Source: Sphingobium lactosutens DS20 (GTDB lineage: Bacteria; Pseudomonadota; Alphaproteobacteria; Sphingomonadales; Sphingomonadaceae). Taken from it: a stretch of DNA of 64,000 nt. The stretch's first letter is position 1. Each line of letters starts with the position of its first letter. Both the position numbers and the translations under genes were made by a program. The DNA lies in assembly GCF_000445105.1 (NCBI RefSeq), contig NZ_ATDP01000075.1, forward strand, positions 1 to 64,000, in the 5' to 3' direction. Below, piece after piece: positions 1 through 64,000 of the stretch. The notes under the pieces are model-generated. The model was not told the origin of the DNA and made no database searches. It saw only the letters and a list, made by a program, of their open reading frames with translations.

Positions 1-50
1 GGGGCTGGTGGGGGTGCCGGTCAGGAACCGGTCCGATGGAGACCTTCGTC

Positions 51-407
51 ATGTCAGACCCTGATGCCCGAGCCCTCCTTGTCGAGGCGCTCGAATTCTT
101 CAACGATCACCCGCGCTTCAGCCTGAGGCGCGACCGCCGGCGCGACAGCTATGCGCTGGCCTCGCGCATCGAGGCGTTCCTCGCGCGCGATGAGATGATC
201 CCGCCTGTCCTTGCCACCGCGCCGGAGCGCTACGCTCGCGCACTGCGTGCGCTGCCCGAAATGACCTGCAAGATCCTGCTGGCCCATCAGCGCGACGAGC
301 AGGATTTCGGCACGATCGCGGCACAGCTCGGCATCACCACCCGTGAGGTCGAGCAGCATATAGCCGACGCGCTCCTCGCCATCAGCCGCGCGCTCGACCA
401 GCCCTGA
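51..407 (+). CDS. Small sigma-region-4-like HTH protein
   Basis: 118-residue protein. The C-terminal half reads like a sigma-70 region 4 helix-turn-helix: a run on 'ALPEMTCKILLAHQRDE' is followed by 'FGTIAAQLGITTREVEQHIADAL', the usual pattern for DNA binding by sigma factors and LuxR-like proteins. No region 2 is present, so it is not a complete sigma factor and is more likely an accessory regulator. I place the start at the second ATG because GGAG lies upstream of it; an in-frame ATG at 36 is the alternative. It leads a plus-strand run of mobile-element accessory genes. The regulatory role is inference. Confidence 0.6.
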   Translation: MSDPDARALLVEALEFFNDHPRFSLRRDRRRDSYALASRIEAFLARDEMIPPVLATAPERYARALRALPEMTCKILLAHQRDEQDFGTIAAQLGITTREVEQHIADALLAISRALDQP

Positions 408-455
408 TCCCCGCTCTGCCGCCTTCCCTGTGCCCAGACAATCATGGAGACGACC

Positions 456-1142
456 ATGACCCAGATGACCCGTCACGATTTCGCACGCCTGCTGGCGCGC
501 GCCCGCGCCGCAATCGTCGCAACAGAAGCGCCCGACCGCATGCTCTGCCAAGAACTGGAGCAGGCCGAACGCGTCGTTGAAAGCCATATCGTCCCCTGGT
601 CCGCCGATATCCACGCCGCCTTCATCGATCATCGCGACGGCGGCAGCCTCTACGCTGCCTTCACCCGCGCGGCGCTGATGGCCGAGGTCTCCGAATTCTG
701 CCGCGAATGGTGGACGGAAATCCGCGACAAGCGCGACCCCGCAAAGCTTTCGGACGAGGAAATCTGCTCGGCCTATTTCGACGGCCATGACCACGAATAT
801 CTATGGTCCGAGCGGATCACGGTCGAAGCGCCGGTGACCGCCGCCTGGGGCGAGCTTCGCGTCGGCCGTCATCTGGTGATTAGCACCAGCCATATCCGTC
901 CTGCGACCGCCGACCTGCTCGATCAATGGGCGCCGATGATCTCCGAATCCCGACCGCTCGGCGTTGCCGAAGCCGGCCATGGCTGGTTCGTCCTCACCGA
1001 TCCGCTTGACGTAGTGGAACGCGAGATGGTCCCGGCCGAGCTTTGGGCGGCCATCAGCTTCGCCCGGGCGCAAGGCTGTCGATGGCTTCTCCTCGATCGC
1101 GATGCCGACACCGTAGCCGGCCTCGATACATTCGACTGGTGA
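456..1142 (+). CDS. DUF5983 family protein
   Basis: 228-residue protein. The C-terminal part has the DUF5983 pattern known from alphaproteobacterial plasmids and ICEs: 'ISTSHIRPATADLLDQW', then 'GWFVLT', then 'RWLLLDRDADTVAGLDTFDW' at the end. The N-terminal ~100 residues are helical with no motif I recognise. The start is the second ATG, preceded by GGAGA; an ATG at 444 is in frame but has no ribosome-binding site. The family function is unknown. A shorter relative lies at 5514-5861 in the same gene run. Confidence 0.75.
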   Translation: MTQMTRHDFARLLARARAAIVATEAPDRMLCQELEQAERVVESHIVPWSADIHAAFIDHRDGGSLYAAFTRAALMAEVSEFCREWWTEIRDKRDPAKLSDEEICSAYFDGHDHEYLWSERITVEAPVTAAWGELRVGRHLVISTSHIRPATADLLDQWAPMISESRPLGVAEAGHGWFVLTDPLDVVEREMVPAELWAAISFARAQGCRWLLLDRDADTVAGLDTFDW

Positions 1143-1153
1143 GGAGGGCCGCC

Positions 1154-1666
1154 ATGACACCCCGCTCCAAGCGCGCCGAGGTTCGCAATCCCGTCCTCGG
1201 CCTCCCCGCAGCGCGCCTGCTTCAAACCATGCCCGCCGACACGAGGGCGCTCATCGCGCTCTTGCTGACCGATCTCGCTTCGGATGCGCGACGCCGCTCG
1301 CGTGCCAGTTGGGACAGCCGCAAGGCCTTCGTCGCCGCTTATTGGGCCACGGTCGCGGTTTATGCAGGGCATGTCGCCCGCGTTCTGCGCGGCAACGGCC
1401 GCAAGTCGGCGGAACGCAAGCCGTTCCGGATCTCGCACAAAGGCTATCCTGACCTTATGGCGACAGACTGGGCCGACGCATCGCACCAATATTGCGAGCG
1501 GCGTGATCAACTCGGCCTTGGCGCCAGCATGTTCCCCGAGGCGATGATCCAGATCGCCGGCATGCCCGTCGGGCGGATCAGCTATAACGGCCGCATCTGG
1601 ATGCCGGGACCATGGCAACCCGGCGACGAACCGCTGTTCGACAATCGCCGCGCGGAAACAGACTGA
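1154..1666 (+). CDS. Hypothetical accessory protein
   Basis: 170-residue soluble protein with a basic N-terminus and no signal peptide or membrane segment. I do not recognise a domain. It follows the DUF5983 gene by 11 bases in the same direction, so it is probably cotranscribed. Codon use matches the neighbours and the frame is clearly coding. A long open frame on the opposite strand covers the same bases but looks like a shadow (rich in Arg, Ala and Gly, no recognisable domain). Confidence 0.6.
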   Translation: MTPRSKRAEVRNPVLGLPAARLLQTMPADTRALIALLLTDLASDARRRSRASWDSRKAFVAAYWATVAVYAGHVARVLRGNGRKSAERKPFRISHKGYPDLMATDWADASHQYCERRDQLGLGASMFPEAMIQIAGMPVGRISYNGRIWMPGPWQPGDEPLFDNRRAETD

Positions 1667-1709
1667 CCGGTCCCGGCGGCCCCTCTCCATAATCTTCAGG
1701 AGACCTCCC

Positions 1710-2831
1710 TTGCTCGCACCTCTTGCGCGCGGCCGCGCCGCCGCGCCTGCCGATCCCTTGCCCGCCATGGACGAGCGGGTAATGGCTGCCATCAGCCGCG
1801 GCGCATGGTTCGTCTTCAACCTCTCGGGCGGCAAGGACTCCACCGCCTCGGCCCATGCCGCGATCGCCTTGCTCGATGCGTTCGGCCATCCCCGCGACCG
1901 GCGGATCGCCATTCACGCAGATCTCGGTCGCGCGGAATGGCGTTCGACACCCGCAACTGTGTCGGCGATCGCCGACCGCCTCGGATTATCCCTGCTCGTG
2001 GTCCGACGCACCGCGGGCGACATGGTGGCGCGCTGGGAGCAGCGCTTCCTGGCGGGCAAGCGACGTTACGAGGCGCTCGAAACCTATAATCTGATCGGCC
2101 CCTGGTCGTCAGCCTCGCTGCGCTTCTGCACCTCCGAACTGAAGGTCCAGGTGATCGGACCCGAACTTGTCCGCCGCTATCGGGGCGAGACGATCGTCTC
2201 CGTCCTGGGGCTGCGCCGCGAAGAAAGCCCGAGCCGCCGCGCAACGCCGATCTCCAGGGAAGATGAACGGTTCGCCAAGCCCGGCAACGAAGCGGGCACG
2301 CGCATGCTCACCTGGTATCCTGCGGTCGACTGGAGCACCTGCGATGTCTTCGCGCTCCATGAGCGCCATGGCCTCCCCCTGCATGAAGCCTATGCGCGCT
2401 ATCAGGCGACACGCCTGTCTTGCGCCTTCTGCGTGCTGGCATCCTCGCACGATCTGAACGCCGCGGCCGCCGCGCCCGAGAATGGCGACCTCTACCGTCA
2501 CCTCGTGTCGCTGGAAGCCTGTTCGACCTTCTCCTTCCAGCCGCGACGCTGGCTCGCCGACGTCGCGCCAACCCTTTTGTCATCGGCCCTTGTTCGCGAC
2601 ATTGCCCGTGCCAGGACATGGGCCGACGAACGCCGGTCGCTCGAGGCGGCGATGCCCACCGCGCTGCGGTTTGTGAAGGGCTGGCCGCCGCGCATGCCGA
2701 CACGCGAGGAAGCCGGCACGATCGCCCGGTGCCGCGCGCCGATCCTCGCCCATCATGGCCTCGGCGATCACTTCCCCGACGCCGATGCGGTCCTCTCCCG
2801 CTTTGCCGAACTCCTCGCCTCCAGGGCTTAG
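1710..2831 (+). CDS. PP-loop PAPS-reductase-like protein
   Basis: 373-residue member of the phosphoadenosine phosphosulfate reductase/adenine nucleotide alpha-hydrolase superfamily. The PP-loop 'SGGKDS' is at residues 39-44, with cysteines at 'RFCTSELK' and 'LSCAFCVLAS' that could bind a metal cluster or form disulfides. Such proteins adenylate a substrate; relatives include DndC, which acts in DNA phosphorothioation. No DndB, D or E is visible, so sulfur transfer to DNA is only a possibility. TTG is taken as start because AGGAG sits eight bases upstream. A second PP-loop gene follows 3.7 kb later but is broken by a transposon. Confidence 0.8.
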   Translation: MLAPLARGRAAAPADPLPAMDERVMAAISRGAWFVFNLSGGKDSTASAHAAIALLDAFGHPRDRRIAIHADLGRAEWRSTPATVSAIADRLGLSLLVVRRTAGDMVARWEQRFLAGKRRYEALETYNLIGPWSSASLRFCTSELKVQVIGPELVRRYRGETIVSVLGLRREESPSRRATPISREDERFAKPGNEAGTRMLTWYPAVDWSTCDVFALHERHGLPLHEAYARYQATRLSCAFCVLASSHDLNAAAAAPENGDLYRHLVSLEACSTFSFQPRRWLADVAPTLLSSALVRDIARARTWADERRSLEAAMPTALRFVKGWPPRMPTREEAGTIARCRAPILAHHGLGDHFPDADAVLSRFAELLASRA

Positions 2832-2952
2832 CGACGCCGACACGGCGCGATGGAGGGGAGCGGGCTTGCAGGATGTGACGGCCGGAATTCGCCCCAGGAT
2901 CGCCAGGGCCGTCGCAAGCGGCGATCGTCTCCCATCATCGAAGGATAGCCCC

Positions 2953-3414
2953 ATGGACGTCATCGTCTCCCGGTCCCGCATCGCGGGAACTGCCTCGACC
3001 TATCTCTATCGCGTACTCGTGCCGCTGGCCGAGGTCACAGCCTCGCGGCGGTCGCGCTGCGTCATCATCCAGTCCCGGTTTGGGGGCGGACGCATCCCCT
3101 CGACCCGTATCGCCGATGTCGTTGCGCCCGCCGCCTGGTATGACCGCGAATTGGCCACGCCCTGCGGCCTCGCCGCCAGTCTGAACCTCGTTGCACGGCG
3201 GATCGAGGCGCTCATCATCCGTACAGTGTTTCCCGAGATGACCGCCCGGCTCATCCCACCGATGCTCGCCCTCGAATTCGCCCCGGACGATGCCATCTAC
3301 CGGCTCACGGTCGCTGACCTCAACGCCGCATTCGACCGGTTCGCGCCCGGGATCGACACCCTGATGGCGGCCGATCTCGGTCTCTACCAGGATTGTGTTC
3401 TTCGCGCCGCCTGA
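2953..3414 (+). CDS. Hypothetical accessory protein
   Basis: 153-residue protein beginning 'MDVIVSRSRIAGT'. No recognised domain, signal peptide or membrane helix. The frame is open upstream, but the ATG at 2953 is the likely start because the upstream residues look unstructured and overlap the end of the PP-loop gene. It lies within a co-directional run and is probably cotranscribed with the next two genes. Confidence 0.55.
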   Translation: MDVIVSRSRIAGTASTYLYRVLVPLAEVTASRRSRCVIIQSRFGGGRIPSTRIADVVAPAAWYDRELATPCGLAASLNLVARRIEALIIRTVFPEMTARLIPPMLALEFAPDDAIYRLTVADLNAAFDRFAPGIDTLMAADLGLYQDCVLRAA

Positions 3415-3431
3415 TGCCGGAAAGGATCATG

Positions 3432-3803
3432 ATGACCCAATATTCGCAAGCCAGCCTCGAGACTGCGGCCTGCCTCTGGGAGGCTATCCTGTCCCTGCGC
3501 GACCAGCCCGTCACCAATCCCGATGCGTTGGCGCTTTCGCTCGATATCCGCAAGGCGTTCGAAGCCCTGGGCACCGCCACGCTGCGCATGACTGTGGTCG
3601 GCTGGACCGATGCCGTCGATGCGGCATGGCGAGAGGCCGCGGACGACTTTACGCTCTGCTTCGACTGGGACTTCGTACCCGGCTGGATCATCGATCATGT
3701 GGACTGGTCCGATCCCATGCGCCCGGCGGTGATCCAAAGGGGAGGGGGTGAGGTTCGATGCGGCGGGGAACTGGTCTCCGCCGATCAGGAGCAGCTCCCA
3801 TGA
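3432..3803 (+). CDS. Hypothetical accessory protein coupled to the GHKL ATPase
   Basis: 123-residue acidic protein, rich in Trp and Asp ('FDWDFVPGWIIDHVDWSD'), with no domain I recognise. It has tandem ATG codons; the second fits AAAGGAT better as a ribosome-binding site. Its TGA stop overlaps the ATG of the next gene in an ATGA arrangement, so the two are probably translationally coupled and may work together. Confidence 0.55.
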   Translation: MTQYSQASLETAACLWEAILSLRDQPVTNPDALALSLDIRKAFEALGTATLRMTVVGWTDAVDAAWREAADDFTLCFDWDFVPGWIIDHVDWSDPMRPAVIQRGGGEVRCGGELVSADQEQLP

Positions 3804-5467
3804 CCTTCCCAACTACCATTCGGCCCGCCGTCGGCCAGACGCTCATCACCAGGGTTTCCCGCCTGTTCAACGGGACGCTCGGTGATGTGCTGAGCGAACT
3901 GTTCCAAAATGCCCGCCGCGCCGGCGCGAAGGGCATCCATGTCGCCGTCTATAATCTGCCGGCGGGGCCTGCGCTGTCCGTTTATGATGACGGGCGCGGC
4001 ATCGACGATCCCGAAAAACTGCTGACGCTCGGCGATTCCGGCTGGAAAAGGGAGATTGCGGAGCGAGAGGATCCGGCCGGGATGGGCGTCTTCAGCCTGG
4101 CCGGGCAGGATGTGGAGGTGCGTTCCTGGTCGCGCAGCGCCGGCCGGGGATGGGCCGTCCATATTCCGGACGATGGGTGGGAAGGCGCCATGCCGCTCGC
4201 CATAAAGCCGTCCGCTATCGTGCGCGGTACCGAATTCCAGATCAAACTGTCGCCCGCCTGGGAACAGCAGCTCCCGTCGGCCCTGCGTCAGGCGGCCCAA
4301 TATTTGCCGATACCGGTGCATTTCGAGGGCGCCGAACTTCCGCGCCAGGACTTTCTCGCCGGTGCAAGCCGGATCGACGAGTGGGAAGGCTGCCGTATCG
4401 GCGTCTTCCACGACGGGATCACCGAGGCATCGCACACCCACCGGATCAACTTCCACGGCGTGACCGTGCCTTGCCAGCTTCCCAGCCTCAGCGAAGTCGG
4501 CAATCCCCACAACTGGCGCGTACGCGTGGATATCGTTGACGCGCCCGCGCTTCAGCTCGTGTTGCCCGCCCGTAAGGAAATGGTCGAGAACGAGGCACTG
4601 TCCCGCCTGCGGCAGGCGGCGGAGACCGCCCTCTACCGGGCCGTGGCCCTCAAGGCTGCTCACCGCCTTCCCTACAAGGCTTGGGCGCGTGCCCGCGACC
4701 TCGGTGTGGTTCTTCCCGAAGCCGAGATCATGCTCAATGCCTGGACCCCCAATATCGCCGACACATCCAATCGCTACCAGGGCGAGGCCGTCCGCTCGGC
4801 CCCGATGATCCTGATGACCGAGCATGAGCCGGACATCGAACAGGCGCTCGCTCGCGCGCTCGGGAAACGATCGGCCCTCGGCGGCCGGCTGGTCCATGAG
4901 GAGCGCGATTTCGAAGGCTATCACTGGTACGACACGCTCGCACGTGTCCTGACCTGCAGCTTCGTCATGAAGCGAGACGGCAACCTCTATCGCTATGCGG
5001 ACGATGCTGCGCTTCCTGAGGATTTCGCGTCGGGGCCGGTCGAGGCGCTCACCGCCGAGATCATCCTGCGGCCCGGCGGTTCCGCCCCGTCGGAGCCTGC
5101 GGTTCATTGCCTTGCCGCGGACATGCTGGTCTGCGACAATGCGGCCTGGTCCCTGGACGAGGCGACCATCCTATTCGACGGCGGCGCCGACGTGCAGCCG
5201 AGCGACCTTGCCGACCTGATGCATGCCAGCCTGTTCTGCTACTCGGACGATCATGGGAGCGACAGCTGGGACACCCAGTCGTTCGACTTCGAGCGGGAAG
5301 CCCGCAACCTCGCCAACCAGCTGTTGCTCGGCGAGGACGAAGCACTTGAGGCCCAGCTGCGCAATGCGGTTTTCGAGCATGTCCAGTGGCTCATTCCCGC
5401 AGGCCGTAGCCTTACCCTCAGCGCGGACGGGAAAAGCATTTCGCTCGCCCTTGCCAAAGCCGCCTGA
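3800..5467 (+). CDS. GHKL-type ATPase-domain protein
   Basis: 555-residue protein with an N-terminal HATPase (gyrase, Hsp90, histidine kinase, MutL) fold. The N-box has Glu33 and Asn37 in 'ELFQNARRAGA', the G1 box is 'DDGRG' at 63-67, and the glycine-rich lid 'GMGVFSL' is at 94-100. The remaining ~400 residues carry no kinase dimerisation or Hsp90 middle domain that I recognise. Free-standing GHKL proteins of this shape occur in mobile elements and defence loci. The start overlaps the upstream stop by ATGA. Its place among PP-loop and DUF5983 genes suggests a shared DNA-related or stress function, which is inference. Confidence 0.7.
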   Translation: MTFPTTIRPAVGQTLITRVSRLFNGTLGDVLSELFQNARRAGAKGIHVAVYNLPAGPALSVYDDGRGIDDPEKLLTLGDSGWKREIAEREDPAGMGVFSLAGQDVEVRSWSRSAGRGWAVHIPDDGWEGAMPLAIKPSAIVRGTEFQIKLSPAWEQQLPSALRQAAQYLPIPVHFEGAELPRQDFLAGASRIDEWEGCRIGVFHDGITEASHTHRINFHGVTVPCQLPSLSEVGNPHNWRVRVDIVDAPALQLVLPARKEMVENEALSRLRQAAETALYRAVALKAAHRLPYKAWARARDLGVVLPEAEIMLNAWTPNIADTSNRYQGEAVRSAPMILMTEHEPDIEQALARALGKRSALGGRLVHEERDFEGYHWYDTLARVLTCSFVMKRDGNLYRYADDAALPEDFASGPVEALTAEIILRPGGSAPSEPAVHCLAADMLVCDNAAWSLDEATILFDGGADVQPSDLADLMHASLFCYSDDHGSDSWDTQSFDFEREARNLANQLLLGEDEALEAQLRNAVFEHVQWLIPAGRSLTLSADGKSISLALAKAA

Positions 5468-5513
5468 GGTCCCCGCCGCGCTCTCCATCCCCTCCGTTTA
5501 AGGGAGACAATCC

Positions 5514-5861
5514 ATGCGCCGTGCCGCGCTCATCGTCTGTTCGGCCGCCCACCTGCCGGTCGCCGAGCGGCGTCGCATCGACACACTGATTGCTACCGCT
5601 CCGCGTGGGGACGACGGCCGTGTCGAGGTCGCTCATCCTGATCTTGTCATCGAACCCTATGCCTATGGCTTCTTCGTCCACACCTGCGTCGTGGGATGCG
5701 GCGCCGAACGGCCCGACGATATCAGTGCCCAATTCTGGGCGATCCTTACCCAGGCCTTCGACAGCGACGTCTCCTGGATATTGTTCGATCGAGACGAGCC
5801 CGTATCGCCCGAACTTCCCGTCTTTTCCGATCCCGACCGCCCCGAGGAGTACATGTCATGA
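5514..5861 (+). CDS. Short DUF5983-like protein
   Basis: 115-residue protein resembling the C-terminal half of the DUF5983 protein at 456-1142. It has a beta-strand start with 'SAAHL', then 'AYGFFVHT', then 'VSWILFDRDEPVSPELPVF'. AGGGAG lies seven bases before the ATG. Function unknown. Its stop overlaps the next start (ATGA), so the two are probably coupled. Confidence 0.6.
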   Translation: MRRAALIVCSAAHLPVAERRRIDTLIATAPRGDDGRVEVAHPDLVIEPYAYGFFVHTCVVGCGAERPDDISAQFWAILTQAFDSDVSWILFDRDEPVSPELPVFSDPDRPEEYMS

Positions 5862-6064
5862 TCGCCGCCATCCCGACACCGACCGGTTCGTCCACGCCCG
5901 CGACGCTTGCGACGTTCGATCATGCATACGCCGTCGCCCTGCAGAAGCGGCGTGAAACCGGACGTCCGCAATTCGTGCTGCGGACCGGCGACCCGCGTCA
6001 GCCTTTCCGGGTCTCCGCCACCGGGCCGAAGCGCGATCAGGCGCTGATGACACTCATCGCCTGA
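5858..6064 (+). CDS. Small conserved-type protein
   Basis: 68-residue protein, 'MIAAIPTPTGSS...FDHAYAVALQKRRETGRPQFVLRTGDPRQPFRVS'. The ATG overlaps the previous TGA (ATGA coupling), which supports it as a real gene despite its size. No domain recognised. Confidence 0.55.
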   Translation: MIAAIPTPTGSSTPATLATFDHAYAVALQKRRETGRPQFVLRTGDPRQPFRVSATGPKRDQALMTLIA

Positions 6065-6120
6065 TGGGCCGGGGCTGCCCTGCTGCCGGCTCCGCCAGGG
6101 CTCGAAAGAGGATCAGAAGA

Positions 6121-6477
6121 ATGACCCATGGAGACAGCATCTCGGCGGCCCTTGCGGCAGACGCTGCGTCATCAAAGGCTCCGCAATATCTTGAACTCAC
6201 CGAGGACGACTTCCTCGATCGCTTTCATGTCACGCCGAACCATCTTTCGGACACGGCCGGATTCGATTTCGGGGAAGGCGGCTGCCTGTTCGAGGCCTCC
6301 GGCCCGGAACTCGCCTTCGTTCTCGCGCAGCCTCCTTCAAGGGTCTGGACGATCGTGGAGGGAGACGACGGCATGGAGATCACTGACGGCATGCATGTCG
6401 TCAATCGCCTCGGCTATCTCGTGACTGCCCGGTCCTGTCCTCCCAACACCACCATCAGCGTCCTGCTCGACGCCTGA
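6121..6477 (+). CDS. Hypothetical accessory protein
   Basis: 118-residue acidic protein, 'MTHGDSISAALAADAASSKAPQYLELTEDDFLDRF...', ending 'TTISVLLDA'. GAGGATCAGAAGA precedes the ATG. No signal peptide, membrane helix or recognised domain. It is the last intact gene before the interrupted PAPS-reductase-like gene. Confidence 0.55.
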   Translation: MTHGDSISAALAADAASSKAPQYLELTEDDFLDRFHVTPNHLSDTAGFDFGEGGCLFEASGPELAFVLAQPPSRVWTIVEGDDGMEITDGMHVVNRLGYLVTARSCPPNTTISVLLDA

Positions 6478-6545
6478 ACGGCCGCCAGCCGGTGAGTGCT
6501 TGGGCGACCGGCTGGTCCCTGACCCATGTTATGGGGACCATCATC

Positions 6546-6914
6546 ATGACTGAAATCATACGCACGACGCTTGCAGCGGCGAACGACGATACCTGCCATG
6601 CCGACCTGATCGGCGTCCCGGTGGTCGCCGCCTGGGGCATGGGCGTCGACAGCACCGCGATGATCATCGAGTGGGTTGCGCGAGGCCTGCCCCTGTCAGT
6701 CGTCCTGACCGCGGACACGGGCGTCGAGCGCGAGGAGACCTACGCCTATCTCCCGATCTTCCAGCGCTGGATGGACCGGCATCATGTCGAACATCACATC
6801 GTTCGCTACGTGCCCAGGCGCTTCAAACACTGGCCGCCCTATTTTTCGCTGCTCGAGAACTGCCTCACCAACGCCACACTGCCCTCGATCAGCTTCGGGC
6901 GGCATTCCTGCAGC
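6546..6914 (+). pseudogene. 5' half of PAPS-reductase-like gene split by transposon
   Basis: The first 123 codons of a second PP-loop protein. The variant PP-loop 'AWGMGVDSTAMI' is followed by 'TADTGVEREETYAYLPIF', and the homology ends at 'SFGRHSCS'. Reading on enters transposon sequence. The other half starts at 24828. Removing 6915-24827 and one copy of the Cys-Ser codons gives a continuous gene of about 322 residues. The remaining open frame to 6992 is a chance extension into transposon DNA. Confidence 0.85.
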
Positions 6915-6921
6915 TTAGGTC
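6915..6921. repeat. Left terminus of the Tn554-like element
   Basis: TTAGGTC begins exactly where homology of the split gene stops. It is the reverse complement of GACCTAA at 24821-24827. A partial copy, TTAGGT, recurs at 6942-6947, and TGTCTT at 6935-6940 matches a TGTCTT found at a similar distance inside the other end on the opposite strand. These look like recombinase-binding subsites. Confidence 0.7.
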
Positions 6922-6954
6922 CGCCCAGAACAGATGTCTTGTTAGGTGCCCTCC

Positions 6955-7019
6955 GTGATGGAGCAGGCCGGGCGACACGCTTACCCAAATAGCTGGTGGC
7001 GCCCGGCCTGCTCCATCAC
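6955..7019 (-). terminator. Long hairpin downstream of the RND pump operon
   Basis: A perfect 20-bp inverted repeat (arms 6955-6974 and 7000-7019, loop 25 bases) begins 22 bases past the stop of the pump gene and lies just inside the transposon's left end. The stem is GC-rich, but no clear U-run follows on the minus strand. It could stop the cargo transcript, shield the transposon end from transcription, or be a structural end element. Confidence 0.5.
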
Positions 7020-7041
7020 TTCCGCATCATCCTCCCATGGA

Positions 7042-10000
7042 TCAAATCGCGGCGGGCGCTGCCGAAATTTCATCCTGCATCGGCCTGCGACGTGAATGAC
7101 GGCCCACAAATGCGGTGATCGCAGGCAACACCAGCAGCGTCAGCGCGGTCGAAGTGATCAGTCCCCCGATCACGACCGTCGCCAATGGCCGCTGCACCTC
7201 AGCACCCGTGCCGGTCGCCAGGGCCATCGGCACGAACCCGAGGCTCGCCACAAGCGCGGTCATCAGTACGGGACGGACCCGCTCCATCGCGCCGCCGATG
7301 ATCGCCTCATCCTCCGCCGCGCCATCCTCGCGCCGCTTTCGGATCGCGCTCATCATCACGAGGCCGTTGAGCACGGCGACGCCCGAAAGGGCGATGAACC
7401 CTACCGCTGCGGTGATCGAGAACGGGATGCCGCGCAGCAGCAGCGCGAACACGCCGCCGGCAAGCGCCATCGGCACCGCGCTGAATACGATCGCCGCGGG
7501 GACCAGCCCCCCGAGCGCCATGTAGAGCAGCGCGTAGATCGCCACGAAGCAGATCGGCACCACGATCAGCAGGCGCAGCCGGGCCGATTGCAGGCTCTCG
7601 AATGTGCCGCCCCAGGCCGTATACATACCGGCCGGGAGCTGGAGCTGGCCGATCTTCGCCTGCGCCTCCTCGACAAACCCTCCGAGATCGCGCCCGCGCA
7701 CATTGACCTGCACGACCACCATGCGCTTGCCGTTCTCGCGGCTAATCTGGTTCAGCCCCTGCGTGTAGCTGAACCGCGCAACCTCGCGCAGCGGGATGGA
7801 ACGGGCCACCTGGCCCTCGGCGGCCGGCAGCATGACCGGGATGGCACCGAGCGTCTCGAGGTCGTCGCGCTGGGCATCCGGCAACCGGACCACCACCGCG
7901 AACCGCCGGTCGCCCTCGAACAGCAGCCCGGCCTCGCGCCCGCCGAGCGCGGCGGCAACGGTGTTCGCCACCTCCTCGACCGACAGGCCGTAGCGCGCCG
8001 CCGCCTGGCGATCGATCTTCACATCGAACGTCGGGGCGCCGTCGGTCTGCTCGGCACTGACATCGCCCGCGCCGGGGATGGTGCGCAGGACACCGGCGAT
8101 CCGCTGGGCCTGCTCGCTCATCGCTTCGAGATCGTCACCATAGAGCTTGACCGCGACATCGGCGCGGACGCCCGCGATCAGCTCGTTGAACCGCATCTGG
8201 ATCGGCTGCTGGATCTCGGTGCGGTTGCCGATCAGCGGCTTCATCTTCGCCTCGATGCGCCTCAGGATGTCCTCCTTCGACTTCACCTCCGCCGGCCATT
8301 CGCTCTCCGGCTTGGGGATGAAATAGGTGTCCGAGGCATTGGGCGGCATCGGGTCGGTGCCGAGATCGGCGTTGCCGTTCTTGGAAAAGACCAGCGCCGC
8401 CTCCGGTAACGACTTCAACGCATTCTCGATCTGGAGCTGCATCTGTGTCGATTGATCGATCGACGCCGAGGGGACGCGGAAGTTGGTGACGGTGATGTCC
8501 TTCTCGTCGAGCTGCGGCATGAACTCCTCGCCGAGCAGGCCGAAGCACAGGATGGCCGCCGCGAAGATGCCGACGCCGCCCGCGATGAACGGCAGCGGCC
8601 GGGCGACGGCCTTCGCCAGCACGGGCGCATATTTCTCCTTGAACCAGCGGATCGGCTTGACCTCGGTCTCGCTGACCTTGTCCTTGATGAGGATCGCGAG
8701 CATCGCCGGCACGAAGGTCAGCGACAGCACGAAGGCGGAGGCGAGCGCCACCATCAGCGTGATCGCCATCGGCGAGAAGGTCTTGCCCTCGACCCCCTGG
8801 AACGTGAGCAAGGGCACGAAGACGAGGAAGATGATGAGCTGGCCATAGACGGTCGGCCGCACCATCTCCTGCGACGCCTCGATCACTTCGCCAAGGCGTT
8901 CGCCTAGGGTCAGCAACCGGCCCTCATGCTCCTGCCGCTCGGCGAGGCGCCGCAGCGCGTTCTCGACGATGATGACCGCGCCATCGACGATCAGGCCGAA
9001 GTCGAGCGCGCCGAGGCTCATCAGATTGCCCGACACGCCGAGTCCATTCATCCCCGCCGCCGTCATCAGCATGGTGATCGGGATCACCGCCGCCGTGATC
9101 AGCGCCGCGCGGATATTGCCGAGCAGCAGGAACAGGACGACGATGACGAGCAGCGCGCCTTCGACCAGATTCTTCTCGACCGTCGCGATCGTCGCGTTGA
9201 CCAGCTTGGAGCGGTTATAGACCGGCTCGGCGAACACGTCGGGCGGCAGCGCCTTGTTGATCTCGGTCAGCTTCTCCGCCGCGCTGTTGGCGACGATGCG
9301 GCTGTTCTGGCCGACCAGCATCAGCACGGTGGAGATCACCGCCTCCGAGCCCATGCGGCTGCCCGATCCGGTGCGGACCGCGCCGCCGATCACGACCTGG
9401 CCCACGTCCTTGACGCGCACCGGCACACCGGCACGGGTGGCGATCACTGCCTCCTGTATCTCCTCGATCGACCTCAATCGCGCATCGGCACGGACGAGGA
9501 AACTTTCGCCGGCGCGGCGAACATAGTTTGAACCGGCCGACAGGTTGGCCCGTTCCAGCGCATCGGCCAGTTCGGTGATCGACAGGCCATAGCTGGCGAG
9601 CGCGTTCAGGTTCGGCTCGACCAGATATTGCTTTACATAGCCGCCGTTGGAATCGACGCCGGCAACGCCCTGGACGTTGCGCATCTGCGGCCGGATGATC
9701 CAGTCCTGCACGGTGCGCAGATAGGCGGCCTTCGCCAGTTCGGTCGTCAGGCGCTCGCCTTCGGGGGTGAGATAGCTGCCGTCCGACTGCCAGCCGGGTT
9801 TGCCGTCCACGACCTTGACGCCCTTGCCGTCAGGATGCCGGAACGCGACTGAATAGAAGAAGATCTCGCCGAGGCCCGTGCTGAGGGGCGCGAGGTTCGG
9901 CTGCACGCCGGCCGGCAGGCTGTCCTTGGCCTGGGTGAGCCGCTCCGTGACCTGCTGGCGCGCAAAATAGATATCGGTGTCGTCGGTGAACACCGCCGTC

Positions 10001-10278
10001 ACCTGGCTGAAGCCGTTGCGCGAGAAGGAGCGCGTCATCTCCAGGCCGGGAATGCCGGCAAGCGCGGTTTCCACCGGGAAGGTGACTTGCTTCTCGATGT
10101 CCACCGGCCCCAGCGTCGGCGCAAAGGTGCTGATCTGGACCTGCCGGTTGGTGACGTCGGGCACGGCGTCGATCGGCAGCTTGGTGATCTGCCACGCGCC
10201 GAAGCCGACGACGATGAGCGTCAGGAACGCGACGAGCCATCGCATCCTGACCGAGAGCGAGAGGATGCGCGCGATCAT
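7042..10278 (-). CDS. Heavy-metal efflux RND pump (CzcA/CnrA type)
   Basis: 1078-residue inner-membrane proton/metal antiporter of the HME-RND family. It has an N-terminal membrane segment ('WLVAFLTLIVVGFGAW'), large periplasmic loops, and the family motif 'GALDFGLIVDGAVIIVEN' in transmembrane helix 4. The Asp and Glu there are typical of divalent-cation (Co/Zn/Cd/Ni) pumps; the copper pump CusA differs at this site. Length matches CzcA, CnrA and NccA. Its start overlaps the adaptor gene by four bases. The operon also holds an NreB-like exporter and a CsoR-type regulator, which favours Ni/Co. Exact metal unknown. Confidence 0.9.
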   Translation of the reverse strand: MIARILSLSVRMRWLVAFLTLIVVGFGAWQITKLPIDAVPDVTNRQVQISTFAPTLGPVDIEKQVTFPVETALAGIPGLEMTRSFSRNGFSQVTAVFTDDTDIYFARQQVTERLTQAKDSLPAGVQPNLAPLSTGLGEIFFYSVAFRHPDGKGVKVVDGKPGWQSDGSYLTPEGERLTTELAKAAYLRTVQDWIIRPQMRNVQGVAGVDSNGGYVKQYLVEPNLNALASYGLSITELADALERANLSAGSNYVRRAGESFLVRADARLRSIEEIQEAVIATRAGVPVRVKDVGQVVIGGAVRTGSGSRMGSEAVISTVLMLVGQNSRIVANSAAEKLTEINKALPPDVFAEPVYNRSKLVNATIATVEKNLVEGALLVIVVLFLLLGNIRAALITAAVIPITMLMTAAGMNGLGVSGNLMSLGALDFGLIVDGAVIIVENALRRLAERQEHEGRLLTLGERLGEVIEASQEMVRPTVYGQLIIFLVFVPLLTFQGVEGKTFSPMAITLMVALASAFVLSLTFVPAMLAILIKDKVSETEVKPIRWFKEKYAPVLAKAVARPLPFIAGGVGIFAAAILCFGLLGEEFMPQLDEKDITVTNFRVPSASIDQSTQMQLQIENALKSLPEAALVFSKNGNADLGTDPMPPNASDTYFIPKPESEWPAEVKSKEDILRRIEAKMKPLIGNRTEIQQPIQMRFNELIAGVRADVAVKLYGDDLEAMSEQAQRIAGVLRTIPGAGDVSAEQTDGAPTFDVKIDRQAAARYGLSVEEVANTVAAALGGREAGLLFEGDRRFAVVVRLPDAQRDDLETLGAIPVMLPAAEGQVARSIPLREVARFSYTQGLNQISRENGKRMVVVQVNVRGRDLGGFVEEAQAKIGQLQLPAGMYTAWGGTFESLQSARLRLLIVVPICFVAIYALLYMALGGLVPAAIVFSAVPMALAGGVFALLLRGIPFSITAAVGFIALSGVAVLNGLVMMSAIRKRREDGAAEDEAIIGGAMERVRPVLMTALVASLGFVPMALATGTGAEVQRPLATVVIGGLITSTALTLLVLPAITAFVGRHSRRRPMQDEISAAPAAI

Positions 10279-11432
10279 TCCTCGCCTCCCTGGTTCTTCT
10301 CGATTTCCGCCTTCAGGAGAAAGGCATTGGTCGTGGCGATCGGCGTGCCGGCCGCGAGACCGGAGACGATCGCGACCAGCCCGCCGGAGCGGCTGCCGAC
10401 CTGCACGACCTGCGCCTTGAACCCGGTCGCCGTGCGGACAAAGACGACGGTGCGATCGCCAAGCGTCTGGACGGCATCCTGCGGCACCATTACGCCGCTT
10501 TTGGCCGCGCCACCGCTCGCGAAGATGCGCGCCTGGACGAGCTGGCCGGGGACAAGCGTGCTGCCGCCCGCGCTCGGCACGATGATGACGGTCGCTGCCC
10601 GCGTCGTCGGATCGACCACGCCGGTTTCGGAGCGGACCTGACCGTCAATCTTGCGGCCGTCATTGGTGGTCAGTTCGACCCGATCGCCGGCGCGCACGCG
10701 CCCTGCGTCGGCGGGAGGCAGGCTTGCCGCGATTTGCAGGCGCGTCGGATCGGCGATGCGGAACAGTTCCGTCTCGGCCGATACGAAGGTGCCGAGCGTG
10801 CCGGTCGCCGAGGTGATGCGCCCGCTGATCGGGCTGACCACCGCCACCGAACGGCCATCGGACGCCACGCGCGCAGCACCGGCTGCGGCACTCGCGCGGC
10901 GCGCATCGGCCTGGGCCACGGCAAGGTTGGCCTGCGCGGTCTCATAGTCAGCGCGCGGGCTCACCCCCTGATCGAGCAACGATTTCTCGCGGGCGAGCTG
11001 GCGCTCGGCGAGCGTGACGCGCGCGGCCGCCGCACCACGATCGGCGACGATCGCCGAAGCGTCGCGGCTTTCGACCAGCGCGATCGTCTCGCCGGCCCGC
11101 ACCGGATCGCCGATCCGCTTGAAGATGCGCGTGACCGTGCCCGCCGCCCGCGCGGTCAGCACCGCCTCGGCGTCGGGCGTCGAATCGACCGTCGCACTCG
11201 CGCTGATCGCGGCATCGAGTTCGCCCGATGCGGCCGGCGCAATGCCGATCTGCGACGTGCGGATGCCTTCGGCGGTGATGGCGACGCTATCGCTCGGCGC
11301 TTCGGCCTTTGCGGCGGCTTCGGGTGCGGGCGGAGCGGGCTGGGTCAGGCGGGCGATGCCGAAGCCGGCTCCGGCGGCGACGGCAAGCGCGATGGCGGCT
11401 CCGGCGTAGAGCCGGTTCTTTTCGGAGGTCAT
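10275..11432 (-). CDS. RND periplasmic adaptor (CzcB/CnrB type)
   Basis: 385-residue membrane-fusion protein linking the inner-membrane pump to the outer-membrane channel. The N-terminus has a membrane anchor ('LYAGAAIALAVAAGAGFGIARL'). It is followed by a lipoyl-like half ('VTRIFKRIGDPVRAGETIALVES'), a helical hairpin, the second lipoyl half ('VVSPISGRITSATGTLGTFV') and beta-barrel domains. No His-rich N-terminal metal site is visible, unlike CzcB of Cupriavidus. It overlaps both neighbours by four bases, so all three pump genes are probably coupled. Confidence 0.9.
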   Translation of the reverse strand: MTSEKNRLYAGAAIALAVAAGAGFGIARLTQPAPPAPEAAAKAEAPSDSVAITAEGIRTSQIGIAPAASGELDAAISASATVDSTPDAEAVLTARAAGTVTRIFKRIGDPVRAGETIALVESRDASAIVADRGAAAARVTLAERQLAREKSLLDQGVSPRADYETAQANLAVAQADARRASAAAGAARVASDGRSVAVVSPISGRITSATGTLGTFVSAETELFRIADPTRLQIAASLPPADAGRVRAGDRVELTTNDGRKIDGQVRSETGVVDPTTRAATVIIVPSAGGSTLVPGQLVQARIFASGGAAKSGVMVPQDAVQTLGDRTVVFVRTATGFKAQVVQVGSRSGGLVAIVSGLAAGTPIATTNAFLLKAEIEKNQGGEE

Positions 11433-12697
11433 TGGATCGGGTCTCCGGTGATGGCGCGGCCCTGGAGGCGGGCCAGTATGGCGTAAGTGGCGAAGCGGGC
11501 GGCCTGGGCGTCGAGGACGACACCGCGAGCAGCACCGAGATTGTGGCGGGCGGTCAGCAGCTCGATCAGCGGCGACTTGCCGCCCTCATAAGCGATACGG
11601 GCCAGCCGATAGCCTTCCTGCGCGGTCGCGAGCGATGCCTGCGCGGCTCGCACCCGTGCTTCGGAAGCCTCGGCCTGGGCGATGGCGCCGCGCAGTTCCG
11701 ACTCGGCTTCGGTCCGGGCGACTTCCGCCCGCGCCGTCGCCCCGGCCACATCGGCCCGCGCGGCGGCGATATTGCCCCGGTTGCTGTCGAACAGCGGCAG
11801 CGGCACCGAGACGCCGATGACCAGCGCGGTCGCGCCCTCGCGTTCGAGCCGCCGGACACCCAGCGAGCCGGTGACATCGGGGATCGCACGCTTGCGCTCA
11901 TAGGCGAGCCGCTGGTTGGCCGCCTCGCGTTCGGCAAGCGCCGTCCGATAGATCGTCGAACGGCCCGGATCGACCGGGCCGACCGCGGGAGGCGTATCGA
12001 ACAGCGCCAGCACAGACCCGGACAAGCCGGTATAGGGCTGCGGCACCCCGGAGAGCGCCGACAGCCGGGCAAGGGCGGCGGTATAGTTGGCACGCGCGAG
12101 GTCCAGATCGGCCCGCAGCGCCTGCAACACGGTTTCCGCCTGGAGGCTGCGCAGCCGCGCTTCCTTGCCGGCGCCAACCTGGGCATTCGCGACTCTCAGG
12201 TCGGCCTCGGCTTCCTCCACCTCGTCTTCGGCGAGATCGACCCGGCGCTGCGCGATTTCGGCGGCGGCATAGCCGGTCGCCAGATCGAAGGCATAGGCGA
12301 CGCGCGCATCGAGCCCGCGCGCCTGCGCCGCGCCGACGCCGGCGCGGCCGGCGGCTATCCGCGCGGAGCGCTTGCCGCCCAGCTCGAATGGCTGGTTGAG
12401 CTGAAGCGTCGTCTCCGCCGCATCGAAGCTGGAATAAGGGGCGCCGCCGCCGATATTCTCGGCGAGGACACTCACGCTCGGATTGGGCCGCGCGCGTGCC
12501 TGTTCGGCAAGCCCTTCCGCCCGCGCGACATCGGCGGCGATAACCGCAGCGCGAGGCGCATCCTCGCTTTGCTTGAGCAATATGGGGAACGGCGGCGCCT
12601 CCTGGGCATAGGCCGTCCCTCCCAAAGCCGCGCTCCATAGCACGGCCGTCATCCCGACCATCGCGCAACGCGGCAGCCGGCGTTTCACGCCATTCAT
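11429..12697 (-). CDS. RND outer-membrane channel (CzcC/CnrC type)
   Basis: 422-residue TolC-like outer-membrane factor. A signal peptide is visible ('MVGMTAVLWSAALGGTAYAQ'), followed by two repeats of long alpha-helical coiled-coil, as in CzcC/CnrC. The frame is open upstream, but the ATG at 12697 directly precedes the signal peptide. It completes the three-part envelope-spanning pump with the two overlapping downstream genes. Confidence 0.88.
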   Translation of the reverse strand: MNGVKRRLPRCAMVGMTAVLWSAALGGTAYAQEAPPFPILLKQSEDAPRAAVIAADVARAEGLAEQARARPNPSVSVLAENIGGGAPYSSFDAAETTLQLNQPFELGGKRSARIAAGRAGVGAAQARGLDARVAYAFDLATGYAAAEIAQRRVDLAEDEVEEAEADLRVANAQVGAGKEARLRSLQAETVLQALRADLDLARANYTAALARLSALSGVPQPYTGLSGSVLALFDTPPAVGPVDPGRSTIYRTALAEREAANQRLAYERKRAIPDVTGSLGVRRLEREGATALVIGVSVPLPLFDSNRGNIAAARADVAGATARAEVARTEAESELRGAIAQAEASEARVRAAQASLATAQEGYRLARIAYEGGKSPLIELLTARHNLGAARGVVLDAQAARFATYAILARLQGRAITGDPIQ

Positions 12698-12752
12698 GAT
12701 GTTTCCCTTCGAGCTGACAGGTTGCCGTTGCGGCTTGCGCCGCGTCGGACGG

Positions 12753-13169
12753 TCAGGCCCTTGGGGGTCGGAGAATGGATACCGGCGGGAGGGAATGGAC
12801 CGCGACCGGCCCGGCCATCGTCCACACGGCCGCGAGAGCAGGCACGGTTGCCGCGACCGCCGGCTCGGCAGGCATGGCGATCCCCTGCAGCACGACATGC
12901 GCTGCAAGGTGCAGCGGATCGGCGGGCTGCGGTCGGTCGCCGGGATGATGATCGCCAAGCTCGATCACATACTCCGCCGCGGTGACGTCATGGACGTGGG
13001 GCTTCGAGTCATGCCAGCTCGCGAGAACAACCATACCAACCAGGGCAAGCATCATCAGGAGCAGCGCCATAGGGCGGCCCCGAACAAGCCGAGTGCGGAC
13101 AGGTGTCGCGATCACGGCGCTTTGGTAACGCGAGAGCGATTGCGCTGGCAATGCGCAACTGCCGCTCAT
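12753..13169 (-). CDS. Small membrane-anchored His-containing protein
   Basis: 138-residue protein with a single membrane segment ('MALLLMMLALVGMVVLASW'). A short His/Asp-rich stretch follows ('HDSKPHVHD', 'ELGDHHPGD'). Such small histidine-bearing periplasmic proteins often precede czcC-type genes (compare CzcI), where they may bind metal or modulate expression. Family membership is not certain. Its start overlaps the stop of the MFS gene (ATGA), placing it in the metal operon. Confidence 0.6.
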   Translation of the reverse strand: MSGSCALPAQSLSRYQSAVIATPVRTRLVRGRPMALLLMMLALVGMVVLASWHDSKPHVHDVTAAEYVIELGDHHPGDRPQPADPLHLAAHVVLQGIAMPAEPAVAATVPALAAVWTMAGPVAVHSLPPVSILRPPRA

Positions 13170-14503
13170 GTCGTCGGCCAGCGCGGATGGAGGTCGTCGA
13201 TCACGAAGTCGTGCCTGCCCTGACCATCCGCATGAGCGTCGCGCAGATGGGGATGATCGGCCGGAAGGTCGTCGTGACGGTGCGGCACCACGTCCGGGTC
13301 GTTCGCCGGCCATAGCAGCAGCGCTGCGACCGCACCGACCGCCGCCAGCGCGGCCATGCCGCCGAACGCGGCGGTCATGCTGACCCGCGCGCCGAGCTGG
13401 CCGACCAGCGGATAGGCGATCAGCCAGCAGACATGGCTGAGCGCGAACTGTGCGGCGAACAAGGCGGGCCGGTCCTCGGAACCGGCGGAGCGGCGTAGCA
13501 GACGGCCGCCCGGCGTCACGCTCATCGAATAGGCGATGCCGAGCAACAGCCAGCCGCCCAGCAACAGGTGCCAATAGCCCGGTCCCGGCGGGACTATCGC
13601 GCTGATCGCGGTCAAGACGGCGAGGCCGATCGCCAGCAGGAACGAGGCGCCGATCATGATGGGACGATCGGCCACGCGATCGAGGATGCGCGGCAGCGCG
13701 AACGCCGCGCACATCGAGCCGCCGCCGAACGCGGCCAGCGTCAGCGCCACGTCGCGCTGGCCGAACCCCAGCCCGCGCACGATCACCACCGTATTGACGA
13801 TCACCATCGCGCTCGCCGCCGCGGCGGCCAGCGTCACGGCGAGCAGGCCGCGCATACGCGGCGTCTTGAGGTAGATGCGGATGCCGCGCGTCGTCTTGTC
13901 ATAGATGCCGGTATTGCGGGCCGCTGCGGCCACGGCTTTGGGCAGGCCGGACGTCACGACCAGCGCGGCCGAGGCGAGGAACCCGATCGCCGTGCCCGAG
14001 AACAGCCAGTGGAAATTGATGACCGTGAGCAGCGCCGCCGCGAGGATCGGGCTGGTCAGGCTCTCCATGTCATAGGCGAGCCGGGAGAGCGACAGCGCGC
14101 GGGTATAGTCGGCTTCCTCCGGCAGCACGTCGGGAATCGTCGCCTGGAAGGTCGGGGTGAACCCGGCCGAGGCCGATTGCAGCACGAAGATCAGCACATA
14201 GACCTGCCAGACCTCGGTGACGAACGGCAGGCAAATGGCGACGGCCGCGCGGATCAGGTCGAGCGAGACGAGCAATGCCTTGCGCGGCACGCGGTCGGCG
14301 AATGCGCCCGCGATCGGCGCGACGCCGATATAGGCGATCATCTTGATCGCCAGCGCCGTCCCCAGCACCGCGCCGGCATCGCCACCGGCAATATCATAGG
14401 CGAGCAAGCCCAGCGCGACCGTCGCCAGTCCCGTACCGACAAGCGCGATCACCTGCGCGAAGAACAGGTGCCGATAGGTGCGGTTGGCGAGCACATGGAG
14501 CAT
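13166..14503 (-). CDS. nreB: NreB-like MFS nickel exporter
   Basis: 445-residue major facilitator with about 12 membrane segments. The cytoplasmic C-terminal tail is rich in His and Asp ('PHRHDDLPADHPHLRDAHADGQGRHDF'), the hallmark of NreB, the nickel efflux protein of nickel-resistant proteobacteria. I place the start at 'MLHVLANRTYRHLFF', since upstream codons fall inside the operator. It is the first gene of the metal operon and is divergent from the CsoR-type regulator. Nickel, possibly cobalt, is the likely substrate by family. Confidence 0.8.
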   Translation of the reverse strand: MLHVLANRTYRHLFFAQVIALVGTGLATVALGLLAYDIAGGDAGAVLGTALAIKMIAYIGVAPIAGAFADRVPRKALLVSLDLIRAAVAICLPFVTEVWQVYVLIFVLQSASAGFTPTFQATIPDVLPEEADYTRALSLSRLAYDMESLTSPILAAALLTVINFHWLFSGTAIGFLASAALVVTSGLPKAVAAAARNTGIYDKTTRGIRIYLKTPRMRGLLAVTLAAAAASAMVIVNTVVIVRGLGFGQRDVALTLAAFGGGSMCAAFALPRILDRVADRPIMIGASFLLAIGLAVLTAISAIVPPGPGYWHLLLGGWLLLGIAYSMSVTPGGRLLRRSAGSEDRPALFAAQFALSHVCWLIAYPLVGQLGARVSMTAAFGGMAALAAVGAVAALLLWPANDPDVVPHRHDDLPADHPHLRDAHADGQGRHDFVIDDLHPRWPTT

Positions 14504-14512
14504 GACCGCGCC

Positions 14513-14557
14513 ATATCCCCCTGGGGGGATAAGTGCAACATCCCCCCAGGGGGATAT
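14513..14557. promoter_or_regulatory. Perfect inverted-repeat operator of a CsoR/RcnR-type repressor
   Basis: Two 18-bp arms (ATATCCCCCTGGGGGGAT at 14513-14530 and its exact reverse complement at 14540-14557) are separated by nine bases. Each arm is itself nearly palindromic, with G- and C-tracts flanked by AT. CsoR/RcnR/FrmR-family repressors are known to bind such G-tract sites. It lies between the divergent exporter operon and the repressor gene, starting ten bases upstream of the exporter ATG, so it probably controls both. Confidence 0.85.
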
Positions 14558-14601
14558 GTCAATCAACTCGACAAGCCGTCCTCACAGTGGAAAATGGGCT
14601 G

Positions 14602-14871
14602 ATGAGCAATCATAGGCATGCCAGCCATCCGGCGATCATCAAGCGGCTGAACCGTGCCGCGGGTCATTTGCGCAGCATCGTCGCTATGATCGAGGAGGAG
14701 CGAACCTGCGTCGATGTCGCGCAGCAGCTCGATGCGGTCGAGAAGGCCGTGGCGAGCGCCAAGCGCGCCCTGATCAACGACCATATAGATCATTGCCTCA
14801 CCCACACCGATGGCGAAGGCGGCGCGGCCAGGGCGATCGAGGATTTCAAGGCTATCTCGCGCTATCTTTGA
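14602..14871 (+). CDS. CsoR/RcnR-family metal-sensing repressor (NreA-like)
   Basis: 89-residue all-helical repressor of the DUF156 family. Candidate metal ligands are His4, Cys36, His61 and Cys65 ('DHIDHCLTH'). A Cys, His-x3-Cys set is the CsoR/InrS pattern, and an added N-terminal His is seen in nickel sensors such as InrS. Cu(I) sensing cannot be excluded, but the linked NreB-like exporter and Ni/Co pump argue for nickel or cobalt. It is divergent from the exporter across a perfect operator. Confidence 0.85.
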   Translation: MSNHRHASHPAIIKRLNRAAGHLRSIVAMIEEERTCVDVAQQLDAVEKAVASAKRALINDHIDHCLTHTDGEGGAARAIEDFKAISRYL

Positions 14872-14885
14872 TCCGGCCGCAAAGC

Positions 14886-16259
14886 TCAGAAGGCGGCGGT
14901 CAGGTTAAGAGACAGATATTTGCTATCACCCGACGACGGCGCGTTTGGTGCCGAGGTCAGGAAGTGCCCCTTGGCCAGCCACACCCCATCTGCCTCGAAG
15001 CGTAGCCGCTCCGGCACGATCCATGTCCGCACGCGAGCATCGAGCTGCTGCCCCGCAAAGCGTCCCGAACTGCCCGTCGCATCGCGGACGCCCGTCCCCG
15101 AAAAGGCATCGGTTGCCTCGGCGAGCCAAAGCAAGCGGTAGCTCATCATGAAATCAATGCGTTTCGAGGGTGCCGTTTCGATGCGAACGCCCGGCGTGAT
15201 TACATTCGTGCGTGCGACGACATTGTAGAGCCCGACCGGCCCAAGGTCTGCACGCCGCATGCCGAACAGGCTGTCAAACCGCGTATAGGTGCCCCCGGCC
15301 TTGTCCCCGGAAGCGGCGTCCAGTTCAGCCATGATGTGCGTCTTCCACGCATCCGCGAACGTGTATCCGACATCGGCATGCACGAACCACGCGCTGACCG
15401 GCATGCGAGGAGCCCCGGTCAGCGTGCTCGTGCTGATCCGGCCCGATTGGTAGATTCCCTCAAGCTCATAGTCGATCACGCCTGGCCCGGGATTTTGGAT
15501 GATACGGGAATCGATGGTGTTGAGCGAACGATCGCGGGTTGGACGTCCGGCGGTATCGTGCTCGCCGAGATGGAAGAACCCAAGCTCCACAGTCGCGGCA
15601 CCCAATGTCTTGGGCCGCGACAGGATGCCGCCCCAGAGCACCTGATCGAACCCTTCGTGATCGAAGCGGACCTTATTATCGAGCACCGACGGCAGGTCGT
15701 CGGGCCGCCGCTGCTGCGGCAGCACGTAGATCAATGTCGCCTTGACGCTCTTCACGCCGATATCGGCACGCAAGCCGGTAAAGCCATTGGTGGTGTTGCG
15801 ATAGTCATCGGCCGCCACAAGTCGGCGCGAGTTGAGATCGATCTGCATGCGGCCAGCCCGAACGGCGAGCGACGTGGCTGCGCCGAAGGGATTGGTGAAG
15901 TCGGCTCCGACCCACGCCGACACGAGTTCCAGCGTGTTGACTTCGTTGGTCGAGATCGGCGTGCGGGAATTGGCGAGCCACGATCGGCTGTCATAGACCT
16001 CCGCGCCGGCGCGAAACGGTCCCGATCTGTAGGTGGCCGTGACGATTGTGCGAAGGTCGATCAGATCGTCGCTGGCATTGAAGCCGGGGCGGACCTGACC
16101 ATCGACTGTCTCGTAGCGCAGGCGCATCGATCCGCTGATGTCCAGTCTGTCCGGCGTTGCAGCCGCTACGGGGGCATGCTGCGCGTGCGCCGGCGCGGTG
16201 CAGGCGAGGAGCACGGCCACTGGAGCGGTATGCCGAAGACGAGGCGTCCGCCGACGCAT
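14886..16259 (-). CDS. Alginate-export-type outer-membrane porin
   Basis: 457-residue protein with a signal peptide ('VAVLLACTAPAHAQ') and beta-barrel repeats. Typical parts are 'GSMRLRYETVDG' near the start, 'VRAGRMQIDLNSRRLVA' in the middle and a terminal Phe after 'YLSLNLTAAF'. This matches the alginate export/porin family of sphingomonads. The role here is unknown. It is convergent with the repressor and 13 bases downstream of the SOD gene on the same strand, so it may be the last gene of the chromate operon. Confidence 0.75.
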   Translation of the reverse strand: MRRRTPRLRHTAPVAVLLACTAPAHAQHAPVAAATPDRLDISGSMRLRYETVDGQVRPGFNASDDLIDLRTIVTATYRSGPFRAGAEVYDSRSWLANSRTPISTNEVNTLELVSAWVGADFTNPFGAATSLAVRAGRMQIDLNSRRLVAADDYRNTTNGFTGLRADIGVKSVKATLIYVLPQQRRPDDLPSVLDNKVRFDHEGFDQVLWGGILSRPKTLGAATVELGFFHLGEHDTAGRPTRDRSLNTIDSRIIQNPGPGVIDYELEGIYQSGRISTSTLTGAPRMPVSAWFVHADVGYTFADAWKTHIMAELDAASGDKAGGTYTRFDSLFGMRRADLGPVGLYNVVARTNVITPGVRIETAPSKRIDFMMSYRLLWLAEATDAFSGTGVRDATGSSGRFAGQQLDARVRTWIVPERLRFEADGVWLAKGHFLTSAPNAPSSGDSKYLSLNLTAAF

Positions 16260-16272
16260 GATGATCGCCACG

Positions 16273-16998
16273 TCAGCTTGTGGCAAAGCGCGCGACAAGG
16301 CGATCGGCATTGCCCCAGGCAATCGAGCGCATGAAGGTATCGACGTAGTCGCCTGCCTTCGCCCCGAAATCCATCGCATAAGCGTGCTCATACATGTCGA
16401 GTGCCAGGATCGGTGTCGCGCCAGCCAAGGTCGCCGTATGGTCGGCGGCCCACTGATTGGTCAGCCGGTTGTCTCGGTGGCTCCATTGCAGCAGCACCCA
16501 TCCCGAACCTCCGCCCAATGCCTTGCCCATGCCCGAAAATTCAGCGGCCCAACGGTCATGGCTGCCAAAATCCCGTTCGATCGCCTGCGCCAACGGCCGG
16601 CCCGGCTGCGACGATACGCCGAGACCGGCGAAATAGAGTTCGTGCAGGATCATTGAATTCCATGCGATGAGTTCCTCGCGCTTCAATCCGTTGATCGTGA
16701 AGCCGGGCGCCTTCGCTGCATCGAGCGCCGCAAATTGCATCGTGATCGCACCGAGGCGCTTCACCGCTCCGACGTAGTTATTGTCGTGATGGCTCACGAG
16801 CAGCCGCTCGGACAGGCCGGCGATCGTCTTGGGGTCGAACGGCAGAGGTGCGGGTTGCGGTGTGAAGGCACGCCCGGTCGGTCCCACGGGCGGCGGCGTT
16901 TGCGCATCGGCAGTGGCCGTCCCCAATGCGGCTGCACCGACGGTCACTATGGCACCGGCAGCGAGGAGGTTGCGGCGGTCGATCAGCGGGTCGCTCAT
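16273..16998 (-). CDS. chrC: Exported Fe/Mn superoxide dismutase, ChrC-like
   Basis: 241-residue SOD with a Tat-like leader ('DRRNLLAAGAIVTVGAAALGTATADAQ'). Metal ligands are seen at 'VSHHDNNY', 'MILHELYF' and 'LDMYEHAYAMDF', the last being the family DxxxHxY signature. ChrC of chr operons is an Fe-SOD that limits oxidative damage from Cr(VI) reduction. Position downstream of chrB-chrA supports this role. The leader suggests a periplasmic enzyme, which is unusual for ChrC. Confidence 0.8.
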   Translation of the reverse strand: MSDPLIDRRNLLAAGAIVTVGAAALGTATADAQTPPPVGPTGRAFTPQPAPLPFDPKTIAGLSERLLVSHHDNNYVGAVKRLGAITMQFAALDAAKAPGFTINGLKREELIAWNSMILHELYFAGLGVSSQPGRPLAQAIERDFGSHDRWAAEFSGMGKALGGGSGWVLLQWSHRDNRLTNQWAADHTATLAGATPILALDMYEHAYAMDFGAKAGDYVDTFMRSIAWGNADRLVARFATS

Positions 16999-17041
16999 GA
17001 TAGTCTCCGGTCGAAGGTGATAGGAATGCAGGAATTGACGA

Positions 17042-18454
17042 TCATGCCACTATGCCGGCGACATATAGTGCGACCCCGATTGCCGATGTCGCCGCCAAGG
17101 TCGGGATCATGCCGACCTTGAAGCGGAACACGGCGACCGCCGCGCCAATCGCGAGCAGCAGGGCGGGGATATGAAGCGAGGCCAGCACCGGCATGTCGAA
17201 TGCGAGGTTCACCAGTCGGACCGGACGCACCTCGCGGAACAGCGTGTGGATCGCGAACCAGAGCGCGAGGTTGAGGATCACGCCGACCACGGCGGCGGTG
17301 ATCGCGCCGAGCGCGGCCGACAGCGCGCGATTACCGCGCAGACGTTCCACGAACGGCGCCCCTGCGAAGATCCACAGGAAGCAAGGCATGAACGTGACCC
17401 AGGTGGTGAGGATCGCGCCGAGCGTCGCCGCGACCAGCGGGTGCAGGCTGCCGGAATCCCGGAACGCCGCAAGGAAGCCGACGAACTGCGTGACCATGAT
17501 GAGCGGCCCCGGCGTCGTCTCGGCCAGGCCCAGGCCGTCCAGCATCTCGCCGGGCTTGAGCCAGTGATAGGTGCCGACCGCTTCCTGCGCGACATAGGCC
17601 AGCACCGCATACGCGCCGCCGAACGTCACCACCGCCATCTGGCTGAAGAAGGTCGCGATGTGCGTGAACACATTGTCGGGGCCGAGGAACGCGAACAGGG
17701 CGACGACCGGCGCTAGCCAGAGGAACAGGAACGCGCCCGAAATCTTGAGTGACCAGCTGAGGTTCGGCCGCGCATGGTTGGGCAGGCCTTCGCCCAGTGC
17801 GGTGTCGCGGTCATGAACCACATTACCACCGGCCGGTCCGTGCCCGCCACCGCCTCTGAACGCGACGATCCCGCTGCGCCCGCCGAGATAGCCGATGATG
17901 GCGGCGGTGAGGACAATGAGCGGGAATGGCGCACCAAGGAAGAAGATCGCGACGAAGGCCGCCGCCGCTATCCCGCGCATCACATTGTTCTTGAGCGCGC
18001 GCGCGCCGACACGGACGACCGCCTGGATCACCACCGCCAGAACGGCCGCCTTGAGACCGAAGAATAGACCCGCGATTGCCGGCGCATGGCCGAGCAGCAC
18101 ATAGAGATAGCTGAGCGCCAGGATCGCGAGGAAGCCCGGCAGCACGAACAATGCGCCCGCGACCAGCCCGCCTTTGGTCTTGTGGAGAAGCCAGCCGATA
18201 TAGGCGGCAAGCTGCTGCGCCTCGGGGCCGGGCAACAACATGCAATAGTTGAGCGCATGGAGGAACCGTTCCTCGCCGATCCAACGTTTTTCATCGACCA
18301 GGATGCGATGCATCACCGCGATCTGGCCGGCGGGACCGCCGAAGCTCAGCGATGCGATCCGTGCCCACACCCGGACGGCCTCGCCGAAGGGGATGTCGTG
18401 ATCCGCAGGCGGAACCGCGATGCCGGTCGGCATTTCCGTCACCGCGCCGCTCAT
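17042..18454 (-). CDS. chrA: Chromate efflux transporter ChrA
   Basis: 470-residue long-chain CHR transporter with two homologous halves. The first half has 'SLSFGGPAGQIAVMHR' and 'LPGPEAQQLAAYIG', the second 'VVTFGGAYAVLAYVAQEAV' and 'TPGPLIMVTQFVGF'. It exports chromate across the inner membrane. The ATG overlaps the chrB stop as ATGA; upstream in-frame codons belong to chrB's region. Length is slightly above the usual ~400-450 residues. Confidence 0.92.
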   Translation of the reverse strand: MSGAVTEMPTGIAVPPADHDIPFGEAVRVWARIASLSFGGPAGQIAVMHRILVDEKRWIGEERFLHALNYCMLLPGPEAQQLAAYIGWLLHKTKGGLVAGALFVLPGFLAILALSYLYVLLGHAPAIAGLFFGLKAAVLAVVIQAVVRVGARALKNNVMRGIAAAAFVAIFFLGAPFPLIVLTAAIIGYLGGRSGIVAFRGGGGHGPAGGNVVHDRDTALGEGLPNHARPNLSWSLKISGAFLFLWLAPVVALFAFLGPDNVFTHIATFFSQMAVVTFGGAYAVLAYVAQEAVGTYHWLKPGEMLDGLGLAETTPGPLIMVTQFVGFLAAFRDSGSLHPLVAATLGAILTTWVTFMPCFLWIFAGAPFVERLRGNRALSAALGAITAAVVGVILNLALWFAIHTLFREVRPVRLVNLAFDMPVLASLHIPALLLAIGAAVAVFRFKVGMIPTLAATSAIGVALYVAGIVA

Positions 18455-19305
18455 GGCCGCACCTTGTCCTTGGCGCGCGCCTTGGCGGGCTGATGCGAGA
18501 TCCAGTTGTGGGTCTCGTCCGTGGCATCGCGGCACCAGCGGTAGAAGGCGTCGTAGAGGAGTATCCCGGCTTCGAGTTGCTCCAGATCGTCGGCATACAT
18601 GCGCGATAGACCGAGCGAAGCGGCGAGCAGGCCCGCCGCCTCGGGCACGAGATCGGGGCGGCCGGTATCGGCGCCGCGCACGATCGGGGCGAGGCGGGCC
18701 AGCGGTGCATAGTCGCCCAGGCCGAACGCCTTCACCATCACGTCGAAGGTGCAAAGCTCACCCTGGTGGCTCCAGACGACGCCATCGCCTTCGATGTCGA
18801 AGGGCGCCGCCCCGAAACGCTCGGCGACGCCCTGCACTTCGGACGGCGCCACGAACAGGAAGATGGCGCTCGGATCGACGAAGCGGCGGATCAGCCACGG
18901 GCAGGCGATACGGTCCACCTTGGGCCGGCCGCGCGTCACCCATATGGTGCGGCCGGCGGAGTCGCGTGCCGGAAGCGCGGTGTCGGGCACCATCGGCAGA
19001 CCGGCAGCGGCCCAGCCGGCAACGCCGCCTTCAAGGGCTTCTGCCGTAACGCCTTCATGACGGAGCCGGGCTGCGACGCCCTGGCTCAGAGCGCCGCCGT
19101 CGCGGCAGGCCACGACAGCCGCGCGGCCGCCAAGCTCGCCGGCCCATACCGCGACGTCGGCCGAGAGCCGTCGCAATGTGCCGGGGATCAGAAGCGGTTC
19201 GCTGGCGAACTCTTCGTTGGGTCGCACGTCTATCAGGATCGGTCCGGTCGGGATGCCGATCAGGCGCGCGAATTTATCCGATGGGATCGTATTGAGAGCA
19301 GGCAT
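18451..19305 (-). CDS. chrB: Chromate resistance protein ChrB with rhodanese domain
   Basis: 284-residue protein. Residues ~15-110 form a rhodanese domain ('ILIDVRPNEEF...VVACRDGGALSQGVAARLR') with Cys in the active loop. Residues ~125-284 form the ChrB C-terminal domain ('RPKVDRIACPWLIRRFVDPSAIFLFV', 'FDVMVKAFGLGDYAPLARLAPIVRGADTG'). ChrB-type proteins regulate or assist chr operons. It is the first gene of the chrB-chrA-chrC run, so the promoter should lie in 19306-19515, which is shared with the divergent recombinase genes. Confidence 0.85.
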   Translation of the reverse strand: MPALNTIPSDKFARLIGIPTGPILIDVRPNEEFASEPLLIPGTLRRLSADVAVWAGELGGRAAVVACRDGGALSQGVAARLRHEGVTAEALEGGVAGWAAAGLPMVPDTALPARDSAGRTIWVTRGRPKVDRIACPWLIRRFVDPSAIFLFVAPSEVQGVAERFGAAPFDIEGDGVVWSHQGELCTFDVMVKAFGLGDYAPLARLAPIVRGADTGRPDLVPEAAGLLAASLGLSRMYADDLEQLEAGILLYDAFYRWCRDATDETHNWISHQPAKARAKDKVRP

Positions 19306-19515
19306 GATGCGTCCTTTGCCAAATGCAGGACGCGATTCTTCAGCCTGTCGCCTCGTGGGGAGATCGCGGTCCCCATATGAGAAACATGGCAAGCATGCGG
19401 CGTTTGGTCAACCACGATGTAGCGAAGAAAGCCTTCGGAATATCGATCCATCATCGCGAACCATCTGCATTGCTGTATGATCGAAAGGAACCCCAAGGCA
19501 CGGGGATCCGACAAC
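19306..19515. promoter_or_regulatory. Divergent intergenic region between chrB and the recombinases
   Basis: About 210 bp separate chrB (minus) from the first recombinase gene (plus) and must hold both promoters. I see no strong palindrome and no clear sigma-70 boxes. It includes CGATGTAG at 19418-19425; GATGTA is the core of Tn554 target sites, but a six-base match may be chance. Confidence 0.35.
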
Positions 19516-20658
19516 ATGGCATCCATCATCCGGGCTTCTGCCGGAGAGCAGAGCGTTCCCGCTGGCTTCCCGATTCTGTTCGACGCCGACATGGCGATTA
19601 TCGAGCCAGCGTTCCTATGGCTCATGGAGCATGCCGAACTCAGTGGCCGAGCCCACGCCTCCGAAACTGTGCGGACCTATGGCGAGCATCTCCACGACTG
19701 GTTCGACTCGCTCGAACAATCGGGGATCGAATGGCGCGAGGCCGACGAGCGCGTCATCGCCGCCTATCGCAACCGGATGCTGGAGAATCCCAGCACGCAT
19801 ACCGGGCGGCCCTATGCCCGGACCACGATCAATGCGCGTGTCTCGACCGTCTGCCGCTTCTATGGCTGGGCGCTCGATAAGGGGCTGATCGACCATTGCC
19901 CGTTCCGGTTGACCGAGAAGATGACGCTGATGTTGGACGGCGCCTATCGCCCAGGCTTGCAGCGGCGCCAGGTCAACGAGCTGATCGTCTCACGCCCGGA
20001 AAAACTGCCGCGACCGCTGCGCGCCGACGAGCTGGCACGGCTGTTCACGCATCTGCGGCCTACCGCCCGAATTGCCGCGCAATGGGCGCTTGGGGCGGGT
20101 CTGCGCCGCAAGGAGCTTTGCGCGCTCGCCGTCGACCAGATACCGGATAGCTGGTCACTTGACCTCGACAGCGATCCGCTTGTCGGCGTGCCGCTCCATA
20201 TCACCAAGGGCGACCGGCCAAGGACTGTCTATCCGCCGCTCCGGCTGCTCGATCATACCCACTGGTATGCGGGCGAGGATCGCGCCCGGATCGTCCGCCG
20301 TATCCGCCGTTCCGACCGGGGCTATCGCGCGCCGCCCAATCTCCTGTTGAACGAGCATGGCCGCGCCATGACGCGAAAACTCCTGACGACGCAGCTCGCG
20401 GAAGCGTTCGCGGCCGCGGGTCTTCAGGGCACGCTACACTGGCTGCGGCACACCTTCGCGATGGCGATGCTGGCCCGCCTTCAGATCCAGGCCCGCACCA
20501 ATCCCGATCTCAACCCGCTCAAGGTCGTGCAGGTGCTGCTGGGCCATGCTTCGATCACAACCACCGCGATTTATCTGCGCTGCGTCGAGCTGCACGAGCG
20601 CGACCTGAGCGAAAGCCTCGCCTATCTTTATGGCGAGCTGATCCCCGCCGATGGCTAG
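19516..20658 (+). CDS. Tyrosine recombinase, TnpA-like
   Basis: 380-residue tyrosine recombinase. It has an N-terminal SAM-like DNA-binding domain ('SETVRTYGEHLHDWFDSLEQSGIEW') and a catalytic domain with Arg in 'GAGLRRKELCAL' (~residue 195), HxxR in 'HWLRHTFAMAML' (~309), His in 'LLGHASITTT' and the Tyr nucleophile in 'TAIYLR'. An in-frame ATG at 19477 is an alternative start. Its 3' end overlaps the next recombinase by eight bases. This gene order resembles Tn554 tnpA. Confidence 0.88.
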   Translation: MASIIRASAGEQSVPAGFPILFDADMAIIEPAFLWLMEHAELSGRAHASETVRTYGEHLHDWFDSLEQSGIEWREADERVIAAYRNRMLENPSTHTGRPYARTTINARVSTVCRFYGWALDKGLIDHCPFRLTEKMTLMLDGAYRPGLQRRQVNELIVSRPEKLPRPLRADELARLFTHLRPTARIAAQWALGAGLRRKELCALAVDQIPDSWSLDLDSDPLVGVPLHITKGDRPRTVYPPLRLLDHTHWYAGEDRARIVRRIRRSDRGYRAPPNLLLNEHGRAMTRKLLTTQLAEAFAAAGLQGTLHWLRHTFAMAMLARLQIQARTNPDLNPLKVVQVLLGHASITTTAIYLRCVELHERDLSESLAYLYGELIPADG

Positions 20659-22468
20659 GGGCCGCATCGATCGGACGCTGAGAATCGATCCGGCACCGGC
20701 GGCCCACCCCGCTGGGATCGCCGAAATCCAGTTCCGCGACGAATGGGGCAAGATCGTCCAAAGCTTCAGCCCGGCGCTGTTCGGAATGCCGGACGATATC
20801 AGCGCCGCCATCGCCCGGGCTTTCCGCGATCATGATGTAGCATCCAGCGCCGCGACCCGCACCGCGCACTGGTTCGCGCTGCGCGTGTTCGGGAGGTTCC
20901 TGCGCGAAGACGCGCGTGTCAGGCGCGCGGCAGACCTCGACACGGCAACGATCCGCCGGTTCATCACCTGGCTGGCGATGCCCACCAACGGGCGCAGGCG
21001 CGGCGTCCGCTCACAATCCGGTCAGCTCGGTATGATCCGGCCGGTCCTCAAGCGCGCGATCGCGGACAATCCAGGCTTGTTCGCACCGGGCTTTGCCGTC
21101 CCCAACAATGCGATCCCGCTCGCCGGCGTCCAGCGGCCACCGCAAGACCGGCTGACACCTGCCGCAATGCGCGCCCTACTGGCAGTCTGCTATGCCGAGA
21201 TCGACAATGCGTGGGACAAGTTCCAGCACGGGCAAGCTATCGTTGGTCTTCCGAATGTGCTCCTTCATGGCGGCCGGACCGCCGAACGGGATCGCTGGAT
21301 CTGGAAGCTCCACCGCCTTGGCCACGGCATCCTGCCGACCGACCGAGGCTTGGACCTTAACAAGCCCGATCGGCAGAGGATCGCCGAGGTAGGCGGCTTC
21401 CGCGAGCTCGAGGGTTATCTCCACCTCACGACCGACACGCTGGTTGCGTTCTATATCGTGCTGCTGATCCAGACGGCGGCCAATGCCGGTCCGCTGCGCC
21501 AGATCAAGCGGGACTGCCTCGTGCCGCATCCGCTCGAGCGGCATCGCGTCATGGTCGAGTGGGTGAAACCCCGCGCCGGCGGTAAGGTGAAGCGCATGCA
21601 ACGGCGCTCGTTCGACAATCGCCGACCCTATGCGGCGCCGCGCCTGATCGAAAAGCTCCTTGCGATGACGGCACCCCTATTGCCGCATGTGGAGCCGTCC
21701 AAACGCGACCGGCTGTTCCTTCACCGCTTCCTCATGACGACAGGACGCCTCGAGCGCGAGCATCACGCCGGTCATATCGTGCAGGCCACGTTGCGATCGG
21801 CAATGTTGCGCTTCTACGAGCGGCATAATGGCGCGATCGCCTCCTGGAATGAAACCCATCCCGGCAAGTCCCGTGCCCTGCTTCCAGACTTCTCGCCCAA
21901 GCTGTTCCGTAGCAGCATGGCAAGCATCCATTACACAGCGTCCCAGGGCGATATTATGGCGGCCAAGGCCGTGCTCAACCACGCCAGCATCGTCACCACG
22001 GATATCTATGTCGATGGCGAGGCGGTCCGCCGTCTCGAACGCGATACGATCGCTCGGCTCCAGTCGCTGATGATCACATGGGTCACCGGCGAGACGCCTT
22101 GCCAAGACTCACAACATCAAGGGCCGGACGCCAGCGTCCGGGTAACGGCGCTGTTCGGCCACGACTGCCTTCGACCGGTCGACGGCGGGCAGGCTCGGCT
22201 TGGCCGCGTGTGCCCGAAACTGGGAGGCTGCCTTGCCTGTCCGGGTCTGATCGTCCCGATCGACCCGGATCATCTGGCGCGCATCGTCCAGGCCACCAGG
22301 CATCTTCAAGCGGCGCGGGAACGCATCGACCCGATCCGGTTCAGCCTCTTCTATGCGCCCAGCCTTCAGGTGCTGACACAAGACCTGCTGCCGGCGTTCC
22401 CGCCCGAAATGATGCCGTACGCGGAACGGCTCATACCCGCCTTGCCGCCGCTGCCGGACCTGGAATAG
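20651..22468 (+). CDS. Tyrosine recombinase, TnpB-like
   Basis: 605-residue protein of TnpB-like length. Catalytic-domain traces are 'ANAGPLRQIKRDCL' (first Arg), 'KLFRSSMASIHYTA' where HxxR is expected, 'VLNHASIVTTDIYVDG' with His and the Tyr nucleophile. A C-terminal Cys-containing stretch ('LGRVCPKLGGCLACPG') may bind zinc. The HxxR His is not evident, as often in accessory recombinases. It overlaps the upstream gene, so coupling is likely. Confidence 0.8.
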   Translation: MARGRIDRTLRIDPAPAAHPAGIAEIQFRDEWGKIVQSFSPALFGMPDDISAAIARAFRDHDVASSAATRTAHWFALRVFGRFLREDARVRRAADLDTATIRRFITWLAMPTNGRRRGVRSQSGQLGMIRPVLKRAIADNPGLFAPGFAVPNNAIPLAGVQRPPQDRLTPAAMRALLAVCYAEIDNAWDKFQHGQAIVGLPNVLLHGGRTAERDRWIWKLHRLGHGILPTDRGLDLNKPDRQRIAEVGGFRELEGYLHLTTDTLVAFYIVLLIQTAANAGPLRQIKRDCLVPHPLERHRVMVEWVKPRAGGKVKRMQRRSFDNRRPYAAPRLIEKLLAMTAPLLPHVEPSKRDRLFLHRFLMTTGRLEREHHAGHIVQATLRSAMLRFYERHNGAIASWNETHPGKSRALLPDFSPKLFRSSMASIHYTASQGDIMAAKAVLNHASIVTTDIYVDGEAVRRLERDTIARLQSLMITWVTGETPCQDSQHQGPDASVRVTALFGHDCLRPVDGGQARLGRVCPKLGGCLACPGLIVPIDPDHLARIVQATRHLQAARERIDPIRFSLFYAPSLQVLTQDLLPAFPPEMMPYAERLIPALPPLPDLE

Positions 22469-22472
22469 CCTC

Positions 22473-24275
22473 ATGGCCTCCGTCCCGACATCCACGCCTA
22501 CCCAGCTTCCGGCGCCATTGCTCGGAAACGAAGGCGTACCCGCCGCCACAACGTTTAACTGGGGCTTCGAAATGCCGGACGGGAGCCGGTTCGGGGACGA
22601 TCAGTGGACGCCGCTCCGGCACGCCGCAGAACTGTTCCTGCTCTCGCTGCGGGCCGATCCGCCCGAAGGGCGGATGCCACTCCGCAAGGAAACGGTCGAC
22701 GGCCACTTCAGCCACATCCGCTTCCTCGTTCGATGGATGGCAGCCGAGAACGTCCGATGCTTCAAGGATCTCGATCAAGACGCCGTCGACCGGTTCGTGG
22801 CCATGTTGCGCGCTCGTCCCGGCAGGAACACTTCACGGCTCTCCCTCAGCACCGCCGAAGGCTATCTCGGCACGATCCGCACGTTCCACATGCAGCGCGA
22901 CAAGCTGGACGACGCGCCGCTGATGGCGCCGCCTCGCGCCGGTTCAGTTGGGAAGCGGCACTGGAAACCTTATGGCGGCCATCCCTATACGCCCGACGAG
23001 ATCGCCGTGCCTCTCATCAGCGGCGCTATGGAACTGCTCGGTGACCCGGCGGACCAGATCCTCGCGCTGCGCGACCGTCTCGAAGATCTGTATGAGCAGC
23101 TCCGACCACAGCATCAGGGGCGAAGGCTCCACTGGCATATCAGACGCGCCATGTTGGCTGAGCCATGCCCCTACGCGGATCTGTATCCGAATCCGGAATG
23201 GCCGCTGCGCCGCCTGACGTTCATGCTCGATCGCCTTGGCGACGCCTGCTTCGTCGTCATCGCCTATCTCGTTGGCGCGAGAGCCTCCGAAATACTCAGG
23301 CTTGAGGAGGGTTGCCTCGAACGGCGCGCGGCCGATGGAGACGGCGAGGAACACGTCTATCTGGTCGGCACGATCACGAAGACGTCGCTGACGGAACATG
23401 GGGACATCCATCGCTGGCTCGCACCCGAGCCGGTTCAGCGGGCGATCCACATCCTCGAACGTCTCTCCGCACCGCTTCGCGAACTTAGCGGGAAGAAGAA
23501 CCTCTGGCTCCACCAGCTCGGCCGCGGACGCTCGCCGCTTCCGACGATGATGCCCGTCGCCCGACTGAGATCACCCATGGTCAATATCCGCTTGAACGAA
23601 CGACTTGCGCCGTTCCTTGCTTTGCCGGAGCACCAAGGCGGCACCTGGCACCTGACCACCTATCAGGGCCGTAAGACGTTCTCGCGGTTCATCGGGCGGC
23701 GCGACCGCACCGGCCTGACGGCGCTGCAACGCCATCTCGGCCATGTCCACCGCGCGATGACCGACCGCGCCTATGTGGGCACAGACTTCGAGCTTGCCGA
23801 GCTGATCGACGACCATGCCGCCGAAGAAACCCGCAAGGCGCTGGAAGACCTGCTCCTGGCGCCGAACGTCGCCGGGAAGGCGGGCGTCATGCTGTCCGAG
23901 CGATCGCCGTTCCGCGGGCGCACGCGGTCGGGCGACGTCGATGGCTATATCACCGAGATCCTCGCCGAAACGGATATGCGCCTCGGCGTGTGCGACTGGG
24001 GCTACTGCCTCTACCGCCGGGAGACCTCCGCTTGCCTCGGCGGCGAGCGCGAGCCGAACCCGGTGCTCCGCACACAAAGCACCTGCTCGACGTGCGCCAA
24101 CTTCGCTGTGACCGACCGGCATAGGCCGGTCTGGGAAGCGCGCCTTGAACGGAACACCGCATTGATCCAGCGCGATGACCTCGATGGCGAGAGCCGTGCA
24201 CTTGCCGAAGCCCGCATCCAGGAATCTCGCCGTATCCTCGACCAGCTCGACGAAGGAAATGCCGGTGACGTCTGA
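22473..24275 (+). CDS. Third tyrosine recombinase of the transposition module
   Basis: 600-residue recombinase starting five bases after the second. Arg is in 'VGARASEILRLEEGC', a HLTTYQGR region takes the HxxR place, 'RHLGHVHRAMTDRAYVG' holds His and Tyr, and 'CSTCANF' may be part of a C-terminal zinc site. Tn554 has two recombinases; this third one sets the element apart. Division of labour among the three is not evident from sequence. Confidence 0.8.
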   Translation: MASVPTSTPTQLPAPLLGNEGVPAATTFNWGFEMPDGSRFGDDQWTPLRHAAELFLLSLRADPPEGRMPLRKETVDGHFSHIRFLVRWMAAENVRCFKDLDQDAVDRFVAMLRARPGRNTSRLSLSTAEGYLGTIRTFHMQRDKLDDAPLMAPPRAGSVGKRHWKPYGGHPYTPDEIAVPLISGAMELLGDPADQILALRDRLEDLYEQLRPQHQGRRLHWHIRRAMLAEPCPYADLYPNPEWPLRRLTFMLDRLGDACFVVIAYLVGARASEILRLEEGCLERRAADGDGEEHVYLVGTITKTSLTEHGDIHRWLAPEPVQRAIHILERLSAPLRELSGKKNLWLHQLGRGRSPLPTMMPVARLRSPMVNIRLNERLAPFLALPEHQGGTWHLTTYQGRKTFSRFIGRRDRTGLTALQRHLGHVHRAMTDRAYVGTDFELAELIDDHAAEETRKALEDLLLAPNVAGKAGVMLSERSPFRGRTRSGDVDGYITEILAETDMRLGVCDWGYCLYRRETSACLGGEREPNPVLRTQSTCSTCANFAVTDRHRPVWEARLERNTALIQRDDLDGESRALAEARIQESRRILDQLDEGNAGDV

Positions 24276-24723
24276 ATCTGCCCCATCCACCCCGCAGGCC
24301 CGTCGCCGGGCGAACACCAATGCACGCCTGCGCGAAACCCTTGGCGTCCTCGCGAAGGACCCGTCCGCCGCGCCAACGGTCGCCGCTCTCGCACGAACAG
24401 CCAAGGTCGGCCGCAACATCATCTATACGCACCATGCCGACGTTCTCGACGCCCTGCGCGAGCTTCAATCGCAACGTGAGGGCGCCACTGAAACGGCCGC
24501 TGGCGAGGCCGATCGCACACGCGCCACTCTTCATGACGCGATAGCCAAGAACATCGCCCTCGCGACACATAATGCCAGCCTGCTGAAACGCGCTGTCGAA
24601 GCCGAGCAGCGCGCACAGCGGCTCGAACGCCGTAACGCGCAACTTGTGCAGGAACTCGATCGGATACGCCGGCCCGTCCCTATCCACACCAACGCCGAAG
24701 CGCCCGATCCTGCCGCTGCCTGA
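24259..24723 (+). CDS. DUF6262 protein, TnpC-like
   Basis: 154-residue protein with a helix-turn-helix-like segment ('PTVAALARTAKVGRNIIYTHHADVLDALREL') and a C-terminal coiled coil ('EAEQRAQRLERRNAQLVQELDRIRR'). It overlaps the third recombinase by 17 bases and has AAGGAA upstream. Small proteins of this type follow the recombinase genes in Tn554-like elements and influence orientation or efficiency of insertion (TnpC). The assignment is by size, position and shape. Confidence 0.7.
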   Translation: MPVTSESAPSTPQARRRANTNARLRETLGVLAKDPSAAPTVAALARTAKVGRNIIYTHHADVLDALRELQSQREGATETAAGEADRTRATLHDAIAKNIALATHNASLLKRAVEAEQRAQRLERRNAQLVQELDRIRRPVPIHTNAEAPDPAAA

Positions 24724-24820
24724 AGGCGGTCACGCCCTTATCGGGCGTCTTGGAAGGGGGAGGAGGAGTGGGAGTGTTGGATTTACGGGCTTTGCGGAGC
24801 CAATAAGACAGGTCGAACCA

Positions 24821-24827
24821 GACCTAA
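24821..24827. repeat. Right terminus of the Tn554-like element
   Basis: GACCTAA is the exact inverted counterpart of TTAGGTC at 6915-6921 and directly precedes the resumed target gene. Just inside lies AGGTC-GAACCA-GACCT, a small dyad, and AAGACA (complement of TGTCTT), both echoing motifs at the left end. Confidence 0.7.
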
Positions 24828-25433
24828 TGCTCGCAAAAATGGAAAATTCAGCCGCAAGATCAATGGGTTGCCGGATGGCTTCCGGCACAGGCAATATGGG
24901 CGCGTGGCGGGCGGGTTGTCAAGCTCATCGGCTATGACAGTTCCCCTGCGGACAGCCGCCGCTATGCGCATCGCGAAGGTCATGTCAGCGACGTCTATGA
25001 CTATCGCTATCCACTGCGCGAATGGGGATGGGACCGGGAGGCCTGCATCACCCGCATCCGCGCCGAGGGGCTGCCGATACCGATAAAATCGGCTTGCTGG
25101 CTGTGCCTTGCGCAAAAATCGGCCGAATTGATGACGCTGCCGCCATGGTGTCTGCGGCTCATCGTGCTGGTTGAAGCGCGGGCGGCTCCGCGTCTGCAAA
25201 CCGTCGAAGGGCTGTGGCGCAAGTCCACCCGTGAACGCCCCGGATCGATGACCCGCTTCATTCGGGACCGCAGCCTGCTGCCGGCTTGCGAGATCGATGC
25301 CATCATTGCCGGCGCGCCGGTCGATCTCATCGACTTTCAGCGTGTCGCGGCCCAGATTCCCCTCGACGAGCGCCCGACGATGCGCGACTGGATCGAACGA
25401 TTCAACGAGGGTGTGGAGCGGCTCGCCGCCTGA
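24828..25433 (+). pseudogene. 3' half of PAPS-reductase-like gene
   Basis: The frame resumes with 'CSQKWKIQPQDQWVAGWL', continues 'GGRVVKLIGYDSSPADSRRYAHR' and 'IKSACWLCLAQKSAELMTLPPW', and ends at TGA 25431. No start codon serves it because the transposon separates it from its first 123 codons. The Cys pair in 'CWLC' and the 'HSCS' on the other fragment would together give four cysteines that could hold a cluster in the intact protein. Loss of function in this strain is inferred. Confidence 0.85.
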
Positions 25434-25734
25434 CCGTCACGCTCGATCGAGTGCGGGGCTTCGCCCGGCCCGGTCGTCCGCACGATGTTGCCTGAACGCG
25501 TGCTTCAAATGCAACGGGTCCGGGTTTGAGGCGGCCTCGACAAATTCACTCGCAGAAACGACGTGGTGGGTTTGCGGGCCGGTGCCTTATGCCCCGCCGG
25601 AAATTCCATCGATCGCCCCACCTAGGTCGATCGCTGATCCTCCGACCCGAGCCTGCGGGTAGGGGCAATCGATACAGATCGGCTTTCAAATATGTGTCTA
25701 TGCGCTATAGTTCAGGGTGTTATAGGATGATGTC
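25434..25734. other. Non-coding stretch with a possible zinc-finger gene remnant
   Basis: No complete gene. One forward frame holds 'CLNACFKCNGSGFEAA', a CxxC-NGSG element like those in DnaJ-type zinc motifs, without a start or supporting context. It may be the relic of a small gene. Confidence 0.3.
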
Positions 25735-26177
25735 GTGCGGATATTCAAAACCAAGTGGGTTGTTCGTTCGTCCGGCGCGAGCGGATTGATGAAGCAGGTT
25801 TGAGGGATGCGATTGCAAGAGCGGAACGCGGGATCATCGATGCCGATCTGGGCGGGGGTCTAATCAAACAGCGCGTTGCCCGTCCCGGCCAGGGACGATC
25901 GGGCGGGTTTCGCATGATCGTCGCCTATCGAACGGAGGAGCGAGCGTTCTTTCTCTTCGGCTTTGCCAAGAACGAGCGCGAGAACATCGGGGATGACGAG
26001 TTGCAGACCTTGAGGGACATCGCCACCGCATTTCTGAAACACGATGACCGTCACCTTGATGAAGCGGTGAGCAAGGGCAAGCTACAGGAAATCGACAATG
26101 GCGAAGAAGCTCGGCAAACTGACCGAAGCGTTGCTGGAAACGGCAGAGGACATGCGCAGTGCAGGCCTGATGGGTGA
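25735..26177 (+). pseudogene. RelE/HigB-type toxin gene, frameshifted near its start
   Basis: The family N-terminus 'MRIFKTKWVVR' is read from a GTG at 25735, but homology continues ('FVRRERIDEAGLRDAIARAERGIIDADLGGGLIKQRVARPGQGRSGGF...FAKNERENI') in another frame. A single missing base near 25768 explains this. A short product could start at GTG 25755. Toxins of this group degrade translated mRNA. The frame runs 80 bases into the antitoxin gene, more overlap than usual. Confidence 0.65.
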
Positions 26178-26426
26178 CGACACCTATCGAAAGATAACGG
26201 TGCGTCACCTGGGTCCGGACGCGCCGCTCGCAGCCGAGCCAATCACGCCGGAAGAAATCCGCCGGGTTCGCGAAGAAGCGCATTTGAGCCAGGCCGCACT
26301 CGCCAAATATACTAACCTGACCACGGGCTATATCTCACAGCTCGAACGCGGCACAAAAAAGGCACGGGTTCGACGCTCGCGATCCTGAACGTCATCCGTC
26401 GCAAGGGTATCGAAGCGGTCCTTTGA
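26098..26426 (+). pseudogene. XRE-type antitoxin gene, frameshifted near its end
   Basis: Begins 'MAKKLGKLTEALLETAEDMRSAGLM', with a Cro/C1 HTH at 'LSQAALAKYTNLTTGYISQLERGTK'. After a run of six A (26354-26359) the expected ending, 'GSTLAILNVIRRKGIEAVL', sits in the next frame up to the TGA at 26426. As read, the product is cut to 96 residues with an altered tail. The HTH itself is intact, so DNA binding could survive. It is the partner of the damaged toxin upstream. Confidence 0.65.
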
Positions 26427-26632
26427 ATGCCTCGTTCACAAGCGACCGGGATCACATGCTTACCGCGCATCAACCGATTGTCTGCGTGGATGCTAGTGGT
26501 CAAAACCAGACGCTTGATACCCAATCAGCGTTCGTTCGCCGTCGCCCTCATCTTAGGCATTCAGGTGATGGCTTGCTCATCTCAGAAGCCGACGTTCACC
26601 TGGGGAAGCGATGTTCGCTCTGCGCCATTGAC

Positions 26633-26653
26633 GTATGCGCCATTGACGCATAC
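26633..26653. promoter_or_regulatory. Palindromic operator of the second TA module
   Basis: GTATGC at 26633-26638 and GCATAC at 26648-26653 form a perfect dyad with a nine-base spacer. The spacer and arms also contain a tandem repeat of GCCATTGACG. It ends ten bases before the preferred toxin start, the expected place for autorepression by the HTH antitoxin. Confidence 0.6.
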
Positions 26654-26662
26654 ATGGAGAGC

Positions 26663-26998
26663 ATGATCGCGTTGCAAACCGTCGTGGAATTGCCCGAGTT
26701 TCTGCGGCGCGCAAAGGCGATCATGTCAGCCGATGAGCAGGCGGCGTTGGTGGACGCAGTCGCGGCCGACCCACAAGCGGGAATCTCGCTGGGCGGAGGG
26801 CTTCGCAAGATGCGCATCGCGCGAGCGGGAAGCGGCAAAAGCGGAGGCTACCGGACAGTGTATGTGTTCGGCGGCACCCACATGCCCATCTTTCTGGTGA
26901 CGGTGTTCGCCAAGAACGAGAAGGACAATCTGGCCAAGGCCGAGCAGGCAGCGCTGGTGGAACTGAGCAAAGCTCTGGTGGCAGCATATGGAGACTGA
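26663..26998 (+). CDS. RelE/HigB-type toxin
   Basis: 111-residue toxin of the DUF1044 RelE group: 'LPEFLRRAKAIMSADEQAALVDAVAADPQAGISLGGGLRKMRIARAGSGKSGGYRTVYVF', then 'FLVTVFAKNEKDNLAKAEQAAL'. The basic stretch and the FAKNEK motif are family hallmarks. Family members cleave mRNA, often on the ribosome. The ATG at 26663 has GGAGA six bases before it; an ATG at 26654 is in frame. Its antitoxin starts two bases after the stop. Unlike the module upstream, this one is intact. Confidence 0.8.
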   Translation: MIALQTVVELPEFLRRAKAIMSADEQAALVDAVAADPQAGISLGGGLRKMRIARAGSGKSGGYRTVYVFGGTHMPIFLVTVFAKNEKDNLAKAEQAALVELSKALVAAYGD

Positions 26999-27000
26999 AC

Positions 27001-27288
27001 ATGAGTGCCTATGAAAGCATCGCGCAGGGGCTGAACGAGGCGCTGGCCTTCGCGCGCGGCGAAGAGACGGGCGCTGTCGTTCATCAGGTCGAGGTGCCGG
27101 TGGTCGACGTGTCGGCCATCCGGGCTAGCACCGGGCTGTCGCAAGGAGCGTTCGCGCGCAGCATCGGCGTGGCCAAGGGGACGTTGCTGAACTGGGAGCA
27201 GGGACGCCGCCGCCCGACCGGCCCCGCGCAGGTGCTTCTTGCCATGTTGGCACGCAAGCCTTCGCTGGTGAGCGAGCTCTTGCGATAA
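27001..27288 (+). CDS. XRE-family antitoxin
   Basis: 95-residue antitoxin with a C-terminal Cro/C1 helix-turn-helix: 'VSAIRASTGLSQGAFARSIGVAKGTLLNWEQGRRRPTGPAQVLLAMLARKP'. It pairs with the RelE-type toxin directly upstream, a toxin-first order usual for HigBA-like modules. It would neutralise the toxin and repress the operon, probably at the dyad 26633-26653. Confidence 0.82.
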   Translation: MSAYESIAQGLNEALAFARGEETGAVVHQVEVPVVDVSAIRASTGLSQGAFARSIGVAKGTLLNWEQGRRRPTGPAQVLLAMLARKPSLVSELLR

Positions 27289-27620
27289 GGCGTCACGTTT
27301 CGTCGCTGCTTCGACCATTGCCATACACGCGCCACCAATAGCTGCCTGACCGTTCTCCACCACTTCGAGGCCGCGATATGCGGGTACCAAGCGTTAGGTT
27401 TTGACCACTAGGCGGATTGGCTGATTTATGGCTCTCCTTCCGCTTGCGGGAGGGGCGGGGGCATATCCTGCGCGTTTTCTCCCCAGTAGAGGGAGGTGGC
27501 AGACCGCGGCCGGAACCTTGGCCGTCCGGCGGCGCCGTTCGCTCCCGCATCGACCATGTTGCGCCAATCTGTCCGAGACTCCGCTTGCGTTCACCTGTAC
27601 GCATCCGCCTAATCACGGTC
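27289..27620. other. Intergenic stretch
   Basis: Contains the right inverted repeat of the TA element (27382-27411). The remainder shows no gene; the region around 27430-27520 has CT- and G-rich runs without clear structure. Confidence 0.4.
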
Positions 27621-28121
27621 ATGCGCCTGATCGACCAGCTCGCCGCCACGCGGATCTACTATCCTCGACCACTTCCGACATTGCCGGATATATTGCTGAT
27701 CGACATACCGCTTGCCTTCTCGGGCGATAGGCTTGCGCTTGGCCGCTATTATCCGGTGATCCTCGAAAGCCTGGCCGAAATGCAAGAGTTCGAGGCATTT
27801 CTCTGCGAGCAACGCCCCGAACTGATTTCACCGGCGCTGCTCGCACGACGCCCGTCCGGCCTGCGCACCGACGACATCGTCTTTGCGCGATATAGCCCTC
27901 CGGCGCCGCGCTGGCCCTGGCTGCACTTATGCTGCTGGCCGACACGCTGCACCATGCTGGTGCCCCATCCCGAAGACGAGTTTGCCCGCGGCGCCTATAC
28001 AGTCGATGCCTTCCAGAGTGACGACGACGTCAACGCCGCCGAGTTGCGCCTGCTGGCCGCGCTCGGACCCCATGAAGCCTATTATGTTCGTTCAGTTCCG
28101 GTTGCGGCCGGACACGCCTGA
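27621..28121 (+). CDS. Hypothetical protein
   Basis: 166-residue protein, 'MRLIDQLAATRIYYPRPLPTLPDILLIDIPLAFSGDRLALGRYYPVILESLAEMQEFEAFL...'. The C-terminus is Trp- and Cys-rich ('WPWLHLCCWPTRCTMLV'). No recognised domain. The frame is open upstream, but those codons look random, so the ATG at 27621 is preferred. It may belong to the local accessory set. Confidence 0.5.
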   Translation: MRLIDQLAATRIYYPRPLPTLPDILLIDIPLAFSGDRLALGRYYPVILESLAEMQEFEAFLCEQRPELISPALLARRPSGLRTDDIVFARYSPPAPRWPWLHLCCWPTRCTMLVPHPEDEFARGAYTVDAFQSDDDVNAAELRLLAALGPHEAYYVRSVPVAAGHA

Positions 28122-28148
28122 TCGTTGTGCGAATGTTCGCGGCGATCC

Positions 28149-28814
28149 TCAATTGACGCCGCAGCATTTCTTGTACTTGCGGCCCGACCCGCAAGGACAG
28201 GGATCGTTTCGGCCAACCTTGGCGCGCCTGGACGCCGCAGGGCGATGGGGATCATTCTCGAGCCGCCACTGATGCAGCATCTCCACCCAGATCGGGATCA
28301 GGTCCGGCGCCTCGGCGTCCCAGCGGTCTTCCTCCTGCCGGTCAAGATCACGGTGGCCGTCTGCGAAATCCCGCAACGTGCGGATACCGGCCAAGGCTGC
28401 ATGACATCCCGCATCGTCATCCGCCTCGATGCGCGCCCAGCCGCCCGGCGAAAGCGCCATCGCTTGCGCGAATCCGTCGATCCACATCTCCCACAGCGTC
28501 TCGCCGGAGCGCGTGTCGGTTTCCAGCAGCGGTGCATAGGCGCCCGGATGGGCCAGCGAATCGATGATCGCATGGTAATGGGTCATCACAAGCCCGAGAA
28601 ACGCCCGCAAACCCTCCTCGGTGTCGAATTCCGGCTCCCCATCACCCTCATCCCCGGCCCAGATGAGCGGGATCCACCGCCCCGGCGTGATGAGGTCGGG
28701 GCTGACCACGACTCCTGTCAGAAACCCGTCCAGCTGTGACAGGAGCATCGCTTCGGGCTGGTCGAGCAACTGGCGGTCGAGCGTCGCGAGATAGGCGGGT
28801 TCTGACTCCATCAT
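28149..28814 (-). CDS. UPF0149/YecA-like protein with SEC-C motif
   Basis: 221-residue protein. The N-terminal part fits the UPF0149 (YecA) helical domain ('[25 protein letters not shown]'). The last ~22 residues are a SEC-C zinc motif ('[20 protein letters not shown]') like that of SecA, with the CxC...CC zinc ligands. SEC-C proteins often act with the ribosome or translocase. Function here is unknown. Confidence 0.8.
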
Positions 28815-28914
28815 CCCCGTTTACCGCTGACGCAGGTTGCGATCATCATGTCGTCGCCGGGAGGGGCAGGGGAGCAGCCGGCGCGATCTTGTCGAACACC
28901 CAGGCGCTTCCTGC

Positions 28915-29319
28915 CTATCGATTCAGGGCGGCCGAGACCACGGGCGCCATATCGACACGCCGCTTCATCAGATCCGTGAGCCAGACAAGATGTGCCGCCG
29001 CCTCCGCCAGAGGCAATGCACAGACCTCCTCGAACAGCTCCCGTTGATAGTCGAGATCCCGCGCCAGGATATCGCGCAGCCGTATCCGCGCCGCGCTGTC
29101 ATCTTCCTCGATCCCGGCATTCGCCTCGCGCGCCGCATCGAGAAACGCTTCCGCCAGTTCCTGCGCCTCATAATAGCCGCCATTCAGCCCCTCGCTTGCG
29201 GCAAGGCTCGCCAATCGCCGACGCACCAGCGCCAGTTCCGGATCCACCGCCGCATCGTCGAGCGGCAGGTTGAAATCATATGTGGCAAGATAGTCCCGGA
29301 TCATGCCTTTCTGGAACAT
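28915..29319 (-). CDS. Hypothetical helical protein
   Basis: 134-residue, mostly helical, acidic protein ('ELALVRRRLASLAASEGLNGGYYEAQELAEAFLDAAREANAG...'). An ATG five codons in ('MIRDYLATYDF') is an alternative start. No known domain. Same strand as the SEC-C protein, 100 bases upstream of it, possibly one operon. Confidence 0.5.
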   Translation of the reverse strand: MFQKGMIRDYLATYDFNLPLDDAAVDPELALVRRRLASLAASEGLNGGYYEAQELAEAFLDAAREANAGIEEDDSAARIRLRDILARDLDYQRELFEEVCALPLAEAAAHLVWLTDLMKRRVDMAPVVSAALNR

Positions 29320-29776
29320 AGAATGAACAAGATTGCAAGCGCCATGTTATGCTTGGCAAGCAATGCCCCATCATCCCTGTCAATTTCGAGAATGCGTGAA
29401 CTGGGGTTGGCAATTGCAGGTTGGCTGGGCAACATCCCGGAGCCGGAGTTTCGGCACCTTTCGCGACCGGTCTCGCGCAACGCATCGAAGGCCGCGATCA
29501 TGGTCTGGCCCGTTGCTCTCCGTGTGCAACGAGACTGTCGCCGCACACTAATCTGTGAATCGGCACCTTGGTATTTTTGGCTCTTTTCCGCCATTTCTCA
29601 TCCGGTGTTTCGCTCCTTATCTGTCAATCCCCGTGTTATATGTTCTTGGTCCGTGAACGAACTTCGGGGAGGCTCAAATTTGGGGCTCGGCATTGGATGT
29701 GGTCGCGCGAATGGCCCTCGGTGCGGAACTCGCGTCGAGGGCGAACGAGATGCGCATCGCATCGCGCATTGAGTGT
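29320..29776. other. Intergenic stretch, no confident gene
   Basis: 457 bp between two minus-strand genes. Several short frames are open but none looks coding over its full length. A forward stretch around 29693-29790 reads 'LDVVARMALGAELASRANEMRIASRIE', which looks protein-like and may be a remnant. Confidence 0.4.
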
Positions 29777-30303
29777 CTAGAATTGGCCGGCCGCTCTCAA
29801 TTCGCGTTCAAGCGTCGCAAAGGGCAATATGAGCGTCAGCGGTTTGTCGTGCAGAGGAACGGCACCATAGCTGGCATACCAGGTAGCGGCTCGTTCGTTT
29901 TTGGCGTCTATGATCAGCAAAACCCCGCCGACCTCGGCCGCAACCCGAATGCATCTGCGCCCGGTCGCCCCCAGAAGTTGACCCCCAAGCCCTTTCCCTT
30001 GCACGCGAATATCCGTTGCAAGCCGCGCGAGCCGGAAACCGGGCACTTCATGCCTGGCGAGTCCGCGCCTAACCAGTTCGGGCGTGTCGGCGTGATCCAA
30101 GCTGCCCGGAGCAATGCTATAGAAACCGAGAACCGTCTTGTTGTCGGTGTCACTGATGGCGAGGAACGTCTTGGCCCCGCCTAGCTCATGGCTCTGCCGC
30201 GCAAAGCGCTGCAAAAAATGTTCAGATCATTGTCGCCGCAGTCGAACGAGGTGCTGTCATGCGCTTTCGAAATCGCTTCCTCGTGCCGTAGAGGAAGCGT
30301 CAT
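29777..30303 (-). pseudogene. GNAT acetyltransferase toxin gene, frameshifted
   Basis: The start overlaps the antitoxin stop as ATGA and reads 'MTLPLRHEEAISKAHDSTSFDCGDNDLNIF'. After a run of six A on the plus strand (30213-30218) the homology continues in another frame as 'LQRFARQSHELGGAKTFLAI...GFYSIAPGSLDHADTPELVRRGLARHEVPGFRLARLATDIRVQGKGLGGQLL'. The acetyl-CoA site 'VQGKGLGGQLL' is intact. Family members (TacT, AtaT) acetylate aminoacyl-tRNA and halt translation. One lost base probably inactivates it, unless the gap is a sequencing error. Confidence 0.75.
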
Positions 30304-30578
30304 GCCGACTTTGGCATCGCGGCAATGGCAGCCCGCAATTTCGCATTCGCAGGCGGCGGGTTCTCAAGCAGATCGAGAACGAGCAGGCTGTCCCTCTCGC
30401 TCAACTTCGTCCGCTCCGCCGCGTCGATTACGCTTTCGGCTTCACGCAGCGCCGAACGTGTAACAAAGGTCGTCAGATCGGTATGCTTGAGCGCAGCCGC
30501 CCGGGCGAGTAACGCCTTTTGCGCCGGTCGGATACGCAGGCGCATGCGCCTGTTGTCTTCCACTACCGCTCGCGGCAT
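30300..30578 (-). CDS. DUF1778 (TacA-like RHH) antitoxin
   Basis: 92-residue antitoxin: 'MPRAVVEDNRRMRLRIRPAQKALLARAAALKHTDLTTFVTRSALREAESVIDAAERTKLSERDSLLVLDLLENPPPANAKL'. The N-terminal ribbon-helix-helix binds DNA, and the C-terminal tail ending 'PPPANAKLRAAI' wraps the GNAT toxin. It precedes and overlaps the toxin gene, the usual order for this type II class. It is intact although its toxin is not. Confidence 0.85.
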   Translation of the reverse strand: MPRAVVEDNRRMRLRIRPAQKALLARAAALKHTDLTTFVTRSALREAESVIDAAERTKLSERDSLLVLDLLENPPPANAKLRAAIAAMPKSA

Positions 30579-30728
30579 TGCGCACCTCCACTTGTACAGC
30601 TTCAATAGGTACACGATTGCACCGTGCTTCGCCAAGTTTTGCCAAACTGGCTATGCTCGGCGCTGTGAGCACGATGAATATTTCGCTGCCTGAGACACTA
30701 AAGGCGTTCGTGGGCTAGCAGGACGCGG

Positions 30729-31025
30729 CTACGGCACGAGCAGCGAATAAGTTTGCGAGTTGAGCGGGACGACAATATCGACATAGGGCGCGTACTCTAC
30801 GCGCGCCGCGACATTTCCGCCTGGCTCGACGATCCAGAGGAAAATGAGCGCATGCTGCACTGATGCCAGGAGCAGTGTCGCTCGACAGCGCCTTCGTGCA
30901 TCGCACGCAGGACCACGCCCGCGGTGCATGTTTCCCCGGTCGAGACGGCTCCCGGGAGATTGAGGCACCCCCTGAGCCAGTTCCCAAATCTCGCTCGCCC
31001 ATTCCCGTAAAACGACGCGTTTCAC
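30729..31025 (-). CDS. Doubtful hypothetical protein
   Basis: 98-residue open frame. The ends look protein-like ('MKRVVLREWASEIWELAQGV' and 'ALIFLWIVEPGGNVAARVEYAPYVDIVVPLNSQTYSLLVP'), but the middle is Arg/Cys-rich and may reflect a frameshifted relic. No domain recognised. The surrounding 30579-31259 has nothing else I can support. Confidence 0.3.
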   Translation of the reverse strand: MKRVVLREWASEIWELAQGVPQSPGSRLDRGNMHRGRGPACDARRRCRATLLLASVQHALIFLWIVEPGGNVAARVEYAPYVDIVVPLNSQTYSLLVP

Positions 31026-31224
31026 CTCTTCATGCCTGTTCCGGGCAGCTCACGCGCCTTTTCGAAAGTCAGGCACATGCCGGGACCGAACCGGGATGAT
31101 CGACAGCGTGGCGCAGCTGCGGTGGCGGGGGATCGTCAGACTCAGCGAACGCAGGCCTCTGATCGACGTCGACGAAGACTTTCACGAATATCCATGTTTC
31201 AGCATGAAATATGATTTTCTGAGA

Positions 31225-31250
31225 TTGAACCATGATGTTTTATATATGAT
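31225..31250 (+). promoter_or_regulatory. Possible promoter of the XRE gene
   Basis: TTGAAC at 31225-31230 could be a -35 box. TATGAT at 31245-31250 gives a spacing of 14, and GATATA at 31248-31253 gives 17. The region is AT-rich in a GC-rich neighbourhood and ends seven to ten bases before the ATG, so the transcript would have almost no leader. TTTCA-GCA-TGAAA just upstream (31195-31207) may be an operator. Confidence 0.35.
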
Positions 31251-31259
31251 ATAGGCCCG

Positions 31260-31526
31260 ATGATCACCTCCCAGCAAATGCGGGCGGCCCGCGCGCTCCT
31301 CGGAATCGATCAGAAACGACTGGCGGAATTGGCCAGCGTATCACTTCCGACGATCCAGCGTATGGAAACGTCGGATGGGCAGGTGCGCGGCGTCGTCGAG
31401 ACGCTGGTCAAGGTGGTGTCTGCTTTGGAACGGGAAGGCATCGAACTCATCGGTGAAAATACGCCCAGCCAGGGCAAGGGGCGGGGCGTGCGGCTGCGCG
31501 ATGCAGCGGTGGCCCTCGGTCGATAG
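31260..31526 (+). CDS. XRE-family transcriptional regulator
   Basis: 88-residue Cro/C1-type DNA-binding protein: 'MITSQQMRAARALLGIDQKRLAELASVSLPTIQRMETSDGQVRGVVETLVKVVSALEREGIELI'. The HTH fills the protein, followed by a short Gly/Arg-rich tail. It is free-standing with no toxin partner next to it, and resembles the common small regulators of mobile elements. Target unknown, perhaps its own AT-rich promoter. Confidence 0.75.
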   Translation: MITSQQMRAARALLGIDQKRLAELASVSLPTIQRMETSDGQVRGVVETLVKVVSALEREGIELIGENTPSQGKGRGVRLRDAAVALGR

Positions 31527-31544
31527 TTGAACGGATAAGCGTAG

Positions 31545-31853
31545 ATGACGGACAGCAACGAGGATTATGTATACGACGAAGAGAGCGGCGAATGGATGCC
31601 CGCTTCGGAGCTGGAGGAGCGCGAGCGCACCATCACCCGCGTTGAGGTTCGCGATGCCGTCGGCAATCTCCTCGCTGATGGCGACCAGGTGACACTTATC
31701 AAGGATCTGGACGTCAAGGGCGCGGGCCAGACCCTCAAGCGCGGCACGCTGATCAAGTCGATCCGCCTCACCGGCGACGACCAGGAAATCGACTGCAAGT
31801 TCGACGGCATCAAGGGCCTCGTGCTGCGCGCCGAGTTCGTGCGCAAGCGCTGA
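31545..31853 (+). CDS. PhnA-domain protein lacking the zinc ribbon
   Basis: 102-residue protein matching the PhnA (YjdM) C-terminal domain: 'EVRDAVGNLLADGDQVTLIKDLDVKGAGQTLKRGTLIKSIRLTGDDQEIDCKFDGIKGLVLRAEFVRK'. The N-terminal zinc ribbon of E. coli PhnA is absent and replaced by an acidic stretch. Despite the name, the family is not shown to act in phosphonate use. Its stop overlaps the start of a 37-residue frame. Confidence 0.8.
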   Translation: MTDSNEDYVYDEESGEWMPASELEERERTITRVEVRDAVGNLLADGDQVTLIKDLDVKGAGQTLKRGTLIKSIRLTGDDQEIDCKFDGIKGLVLRAEFVRKR

Positions 31854-31966
31854 TGGCGCGGCGCAAGATCCCTAAGCGGTACGCCATGGCCATTCGCGCC
31901 CTGGCGGACGGCGAAGGTCGCCCCCGCAAGGCGGATGACCGGCGGATCGCTCGGTGGTTGGGATGA
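31853..31966 (+). CDS. Tiny basic protein downstream of PhnA
   Basis: 37-residue frame, 'MARRKIPKRYAMAIRALADG' onward, ending 'RRIARWLG'. ATG and stop overlap both neighbours, suggesting coupled translation. Strongly basic. Size makes the call uncertain. Confidence 0.4.
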   Translation: MARRKIPKRYAMAIRALADGEGRPRKADDRRIARWLG

Positions 31967-32214
31967 AGCCACCGGTCCATTCCTTCACGATATCGGCGCG
32001 TTTGATCCTCCTGCCGTCCGAGACCGGCTCCTGCGGACTGCCGGTCATACGGCGGCGACGCCGGAGGGCGGCAAGGCTTATAAGGCGATCCCGCCGCTTC
32101 TCGCCGGCCGAGCTGGACCAGCCGGTCTCAACGCTCGAATTACTGCGCCCGCGGCCGCGGGCGCACCAGGCCCGTTCCTGTTGGAACGATGCGGGGATGA
32201 GCACGGCATGCTAA
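31963..32214 (+). CDS. Small basic hypothetical protein
   Basis: 83-residue frame, 'MKPPVHSFTISARLILLPSETGSCGLPVIRRRRRRAARLIRRSRRF...'. Very Arg-rich, linked by overlapping start and stop codons to the frame before and overlapping the YoaK start by seven bases. Arg-rich frames can be artefacts in high-GC DNA, so this is tentative. Confidence 0.3.
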   Translation: MKPPVHSFTISARLILLPSETGSCGLPVIRRRRRRAARLIRRSRRFSPAELDQPVSTLELLRPRPRAHQARSCWNDAGMSTAC

Positions 32215-32945
32215 TCCGCCAGGGTGATGCGCGAGACAGTCGGCTCGACCGGAAGCTGGCTTTCGCGCTTGCCGCCGTGGCCGGCGGACTCAATGCCGCG
32301 GCCTTTCACGAGGTCGGCTTCTTCTCGGCCAACATGACCGGCAACGTCTCGGCCTTGTCCAGCCTGCTTGCCATGGGGCAATGGGCAAAGGGCCTGGGTT
32401 ACCTGGCCATCATCCTCGCCTTCGTCGTCGGTGCAATGGTCTCGACCCTCGTGATCGGTGCGGGTCTGCGGCGCGGTATCATCACCATCTATGCCCGCGT
32501 GATCCTTGGCGAGGGCATGTTGCTCGCGCTGCTCGGCATCTCCCGGATCGCGCTAGATCGCGCGGCCGGCGTTCCCACGCTCATCATCGGCCTGGCTTTC
32601 CTGATGGGGCTGCAGAACGCCATCGTCACCCACATCTCCAATGCCCGCGTACGCACGACGCATGTCTCGGGCATGTCCACCGATATCGGCATCGGACTCG
32701 CGCGGATGATCGATATCCTGCGCGGGAAAGGCGAGGATGCCGATCGCGAAGCGATCATGACGAGGATGCGCCTCCACATCGGCACCGTGATTTCGTTTCT
32801 TCTCGGCGGTGTCGTCGGTGTGCTCGCATGGCGCCTCGCCGGCGATCTCAGTTTCGCCTTCGCGGGATTCGTGCTGGGCGTCGCCGCGCTCACCTCTATC
32901 GAAAATGCCAGGCAAAGGACGGCGCGGTACGACGGGTTGGATTGA
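32208..32945 (+). CDS. YoaK/DUF1275 family membrane protein
   Basis: 245-residue protein with about six to seven hydrophobic segments: 'LAFALAAVAGGLNAAAFHEVGFFSANMTGNVSAL', then 'YLAIILAFVVGAMVSTLVIGAGL', 'LIIGLAFLMGLQNAIVTHISNARVRTTHVSGMSTDIGIGLARM' and two more. The 'NMTGN' and 'QNA...R.THVSG' motifs are DUF1275 signatures. Function unknown. The ATG at 32208 is chosen because upstream codons are unlike the family. Confidence 0.85.
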   Translation: MLIRQGDARDSRLDRKLAFALAAVAGGLNAAAFHEVGFFSANMTGNVSALSSLLAMGQWAKGLGYLAIILAFVVGAMVSTLVIGAGLRRGIITIYARVILGEGMLLALLGISRIALDRAAGVPTLIIGLAFLMGLQNAIVTHISNARVRTTHVSGMSTDIGIGLARMIDILRGKGEDADREAIMTRMRLHIGTVISFLLGGVVGVLAWRLAGDLSFAFAGFVLGVAALTSIENARQRTARYDGLD

Positions 32946-33013
32946 TCATAGCGGCGGGCGCGTTCATTACTGGACCGGAATGAGGCCGAAGGCCCGGATA
33001 TTCATGAGGGCCG

Positions 33014-34537
33014 ATGTATCCTTTACCGCAATGGACCCAACGGGCAGACAAGCGCGGGCTCGATCCGCTCGGCATGCAGAATAGTGGTGTGCTTCTTTAT
33101 CAGTCGCTGCTTCCAGGTATCAGCAACGTCACCCTGCGCATGCGCTATTATGGCTATTATTGCTGGCTGAGTGAAACCTACGCCCGGAAGGGAGCCACCA
33201 ACGACTTCGAAGCCTGGCGTAACTGGGTGCGGCGTGCCGAGGCGCTTTACGCGCTGGTGTCGGCGCAGGCCGGTGAGACCGGCGTCGGCGGCATCGACTG
33301 GGCCAATCGCCGCCTGGCCGCCGCAGGCCGAACCATCGACTTTGAAATGGCCGCATCGACCGACCCTGCGCAAGAGCGCTATCTGCGTCAGTCGCTCGGG
33401 GTCTTCGGCGGCGCCTATTATAGCCAGATGGTGGAAATGGGCCTGTTCACCGAGAACAGGCACGGGATACAGGTTGCGACCCGTGATCTGGGGCGCCGCG
33501 CCGCGACCCTGTTTGCCGATGCCATCGGCCCGGACCTCGTGAAGCTCCTGCGCCAGAAGATCACCGATGCGCGCGTCACGCCAGGTGATCTGGAACGTCT
33601 TGAACCGATCATACCATCCGCAATCGCGCCCGACAGCGCAGAGCGGCTTTTCTATGAAGCAGTCCTGTTCGCCAGAGAGGAACCTGCGCGCAAGAGCGCC
33701 CACAGCCGCGCCGCGACCCTCGCCCTCATCCTCGATGCCGCAAGTGCGCGCGGAGGATGGCCGGACCCCGAGCAGGTTCGATGGCATATGTTCGATCCGC
33801 CCGAGAATGCGCTATCCCCCGGTCTGGAGACACAGCGCCCCAACTGGGAAGCCTATCAATGCCAGGATCTGATGCAGGTCGCATGTGCAGCACTCCTGGC
33901 CTGGGCCATCGCGATCATCAACAGCGCACCGCATGGTCAGTCGTTGCCCGAGATCCGCGCCGAGATCGTCGCGCACCTGGCCGCGCAGGAGGAGTATCTC
34001 GTTTCGGCGCGTTCGGCCTATTGGCGCGACATACGCTGCCGTATCGAGCCCATGACCTTTGCCTATCAGAATGCATGGCGCAGCCTGACCAGTGCGCGCG
34101 GCGTCGTGACCGACAAGGCTGCTGAAGCGATCAACCTCATGGCGACATTGCATCAGCGTATCGCCAGCCGGACCGATCTCGCCACCGCTGTGGCGCAAGG
34201 GCTCCCGGACCGGGGCTCCGCCCATTCGCTGCGCACCGAAGTCGGCTGGCTGGAGCGACGGGAAGGAGAGGCCGTCGCCGATCTCATCGCCGACTATATG
34301 CTCGAGCGTGTCGTCCGCCGGCATAGCTGGGTCGCCATGCAGAAGCTGCGTCGCCAGCGCGACTATACCTTCCTGTTCGAGCAGCGGGACGCCAGGCTTG
34401 TCTATCTGGCCGCCTACCAGCCCGTCGCCACCACGCCGCGCCTCCAGCCGGCGATCCAGTTCCTCGCGGACATTCACCTTCTCGGCGAGGATGGGCCGAC
34501 GCCACTTGGCCTGGCGGCGCTGGAGGCGATGCAATGA
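33014..34537 (+). CDS. Unknown protein, first gene of a three-gene defence-like unit
   Basis: 507-residue soluble protein. I do not recognise it. The start 'MYPLPQWTQRADKRGLDPLGMQNSGVLLYQSLLPGISNVTLRMRYYGYYCWLSE' is Tyr-rich and looks conserved; the rest is mostly helical. No Walker, nuclease or membrane motifs are visible. Its stop overlaps the start of the PLD-type gene (ATGA), which in turn overlaps the cyclase-like gene, so the three are probably one translational unit. Neighbouring Gabija-like genes and a HEPN protein point to anti-phage defence. It may be the sensor or effector partner. Confidence 0.6.
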   Translation: MYPLPQWTQRADKRGLDPLGMQNSGVLLYQSLLPGISNVTLRMRYYGYYCWLSETYARKGATNDFEAWRNWVRRAEALYALVSAQAGETGVGGIDWANRRLAAAGRTIDFEMAASTDPAQERYLRQSLGVFGGAYYSQMVEMGLFTENRHGIQVATRDLGRRAATLFADAIGPDLVKLLRQKITDARVTPGDLERLEPIIPSAIAPDSAERLFYEAVLFAREEPARKSAHSRAATLALILDAASARGGWPDPEQVRWHMFDPPENALSPGLETQRPNWEAYQCQDLMQVACAALLAWAIAIINSAPHGQSLPEIRAEIVAHLAAQEEYLVSARSAYWRDIRCRIEPMTFAYQNAWRSLTSARGVVTDKAAEAINLMATLHQRIASRTDLATAVAQGLPDRGSAHSLRTEVGWLERREGEAVADLIADYMLERVVRRHSWVAMQKLRRQRDYTFLFEQRDARLVYLAAYQPVATTPRLQPAIQFLADIHLLGEDGPTPLGLAALEAMQ

Positions 34538-36915
34538 GGCTCCCCGACCATATTGGTCGCCGCGCCGGCCGGCCCTTCCATAGCGCGATCGCCACGAGCT
34601 TCGCCGTGGAGTTCGCAGCCGTCGAGGAAATCCTGCTGCCCCAGCTCATGGCAAGCGGCGCCTCCAACCTCCTGCTGATCACCGACGCCCGAATGGCGGC
34701 GCTGGCCCTCTCCGATGGATCGACCCTTCCGACCCTGCTCGGCCGGGATTATGCGCTCCACAGCCCGCCGCCGGCTGATGGTATCTTCCACCCAAAGATC
34801 ATCCTCCAGGTCGGTCGCGACAGCGCACGCGCCTTCGTGAGTTCGGCCAATCTGACCGCTTCGGGCCTAGCCGGCAACGCCGAGGTCGCGATCGAGATCG
34901 AGTGCAGGGACAAGGACAGCCCCGAGCGCGGGATCGTCCGCGCCATCTGGCGCTATCTCGACGCGCTCGTGCCGAAGGCCCCATCGCCCGCGCGCGACGC
35001 ACTCCTCTGGGCGCGAGAGCGCGCGGCATGGCTGGATGGCCCCGTTTCGCCCGATCTGCACGAACTCGACGATGGTTCGGCGATCGCCTTCCTCCATTCT
35101 CCCGGTGCAGAGGGCATCGGCGATCGTTTCATCTCGCTGGTCGGCAACGCACAGGTCGACACGCTGGTCGTGATAAGTCCTTATTGGGACGCTGATCTCA
35201 AAGCTCTCGCTGACCTCTCCCGCCGCCTTGCGCCCAGACAGGTCATCCTGCCGATAGACCCGTCCGCCCACGAATTTCCCGGCCAAGCGCCGTTCGCCAG
35301 GAAGGCGCGGATCGTTGCGCTCGACTGGCCCTCGCAGCGTTTCACCCATGCCAAGATCATCATCGCCTCGACCGCGACCCATGACCATGTCCTGTTCGGC
35401 AGCGCCAACTGCACGACCGCAGCCCTGGGCCACACCGGATCCGTCGGCGCCAATGCCGAAGCCTGTAACTACCGCCGCCTGCCGCGCGGTACCGCGCGTG
35501 AGGCGCTCGGCCTCGATCGCTGGCTCGATGGCGATGCCATCGGGCTCGATGATCTCGCGGCGCCGGTGGAAGGCCCGCCCATTCCCATGCAAGCGATCGA
35601 GGCCCGCCAGCCCGGCGCCTTCGAACTCGATTCCGGCTTGCTCCACTGGCGACCAGCGACAGCCGGCAGCGACCTCGGGAATGTCCAGTTGCTCGATCGC
35701 CATGCCCAGCTGATCCTATCGATCGCGGTTGCGTCCTTCCGGCATGGAGACGGCGCGCGCACGGTCCCGATCGATCCGGGCCTACAAAAAGCGGTGCGGT
35801 TCGCGCGTGTGGAAACCGGCCATGCTTTCTCGACCATCGCTCATGTCACGCATCGGGACGCCCTTCGCTCCCGCCGCCGGGAGGTGGCGACCGGCAGTGT
35901 CGCGCGGGCGCTTGCGCGCTTCACCGACGGCGCCGACTTCGACCTGTGGATGCATCAGGCCTTCGAGACCCTGGCCCGGGCGGATTTCGATTCTGACCAG
36001 GAACCCCGCAAACTCTCTGCGGTTCGCCCGCACGCCCGCAAGACGGATCGCGAGCCCGCCGCGCCGGTGCCGCTGAGCTATGAAGAATTCATGCAAGGCA
36101 AAGCGGGCACGCGGCAGCAAGGAGGGCAGGGCGCCAACAGTCTTGCAGGAACCTACAGCGACAGCATCCGCGACTTCCTCAATCTTCTCTCCGGCCGGGC
36201 GGCCGCGATCGTCCCCGACGACGACTATGATCCGGAATTCGACGATCCGCCGGAAGACGAGACCGGTGGGCCGCCCCTTGACGGGGCTGACCCTCCCGCG
36301 ATTGAACCTGCTCCCCGGCATGACGAGAAACCTCGCCATGAGCCGATCGATGCCCGTCTCTACGAACGGCATGTCATCGCTTATGTCGAGGGTCTCGAGG
36401 ATGACGAGCCGCTTGGCTCGAGTGACGTCCTGCGCCTGCGCTTCTGGACCCTTTTCCTGCTGTACAAGGCCCGTTGCGAAGACCTCCCCAAGGGTCTCGA
36501 CACATCCAGCGTCGCACTCGGCTGGCCACGCTTCCTCGTTCGCATCCTGGTCGGCTTCTTCTGCGGGCGCAGGCCCGCCATCACCCGCGTCATGCTCGCG
36601 CGCGATTATGGCGGGATGCCGGTCGATTTCATGGAATGCTGGATCACCATCCTCTGGGGTCTGGATGCGATCGAAAACGCGCTGGCGGACCGCCCCCGGG
36701 ATCGCGCGTTCCTCAAATATATCCCGGGCCTGCGGCAGCGTGTCATTTCGCTCCTTGGCCTTGCTCCCGCCGAATTGAATGGAGACATCGCCCTGGACGT
36801 CCACGCAGGACTGGATGGAACGATCGGCCCTCGGCTCGGGGTTACGCCGCATATGAAGGGCACCGCTGCCGCGGCTTCAGGCAGCAACCCCATCATGGAA
36901 GGACGTGGCCGATGA
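34534..36915 (+). CDS. Double-HKD phospholipase-D-type protein
   Basis: 793-residue protein. Two PLD half-sites are visible. The first has His86, Lys88 and then Ser103, Asn106 ('FHPKIIL...FVSSANLT'); the second has His272, Lys274 and Ser290, Asn292 ('THAKIII...LFGSANCT'). This H-x-K...S-x-x-N pattern is that of PLD-superfamily nucleases such as BfiI. Residues ~330-793 carry no helicase motif; an acidic, Pro-rich linker sits near 560-610. It could cut DNA or lipid. ATGA overlaps on both sides tie it to its partners. Confidence 0.75.
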   Translation: MRLPDHIGRRAGRPFHSAIATSFAVEFAAVEEILLPQLMASGASNLLLITDARMAALALSDGSTLPTLLGRDYALHSPPPADGIFHPKIILQVGRDSARAFVSSANLTASGLAGNAEVAIEIECRDKDSPERGIVRAIWRYLDALVPKAPSPARDALLWARERAAWLDGPVSPDLHELDDGSAIAFLHSPGAEGIGDRFISLVGNAQVDTLVVISPYWDADLKALADLSRRLAPRQVILPIDPSAHEFPGQAPFARKARIVALDWPSQRFTHAKIIIASTATHDHVLFGSANCTTAALGHTGSVGANAEACNYRRLPRGTAREALGLDRWLDGDAIGLDDLAAPVEGPPIPMQAIEARQPGAFELDSGLLHWRPATAGSDLGNVQLLDRHAQLILSIAVASFRHGDGARTVPIDPGLQKAVRFARVETGHAFSTIAHVTHRDALRSRRREVATGSVARALARFTDGADFDLWMHQAFETLARADFDSDQEPRKLSAVRPHARKTDREPAAPVPLSYEEFMQGKAGTRQQGGQGANSLAGTYSDSIRDFLNLLSGRAAAIVPDDDYDPEFDDPPEDETGGPPLDGADPPAIEPAPRHDEKPRHEPIDARLYERHVIAYVEGLEDDEPLGSSDVLRLRFWTLFLLYKARCEDLPKGLDTSSVALGWPRFLVRILVGFFCGRRPAITRVMLARDYGGMPVDFMECWITILWGLDAIENALADRPRDRAFLKYIPGLRQRVISLLGLAPAELNGDIALDVHAGLDGTIGPRLGVTPHMKGTAAAASGSNPIMEGRGR

Positions 36916-37667
36916 GGGACGAAGCAGCTTTGCCCATCGCGCCAGAAGCGAGCGCGCAAGGCCGCCGCTGGTCCATCTGGATCGATATCGAGGGGTTCAG
37001 CACACTCTGGGACCGCGGGAACAAGGCGATCCTTGGCCTGCGCGCGGCGATGGAGGGCATCTACCAGATAGGAACGAGGATCTATCACGCCGATCCGGAT
37101 CGCCTTTTCGCGCACCAGTTCGGGGACGGTTTCATCATTGTGGCGGATTTCCACGAACCGCAGCTCGATCGGTGCGCAGCGATTGCCATCGCTCTCATGC
37201 GGCACGTCTCCGGGGCGCGTCCGGCCATCGCGGAAGGCGCATTCGCCGACATTTCGGGACTTTGGCCCATGGCGATCCAGGCGGCCGCCGTGCGTGATGG
37301 CGCCGACGACCGTGTGGCGCTCGGCAGCGGGATCATGACCCTCCTCCCGGTCATGGGCACCGCGCTGATCGCCGCCAACAAACTCGATGCGAAGAACCCC
37401 GTCAAAGGATCGATCCTGACCGTGGCATCCGCCAACAGCGCCCGGATATCATCCGCATTTCAGCGTCAGGACGTCGCCACTGCCAAGGATGTGACGATCA
37501 TCGACTGGGTCCATACCGAGCATGCCGATATAGAACGGATGCTGATGGACGCCGGCGTCGGTCGATCCGCCGGCGATGCCGAAAAAGCGGTCCGGGACTA
37601 TGCCGTTGCAGAAAAACCCCCATTCGCGTGGATCGACGGGACCTTCAGCTACAACAATATCACCTGA
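36912..37667 (+). CDS. Class III nucleotidyl-cyclase-like protein
   Basis: 251-residue protein. 'WSIWIDIEGFSTLW' (Asp25) and 'HQFGDGFIIVADF' (Asp72) match the two metal-binding aspartates of class III cyclases. The base-selecting Lys of adenylate cyclases is not evident (Gln69 precedes the FGDG turn). Free-standing cyclases of this class make cCMP or cUMP in Pycsar defence, so a signalling role is possible. No cyclic-nucleotide effector of the known Pycsar types lies next to it. It may instead be a degenerate domain with a scaffold role. Confidence 0.6.
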   Translation: MRDEAALPIAPEASAQGRRWSIWIDIEGFSTLWDRGNKAILGLRAAMEGIYQIGTRIYHADPDRLFAHQFGDGFIIVADFHEPQLDRCAAIAIALMRHVSGARPAIAEGAFADISGLWPMAIQAAAVRDGADDRVALGSGIMTLLPVMGTALIAANKLDAKNPVKGSILTVASANSARISSAFQRQDVATAKDVTIIDWVHTEHADIERMLMDAGVGRSAGDAEKAVRDYAVAEKPPFAWIDGTFSYNNIT

Positions 37668-37718
37668 TCGCCAGCGAGCTGGGCACGCTTTCGTCGAGGT
37701 CGACGATGAAGTTGGATT

Positions 37719-39134
37719 TCAGCCAAGGATCGGTGACTGCGCGCAAATGACCAGTTCCCTGGAGCCACGCGTCATCGCGACATAGAGATGGCGGGCATCG
37801 AGTTCATCGGCGCCCAGGATCACCGCGACATCCGCCTCGAGCCCTTTGAGCAGCAGCGTGCTTCCAACGGCACGACGCGGCAGTGACCGTCCGACGAGCC
37901 GATACTCCTCGCGCATCGCGATCGCCGTCTCGACAAAAGGCGTGCCGCCTCGCTCGCACCGCTGCAGGGCCTGCATGCAGGCCCGAAACACGGCCGGGCG
38001 AAAGACGCGCGCGCCGCTTTGTTTGTTGAGTTCGACAAGCAGCGCGGCAACCCGCTGGTGACACCTGTCTGCCTCGAAGGCGAGGGCGGCGCTCTCGACC
38101 TCATTGGCCTCCTTGCGCGCCTGGCCGCGCCGCAGCGTATCGAGCCGCTGCACCAGTTGAGCCGTTCCCACATTGGTCATGAGCTTCTGCGCAAAGTCGA
38201 GGATCTGGCCCGTTGCCTGCTGGCTCGCGAGATCGAGGGCTTCAGCGAAGGAAACGAGATCCCGAAGATCGACCGCCTCGACCGTCACGGCTCCGGGCGT
38301 CTGGCTCGCAAATCGCTGCTGGCTTCCCGGATTGCGCGAATCGCCGATGATAAGGACTGAGCCGTCGGTGGCGGGCGATCGGCTCTGACATGCCCCAAGC
38401 TGCTTGGGATGGTCGTTCTGACTGCCGTCGAGCTGGACCCAGCGCACCTCGGGCACCGCCTGCCTCAGGTCGATCTTCCGTCCGGCATGAAGCTCGCCCC
38501 GGACATGAAGGAGCCAACGGCCGAAGGTCTCGGTACCCGCATTTCTCCATCGCCAGGGATCGCCCAGCGTGCCCGCAACGGAGAAATGGCCAAGCACCTG
38601 TCCATTCCAGTCGGCGAGTGGGTCGTTGCGGTCGAAGCCGAAGATCGCCTGCATGGGATCACCCACCACCGCGGTCGGCAACAGCGCTGAAAGTGCGCAC
38701 ACCAGCTGATGCTGAAGTTCTGAACAATCCTGATACTCATCGACCAGCAGCCGTGCATAACTGGCCTGGATCACGTCCGACACATGGCCCGAGAGAAGCA
38801 GGCGCGCGGCCGCGCGACGGATCGCCACATAGCCCGGTGTACGTCCTTCGAGGATCGCGGGATCATGACCCGAGCGCAGCGGAAAGGTCTTGATCAGCCG
38901 CATCGCCCATCCGTCGATGGTCGCCAGCCGGTAAAGGCGCGGCTGCACGCCGGCCCGGTCAAGCCGCCCCTTCAGCGCCGCCACCCCCGCATTGGTATGG
39001 GTCAGCACCAGGATCGGCGTGCGTGCCGTGTGACGGGTCAACGCTCGGCTCAGCAATTCGGTCTTGCCGCAGCCGGCAGGCGCGACGATGGCCCCGCGTC
39101 CGATCGCCAGCAGATCCGGCATGCCGTCAGCCAT
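37719..39134 (-). CDS. UvrD-like helicase (GajB-like)
   Basis: 471-residue superfamily 1 helicase. Walker A is 'APAGCGKTELL', motif II 'LLVDEYQD', motif III 'VVGDPMQAIFGF', and the C-terminal motifs are 'STLLLKGLEADVAVILGAD' and 'LYVAMTRGSRELVI'. It is short for UvrD and fits GajB of Gabija. I place the start at 'MADGMPDLL', which overlaps the ATPase gene by eight bases; upstream in-frame codons lie within that gene. It is convergent with the cyclase-like gene. Confidence 0.82.
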   Translation of the reverse strand: MADGMPDLLAIGRGAIVAPAGCGKTELLSRALTRHTARTPILVLTHTNAGVAALKGRLDRAGVQPRLYRLATIDGWAMRLIKTFPLRSGHDPAILEGRTPGYVAIRRAAARLLLSGHVSDVIQASYARLLVDEYQDCSELQHQLVCALSALLPTAVVGDPMQAIFGFDRNDPLADWNGQVLGHFSVAGTLGDPWRWRNAGTETFGRWLLHVRGELHAGRKIDLRQAVPEVRWVQLDGSQNDHPKQLGACQSRSPATDGSVLIIGDSRNPGSQQRFASQTPGAVTVEAVDLRDLVSFAEALDLASQQATGQILDFAQKLMTNVGTAQLVQRLDTLRRGQARKEANEVESAALAFEADRCHQRVAALLVELNKQSGARVFRPAVFRACMQALQRCERGGTPFVETAIAMREEYRLVGRSLPRRAVGSTLLLKGLEADVAVILGADELDARHLYVAMTRGSRELVICAQSPILG

Positions 39135-40845
39135 GGTCGATCCAGGCGAAAATCGCATCGATCGTCGGGCGAAGCTGACCTCCCGTCGTCTGATGCAGAT
39201 CCGGCGCGACAATCTCCTGCGCCACGGCCTCCATGGCACTGACGCTCTTGAACCATCCCTTGCGGGTGCGCGATGCCCGGCCGAGCATGGCGCGGGTGGC
39301 GGCATCGAGGCTGCCGAAGGCGGCCACGTTCCTCACAGTCTCCAACTGATAGGCGTTCTGCGACACCGAGCGGATGTGGTCGGAGACCACGCTCTCCTCC
39401 TTGAGATCGATGGCCCGTTCGAGAAGCAGCTTTGCGCCGCCGACCGACAGCGACATGAACAGCTCATCTTCCAGCGCATGCCCATCGGTCCATTTGAAGA
39501 CCTTCCCGCCGGCCTGAAGAAAGGCCGCCTCGAGATTGCCGTGCACCGCGATGTCGCTGTCGCGCAGCACCCCGGTTCGATAGCCCATCTGCTGGAAGGC
39601 ACTCGCGCGGGCGAAGGTCGTATCGCCGCCGCCGTCGACGAGCGCGACACCGAGCGCGGTCAGCGATGGCCGGTTCGTCGCCTGGCGATAAAGGTCGAGT
39701 CCCCGGATCAAGCCCACCTCGCTCGCGCCCTCGCAGACCAGCACCGACCGGGCGAGCAAGGCATCGGGAAATTTGCGGACCGTCCCCTGGACGTCGCCGG
39801 CACGGCCCATCCACGATACGGTATGGCCAAACGGACCTGGCCGCACGACATGGAGTTGCTCGATCGACAGTTCCCGCACCGCCACCGGCGAATGGCTGGT
39901 GACGAAGGCCTGCAAGGGCGGCGCCTGCTCCTTGGCCCCGAGTTCTGTCAGCAGCCGAATGATCCGGTGGGGTTCAAGACCATGCTCCAGTTCATCGATG
40001 AGGATCATCGGGGCATCGCCCGCGACATGCCGCTGCAAGCCGGCGACGAGCAGACGGACCGATCCGAGACCAAGCCCGCGCAAAGGCACGCCATCGCCGC
40101 CATGAAGCGAGATCGTGCCGCCGGTGACATTCACCCCATGGGCGTCGAGCAAGGCCTGGACCTGCCCGGCGATCGGCACGCCGAGCCGGCTGGCCGTCGT
40201 CTGAACGGCGGCAAGGGCCTCGCCGAGTTGATCCTTCGCCTTGTCACCAAAGGCGATCCGCGCGTCGCGCGCGGCCTGCGCGATGGCTGAAGCCGCGCTC
40301 GCCCGTTCCTCGGACACCTTGTTCAGGATCGAACCCCGCTTCCAGCTCAGATTATGTTCGCCCGACTGCCCGAGCCGGGTCGGCGCAAGCCGCACACGAT
40401 CCGCCCAACTCAGACTGCGCGACTGGCCGAGAGCCGCAGCCCGCTCGGAGACGAGCCGCCATTGCGGTTCGAGATCGTCGCCTACCGACAGTTCCACCGT
40501 CAGCACCGTATCGAGGCCCGAACCGGGCTCTGGCTCGATGACACCGCTCTGGAAGTTGAAGCCACGCAGATAAAGGCCATAGGCCTCCATCGAGCGGAGT
40601 TGGCTGTCGAGTTCCCCAAGCGTCACGCTGACCTGAATAGGCTGATCGAGCCGCAGCCCATGAAAATCATCGTCGCAGAAGGTGAGGTTCCGGCGCGCGC
40701 CGAGGCAGAAGTCGATCGCATCGAGTATCGTCGATTTGCCGCTGTCGCCCGGTCCGATCAGGCAGTTGATGCCGGAGAGTGGAAACCAGTCCAGCCGCGC
40801 GATCGAGCGAAAATTCCTGATTTCGATTTTACGAATCCGCGCCAT
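39127..40845 (-). CDS. OLD-family ATPase/nuclease (GajA-like)
   Basis: 572-residue protein. An SMC-like ATPase head comes first ('IEIRNFRSIARLDWFPLSGINCLIGPGDSGKST', Walker A at 31-39; Walker B 'MILIDELEHGLEPH', then 'AFVTSHSPVAV'). A C-terminal Toprim follows with Glu in 'VLVCEGASEVGLI' and the acidic pair in 'VLRDSD'. GajA of Gabija has this layout and cuts or nicks phage DNA when nucleotides fall. The paired UvrD-like gene supports the Gabija reading, though other OLD-UvrD pairs exist (for example PARIS-like or Old/Tin). Confidence 0.82.
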   Translation of the reverse strand: MARIRKIEIRNFRSIARLDWFPLSGINCLIGPGDSGKSTILDAIDFCLGARRNLTFCDDDFHGLRLDQPIQVSVTLGELDSQLRSMEAYGLYLRGFNFQSGVIEPEPGSGLDTVLTVELSVGDDLEPQWRLVSERAAALGQSRSLSWADRVRLAPTRLGQSGEHNLSWKRGSILNKVSEERASAASAIAQAARDARIAFGDKAKDQLGEALAAVQTTASRLGVPIAGQVQALLDAHGVNVTGGTISLHGGDGVPLRGLGLGSVRLLVAGLQRHVAGDAPMILIDELEHGLEPHRIIRLLTELGAKEQAPPLQAFVTSHSPVAVRELSIEQLHVVRPGPFGHTVSWMGRAGDVQGTVRKFPDALLARSVLVCEGASEVGLIRGLDLYRQATNRPSLTALGVALVDGGGDTTFARASAFQQMGYRTGVLRDSDIAVHGNLEAAFLQAGGKVFKWTDGHALEDELFMSLSVGGAKLLLERAIDLKEESVVSDHIRSVSQNAYQLETVRNVAAFGSLDAATRAMLGRASRTRKGWFKSVSAMEAVAQEIVAPDLHQTTGGQLRPTIDAIFAWIDHG

Positions 40846-41022
40846 TCAGTCCAATGTCCCCTCATTCTCTCAGGGAAAGGACTAGCGGTTAGCAAAGCCT
40901 GCCGATAGTCAAAGTCCGCCGCGTATGAGGGCGTATCACCAGATCTTCACCGTCGCGCGGCTATCCATCTATCCATCCCGACATAAAGTGCGCGCGGGCC
41001 ATCCATCAGGAGCCGAAGAACA

Positions 41023-41490
41023 ATGCGCCGTGAAGATATCGATCAGGACATGCGGGCTCTGGCCTTCGACTTTTTCTACTGGTTCTCCCGCTTCGAGTTT
41101 GCGCTGAAGGAAAAGCGCTTCCTCAGGAACGAGGCCATCGGCGCGCGTGCCGAACCCGATTGGGACAAGTTCGTCATGGCGCATCGCGCCGCTTATGCCC
41201 TATCTCCCGCCGGCGAGGCACTGCTTGCCGAACAGCCCCGACGGCAGATCGTCGGCGATCCCGAACATGACTTCGAGGATGTGCCCTTTTCTCCGAACAC
41301 GGCCGATCTCGACAGGGTCGTGGCCTATGCCAAGACCGTGCGGAACAATCTCTTCCATGGCGGCAAACATGACCATGACCAGTGGGACGATCCCGCCCGT
41401 ATGCGCCGACTGCTCACGCTGACCATCGCCGTCCTGACGGAACTGGCGGTGCTGGGCGAGTTCGGCGGCGACTATGACCGCTACTATTGA
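41023..41490 (+). CDS. HEPN-domain-like protein
   Basis: 155-residue helical protein with 'AYAKTVRNNLFHGGKHDHD': Arg107, Asn108 and His112 form the RN-x3-H signature of HEPN ribonucleases. HEPN proteins are common effectors in abortive infection and TA modules. No MNT-type antitoxin partner is next to it. It is divergent from the Gabija-like pair and may be part of that locus or independent. Confidence 0.65.
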   Translation: MRREDIDQDMRALAFDFFYWFSRFEFALKEKRFLRNEAIGARAEPDWDKFVMAHRAAYALSPAGEALLAEQPRRQIVGDPEHDFEDVPFSPNTADLDRVVAYAKTVRNNLFHGGKHDHDQWDDPARMRRLLTLTIAVLTELAVLGEFGGDYDRYY

Positions 41491-41879
41491 AGGTCGCCCG
41501 CGCTGACTCCTCACCCCGTTGCGATGACGAGAGCGGCCGTCGCGGTCGCCGCACTAAAGCCCCGGGCTCGATCTCGCGATCCAGCCCATGTTCGCCCTGC
41601 ATGGCTGCGGCCGATGCACAAAGTCTTGCCGCCGCAATGACGTGTTTGCCCATGATCCATCGCGCCAGTCCCGGTGCCCTCATATCGGGCAACGCATGTC
41701 GGTGCCGACCTTGTTTCCTGTCGAAGCCGGAGATCGTTCGCTCTTCGTCGAAATGCCCCTGCATCGCATCCCCATCATGAACCATCTGCCGTGCGAGCAT
41801 CTCGAGCGCATATCCCTCGCGGCAACGCCTGCGCCAAATTCCCGACCGCATGCCACCGGACCACATTGTCGCCGTCTCG
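41491..41879. other. Intergenic stretch, no confident gene
   Basis: Only overlapping frames without support. One from 41588 begins 'MFALHGCGRCTKSCRRNDVF' and could be a small Cys-rich protein, but it runs through the next gene in a different frame and is not convincing. Confidence 0.35.
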
Positions 41880-42281
41880 ATGACTGCTATCATTGGAAGC
41901 ATCTCGCTCCTGAGACGGGAGAAGCAGTTCCGCGCGACAGCAAAGCCATTCGTCTATCTCATCGCGCCCCTCATCCCCATGCTGGGCCTCCCGGCGATCG
42001 GCGAGGGGAGCTATCGACTGGCCAGCGACGAGAAGACCGCCCAGCCTATCACGGTCCCCTTCGATGGCCGGGCACGCAGCGCCACGCTCCTGGCGCTGGG
42101 GAAGGACACCATGGTCTATCGCCTTGATGATTGCCTGTATCTTTCAGGACCGCGTGGCGAGGGACCCCTGAAGCTCGGCTGCGACCGAAAAGCCGCCGGA
42201 TGCATAGGATGCAGGAAACTGCTCCGAGACGATCCCGTTTCGCCGATCGACCCGCTGCATTTGCGTGCCCGTCGATCGTGA
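41880..42281 (+). CDS. Hypothetical membrane-associated protein
   Basis: 133-residue protein. A hydrophobic segment near the N-terminus ('FVYLIAPLIPMLGLPAIGEGSY') is followed by a periplasmic-looking domain ('ITVPFDGRARSATLLALGKDTMVYRLDDCLYLSG'). An ATG at 41850 is an alternative start. Function unknown. Confidence 0.45.
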   Translation: MTAIIGSISLLRREKQFRATAKPFVYLIAPLIPMLGLPAIGEGSYRLASDEKTAQPITVPFDGRARSATLLALGKDTMVYRLDDCLYLSGPRGEGPLKLGCDRKAAGCIGCRKLLRDDPVSPIDPLHLRARRS

Positions 42282-42974
42282 ATGTTGGGCGGATGCCCGC
42301 TCGTGCGGGCACCGGGCTCTATCTCCGCTTCGCTCCGACCAAGCCCCTGCGGGTCTTGGCGGCTTGCGCCGTAACGATCCCTTCCGCGGGCAAATGAGGC
42401 AGGCGAGGCGCTCCTTCCGCGAGGGCGGGACGTGCGGCAAGCCTCGCGCCATTCAGGCTTCGCCTAAGGAATCGCGCTGACGCGCGATGCGGATCGTGGA
42501 GCCAGCAGACAAGCCATCACCCCCTTCGCCGCCTCGCAGGATCCGCGCGTTGCAGAACCGGGGCGGGGATGCAACGAGTTGCGTCGCCAAGCTGCGCTAG
42601 CTGAAAATGGGCCGGCGACGTTTGTCTGTTTGTCAGAGAAGCGCCGGCCCATTTTCAGCAAGCTTCGCTAGGCTCCCGTGCCTGTTGCATCCCCGCCCCG
42701 GTCCTGCGCCTTCGGACCTGCGAAGGCGGCTCCGGGTGCGATGACTTGTCAGCCGGACCACGCTCCCTTTCCATTCAAGCGGAACCGTCCGCTTGCGCGG
42801 CCGGTGCGTCTTCGTGCCTGTTGGCCGCTTCGCGGCTGTTTTTGCTCAGGCTCACCATGTACGATGAAATTCTGTCAAGAAATCAATAACATGGAAGAAT
42901 TGGAGGGGAGGGGGTAGGGTTCAGATGTGGCCGGGAAAGAGAAACGGACCACACAACAGAGAAAGGATGAAGTC
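42282..42974. other. 693-bp non-coding region before the DUF736 gene
   Basis: No gene is evident. It holds nested inverted repeats (42557-42702, listed separately) and, near the right end, AT-richer sequence with GAAAGGATGA as the ribosome-binding site of the DUF736 gene. A plausible place for a promoter, replication or transfer origin. Confidence 0.5.
42557..42702. repeat. Nested perfect inverted repeats
   Basis: The outer arms are 19 bp (ACCGGGGCGGGGATGCAAC at 42557-42575, reverse complement at 42684-42702). The inner arms are 17 bp (CTGAAAATGGGCCGGCG at 42601-42617, reverse complement at 42642-42658) around a 24-base loop. The whole 146 bp could fold into one long two-stage cruciform. It could be an origin (oriT or oriV), a resolution site, or a small structured transcript. 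Confidence 0.7.
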
Positions 42975-43466
42975 ATGAAGATCGGCAGCTTCAAATTCGA
43001 CGAACGCGCCAGCGACATTATCGGAAAGATCGCTACCCGCGAAATGCGGTTTCCCTATCTCATCATGCGCCGCGTCGAAGATCGACAGAGCGACAGCGCC
43101 CCCGTCTATGAAATTTACGAGACGAACCGCGCGGGCGACGAAATCCAGATCGGCGTCGTCTGGGAACGCAAGATGCGCTCCAATGACGAGATATTCCTGT
43201 CCGGCATGATCGACGATCCGAGCTTCCGCGAACCGCTTCCCATCGCCCTGTTCGGTGACGAGACGAACGGCTTTGACGTCCAGTGGCGGCGCGAGCGTGA
43301 CCGCGAGGCACAGCCGGGCGGCCTCGGCGGACGCAATGGCGGCGGCAACCGTGGCGGCGGTTTCGGCGGGCGTTCGGGCGGCGGCTTCTCCGGCGGCAGC
43401 ACAGCCGGAATGGGCGGCGAATATACCGGAGGCGGCCGCAGCCTTGACGATGAGGTGCCTTTTTAA
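42975..43466 (+). CDS. DUF736-type protein with SSB-like tail
   Basis: 163-residue protein. Residues 1-~105 resemble DUF736 ('MKIGSFKFDERASDIIGKI', then 'DEIQIGVVWERK...EIFLSGMIDDPSFREPLPIALF'). A ~45-residue Gly-rich linker follows, ending in the acidic tip 'SLDDEVPF', nearly the same as the SSB tip that recruits repair and replication proteins. DUF736 proteins normally stop near 110 residues. A single-strand DNA-binding hub for conjugative DNA is suggested, which is inference. Confidence 0.75.
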   Translation: MKIGSFKFDERASDIIGKIATREMRFPYLIMRRVEDRQSDSAPVYEIYETNRAGDEIQIGVVWERKMRSNDEIFLSGMIDDPSFREPLPIALFGDETNGFDVQWRRERDREAQPGGLGGRNGGGNRGGGFGGRSGGGFSGGSTAGMGGEYTGGGRSLDDEVPF

Positions 43467-43547
43467 TCGGCACGAGAAGGCGGGACGGGGGAGCGCTGGA
43501 ACGCTTCCCCGACCCTGAACCGCTACCCCGTCACAAGGAACCATATC

Positions 43548-44561
43548 ATGAGCAAGCCAACGGCCTTGGCCAGCGTTAGCAGCTTTGCCGACCTGCCGGA
43601 ACTCTATGCCGAACTCACCGCCACCCCCGATTTCGTTGCCTCGTTCGGCGATCCCTTGCCGCTCACCATCATCGACGCAGCCGAGGAACCAGCCGAACAC
43701 ACCATGCCTGATCCGATCGCGGCGCAGGCCGAATGCGGCGGCATCGTCGCGGCCATCTTCGACCTGTTGACCGATACGCGGCTCGACCCGCTCGCGCCGG
43801 AACTCGCATGGGGCTTCGTCAACAGCTTTCATTTCGTCGCGAACAAACTGGAAAGCCGCGAGGACCGGCTGGCCGATACCCTGCGCGACATGGCCCGCCG
43901 TCTCGAACCGGGCGAAGTCTTCAACAAGGAACTGGAAGACACCCAGCTTGAATGCCAGTCGGTCGCCGAACAGCGCGCCGCCATGGAAGCCATGCGCGAC
44001 TATGCCGCCGCCATGTATCGCGTTTGTGCCGGTCGCCCATGGTCGCCCGCCAAGGGATCGCGCGCGTCCCACGTCACCACCGCCAGCCAGATTTCGGCGC
44101 TGGACTTCCTGCGCGCGCGATCCGAGCGGCGGCGCGACCGATACGACCCGCAAGGCCCCGTCGTCGTCGTCTCCGGTCCCGCCGACTGGCACGACTGGCG
44201 TATCCTCTGGAACCGGCTCGATCAGATCAGGACACGCATCCCGAACATGGTGCTTGTCACCACCGGACAGCGCCTTGGCGTCGATGCAGCCGCCGCCGCA
44301 TGGGCCGCGCAAAGGGGCGTCGTCTGCATCGCCTTCGGCCTCTATGGACGCGGCAAAGGCAAGGGCTTCAAGCGCAATCGCGACATTGCCGAACTCATGC
44401 CGGTAGAAGCCATATTGTGCGAAGGATCGGGCATCCAGTCGAGCCTCTATGACCTGTTCAACCCAAGCCAAGGCCACCGCGTCCCGACCCATGTTTTCTT
44501 GGCGACCGATCAGGAACCCGATGTGCCGATCAAGAAAAAGCGGCGCATCATAGCGGCCTGA
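43548..44561 (+). CDS. DUF2493/SLOG-type protein
   Basis: 337-residue protein. The C-terminal ~135 residues form a DUF2493 (YspA-like, SLOG) Rossmann domain: 'GPVVVVSGPADWHDWRILWNRLDQIRTRIPNMVLVTTGQRLGVDAAAAAWAAQRGV'. The helical N-terminal ~200 residues are typical of ICE/plasmid versions. SLOG domains bind nucleotides or their derivatives. It is 81 bases after the DUF736 gene, in a pairing common in alphaproteobacterial ICEs. Confidence 0.8.
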   Translation: MSKPTALASVSSFADLPELYAELTATPDFVASFGDPLPLTIIDAAEEPAEHTMPDPIAAQAECGGIVAAIFDLLTDTRLDPLAPELAWGFVNSFHFVANKLESREDRLADTLRDMARRLEPGEVFNKELEDTQLECQSVAEQRAAMEAMRDYAAAMYRVCAGRPWSPAKGSRASHVTTASQISALDFLRARSERRRDRYDPQGPVVVVSGPADWHDWRILWNRLDQIRTRIPNMVLVTTGQRLGVDAAAAAWAAQRGVVCIAFGLYGRGKGKGFKRNRDIAELMPVEAILCEGSGIQSSLYDLFNPSQGHRVPTHVFLATDQEPDVPIKKKRRIIAA

Positions 44562-44581
44562 TCCGAAACATCATCCCAAGA

Positions 44582-44612
44582 GGGACCGGCGCGGGAAACC
44601 GCCGCCGGTCCC
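44582..44612 (+). terminator. Likely hairpin terminator after DUF2493
   Basis: GGGACCGGCG at 44582-44591 and its reverse complement at 44603-44612 give a 10-bp GC stem with an 11-base loop, 20 bases after the stop, followed by TTGT. A second small dyad (CGTGCC-TTT-GGCACG) follows at once. Confidence 0.55.
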
Positions 44613-44711
44613 TTGTCGTGCCTTTGGCACGAGCGGGGGAAACCCGAACGGTTTTCCCCGCGCCGCTCCTTTTGCCGGGCGTTCCGCCCGCCAACGTCGC
44701 TCCCCTTTCCG

Positions 44712-45038
44712 CTAAGGATGCACGACCTTCGAACCATCATCCCCGCCAGCCGGGGAAGCGGCAGCCCGCTTGCGGAGCGATCCCGGCGACGGTTCCGCCT
44801 GGACACCGGCAGCCGGTAGTCCCTTCAGGGCCGCAATCGCCGCGCCACCGCCAACCCGAATGGACTGGCTCAGAACGTCGCGGAACTCCCGCTCGCTCAA
44901 GCGCTCGACCGGCAACTCGGCGGTCAGCTTCCCATAGTGCGCGCGCAATCCACGTCGCACCGTCTCCGCTTCCTGCGCGAGATTGTGCTGATCGGCTTCG
45001 ATCTTCGCAAGCCGCTCACGATCCGTCATCTTGGGCAT
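44712..45038 (-). CDS. Small helical protein, possible mobilisation accessory
   Basis: 108-residue protein starting 'MPKMTDRERLAKIEADQHNLAQEAETVRRGLRAHYGKLTAELPVERLSEREFRDVL'. A coiled-coil-like first half, basic Pro/Ala tail. It is divergent from the RHH-coupling protein-relaxase genes across the repeat-bearing region, as small TraC/TraD- or MobC-like accessory genes often are. No domain is certain. Confidence 0.5.
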   Translation of the reverse strand: MPKMTDRERLAKIEADQHNLAQEAETVRRGLRAHYGKLTAELPVERLSEREFRDVLSQSIRVGGGAAIAALKGLPAAGVQAEPSPGSLRKRAAASPAGGDDGSKVVHP

Positions 45039-45507
45039 TTCTAGACTCCTTCGCAAAGGAGGTCTGCCCGCCAACCGCGACTATCCATCATGGACCATCA
45101 CCATGCAATGCAGTCCTCAACATCGGCCCGCGAAAAAAAACCCGTTCTGACCCCCGGTTCGGGAGACCTCCCGCCGATCAGAATCGACGGGCGCAGCGGG
45201 CAGGCGCGCTGCGAAGGGAGGACGCACGCCGGAGGCGAGTGTAATGCACCCCACGCACGGGTGCTGCGAGCGCGAATCGGCCGGATTTCCGCCATTTTCT
45301 CGTGGCGCAAACTGGCTGTCGATCTGGCACTAAACGTCTGCCACCGGCAGCCAACCCACATGTGATTCCGGCTTAAGCGATTGATCTGCCTTGGCACTTA
45401 CCGGCTGCCAGCGGCAGTTTTGATAAATTGTTGAGATCACTGCGTTATTCGGCTATAAGAAATGCGCTTCACCACGTTGCTGGCGTGTCGGACAAGGAGT
45501 CCGCCGC
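45039..45507. other. 469-bp intergenic region upstream of the mobilisation genes
   Basis: It separates divergent genes and contains the two 26-bp repeats described separately, then an AT-richer stretch ('gataaattgttgagatcac') that probably includes the promoter for the RHH, coupling-protein and relaxase genes. A likely site for oriT. Confidence 0.5.
45325..45417. repeat. Two iterated 26-bp repeats with internal dyads (oriT or operator candidate)
   Basis: Copies at 45325-45350 and 45392-45417 share 22 of 26 bases and lie 67 bp apart. Each begins TGGCACT, then six bases, then CTGCC-N3-GGCAG. The same spacing in both suggests a protein-binding iteron, most simply for the RHH protein encoded 91 bases downstream. 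oriT regions of MobF systems commonly have such accessory-protein sites. Confidence 0.6.
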
Positions 45508-45810
45508 TTGGCACGCATCACTATCCGCATAGACGATGACCTCTATGCGCGCCTTTCTCTTCAGGCGCGCAACGCCGGTCTCGGCGCCGCGACCTATTGT
45601 CGCGACATCCTCGAACGCTTCGAAGGCACGGATCCTTCGGGCTATCATGCCCGCTTTGACGAACTCCATGCGACGGCCATCCAGGCCTTCGCGATCCTCG
45701 CCACATCGGTCGGCGAGCGGTCCCCGGACATCCTCCAGAAGGGATTGGGTGAAGCGCGCCGGCTCCTCCGCGAAAGGGGGCTGCTCGATCCCGAGCAGGA
45801 CCGGGCATGA
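45508..45810 (+). CDS. Ribbon-helix-helix accessory protein of the transfer locus
   Basis: 100-residue protein: 'MARITIRIDDDLYARLSLQARNAGLGAATYCRDILERFE' is a ribbon-helix-helix DNA-binding unit, followed by a helical tail. TTG/ATG-like alternatives upstream are less likely. Its stop overlaps the coupling-protein ATG. RHH proteins such as TrwA bind oriT, help the relaxase and repress their own operon. Confidence 0.75.
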   Translation: MARITIRIDDDLYARLSLQARNAGLGAATYCRDILERFEGTDPSGYHARFDELHATAIQAFAILATSVGERSPDILQKGLGEARRLLRERGLLDPEQDRA

Positions 45811-47855
45811 GCATCTTTCGTCACGACACGCTCGGCTCCTGGACAAGAGGCGGGCAGGCCATCGTCCACAACGTGCGCATGACCACGCAGGTCTTCTACC
45901 AGACCTTCCTCGCGGGGCTGGTGATCTGGATCGGCGGCATCATCTGGTACGCGCTCGAGAAATCATCCGATTACGAACGCTTCGTTCTGATGAAGCTTGG
46001 CCAAGCTGCCTTCATGGGAGACGCCGTTCCCGGCAATGTCACCCCAATCCTGTTCAAGACCCCGGAGGGCAAACAATACTGGACCAGCCCGAAGGCGCTC
46101 CTCGATTCCGGCCTCGCCCACAAGACGCTCGAAGCCTTCGAGACCTATCTCCTGCACGGGGCGGCAATATCCGGTCTGTTCGCCCTGGCCATGCTGGGGT
46201 GGGCCTGGTTCTACTTCACCCGGACGGGAAGGGGGCTCGGCTCCAACCAGTTCCTTCGCGGAGCGCGGTTCGGCACCGTGCGGCAGGTCCGCCGGGCGCT
46301 GTGGCGATACGCCAAGGGCAGCTTCGACATCGGCGGGGTCAATGTGCCCGACGCGTTTGAGCCCGAGCACATCCTCATCTGCGGCGCGCCTGGCACCGGC
46401 AAGACGAACATCATCGTCAAGATGCTCGACGGCATCCGGAAGCGAAAGCGTCGCGCCATCGTCTATGACACGGCCGGCACCTTCGTAGAAAAATTCTACC
46501 GGCCGGGGATCGACGTTCTGCTCAATCCGCTCGACGCGCGGGCGGATTCCTGGTCACCCTGGGTCGACGTCCCGAGAGACTACCATTACGACCAGATCGC
46601 CGAGTCCACGATCCCTGACAAGACGGGTGATCCCTTCTGGGCGAAGGCAGCGCGCGGTACGCTGGTCGCCGTTTTGCGGAAGCTGGCTCGGCAGGAACGC
46701 ACCCTCGTTTCAATCCTGCTCGACACGCTGCTCCGCTCCAAGCTGAAGGATCTCGCCGCCTTCGCCGCCGGCACCGATGCGGCAGCATTCATCTCGACCG
46801 AAGGCGAGCGCACCAGTGCCGGCATTCAGGCCGAGCTCGCCTCGGTCATGCGCAGCTTCTCTTACCTCGATGATACCGCAGACGGCTTTTCGATCCGCGA
46901 CTGGGTTGCCAACGAGAAGGACGACAGCTGGCTTTTCATCACCGTGAAGGCGGACCAGCTTCCTTCGCTTCGACCCCTGATCACGGTGTGGCTGGATATC
47001 GCGATCAGCGCGATCATGAGCATGACGCCCGACCGCCATCGGCGCCTCTATTGCGTCATCGACGAGTTGCCGACCCTCCAGAGACTGCCCTCGCTCGGTG
47101 ACTTTCTCGCCCGCGCGCGGAAATATGGCGGCTGCGGCATTCTGGGCTTCCAAAGCTACCCGCAGCTCGAAGCGACCTACGGCATCCAGGATGCGGCCGC
47201 GATCACCGGCTACTGCTCGACCTGGGTGGCACTGCGAGCCAACGACACCCCTACCGCGAAGCATGTCAGCGAGAACCTGGGCCAAGTCGAGCAGGTCGAA
47301 GCGAACGAGGGCATGTCCTATGGTGTGAACGACATGCGGGACGGCGTGAACCTCTCGCGCATGCAGGTGACGCGACCGCTGGTCATGCACACCGAGGTCA
47401 CCAACCTGCCTAACCTGATGGGCTATCTCAGGTTCGGTCGTAGCTTGCCAGTGGTCCGGTTCGAAGACAGCTACAATAAGGTCGCCTCCATTGGCGAGGC
47501 GTTCGAGGAGCGCGGCACCGCGCCCATTCGGATGGCGGTTCCAGCACCATCGGTATCCCCGGCGCCGGCTGCCCCGATAGCGCCCGCAAAACCCAACGCT
47601 ACCCCGGCGAAGCGGCGGCGTGCTGCCCCAAGCGTTCCAGGAGCTGAACTGCCCCTGGTACCGCCAAGTGAGCCAACGGGACCGGCCAGCACGCCCTTCG
47701 ATGAGGGACCGGTGTCTCCCCCGGCGCACAACGAGCGGAAAGAGGAAGCGAGCAACCCGCCGCCACCGCTGGAGCTATTCGGGAAGCCGGCCGGCTTCCG
47801 TCTCAGGCAGCACGGACGCCATGACGGCGCCCGCAATGCAGCGAGGCCGGCATGA
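45807..47855 (+). CDS. traD: Type IV coupling protein (TraD/TrwB family)
   Basis: 682-residue ATPase that brings relaxase-DNA to the secretion channel. Two N-terminal membrane helices (~29-50 and ~117-137) flank a periplasmic loop. Walker A is 'CGAPGTGKTN' at 193-200, Walker B 'LYCVIDELPTLQRL', and 'LGFQSYPQLEATYG' is typical of the family. A Pro/Ala-rich C-terminal tail (~570-682) may contact the relaxase. Start and stop overlap both neighbours (ATGA). Its membrane anchor implies an interacting type IV secretion system not seen in the window. Confidence 0.9.
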   Translation: MSIFRHDTLGSWTRGGQAIVHNVRMTTQVFYQTFLAGLVIWIGGIIWYALEKSSDYERFVLMKLGQAAFMGDAVPGNVTPILFKTPEGKQYWTSPKALLDSGLAHKTLEAFETYLLHGAAISGLFALAMLGWAWFYFTRTGRGLGSNQFLRGARFGTVRQVRRALWRYAKGSFDIGGVNVPDAFEPEHILICGAPGTGKTNIIVKMLDGIRKRKRRAIVYDTAGTFVEKFYRPGIDVLLNPLDARADSWSPWVDVPRDYHYDQIAESTIPDKTGDPFWAKAARGTLVAVLRKLARQERTLVSILLDTLLRSKLKDLAAFAAGTDAAAFISTEGERTSAGIQAELASVMRSFSYLDDTADGFSIRDWVANEKDDSWLFITVKADQLPSLRPLITVWLDIAISAIMSMTPDRHRRLYCVIDELPTLQRLPSLGDFLARARKYGGCGILGFQSYPQLEATYGIQDAAAITGYCSTWVALRANDTPTAKHVSENLGQVEQVEANEGMSYGVNDMRDGVNLSRMQVTRPLVMHTEVTNLPNLMGYLRFGRSLPVVRFEDSYNKVASIGEAFEERGTAPIRMAVPAPSVSPAPAAPIAPAKPNATPAKRRRAAPSVPGAELPLVPPSEPTGPASTPFDEGPVSPPAHNERKEEASNPPPPLELFGKPAGFRLRQHGRHDGARNAARPA

Positions 47856-50830
47856 TCAATCCCATCCGCCTCAAGGGGAAACCCGCCAACATCGCCCGAT
47901 ATTACACCGTCGGTGATTATTACACCAAGGGTGACGAAGAGCATTCCGAATGGGGTGGCAAGATCGCCGCCGAATTGGGGCTGGAAGGTGAGGTCGACCC
48001 TGCCGTCTTTAAGGAACTATTGGCCGGTAAGGTCGGCGACCAGCAACTAGGGCGTCGCCGAAAGGACGGCGAGATTCAGCATCATCCGGGATGGGACTTC
48101 GCGGTCAACGCACCCAAATCGGTATCGATCATGGCACTGGTAGCCGGTGATGACAGGATCATCGAGGCTCATGAACAGGCGGTCGGTGTCGCGCTCGCCT
48201 ATCTCGAGGAACATGCCACGATGCGGCATCGCGTCGATGGGGAGGTCACCGAGAAAACGACCGGCCGGCTGATCTGGGCACGCTTCACCGAGCATGCCTC
48301 TCGCGAGCTGGATCCTCATCTCCACACGCATGTCGTCGTCATGAACATCACCGACGAGCGGGACGGGGCGAAAAAGGTCAGCCTGGAAACCCGCGCGATG
48401 TTCGCCGAGCAGATGGCGGCCGGGCAGGTGTATCGCAATGAACTGGCACATCTCCTCCGGGAGCGCGGTTACGATGTCGAATTCGACCCGCGCCGTGGAC
48501 TGTTCGAGATCCGAGGCGTGCCCAAAGACCTGATCACCGACATGTCGCAACGCGCCGAGCAGATCGAGGCGCATGCAAAGGAGCATGGCCTGACCGGCCA
48601 GGCGGCACGACAGCAATCCTTCTATGCCACGCGTGGGCCGAAACAGAAGGCTTCCCTCGAAGAGCTTCATCAGCGGTGGGATGGCCGGCTCGGGCAGCAT
48701 GCCGAGGCGGTTAAAGAGACTCGAGCGGATGCAGAAGGAAGGGGAGAGCGGCCGCTTGAGGTCGATCCCGCTACCGCCGCACGCGCGATGCTGTTCGGCA
48801 TCCGCCAATCCGAAAGCAAGGAGGCCGTCAACAATCTCGGGAGGTTGCTACAGACCGCTATGGCCTCCCATGTGGGGGAGGTCCGCCTCGCTGATGTGCG
48901 CCCTGTCGTTGAGGAGCACCAGGAACGCGCCAAGCTTCTAGAAACCAGGCATCGCACCGGGGACGAGATCCACACGCGGGGGCGTACGACACGCAAGACA
49001 GCACGCCTGGAACTGGCGCTGTCAGACCAACTCGCGCTCGCTCTCAACGATGCGCGTCCGCTGGCCTCCGTCGAGTCGCTGCGCGATGCGGGGCTATCGC
49101 GGGGTCTCAAACCTGAGCAGCGGACGGCACTGCTACACATAGGGATGTCAGACCATCGGGTCGTAGCGGTGCATGGCGTCGCCGGCTCGGGCAAGTCGAC
49201 CATCATCCGCGCATTGCGTGAGGCGGTGGGCGAGGAGACCACCTTGATCGCGTTGGCACCTACCTCATCGGCGGCAGGTGAACTGGGGCTCAAGGCCGGG
49301 ATCGAGTCGCGTACGGTCGCGAGCCTGCTTGCCACCGGTGGGGTCAAGCTCGACGATAGCCACGTCCTGGTTGTCGATGAGGCTGGCCAGCTCGGCAACC
49401 GTCAGGCGATGCGGCTGCTCGAGATCAGTCGGGCCACCGGCGCGCGCCTCATCTTGCTTGGTGATACCCGCCAGACTGGAGCCATCGAGCAGGGCAAGCC
49501 CTTCTGGCTGATGATGCGCCTGGGTATGCCCAGGGCCGAGTTGAAGGACCCGATTCGGCAGGAAGCCGAGGGCATCACCAAGGCCGTGCGACTCGCACGA
49601 CTTCAGAATTACGACGGCTCGCTCGGTGCTCTCGACAAGGTCGTCAGCGGAGATAGCAGCGAAAAGCTCGCTGAAGCCATGGTCGGGGACTGGACGCGGT
49701 TAACTCCCGATCAGCGAGCCAAGACCAACATGCTGGTGCTCGAGAACGCGACTCGGCTGATCGTTAACACCAAGGTCCGCGAGGCACTGAAGACCGAGGG
49801 CGCGATCGCGGCCGAGGAAACCCGGCTGTCGATCCTGTCGCCATCGGGAATGACCGATCAGGAGAAGCATTTCGCGCGCTTCTATACCCGCGGCCAGGTC
49901 GTGACGTTTTCGCGCGACAATGTCGGATTGGGGATCGCGCGCGACGCCGAGTACAAGGTGGCTGGGGTAGGGCGAGATGCTCGTGGCCGTCAGACGGTCA
50001 ATCTGGTCGACGAGCACGGTCGGATGATTCAATGGGATCCCCGCCTCGGTCGGGCATCCCAGATCAATGTTTTCCAGGAGGAGAAGCGGGATCTTGCCGC
50101 TGGCGATCGCATCCAGTGGCGTTTGGTCAACAAGGATCTGGAACTCAAGAATGCCGAGCGGGGCACCGTGGAGCGTCTTGACGGTGCAGTTGCCACGATA
50201 CGCTGGGACCGGGACGGGCGAAGCCAGGAGGTCGATCTCTCCCAGTATAAAAACTGGGATCACGGCTACGGCGAGACCGTCTACTCAGCCCAGTCCAAGA
50301 CCTATGATCGGGTTTACGTCCTGGCACCGGTCAACTCCCCGCTGGTCACGGGCCAGAACTATTACACCGCGATCACCCGAGCGCGATTCGGAGCAAGTCT
50401 CTGGACGGAGAATCGAGAACGGCTCGTCGAGAAGCTGAAACTGCGGTCCGGCGAGAAAACGTCCTCGCTACAAGGGTTGGGACGAGTCGAGCGCGACAAC
50501 ATCAAGGGCAGGCGGGACCGTCACAGTGAGCGCTGGGACCGTTTGCGTGAGGAGCAGCGCTCGGAGCGCGAAGCAAGGAAAGAAGGCCTAGCTGCTCAGC
50601 GTGAACCTGCCGCTCCGTCTCCTCCCGACGGGTTGGCCGAACGCATTGCGCATCGCGCGCAGTCGACCGCCAGCTTTCTGGATCGATGGATCATCTCACT
50701 GCTCGATCGAAGTTCCCAGCGTGAGAATGGGGATGTGACAGGTGAGCGTTCGGGAACGCCAACCCCGCAACCGGTGGCTGAACCGCAGCATACTACCGCC
50801 CCTGATCATGGAGGTGGTCATGATCGTTAA
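47852..50830 (+). CDS. MobF-family relaxase-helicase (TrwC/TraA type)
   Basis: 992-residue bifunctional enzyme. The relaxase domain has tyrosine pairs Tyr17-18 and Tyr23-24 near the N-terminus, 'FAVNAPKSVSIMAL', and the metal-binding HUH triad His156, His158, His160 ('DPHLHTHVVV'). A RecD-like SF1 helicase follows with Walker A 'GVAGSGKST' (~residue 445), 'VLVVDEAGQLGN' and 'NYYTAITRARFG'. It nicks oriT and unwinds the transferred strand. Its start overlaps the coupling-protein stop, and it ends 10 bases inside the next gene. Confidence 0.92.
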   Translation: MINPIRLKGKPANIARYYTVGDYYTKGDEEHSEWGGKIAAELGLEGEVDPAVFKELLAGKVGDQQLGRRRKDGEIQHHPGWDFAVNAPKSVSIMALVAGDDRIIEAHEQAVGVALAYLEEHATMRHRVDGEVTEKTTGRLIWARFTEHASRELDPHLHTHVVVMNITDERDGAKKVSLETRAMFAEQMAAGQVYRNELAHLLRERGYDVEFDPRRGLFEIRGVPKDLITDMSQRAEQIEAHAKEHGLTGQAARQQSFYATRGPKQKASLEELHQRWDGRLGQHAEAVKETRADAEGRGERPLEVDPATAARAMLFGIRQSESKEAVNNLGRLLQTAMASHVGEVRLADVRPVVEEHQERAKLLETRHRTGDEIHTRGRTTRKTARLELALSDQLALALNDARPLASVESLRDAGLSRGLKPEQRTALLHIGMSDHRVVAVHGVAGSGKSTIIRALREAVGEETTLIALAPTSSAAGELGLKAGIESRTVASLLATGGVKLDDSHVLVVDEAGQLGNRQAMRLLEISRATGARLILLGDTRQTGAIEQGKPFWLMMRLGMPRAELKDPIRQEAEGITKAVRLARLQNYDGSLGALDKVVSGDSSEKLAEAMVGDWTRLTPDQRAKTNMLVLENATRLIVNTKVREALKTEGAIAAEETRLSILSPSGMTDQEKHFARFYTRGQVVTFSRDNVGLGIARDAEYKVAGVGRDARGRQTVNLVDEHGRMIQWDPRLGRASQINVFQEEKRDLAAGDRIQWRLVNKDLELKNAERGTVERLDGAVATIRWDRDGRSQEVDLSQYKNWDHGYGETVYSAQSKTYDRVYVLAPVNSPLVTGQNYYTAITRARFGASLWTENRERLVEKLKLRSGEKTSSLQGLGRVERDNIKGRRDRHSERWDRLREEQRSEREARKEGLAAQREPAAPSPPDGLAERIAHRAQSTASFLDRWIISLLDRSSQRENGDVTGERSGTPTPQPVAEPQHTTAPDHGGGHDR

Positions 50831-51353
50831 TAGGACGGTGCATGTCCTTGTCGCGCTGCCGTCGCTGTTTCTCGCCTCGGTAGCCCCCGCCCAGGCTGCT
50901 TCCTCTCAAATGACCGCGTATGAGGCGCAACTGGGCCAATGTATTCGGGAGGCAGCGGCCGGCCGAACATGGCTCGAGCGAACCCTATGGGGATTGCGGG
51001 ATCAGGAGGCGGGGTGGATCGGCGCAGAGGTGTTGAACACGAACGGCAGCCATGACCTGGGGCCTCTTCAGATCAACAGCTCCTGGGTCCCCAAGCTTGC
51101 GGCTCTCATAGGCAGACCTGCTAGCGATATCCGCTTCTGGTTGGTCAATGACCCATGTTTCAACGTCCAGGCCGCTCGCTGGATCTTCCTTTCCGGGCTC
51201 AGCGTCACAGGCGATTATTGGAAGGCTGTCGGGGTATATCACAGTCCAACGGCATGGCGCCAACGACGGTATGTCCTTTCCGTTTCGCGCCACCTCGAAC
51301 GCCGCTTCGGCGCTCGTGTGTTCTCGGCCGCTTCCACGGCGGCACAGCGATGA
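50820..51353 (+). CDS. Lytic transglycosylase (VirB1-like)
   Basis: 177-residue exported protein. A signal peptide ('VHVLVALPSLFLASVAPAQA') precedes a lysozyme-like fold with the catalytic Glu in 'LRDQEAGWIGAE' and 'GSHDLGPLQINSSW'. Such enzymes open peptidoglycan locally for the conjugation channel. It overlaps the relaxase gene and carries an ATGA overlap with the next one. The usual Ser after the catalytic Glu is replaced by Ala. Confidence 0.78.
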   Translation: MIVNRTVHVLVALPSLFLASVAPAQAASSQMTAYEAQLGQCIREAAAGRTWLERTLWGLRDQEAGWIGAEVLNTNGSHDLGPLQINSSWVPKLAALIGRPASDIRFWLVNDPCFNVQAARWIFLSGLSVTGDYWKAVGVYHSPTAWRQRRYVLSVSRHLERRFGARVFSAASTAAQR

Positions 51354-51742
51354 GAAGGCTGAGGCTCGACACCACGGCCTACGGAGAGGTGAAACCTGCC
51401 GTAGACGACGTCCAGGAACACACACTGCCTGCTCACGCGGAACAGCGATCCGGACGGGACGACCGTTGGACGATCAGACGAAGCGCCTTGTCCCGGCAGC
51501 TCGTTCTGGACGCGCAGGAAATTTTCACGCGCAGATTGCAGAGGCCTGTCTCCGAGAACGAAGCGAGGAACATGCTCGGCAACCTGGCGGATTATGTCTG
51601 GATGCTCGTCCAATGGGAGGTGTCCGCCGCTGACCCAACAGCGCACGAGCAGAAAAAGAAACAGCCTGCGAGACCCCGTGGTCGACCGCAAAAATCCGAT
51701 CCTATAAAACGGAAGCCGTCACGCCGAGTGCCGCCTACATAA
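51350..51742 (+). CDS. Hypothetical protein with basic AT-hook-like tail
   Basis: 130-residue protein coupled to the transglycosylase by ATGA. A helical middle ('LVLDAQEIFTRRLQRPVSENEARNMLGNLADYVWMLVQWE') is followed by a basic tail with 'RPRGRPQKSDP', an AT-hook-like GRP core. Could bind DNA. No family recognised. Confidence 0.55.
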   Translation: MRRLRLDTTAYGEVKPAVDDVQEHTLPAHAEQRSGRDDRWTIRRSALSRQLVLDAQEIFTRRLQRPVSENEARNMLGNLADYVWMLVQWEVSAADPTAHEQKKKQPARPRGRPQKSDPIKRKPSRRVPPT

Positions 51743-51813
51743 CCTGCCGCCCGCGGCAAGTTGGAGGGGAGGGAGGAGTGGGAGGTGCTTTTAGTAGGAT
51801 TTAGGAATTTGAC

Positions 51814-53382
51814 ATGGCTCGTCCCCGCAAACCCAAAGTTCAATCGCCTGCCCGGGGCCGCCCGGTCGGAGGTGAAAAAGCTGTCCTCTATGCTCGCGTC
51901 TCCACTGCGGAGCAGGAGAAGGAAGGCTTCTCGATCGACGCCCAGGTTGCTCTGATCCGGGAGTATGCCGAACGCATGGGGTTCGTCATCGCCGGCCAGT
52001 ATGTAGATGTGGAGACAGCCAAAAAGACCGGCCGAATGCAGTTCGAGGCGATGCTGAAATACCTTCGGGGCCATCCCGGGGTCCGCCACCTGCTGGTGGA
52101 GAAGACGGATCGGCTTTATCGGAACATCAAGGATTGGGTGACGCTCGATGGGTTCGACATCGAACTGCATCTCGTCAAAGAAGGAACGGTCCTCTCCCGC
52201 GACTCGCGGTCGTCCGAAAAGTTTATGCATGGTATCAAGGTCCTCATGGCCAAGAACTATGTCGACAACCTGTCGGAGGAGGCTCGTAAGGGCATGCTAG
52301 AGAAGGCGAAGCAGGGCATCTGGCCTTCGCAGGCTCCGCTTGGCTACCTCAATGTCGTCGGTCCACATGGGAAGAAAATAATAGTCCCCGACCCCGAGCT
52401 TGGCCCCATCGTACAGCGCGTTTTCGAATGGTTTGAAACCGGTGATTATGCGCTGAAGGAGGTCACCCAGAAAGCCAGAGACGCGGGTCTCAGATATCGT
52501 CGGAGCCAGCGACCGGTCGGGAACAGCACAATCCACTATATGCTCCGAAACCGGCTTTATGCCGGCGCTTTCGAGTGGGCTGGCCGCTTGTACCAAGGCA
52601 CTCACGATCCCTTGGTGACTCGTGAGACCTGGGAGAACGTGCAGGAGGTTCTCGACGGGCGTAGCGCGAGCAATGTCCGCGCCGAGGCTTTGCGTTTCGC
52701 ATTCACCGGCCTCATCACCTGTGGGCACTGCGGATGCGCCGTCGTTGCCCAGATGCAACGTGGACGGTACATTTATTACCATTGCTCGGGCTTCAAGCAG
52801 AAGTGTCCTGAAAAATATGTTCGTGAAGAGGCCCTGGCTTTAGCCTTCTCGGAGCAACTTGCCCGGCTGCGCATGGATGACGAGATTTTCTCACTGATCG
52901 AACGCGCGATTCGCGAATCGCATTCCGACAAGAGTCGGGAGCGAGTTGAGACAATCGCCCGTTTGCGCCTCGAAGCGGACCGATTGCAGGAACGTCTCGA
53001 CAAGCTCTACATCGATCATCTCGATGGCCGGATCACGGCCGACATGCACGACCGAATGTCTGCAACCTGGCGCGAGGAACGGGCAGGGTGCCAGCGCCGG
53101 ATCGACGTGCTGCATAATGCCGAAGATGCATATGTCGAAGACGGGATCGCGTTGCTCAATCTCGGTCGGAAGGCTCACGCAACCTTCAGCTTACAGTCTC
53201 CAAGCAGCAAAAACTCGGCTTTGAATCTGTTGGTTTTGAACAGCACGTGGGCGAACGGCCAACTGCACGTCACCTTTCGCGAACCGTTTGATATGCTTGA
53301 AGAAATTGGATCCGGAAATCCGCCCACCGAGCCCCCGACTGGGTCGGGTGGCTCGGGCGTTTCAAGTTGGCTCCCCGAGTAG
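51814..53382 (+). CDS. Large serine recombinase (ICE integrase)
   Basis: 522-residue recombinase. The resolvase domain has Arg28 and nucleophile Ser30 in 'VLYARVSTAEQEKEGFSIDAQ', 'VEKTDRLYRNIKDW' and the E-helix. A recombinase domain ('GLRYRRSQRPVGNSTIHYMLRNRLYAG'), a zinc ribbon ('ITCGHCGCAVVAQ...YHCSGFKQKCPEKYV') and a coiled coil follow. It reads into the tRNA-Asn gene; its last codons (W-L-P-E-stop, 53368-53382) are tRNA 3'-end bases. This marks the right ICE end and suggests the gene's end is rebuilt at integration. Confidence 0.88.
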   Translation: MARPRKPKVQSPARGRPVGGEKAVLYARVSTAEQEKEGFSIDAQVALIREYAERMGFVIAGQYVDVETAKKTGRMQFEAMLKYLRGHPGVRHLLVEKTDRLYRNIKDWVTLDGFDIELHLVKEGTVLSRDSRSSEKFMHGIKVLMAKNYVDNLSEEARKGMLEKAKQGIWPSQAPLGYLNVVGPHGKKIIVPDPELGPIVQRVFEWFETGDYALKEVTQKARDAGLRYRRSQRPVGNSTIHYMLRNRLYAGAFEWAGRLYQGTHDPLVTRETWENVQEVLDGRSASNVRAEALRFAFTGLITCGHCGCAVVAQMQRGRYIYYHCSGFKQKCPEKYVREEALALAFSEQLARLRMDDEIFSLIERAIRESHSDKSRERVETIARLRLEADRLQERLDKLYIDHLDGRITADMHDRMSATWREERAGCQRRIDVLHNAEDAYVEDGIALLNLGRKAHATFSLQSPSSKNSALNLLVLNSTWANGQLHVTFREPFDMLEEIGSGNPPTEPPTGSGGSGVSSWLPE

Positions 53383-53442
53383 GATTCGAACCTACGGCCA
53401 TTCGATTAACAGTCGAATGCTCTACCGCTGAGCTATCGGGGA
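53368..53442 (-). tRNA. tRNA-Asn (GTT)
   Basis: 75 bases on the minus strand: acceptor TCCCCGA pairs with TCGGGGA, D-loop 'AGCTCAGCGGTAGAGC', anticodon arm ATTCGACTGTTAATCGAAT with GTT, T-arm 'GTAGGTTCGAATCCTAC', discriminator G and an encoded CCA (53368-53370). The 3' end faces the ICE, the usual position for integration, and overlaps the recombinase 3' end. Confidence 0.97.
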
Positions 53443-53535
53443 GCAACCCGGCTTTCGCTGGGCAGGCCGCGCCTATAGCAGCGCCTTTCCGGCGATGGCA
53501 AGCGTCAAATTGTCGAAAAATCCTGGCCGGGCGCG

Positions 53536-54312
53536 TCAGGCGATGAACTGTTCCGCGGCGATCCGGTCATCAAGCGTGTGTTCGGGATCAAACAGCAGGG
53601 TGAGCGGTGTCGTCCGGTCGATTCGAACCTCCACCTGCGCCACATCGCGCACCTCCCGCTGGTCGGCGACGGCGCTCACTGGGCGCTTGACGGGATTGAG
53701 GACGGCGAAGCGGATTCGCGTTGCTTCGGGAAGGATTGCGCCACGCCAGCGTCGCGGGCGAAAGGGGCTGATCGGCGTCAGCGCCACCAGTGCCGATCCC
53801 AGCGGCAAAATGGGGCCATGCGCCGACAGATTATAGGCGGTCGAACCGGCCGGGGTCGCGACCAGCACCCCGTCGCACACCAGTTCGGGCAGGACCATCC
53901 GGCCATTGACTTCCACTTCCAGTTTCGCGGTCTGGCGGGTTTCGCGCAGCAGCGACACTTCGTTGATGGCGGGAATGGAGAATTGCTCGCCGTCGACCGT
54001 GTCCACCGTCATGCGCAGCGGGTTGACCTTGAAACTCTTGGCCTTGGCAAGCCGTTGGTCCAGACCGTCGAGCCGCCATTCGTTCATCAGGAAGCCGACA
54101 GTGCCAAGGTTCATGCCGAATATCGGCAGGATTCGCCGCGCCTCCAGCATCGCATGCAGGGTCTGGAGCATGAAGCCATCGCCGCCCAGCGCCACCACCA
54201 TGTCCGCCGCCTCGATCGGGGCAAAGTCGTATACGGCGCGCAGCCTTTCTTCCGCCGCTCGGGCCGCCGGGGTTGGAGACGCGACAAGGGCGCGCCGGAT
54301 GTCGCCGCTCAT
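53536..54312 (-). CDS. nadK: NAD kinase
   Basis: 258-residue ATP-NAD kinase that makes NADP. 'VVALGGDGFMLQTLH' is the GGDG motif, 'NEVSLLRE' the NE-D region and 'VATPAGSTAYNLSAHGPILPLGS' the glycine-rich binding segment. The start overlaps moaA's stop as ATGA, so the two are probably coupled. Length is normal for proteobacterial NadK. Chromosomal housekeeping gene just beyond the ICE. Confidence 0.93.
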   Translation of the reverse strand: MSGDIRRALVASPTPAARAAEERLRAVYDFAPIEAADMVVALGGDGFMLQTLHAMLEARRILPIFGMNLGTVGFLMNEWRLDGLDQRLAKAKSFKVNPLRMTVDTVDGEQFSIPAINEVSLLRETRQTAKLEVEVNGRMVLPELVCDGVLVATPAGSTAYNLSAHGPILPLGSALVALTPISPFRPRRWRGAILPEATRIRFAVLNPVKRPVSAVADQREVRDVAQVEVRIDRTTPLTLLFDPEHTLDDRIAAEQFIA

Positions 54313-55319
54313 CCGCCAGTCACGCTCATATGGCGACGCGTGGCGGCGGGCGCATTTGCGCCGATGCGAAAATCATGGGCGGCAGGCTTCAGGCGCAGCG
54401 CCCGGTCGACGAGCGGTTGCACCGCGTCCAGACCGCCTTCGCGAAGGGCTGCCTTGAAATCGACATGATCCTCATGCCCCAGGCACATGAAAATCTTGCC
54501 TTCGCAGGTCATGCGGATGCGATTGCAGTCCGCACAGAAATTACGGGTGAGGGGGGTGATGAGTCCCAACCGCACGCGCATCCCCTCCACCGCATGATAA
54601 CGCGATGGGCCGCCGGTGCGATGCGCAATGGGCGTGAGGGGGTGAACAGCCGCGATATCGTCCACAACTTGCGTCAGCGGAAGATAATGATCGGTCCGGT
54701 CTTCCCCCGTGTCGCCAAGCGGCATGGTTTCGATGAGGCTGAGGTCGAAACCCTGGCTGTCGCACCAGCGCAGCATCGGCAGGATTTCATCGTCATTGAT
54801 GCCTTTGAGCGCCACCATGTTGATCTTGACGGCAAGGCCGGCCGCGCGCGCTGCGTTTAGCCCGGCAAACACCCGGCCAATGTCGCCGCCGCGCGTCACG
54901 TCGGCAAAGCGGGCTGGATCGAGACTGTCCAGGCTGACATTGACGCGGCGGACGCCGGCGTCGAACAGGTCCTGCGCGTAAACATCCAGCCGGGTCGCGT
55001 TGGTGGTGAGCGTCAGTTCATCCAGACCGTTGCCCAGATGGCGACCGATCCGCCGCACGAGTTCGCCAATGTCGCGCCGGACCAGTGGCTCGCCGCCCGT
55101 CAGCCGGATTTTCGTGATGCCGCGCGCGATGAAGAGATCGGCCAGGAGGGCAATCTCCTCCAGGCTCAGGACCTGATCCTTGGGCAGAAATTGCATCCGT
55201 TCGGACATGCAATAGCGGCAGCGCAAATCGCAGCGATCCGTCACCGAAATCCGCAAATAGCTGATCCGGCGGCCCAAGGCGTCAACCAGTGGCGCGGAGG
55301 AGGAGGTGGCGATGGCCAT
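54309..55319 (-). CDS. moaA: GTP 3',8-cyclase MoaA
   Basis: 336-residue radical-SAM enzyme, first step of molybdenum cofactor synthesis. The SAM cluster motif is 'CDLRCRYC', the second cluster 'FCADCNRIRMTCEGKIFMC', and the C-terminal 'VTGG' keeps the functional di-glycine. Full length. Paired with nadK by overlap. Confidence 0.95.
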   Translation of the reverse strand: MAIATSSSAPLVDALGRRISYLRISVTDRCDLRCRYCMSERMQFLPKDQVLSLEEIALLADLFIARGITKIRLTGGEPLVRRDIGELVRRIGRHLGNGLDELTLTTNATRLDVYAQDLFDAGVRRVNVSLDSLDPARFADVTRGGDIGRVFAGLNAARAAGLAVKINMVALKGINDDEILPMLRWCDSQGFDLSLIETMPLGDTGEDRTDHYLPLTQVVDDIAAVHPLTPIAHRTGGPSRYHAVEGMRVRLGLITPLTRNFCADCNRIRMTCEGKIFMCLGHEDHVDFKAALREGGLDAVQPLVDRALRLKPAAHDFRIGANAPAATRRHMSVTGG

Positions 55320-55412
55320 GGGATATAGCTAGGCGATGGCCATGGCCCGTGCAAGCGCCCCGGTTGCAGCAACGCAAACGGGTCGGTAACGCCTTGCTGA
55401 TAGGACGGCGCG

Positions 55413-57449
55413 ATGCGCGGCGTCGGGGAGATACAGATAGTGGGCGGGGACGCCGCATCGGCGACACAGCATAGTCTTTTCATCCTTTCGCTGGGCGACC
55501 GAGACGGTTTGTCGCAGGCAGCGCAGGCGATTGGGTGGCGCAGCATCGGCGCGCGCCGCGCCCGCGATGCGCCACAGCGTTTCCTGAGAAGCGAGGCGCA
55601 GGTTGCGCTCATCGATTTGCGCCGGGAAGCGGACGTCGACGCATTGCTGGCGCCCTTGGTGCCCGCGATGGAAGCCGGCGGCGGGGCGCTGGTCGTGTTG
55701 CTTGATCGGGGCGAGGAAGCGCGGGTGCCTGGGCTGCTGGCGGCAGGCGCCACGCATTTCCTGCTGGCCCCGTTCAGCGCCGATGAACTGCGCGCGGTCC
55801 TGCTGTCGGCGCAGCGCCTGGTCGAACGGCTGGGTGGGGAGCAGGGCGCGCGCCATCGGGCGCAGCGGATTCGCCGGGGTGACGCCCTCTATTGGCAATT
55901 GGGCAGCGACGGCCTGTTGCGCCTGAGCGACGCGCTGGCGCGGCATCTGGCGCTGGATGCACCGATGCTGGCACCGGCCGCACTGGTGCGGCATTTGCCG
56001 CGCGCCGAGCGCGCGGGCGTGCTGGCGGCGCTGCGGGCGATGGCGCGCACCGGCCGCCCTGCATCGCTGGCGCACGGATTGCCCGATCGGCCAGGCGATC
56101 GGCTGGTTCATCATCTGCGTATGGAAGAGGGGCATCTTGCCGCCGATGTCGAATGGCTCTCCGACCAGCATGAGCGGGACAGCAGCAGCCGGGACTATCT
56201 GACCGGCTTGCGATCACGACAGGCGGCGCTTGAGTGGCTGGACCGTCGGACAGGGCTGCCGACCACGATCCTGCTGCTGTCGATCAGCCAGTTCGAACGG
56301 ATGAATGCGGCCTATGGACAGGTGGTGGGCGACGCGCTGCTTGGCCGGATCGCGCGGCGGATCGAGCGCATGGTCGATGATGTCGCGCCCGGTGCCATGG
56401 TGGCGCGGATTGCCGGAACCGAATTTCTCGTCGGCCTTGTCGGCGAACAGGGTAGCGGCGACCGGGCGACATTTCTGGCGCGCCAGCTAATCGGTGCAAT
56501 CGGGCGACCGTTCAGCGCGGGCGATCACCTCATTCGCCTGATCGCGCGATGCGGTATCGCACAAGCGCGCGGCGAGGACGATGCGACGCATCTGCTGCGG
56601 CGGGCCGGCATGGCGCTGGCCGATGCACGGCAGGCGGGCGGTGAGGGCATTCGCATCCTAGCGGCGGAGAAACAGAGTCGGCAGGTCGATCCCGACCGGT
56701 TGGAAACCGACTTGCGCCTGGCGCTGGATCGGGGCGAAATCGGCATCGTGTTCCAGCCACAATATCCGGTAGGGTCGGAGATCATCAGCGGCGTCGAGGC
56801 GCTGGCGCGCTGGAACCACCCCCATTATGGCCCGCTGGGCGCCGGCATCCTGTTCGCGACGGCCGAACGATCCGATTATATGCTGCCGCTGTCCGCCCAT
56901 ATCCTGGGTGAGGCCCTGCGGCAGGCGTCGGCCTGGCCGCGCGCCTTGTCCGACCTGCGGCTATCCATCAATGTCACAGCCGCCGATATCGCTCAGCCGC
57001 AATTCATGCCTGACCTGCTCGATACGGTCGATCGCAGCGGATTTCCGCGGTCGCGGCTGACGGTGGAAATAACCGAAAGCGGGCTGATCCACGATGTCGA
57101 TGCGGCGGCCTCGCTTTTGCGCGCGTTGCGCAAGGAAGGGCTTGCGGTCGCGATCGATGATTTTGGCACGGGCTATTCCAGTCTGGCCTATCTCAAATCC
57201 CTGCCACTCGATTATCTCAAGATCGACAGCGGCCTGGCGCAGGATATTGCCGGCACCGCGCGGGACAGGATCATCGTGCGGGGCATCATCCACATGGCCA
57301 AGTCGCTGGGGCTCAAGGTCATCGCCGAGGGCGTGGAGACCGAGGAGCAACTGGACCTGCTGGCGCGCGAGGGGTGCGATTATTATCAGGGGTTTCTGCG
57401 ATCGGCGGGCATTTCTTCAGCCGAACTGGTGGCGCTGGTGCTCGCATAA
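55413..57449 (+). CDS. Cyclic-di-GMP phosphodiesterase with receiver-like, degenerate GGDEF and EAL domains
   Basis: 678-residue soluble protein. The first ~140 residues look like a receiver or degenerate receiver. The GGDEF signature is replaced by 'AGTEF', so cyclase activity is unlikely. The EAL domain is complete: 'FQPQYPV', 'GVEALARWNHP', 'SINVTAADI', 'VEITESG', 'IDDFGTGYSSLAYLK', 'IAEGVET'. It should cleave c-di-GMP, with the GGDEF part as a possible GTP sensor. No membrane segment is seen. Confidence 0.85.
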   Translation: MRGVGEIQIVGGDAASATQHSLFILSLGDRDGLSQAAQAIGWRSIGARRARDAPQRFLRSEAQVALIDLRREADVDALLAPLVPAMEAGGGALVVLLDRGEEARVPGLLAAGATHFLLAPFSADELRAVLLSAQRLVERLGGEQGARHRAQRIRRGDALYWQLGSDGLLRLSDALARHLALDAPMLAPAALVRHLPRAERAGVLAALRAMARTGRPASLAHGLPDRPGDRLVHHLRMEEGHLAADVEWLSDQHERDSSSRDYLTGLRSRQAALEWLDRRTGLPTTILLLSISQFERMNAAYGQVVGDALLGRIARRIERMVDDVAPGAMVARIAGTEFLVGLVGEQGSGDRATFLARQLIGAIGRPFSAGDHLIRLIARCGIAQARGEDDATHLLRRAGMALADARQAGGEGIRILAAEKQSRQVDPDRLETDLRLALDRGEIGIVFQPQYPVGSEIISGVEALARWNHPHYGPLGAGILFATAERSDYMLPLSAHILGEALRQASAWPRALSDLRLSINVTAADIAQPQFMPDLLDTVDRSGFPRSRLTVEITESGLIHDVDAAASLLRALRKEGLAVAIDDFGTGYSSLAYLKSLPLDYLKIDSGLAQDIAGTARDRIIVRGIIHMAKSLGLKVIAEGVETEEQLDLLAREGCDYYQGFLRSAGISSAELVALVLA

Positions 57450-57483
57450 GGAAAAGGCGCAGGATTGCTCCCGCGCCTTTTCC
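57450..57483. terminator. Bidirectional terminator between the EAL gene and metK
   Basis: Perfect 11-bp arms GGAAAAGGCGC (57450-57460) and GCGCCTTTTCC (57473-57483) with a 12-base loop, between convergent genes. A/T-runs inside the stem serve as a partial U-run in either direction. Confidence 0.75.
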
Positions 57484-57510
57484 CTGTCTGCCCTTCAGGC
57501 GAGCGCCGAG

Positions 57511-58716
57511 TTACAGAGCGGCCTTGAGCTTGTCGACCAGATCGGTCTTCTCCCAGGGAAAGAAGTCGCCTTCGGGCTTGCGGCCGAAATGGCCATAAGC
57601 AGCGGTCGGCTGGTAGATAGGCTTGTTGAGGCCCAGATGGGTGCGGATGCCGCGCGGGGTCAGACCCCCCAGTTCCTTGAGCGACTTGATTGCATCCTCG
57701 ATCCGGTCGTCGCCCACCGTGCCGGTGCCGTGCGTGTCAACGTAGAGAGACAGCGGTTCGGCGACGCCGATCGCATAGGCAATCTGGATGGTGCAACGCT
57801 GGGCAAGACCCGCGGCGACGACATTCTTGGCGAGATAGCGCGTGATATAGGCGGCCGAGCGGTCGACCTTGGTCGGATCCTTGCCGCTGAAAGCGCCGCC
57901 GCCATGGGGAGACGCGCCGCCATAGGTGTCGACGATGATCTTGCGACCGGTAAGACCCGCATCGCCATCCGGCCCGCCAATTTCGAAGCTGCCGGTCGGG
58001 TTGATGTGGTAGACGGTTTCGTCCGAAAGCAGATCGGCGGGAATGACCTTTGCCACCACGCCTTTCACATAGGCCTTGAGTTCGGCTTCCTTGTCGCCCT
58101 GGTCATAGCCCTTGGCATGCTGGGTCGACACGACGACGGCGGTGCAGGCGACCGGCTTGCTGCCTTCATACCGCAATGTAACCTGGCTCTTGGCGTCGGG
58201 TTCCAGAAAGGGCGCGGCCTTCGAATGGCGGTCGGCCGCCATCGTTTCCAGAATCTTGTGGCTATAATACAGGGTGGCGGGCATCAGGTCGGGCGTATCA
58301 TTGGCGGCATAGCCGAACATGATTCCCTGATCGCCTGCGCCTTCATCCTTGTTGCCGCTGGCATCGACGCCCTGCGCGATATGGGCGCTCTGGGCATGAA
58401 GATTATTTTCAAAGCGCAGCGTTTCCCAATGGAAACCGTCCTGCTCATAACCGATGCGCTTCACCGTTTCGCGGACGGTGCGTTCAATCTCTTCCTGCGC
58501 GCCGGGCGCCCATGCGCCATTTTCATAGACGCCCTTGCAACGGATTTCGCCGGCCAGAACCACAAGCTGCGTCGTCGTGAGCGTTTCGCAGGCGATGCGC
58601 GCTTCGGGGTCCTTGGACAGGAACAGGTCGACGATGGCGTCCGAAATCTGGTCGGCGACCTTGTCGGGATGGCCTTCCGATACGGATTCGGACGTGAAGA
58701 GGTAGTTTGAACGCAT
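57511..58716 (-). CDS. metK: S-adenosylmethionine synthetase
   Basis: 401-residue enzyme that makes SAM from Met and ATP. Family signatures: '[22 protein letters not shown]' at the N-terminus, '[12 protein letters not shown]' in the middle and the P-loop-like '[19 protein letters not shown]'. Full length. Likely controlled by the palindrome 30 bases upstream. Confidence 0.95.
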
Positions 58717-58746
58717 GGTTGCTCCAGTCTGATGCTGTGTCTGCGT

Positions 58747-58762
58747 ATAAAGAAATCTTTAT
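58747..58762. promoter_or_regulatory. Palindromic operator upstream of metK
   Basis: ATAAAGA-AA-TCTTTAT, seven-base perfect arms with a two-base centre, begins 30 bases upstream of the metK ATG. This fits an ArsR-type dimer such as the SAH-responsive repressor SahR, which controls SAM-cycle genes in Proteobacteria. The identity of the regulator is inference. I see no recognisable SAM riboswitch in the short leader. Confidence 0.6.
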
Positions 58763-58776
58763 GTGCAGCGGGTGCC

Positions 58777-60333
58777 TTAGCGGCTGCGGCGTCGGGTTGC
58801 AACGGCGGCGGCGGCAAGCCCCAGGGCGAACAGCGCCGGAAGAACATTGCCGAAGCGGGCAAAAGGCGTGGGCGAAAGCGCCGGCGGCAGGCCGCTATCA
58901 AGATAACCCGCGCGATTCGGGGCGATGGACCGGACGATCTGCCCACGCGCGTCGATGATGGCCGATACGCCCGTGGGTGTCGACCGGATGATCGGCATGC
59001 CTTCTTCCAGTGCGCGCAACCGGGCCTGGGCCAGATGCTGGACCGGCCCCCAACTGCCGAACCAAGCGTCATTGGACGGGTTGAACAGGAAGGCGGGTCG
59101 GTTGGCCCGGTCGATCACCTGGCCCGAAAAGATGATTTCGTAGCAAATCTGGACCCCCATCTTCAGCGATGGCCGGCCCAGGGTGGCGGGCAGGGTAAGA
59201 CTCTGCGGGCCGGGGCCGGGCCAGAAATCCGCGTCGCCGGGCACTAGGCGGGACAGGCCGATGGGTTCTAGGATGTTCCGCATGGGCAGATATTCGCCAT
59301 AGGGGACGAGATGCGCCTTGGAATAGCGCCCGGCAATCGTCGCCTGCGGCGTCACGATCCAAACGCTGTTGTTGGCGCCGGTCAGTTTGCTCACTGGAAC
59401 GCCATTCTCCTCGACCGTTTTGAAATAGACCTTGTCCCCGCCGGTCAGCAGCAGGTCGCCCGGTCCCAACAGGCCCGCGAGCCGCGCGCGCCAGTCCGGT
59501 TCCATGTCGAGATAGGCGGGAATGGCGGCTTCGGGCCAGAAGATGAGGCGCGGCGCGGGGCGCGGTTCGCCCGACAAGGCGCGGAGTTTGGCGAAGTTGC
59601 GATATTCGGCCTCGACCGAATATTTTTCCTCCTGCCCGATATTGGGCTGAACCACCCGAACGCGCGGCGCGCCTGCTGGGATTGGCGGAGCAGGGGCGAT
59701 CCAGCCGACAAGGGCGATGAGCGCGATCGGCGCGGCGATCACGCCGGCGAGCCGCGCCTGCCCATGAACGGCGAACATCAGCGCGCCTGCCGCCAATATC
59801 ACCAGCGCGCCAAGGCCATAGGTGCCGATCACGGTCGCCGCGATGCCCGCGCCGGTTGGCAGCAGGATGACGCCAAGCGGGTTCCAGGCAAAGCCGGTGA
59901 AAAGCGTCGCGCGCAGAAATTCCGTGACGATCCAGCAGGCCGCGAGGACGAACAGCGACGCAAGTGGGGGCAGCGCGAACCGGCGCGCGATCCACCAATT
60001 GGCCAGGACCGCCAGTCCGGGGTAAACCGCGAGATAAAGCGAGAGAAGCACCACCGCGCCATAGCCGAACCAGTGCGGCATCGAGTCCTGAAAGGTGAAG
60101 GCGTGCGCGATCCAGTTGAGGCCAAGGGTGAAATGCCCCACGCCAAACAGCCAGCCATAAAAGAAGGCAGCGCGGCGATCGGAGGCTTTGCCGATCAGGA
60201 TGATGAGCGCCGCCAGGCAGACCAGCGTTACCGGCCAGAGGTTGAGCGGCGCAAATCCGGTCGCGGACAAAAGACCCGCCAGCAGCGCTGCGACCCTTGG
60301 GTGACGGTCAAAGGCGGCCTGGACTTGGATCAT
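58777..60333 (-). CDS. lnt: Apolipoprotein N-acyltransferase
   Basis: 518-residue inner-membrane enzyme that adds the third acyl chain to lipoproteins. Several N-terminal membrane helices are followed by a nitrilase-fold domain with Glu in 'IFWPEAAIPAY', Lys in 'GGDKVYFK' and Cys in 'MGVQICYEIIF'. The ATG at 60333 precedes the first helix; codons upstream are non-coding. Confidence 0.92.
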   Translation of the reverse strand: MIQVQAAFDRHPRVAALLAGLLSATGFAPLNLWPVTLVCLAALIILIGKASDRRAAFFYGWLFGVGHFTLGLNWIAHAFTFQDSMPHWFGYGAVVLLSLYLAVYPGLAVLANWWIARRFALPPLASLFVLAACWIVTEFLRATLFTGFAWNPLGVILLPTGAGIAATVIGTYGLGALVILAAGALMFAVHGQARLAGVIAAPIALIALVGWIAPAPPIPAGAPRVRVVQPNIGQEEKYSVEAEYRNFAKLRALSGEPRPAPRLIFWPEAAIPAYLDMEPDWRARLAGLLGPGDLLLTGGDKVYFKTVEENGVPVSKLTGANNSVWIVTPQATIAGRYSKAHLVPYGEYLPMRNILEPIGLSRLVPGDADFWPGPGPQSLTLPATLGRPSLKMGVQICYEIIFSGQVIDRANRPAFLFNPSNDAWFGSWGPVQHLAQARLRALEEGMPIIRSTPTGVSAIIDARGQIVRSIAPNRAGYLDSGLPPALSPTPFARFGNVLPALFALGLAAAAVATRRRSR

Positions 60334-60338
60334 GGCGA

Positions 60339-60974
60339 TCAGCGAACCGTATCTATGGTCGCGCCGGAACATAGGTCGCTTTTGCCCTGCGATCCCGACA
60401 GGGCCGACACCGCCAGAAAGCCGCCAACGATCAGCAGCAGGAAGGCGGCGGACAGCAGCGCCAGATATTTCTCGATGAACGCCTTGATCGGGCGGCCGAA
60501 TTTCCAGAACAGGATGCCGACCAGCATGAACTGGAAACCGCGGCTCAGAATGCTGGCCCACAGGAAGGTGAAGAGCGGCAGGCCGATGAAACCGGCGGTG
60601 ATGGTGATCAGTTTGAAGGGGATGGGCGTCGCGCCCTTGATCAGGATGATCTCCGCTCCATAGTCCCGCAAATAACAGGCCGCGACCGGGAACTTCTCAG
60701 CCAGGCCCAGCGCGGTGAGAATCTGGGTGCCGATCGTTTCGTAGAGAAAGTAACCGATCGCATAGCCAAACAGCCCGCCCAGCACCGACGCGATGGTGCA
60801 GATGAGGCCGAACCGGATCGCCCGTTCCGGCCGGGCCAGGCACATCAGCCCCAGCAATGGATGCGGCGGGATCGGGAAGAAGCTGGATTCCATGAAGCTG
60901 ACGGCGAACAGCCAGCGTTCGGCGTGGCGGTGCGCGGCCTTGGCCAGCGTCCATTGATAGAGCCTGTTGAGCAT
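60339..60974 (-). CDS. YqaA-family (DedA-like) membrane protein
   Basis: 211-residue VTT-domain protein with about four membrane segments: 'ESSFFPIPPHPLLGLMCLARPERA', 'CTIASVLGGLFGYAIGYFLYE', 'IKGATPIPFKLITITAGF' and 'AFLLLIVGGFLAVSAL'. The Glu and the 'GATPIP' re-entrant motif match SNARE-associated/DedA-type proteins. Probably involved in membrane lipid handling. Six bases upstream of lnt, so likely cotranscribed. Confidence 0.85.
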   Translation of the reverse strand: MLNRLYQWTLAKAAHRHAERWLFAVSFMESSFFPIPPHPLLGLMCLARPERAIRFGLICTIASVLGGLFGYAIGYFLYETIGTQILTALGLAEKFPVAACYLRDYGAEIILIKGATPIPFKLITITAGFIGLPLFTFLWASILSRGFQFMLVGILFWKFGRPIKAFIEKYLALLSAAFLLLIVGGFLAVSALSGSQGKSDLCSGATIDTVR

Positions 60975-61133
60975 CGCGCGCGACCTAGCGGAGAAGCCGC
61001 CGCGCTGCCAGCGCTTTCGCCGGCTTCGTCATGTTGCAGGACCGACTGGTCGGCTGTCGCAAGCGACGGCGTTGACGCCGCCGCGCCGTCTGGGCAAGAC
61101 CGGCTTCCCTTGTCGTCTGTTTGGTCCGCGCGT

Positions 61134-61889
61134 TTGAATATCTCCTCGATTCCCTGGGACAAGGTGCGGCAGCGGGCGGGCGGCGTGACGTTCGCGCTGG
61201 TTCTCAACCTGCTGCTTCTGCTGGCGCTCTTCACCCTGTCGCCATCCTTCCAGCCGCCCAAGATGGACCCGCGCCTGCCGGTCACGTTCGAAACGGAGGC
61301 CGGCCCCAAAGCCGCCAAGGAAGAGGCCAAGGCGGAAAAGGCGGAGCGGAAGGAAAAAAGCAGGGCAGAGCCGCAAAAGGCGGAGGAGCCGGTCGTTCGC
61401 CCGCCGGTCGAGGTCGAAAAGCCGGCCGAGCAGCCGCCATCTCCTTTTCCTTTCCTGACGCTTAATCGCGAGCAGATGGCGTCGGCCGACATCGGCACGA
61501 TGCCCAAGCGCGCGCCCGGCGAAGGCGCGGCAGGACAGGGGGAGAGCGCGGCGGTGGCGGGGCCGGGCGAGGGGCCGGGGGGCGTCCAGCTTCGTAAGGC
61601 CCAATGGTACAGGCGTCCGAAGTATAGTGAATTGTTGCCCTATTTGCCTGAAAACCGGCCAAAATCATGGTGGGTATTGATGGCTTGTGAGCCTGTCGAC
61701 CACTATCACGTTGAAAATTGCCAAGTGCTTAAGGAGTCGTCGCCGCAATTCGGTCTGGGAAGGGCGATGCGACTGGCTGCTTGGCAGTTCTTGATCATAC
61801 CGGAGCGCGTTAACGGCAAAGTGATGGCGGGCAGCATGGTGAGCATACTTATCGATCACCGCGCTGCTGCTCCGCTAGAAGTCCAATAG
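61134..61889 (+). CDS. TonB-like periplasmic protein
   Basis: 251-residue protein. One N-terminal membrane segment ('GGVTFALVLNLLLLLALFTLS') leads to a Lys/Ala/Glu/Pro-rich stalk typical of TonB. The C-terminal ~90 residues ('KSWWVLMACEPVDHYHVENCQVLKESSPQFGLGRAMRLAAWQFLIIP') resemble TonB C-terminal domains with a Cys pair. The start is uncertain; TTG at 61134 is the most likely, as upstream frame is antisense to yqaA. Confidence 0.6.
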   Translation: MNISSIPWDKVRQRAGGVTFALVLNLLLLLALFTLSPSFQPPKMDPRLPVTFETEAGPKAAKEEAKAEKAERKEKSRAEPQKAEEPVVRPPVEVEKPAEQPPSPFPFLTLNREQMASADIGTMPKRAPGEGAAGQGESAAVAGPGEGPGGVQLRKAQWYRRPKYSELLPYLPENRPKSWWVLMACEPVDHYHVENCQVLKESSPQFGLGRAMRLAAWQFLIIPERVNGKVMAGSMVSILIDHRAAAPLEVQ

Positions 61890-61967
61890 GTGCCAATGTC
61901 TACGAGACGGGCCGTGCACTTGATTTCAATAGTCGCTAGGTCGCTATCCTGCCAAAAAAATGAGTAG

Positions 61968-62189
61968 CGAAGCGGTGCGGATAGCCCTCTGACCTTTGAC
62001 GCCTTCAACGAACTGGACAGTTTCGTTGCGCTGTCTTTGCTGAACCAGGTGCCCCGCTGGCATGCGATGATCGCGCGCGGGGCGGGGGAGGCGCAGGCCC
62101 GAACGGTCATCGACTATGTCGCGCCAGTGGGCGAGAAGGAAGCGACGGTCGAGCGCATCATGGGCGTGGTGTCGCATTTCCTGACATGA
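61968..62189 (+). pseudogene. Remnant of an unidentified gene
   Basis: Open from a stop at 61965 to TGA 62187 without a start codon, reading 'LTFDAFNELDSFVALSLLNQ' and on to 'ERIMGVVSHFLT'. The composition is protein-like, so it is probably the 3' end of a lost gene. I cannot name the family. Confidence 0.45.
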
Positions 62190-62233
62190 TGAGCGGGAGC
62201 GTATCCTATGGACATGTCCTGCCTCCCAACAAA

Positions 62234-62263
62234 AAAGGGCGTCTGGCAATCCAGACGCCCTTT
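62234..62263 (-). terminator. Rho-independent terminator of the aminotransferase gene
   Basis: AAAGGGCGTCTGG (62234-62246) and its reverse complement (62251-62263) form a 13-bp stem with a four-base loop, followed on the minus strand by a T-run. It lies 24 bases past the aminotransferase stop. Confidence 0.85.
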
Positions 62264-62286
62264 CGCTCTGCGACGAGGCAATCAGA

Positions 62287-63453
62287 TCAGGCCGTATAGA
62301 CCTTTTCGACGGCGGAGCGGAATTTCGCCATGTCTTCGGCCGAACCCACGGTAATGCGCGAAACCGTCGGCCAGATGGGCCAGTTGCGGCCGATCTGCAC
62401 CTTCTCGGGCGTGGCAAGCATCGCCGCCTGCATCTCCTTGGCGGGCTTTTTCCAGTCCATCATGAACATATTGGCCTGGCTGCCCGACTGGACGTCGATC
62501 CCCTTGCTCTTCAGCCACGCGATGGTTTCTTCGCGGTTGGCGATCATTTCCTCGCGCCGGGCCTTGATCAGCGCCGCTTCGGGATAAACCGCGTTGCCGC
62601 ATGCCATGGCGGTGATGGACAGGCCGCCGGCGGTCGGATTGAACAGGTTGATCCGCTTTTGCAGTTCCGGATCGGCGAAAGTCAGGCCGAGGCGCACGCC
62701 CGCCATGCCGAACAGCTTGGAGAAGGTGCGCATGACCACCAGGTCCTTGCGTCCGGCCACCAGCTTCGCCGCGCTCGGCGCTTCGGAAAAGTGGATATAG
62801 GCTTCGTCGACCAGCAGGATCGAATCCTTGGGCTTGTTGGCGAGCAGCCATTCGATATCGGCCAGCGGCGTCACGGTGCCGGTCGGATTGTTGGGCGTGC
62901 AGATATAATAGAGGCCCGCATTCGGATTGGCCGCCAGCATGGCCTTCACATCATGGCCCGCGCCCGGAGCCTGTGGCGCCTTGGCGATCGGGGCCTTGAG
63001 GTAATCGGCGGTGCGCCAGGCCGACTCAAACGTCGGATCGGCAGTCACCAGCCCCTTGGTGGGCGAGCAGAAGGCGGCGACCGTGCTGACCAGCGGACCG
63101 CCCGATCCGGGCCAGAGCATCACATGGCCTTCGGGAATGCCCTCTACCGACGCGACGGTCTTGACCAGTTCGCCGCGGTAATTGTCGGGATCATACCAGT
63201 TGCCGAGCGCAGCGGCCTTGGCCGCGGCATCGACGCCTGAAGGGAAGGGACCGGTCCAGCATTCGTTGGAGCCGATGCGCACCGCGCCCGCGACGCCGCG
63301 CGCGGCCTGCTGCTGCGCCTGCGCTGCGCCGCCCAGCAACGAACTGGCGGCGACGCCTGCGCCCACCAGCGCGGCGACTTCCGCGATCTGGCGGCGCGAA
63401 TAGCCGCGTTCCATCAGGTCTTCCCTGGCATCCTTGTTCAGCATCATGGTCAT
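62287..63453 (-). CDS. Exported HisC-like PLP aminotransferase
   Basis: 388-residue class I/II aminotransferase. The start 'MTMMLNKDAREDLMERGYSRRQIAEVAALVGAGVAASSLLGGAAQAQ' has a twin-arginine-like leader. Then 'YICTPNNPTGTVTP' (Asn contact), 'ILLVDEAYIHF' (Asp and Tyr contacts) and 'MRTFSKLFGMAGVRLG' with the PLP Lys. HisC-like fold, but secreted, so not the biosynthetic histidine enzyme. A close paralog follows upstream. Confidence 0.85.
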   Translation of the reverse strand: MTMMLNKDAREDLMERGYSRRQIAEVAALVGAGVAASSLLGGAAQAQQQAARGVAGAVRIGSNECWTGPFPSGVDAAAKAAALGNWYDPDNYRGELVKTVASVEGIPEGHVMLWPGSGGPLVSTVAAFCSPTKGLVTADPTFESAWRTADYLKAPIAKAPQAPGAGHDVKAMLAANPNAGLYYICTPNNPTGTVTPLADIEWLLANKPKDSILLVDEAYIHFSEAPSAAKLVAGRKDLVVMRTFSKLFGMAGVRLGLTFADPELQKRINLFNPTAGGLSITAMACGNAVYPEAALIKARREEMIANREETIAWLKSKGIDVQSGSQANMFMMDWKKPAKEMQAAMLATPEKVQIGRNWPIWPTVSRITVGSAEDMAKFRSAVEKVYTA

Positions 63454-63571
63454 ATCGTCCGTCCCCGTTCTGCAAGAAGCACACACAAACGAAAGACGAA
63501 GCGGCGGCACATTTCCGCAATGTGCCGCCGCCCGATCATAATATTATTTTGCGCGAGCGCATCGCTGGCTT

Positions 63572-64000
63572 TCAGGCCTTCCAAACCTTGTCCACCGCCG
63601 CGTTGAAGGCGTCCATTTCCTCCATCGAACCGACGGACACGCGCGAGACATTGGGCCAGATCGGCCAGTTGCGGCCAATCTGCACCTTTTCCGCCAGGAT
63701 TGCCGCCTGCATCTCCTTTGCTGGCTTGCCCCAATCCACCATGAACATATTGGCCTGGCTGCCCGGAATCACCTTGATCCCCTTGGATTTGAGGTGATTG
63801 ATCGCCTTGTCACGCGCCGCGATCATTTCCGCCCGGCGCCCCTTGATCAGGTCCGCCTGCGCGACCGACACGGTGCCAGCGGCGACCGCCGTCATCGGCA
63901 GCATCGCCGTCACCTGACCGCCGTCATAGCGCATCATCTTCTTCATCAGCGCGGGGTTCGCAAAGGTCAGGCCCAGGCGCATGCCCGCCATGCCGAACAA
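63572..64000 (-). CDS. Second HisC-like aminotransferase, cut by window end
   Basis: The last 142 residues of a paralog of the neighbour: 'MFGMAGMRLGLTFANP...GSQANMFMVDWGKPAKEMQAAILAEKVQIGRNWPIWPNVSRVSVGSMEEMDAFNAAVDKVWKA'. The true start is beyond the window. High similarity to the adjacent gene points to a tandem duplication. Confidence 0.8.
   Translation of the reverse strand: MFGMAGMRLGLTFANPALMKKMMRYDGGQVTAMLPMTAVAAGTVSVAQADLIKGRRAEMIAARDKAINHLKSKGIKVIPGSQANMFMVDWGKPAKEMQAAILAEKVQIGRNWPIWPNVSRVSVGSMEEMDAFNAAVDKVWKA

Follow-up and report, generated by a model that had tools for sequence, protein, structure and literature searches.

Three consecutive genes of Sphingobium lactosutens DS20, here called A, B and C, raise the question of whether they act together as an antiphage system without a name of its own, and whether all three belong to it. 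They are found in a stretch of 64,000 nt (hereafter the window), all on the plus strand. Gene A (33014-34537, 507 aa) encodes a predicted helical protein, gene B (34534-36915, 793 aa) a protein related to phospholipase D (PLD) and gene C (36912-37667, 251 aa) a putative class III cyclase-like accessory. A preliminary description of this DNA had reported the three as linked by ATGA overlaps and flanked by a Gabija-like pair and a HEPN protein; the coordinates and the A/B and B/C junctions, each a 4-nt ATGA overlap, were borne out, as were these neighbours.

The locus and its carrying element

Convergent with A-B-C lies a Gabija system with both of its genes, which PADLOC recognizes as GajB (37719-39305, minus strand, E = 2.1e-185) and GajA (39127-40845, minus strand, E = 9.8e-225). 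They are followed by a gene of 155 codons (41023-41490, plus strand) that has no Pfam match at E<=1 and whose product contains an RNNLFH sequence which we take to be a HEPN-like motif. These genes and further sequence occupy the slot after C, up to a shared point near 42284 where the backbone of the element (DUF736, YAcAr/SLOG; 42284-44561, plus strand) resumes past the variable slot in relatives. A-B-C sit in a conjugative element, with a TrwB-type coupling protein and a TrwC-type relaxase (45807-50830, plus strand) and a serine recombinase gene (51814-53382, plus strand) that abuts a tRNA-Asn gene (53368-53442, minus strand).

Elsewhere in the window, at 7042-12958, genes were observed that resemble a heavy-metal RND efflux set, as judged by sequence alone. 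In a family of sphingomonad mobile elements (the window, L002, L004-L007, L056 and L057), A-B keeps a constant place and the genes carried between B and the backbone differ; in L005, this cargo site holds, on the opposite strand, a protein-kinase-like gene (8715-9917; Pkinase E = 1.1e-19).

A and B as a recurring pair related to Azaca

When co-occurrence was examined, A-B, and not A-B-C, was found to be the real unit. Counting the window, 36 distinct loci were examined, and in 35 of them A and B adjoin each other, which is more than expected by chance. A adjoins B in all 16 loci found with B, corresponding to six genome contigs and ten plasmid loci (13 plasmid records were retrieved and ten loci opened, the remaining three scoring the same as those opened). 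Loci newly found with A comprise ten in a 397-genome family sample, leaving aside the window and G617 (same contig as L004), two in a 299-genome phylum sample, five contigs of a viral collection and two further Rhizobium loci. The sole A-found locus lacking B is a 115-codon frame with a remnant of A in R. phaseoli (L110:4989-5333), a fragment listed in three plasmid records, one of which was opened.

Of the 34 pairs listed with A before B, 23 have frames that overlap by exactly 4 nt, and in the others the longest B frame begins further upstream. Two loci depart from the usual layout: in Rhizobium sp. CB3060 (L109:2563-6581) the order is B-A, with another PLD gene further along, and in L062 (5057-7944), where a gene for type I restriction lies alongside, the pair is disrupted, A containing an in-frame stop and the reading frame of B being shortened. 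The hosts named belong to the Alpha- and Betaproteobacteria (Pseudomonadota) and to the Bacteroidota, and that of G252 to another class of the Pseudomonadota. Inspected A-B loci are accompanied by type I and type III restriction-modification, Zorya, Olokun and Gabija genes, and DrmD-like genes also occur. Nine large neighbours, picked by eye and thus not a random sample, all match some PADLOC model at 1e-20, the matches including type I/III restriction enzymes, an Olokun protein and, partially, Mokosh and Tiamat.

In silico analyses point to a known system as the closest relative of the pair. Azaca is a three-gene system (ZacA-ZacB-ZacC) reportedly described by Millman and colleagues in 2022. 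Its ZacC component is an SF1/SF2 helicase (PMC12278908) and the system is listed among those bearing a PLD domain (PMC10952713); the parts of the literature searched mention Azaca in lists and comparisons, and no mechanism for it was found there. In the window, B matches PLDc_2 of Pfam (E = 9.5e-10) and, weakly, the ZacB model of PADLOC (E = 1e-14), whereas A, for which AF2 gave a pLDDT of 86.5, has no counterpart among the NCBIfam models, the PADLOC models (E<=1) or, above chance, the Pfam families. When proteins of the two families were scanned singly, all 17 B proteins matched ZacB and 10 of 17 A proteins matched ZacA (best E = 1.5e-5), that of the window not being among the latter.

Three reference Azaca loci (L106-L108) were retrieved from three of 299 genomes, with E-values for ZacA of 7.5e-132, 6.9e-128 and 9.9e-89. 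In profile-profile comparisons (hhalign), the A family aligned with ZacA over 79 columns (probability 84.9, E = 6.5e-6) and the B family with ZacB over 273 columns (probability 98.2, E = 2.9e-14). In neither comparison did any of 80 column shuffles attain the score of the real profiles (51.4 versus a best shuffled score of 20.2 for A, and 121 versus 24.9 for B). The relationship is a distant one: plain searches with models of the three ZacA or ZacB proteins recovered no more than 6 of the 21 A proteins and 8 of the 17 B proteins, missing A of the window and giving E = 6e-4 for its B. A is thus a remote homologue of ZacA and B a remote homologue of ZacB. The two arrangements share the order ZacA-then-ZacB with overlapping frames, a motif of ZacA around PG...R.RY...W (LLPGISNVTLRMRYYGYYCW in A of the window) and two HxK half-sites in ZacB, which are HPK and HAK in L106-L108, as in B. 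They differ in length, A exceeding ZacA of L106 and L107 by 116-119 aa and B exceeding ZacB of L107 by about 170 aa, and in the extra gene C of one A-B lineage.

The main difference resides in the helicase. A ZacC profile built from L106-L108, which scores 1482-1934 bits on its own loci, detected no such gene in the window, and among 34 A-B loci scanned (L109 excluded) it gave a single weak match (39.7 bits), to a DrmD-like SNF2 protein of L014. The window's own genome yielded weak matches only, none of them listed on the contig of the window (C75). Because no clear ZacC helicase turned up in the A-B loci scanned, the pair is best called Azaca-like rather than Azaca. The initial view that no named system matches this locus therefore holds for the helicase-less arrangement, for which the scanned libraries contain no exact match, but not for the protein families, A and B being remote homologues of proteins already named. 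That these are defence genes, as had been proposed, is likely.

B had been credited with two PLD-type active sites. Two half-sites do exist, formed by H86/K88...N106...E117 and by H272/K274...S290/N292...E309, and none of these nine residues varies in an alignment of 17 B proteins that includes that of the window. The canonical Asp of HxK(x4)D is missing from both, being replaced by V93 and S279 in the window; among the 17 proteins it occurs at position 93 in none and at position 279 in one. Because this position is almost never Asp, the sites are better written HxK...SxN...E than as textbook HKD motifs. Tdp1 and BfiI likewise do without this Asp. The proposal that B may act as a PLD effector is supported.

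Other PLD-bearing systems are less close. BfiI- and CglI-type restriction enzymes share with B a nuclease of the PLD superfamily, and CglI resembles Azaca in pairing the nuclease with a separate ATPase (PMC5737866); B differs by carrying both half-sites in one chain, and the A-B pair by having no helicase. No B3 domain was matched in B by Pfam. DrmC of DISARM also has a PLD domain, and gives weak profile matches around the first half-site of B, but the NCBIfam DrmC model scores 33.8 bits on B against a cut-off of 133. One A-B locus (L014) has the DrmD-like helicase upstream, whereas the scanned neighbours in the window are Gabija and the HEPN-like gene and not DISARM genes.

Gene C, its partners and its probable relation to cyclases

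The view of the trio as one system, put forward in the preliminary description, was not supported. C adjoins A-B in only 4 of 35 pairs (the window, L004, L006 and L007), all in one mobile-element family, and is missing from the other 31, while four of eight C loci, each in a different genome (L039, L040, L041 and L072), have no A-B. It is also rare: genomes with C number 5 of 397 in the family sample, 2 of 385 in the class sample and 1 of 163 in the order sample, each count including the genome of the window. In the family sample, C and A-B were both found in two genomes versus 0.15 expected (P = 0.008), although the two carry elements of one family and so do not count as independent cases. 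C overlaps B by ATGA in the window, L004 and L006, and follows it after a 51-nt gap in L007.

What stands next to C also varies. In L004, L006 and L007, it is followed after 9 nt by a gene, D, whose product belongs to the Peptidase C92 (YaeF/YiiX) amidases (YiiX-like; E = 1.5e-9 in L006 and 3.4e-8 in L007). In these loci C-D fills the slot and the same backbone point is reached within about 60 nt, whereas a tblastn search of the window for D did not get below E = 0.12. In L039 (8641-9920), C is overlapped by ATGA by an ORF in which HNH-like Cys/His motifs were read by eye and which has no Pfam match at 0.1. In L041 (6651-8947), it precedes a membrane-type protein with a hydrophobic C-terminal stretch and a gene weakly similar to HEPN, and in L040 it has no adjoining gene on the same strand. 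C thus looks like an exchangeable addition to the A-B system and not one of its constant components.

C had further been described as cyclase-like, keeping both metal-binding Asp residues and lacking the usual Lys. The residues agree with this, and the family statistics are weak. C of the window matches no Pfam family above chance and no PADLOC or NCBIfam model; Guanylate_cyc (PF00211) is the only Pfam family matched in the C set, by two of eight members (best E = 0.027) that do not include C of the window, and nothing in the genome of the window matches PF00211 at E<=0.001. After realignment with 26 class III cyclases, the match passes in order through DIEGFS, GDGF and MGTALIAANKLD, with a best-scoring local part of only 43 columns. 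Two of 300 shuffles scored as high as the real profile, and the hhalign probability was 0.8-3.5% depending on settings. The AF2 model, made from seven sequences, has a mean pLDDT of 40.5.

D25 and D72 are invariant in all eight C proteins and lie 47 residues apart. The position that presumably corresponds to the Lys of class III adenylyl cyclases is His in 8/8 (H68 in the window). The usual transition-state residues of class III cyclases are Asn and Arg; in the weak cyclase alignment, the Asn position is Ile in 8/8 C proteins and the Arg position is Lys in five, Thr in two and Arg in one. These changes, the missing Lys among them, are compatible with activity, because in PycC cyclases too the residues that select the base differ between clades (PMC11224242). 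Two PycC cyclases have their metal Asp 44 residues apart (PMC11224242), and C resembles PycC of Pycsar in this spacing, in being single-domain and in having defence genes next to it. It differs from Pycsar in that no cyclic-nucleotide-binding effector was found beside it; Pfam families of this kind were matched neither in A, B and D nor in the partner genes scanned in L039 and L041. None of the eight C proteins matches any PADLOC model, PycC included, at E<=1, and no pair of a PLD protein and a nucleotide cyclase is named in the titles and abstract openings among the matches listed from the antiphage literature. C is probably a divergent class III cyclase and, as it keeps the metal-binding Asp and a motif order like that of cyclases, it may provide the nucleotide signal suggested in the preliminary description.

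A model for A-B and the alternatives

The best reading, to which we give a probability of ca. 60%, is that A-B is a two-gene, helicase-less relative of the Azaca core in a variable slot of a sphingomonad conjugative element, with A as a DNA sensor, B as a self-contained PLD nuclease and C as an exchangeable accessory. In BfiI and Tdp1, two PLD halves form one active site. The two halves of B may fold together likewise, and B would then cut nucleic acid via a phosphohistidine intermediate, with no need for a metal. A is a helical protein that may include winged-helix elements; it would bind invading or processed DNA and keep B inactive until it has done so. Since A-B has no motor, recognition would have to be direct and not coupled to translocation. 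C, in its exchangeable position after B, is probably a nucleotide-binding protein of cyclase fold, and in this family of elements it may usually be partnered by the C92 amidase D.

The alternatives mostly concern the place of C. It is unlikely, in our view, that C is an unrelated passenger of the slot with no role for A-B, in which case C-D or C alone would be a separate module. The presence of C away from A-B and of other genes after B in relatives, such as the kinase gene on the other strand of L005, would be expected of a passenger, but C starts within B in three of the four A-B loci that have it, and C and A-B coincide in more genomes of the family sample than expected, with the reservation about independence given above. 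The converse, that A-B-C, with D where present, form one signal-gated system, appears doubtful. In such a system C would sense infection and make an unusual cyclic nucleotide that licenses B via A and, in relatives, D. The B/C overlaps, the identical C-D gaps, the PycC-like spacing of the metal Asp, the latitude of PycC in its base-selecting residues and the partners of C that change from amidase to HNH-like ORF to membrane-type protein are all consistent with it. Against it stand the many A-B loci without C and the C loci without A-B, the lack of a cyclic-nucleotide-binding family in the proteins scanned, and the replacement of the transition-state Asn by Ile and of Arg, in most members, by Lys or Thr, at positions taken from a weak alignment. 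More speculative again is the idea that C represents a family of its own, cyclase-fold synthases of defence signals, characterized by the invariant His and varied effector-like partners and wired in one element family to A-B as a four-gene signal-gated PLD nuclease, A-B-C-D.

That A-B would serve the mobile element as a regulator or maintenance pair, and not defence, is very improbable. Its copies on 13 plasmid records and in the conjugative element of the window could be read in this way, but the homology to a published anti-phage system and the restriction-modification, Zorya, Olokun and Gabija genes adjoining the inspected loci argue for the Azaca-like defence pair.

Since PADLOC misses A of the window and calls its B only weakly, helicase-less relatives of Azaca are probably under-annotated. 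Should the C family make or sense a nucleotide, it would represent a further signalling branch, with partners that differ between loci. For the Azaca family itself, the natural occurrence of a helicase-less A-B pair suggests that the minimal unit may consist of ZacA and ZacB, and makes A-B a simple two-protein target for biochemistry.
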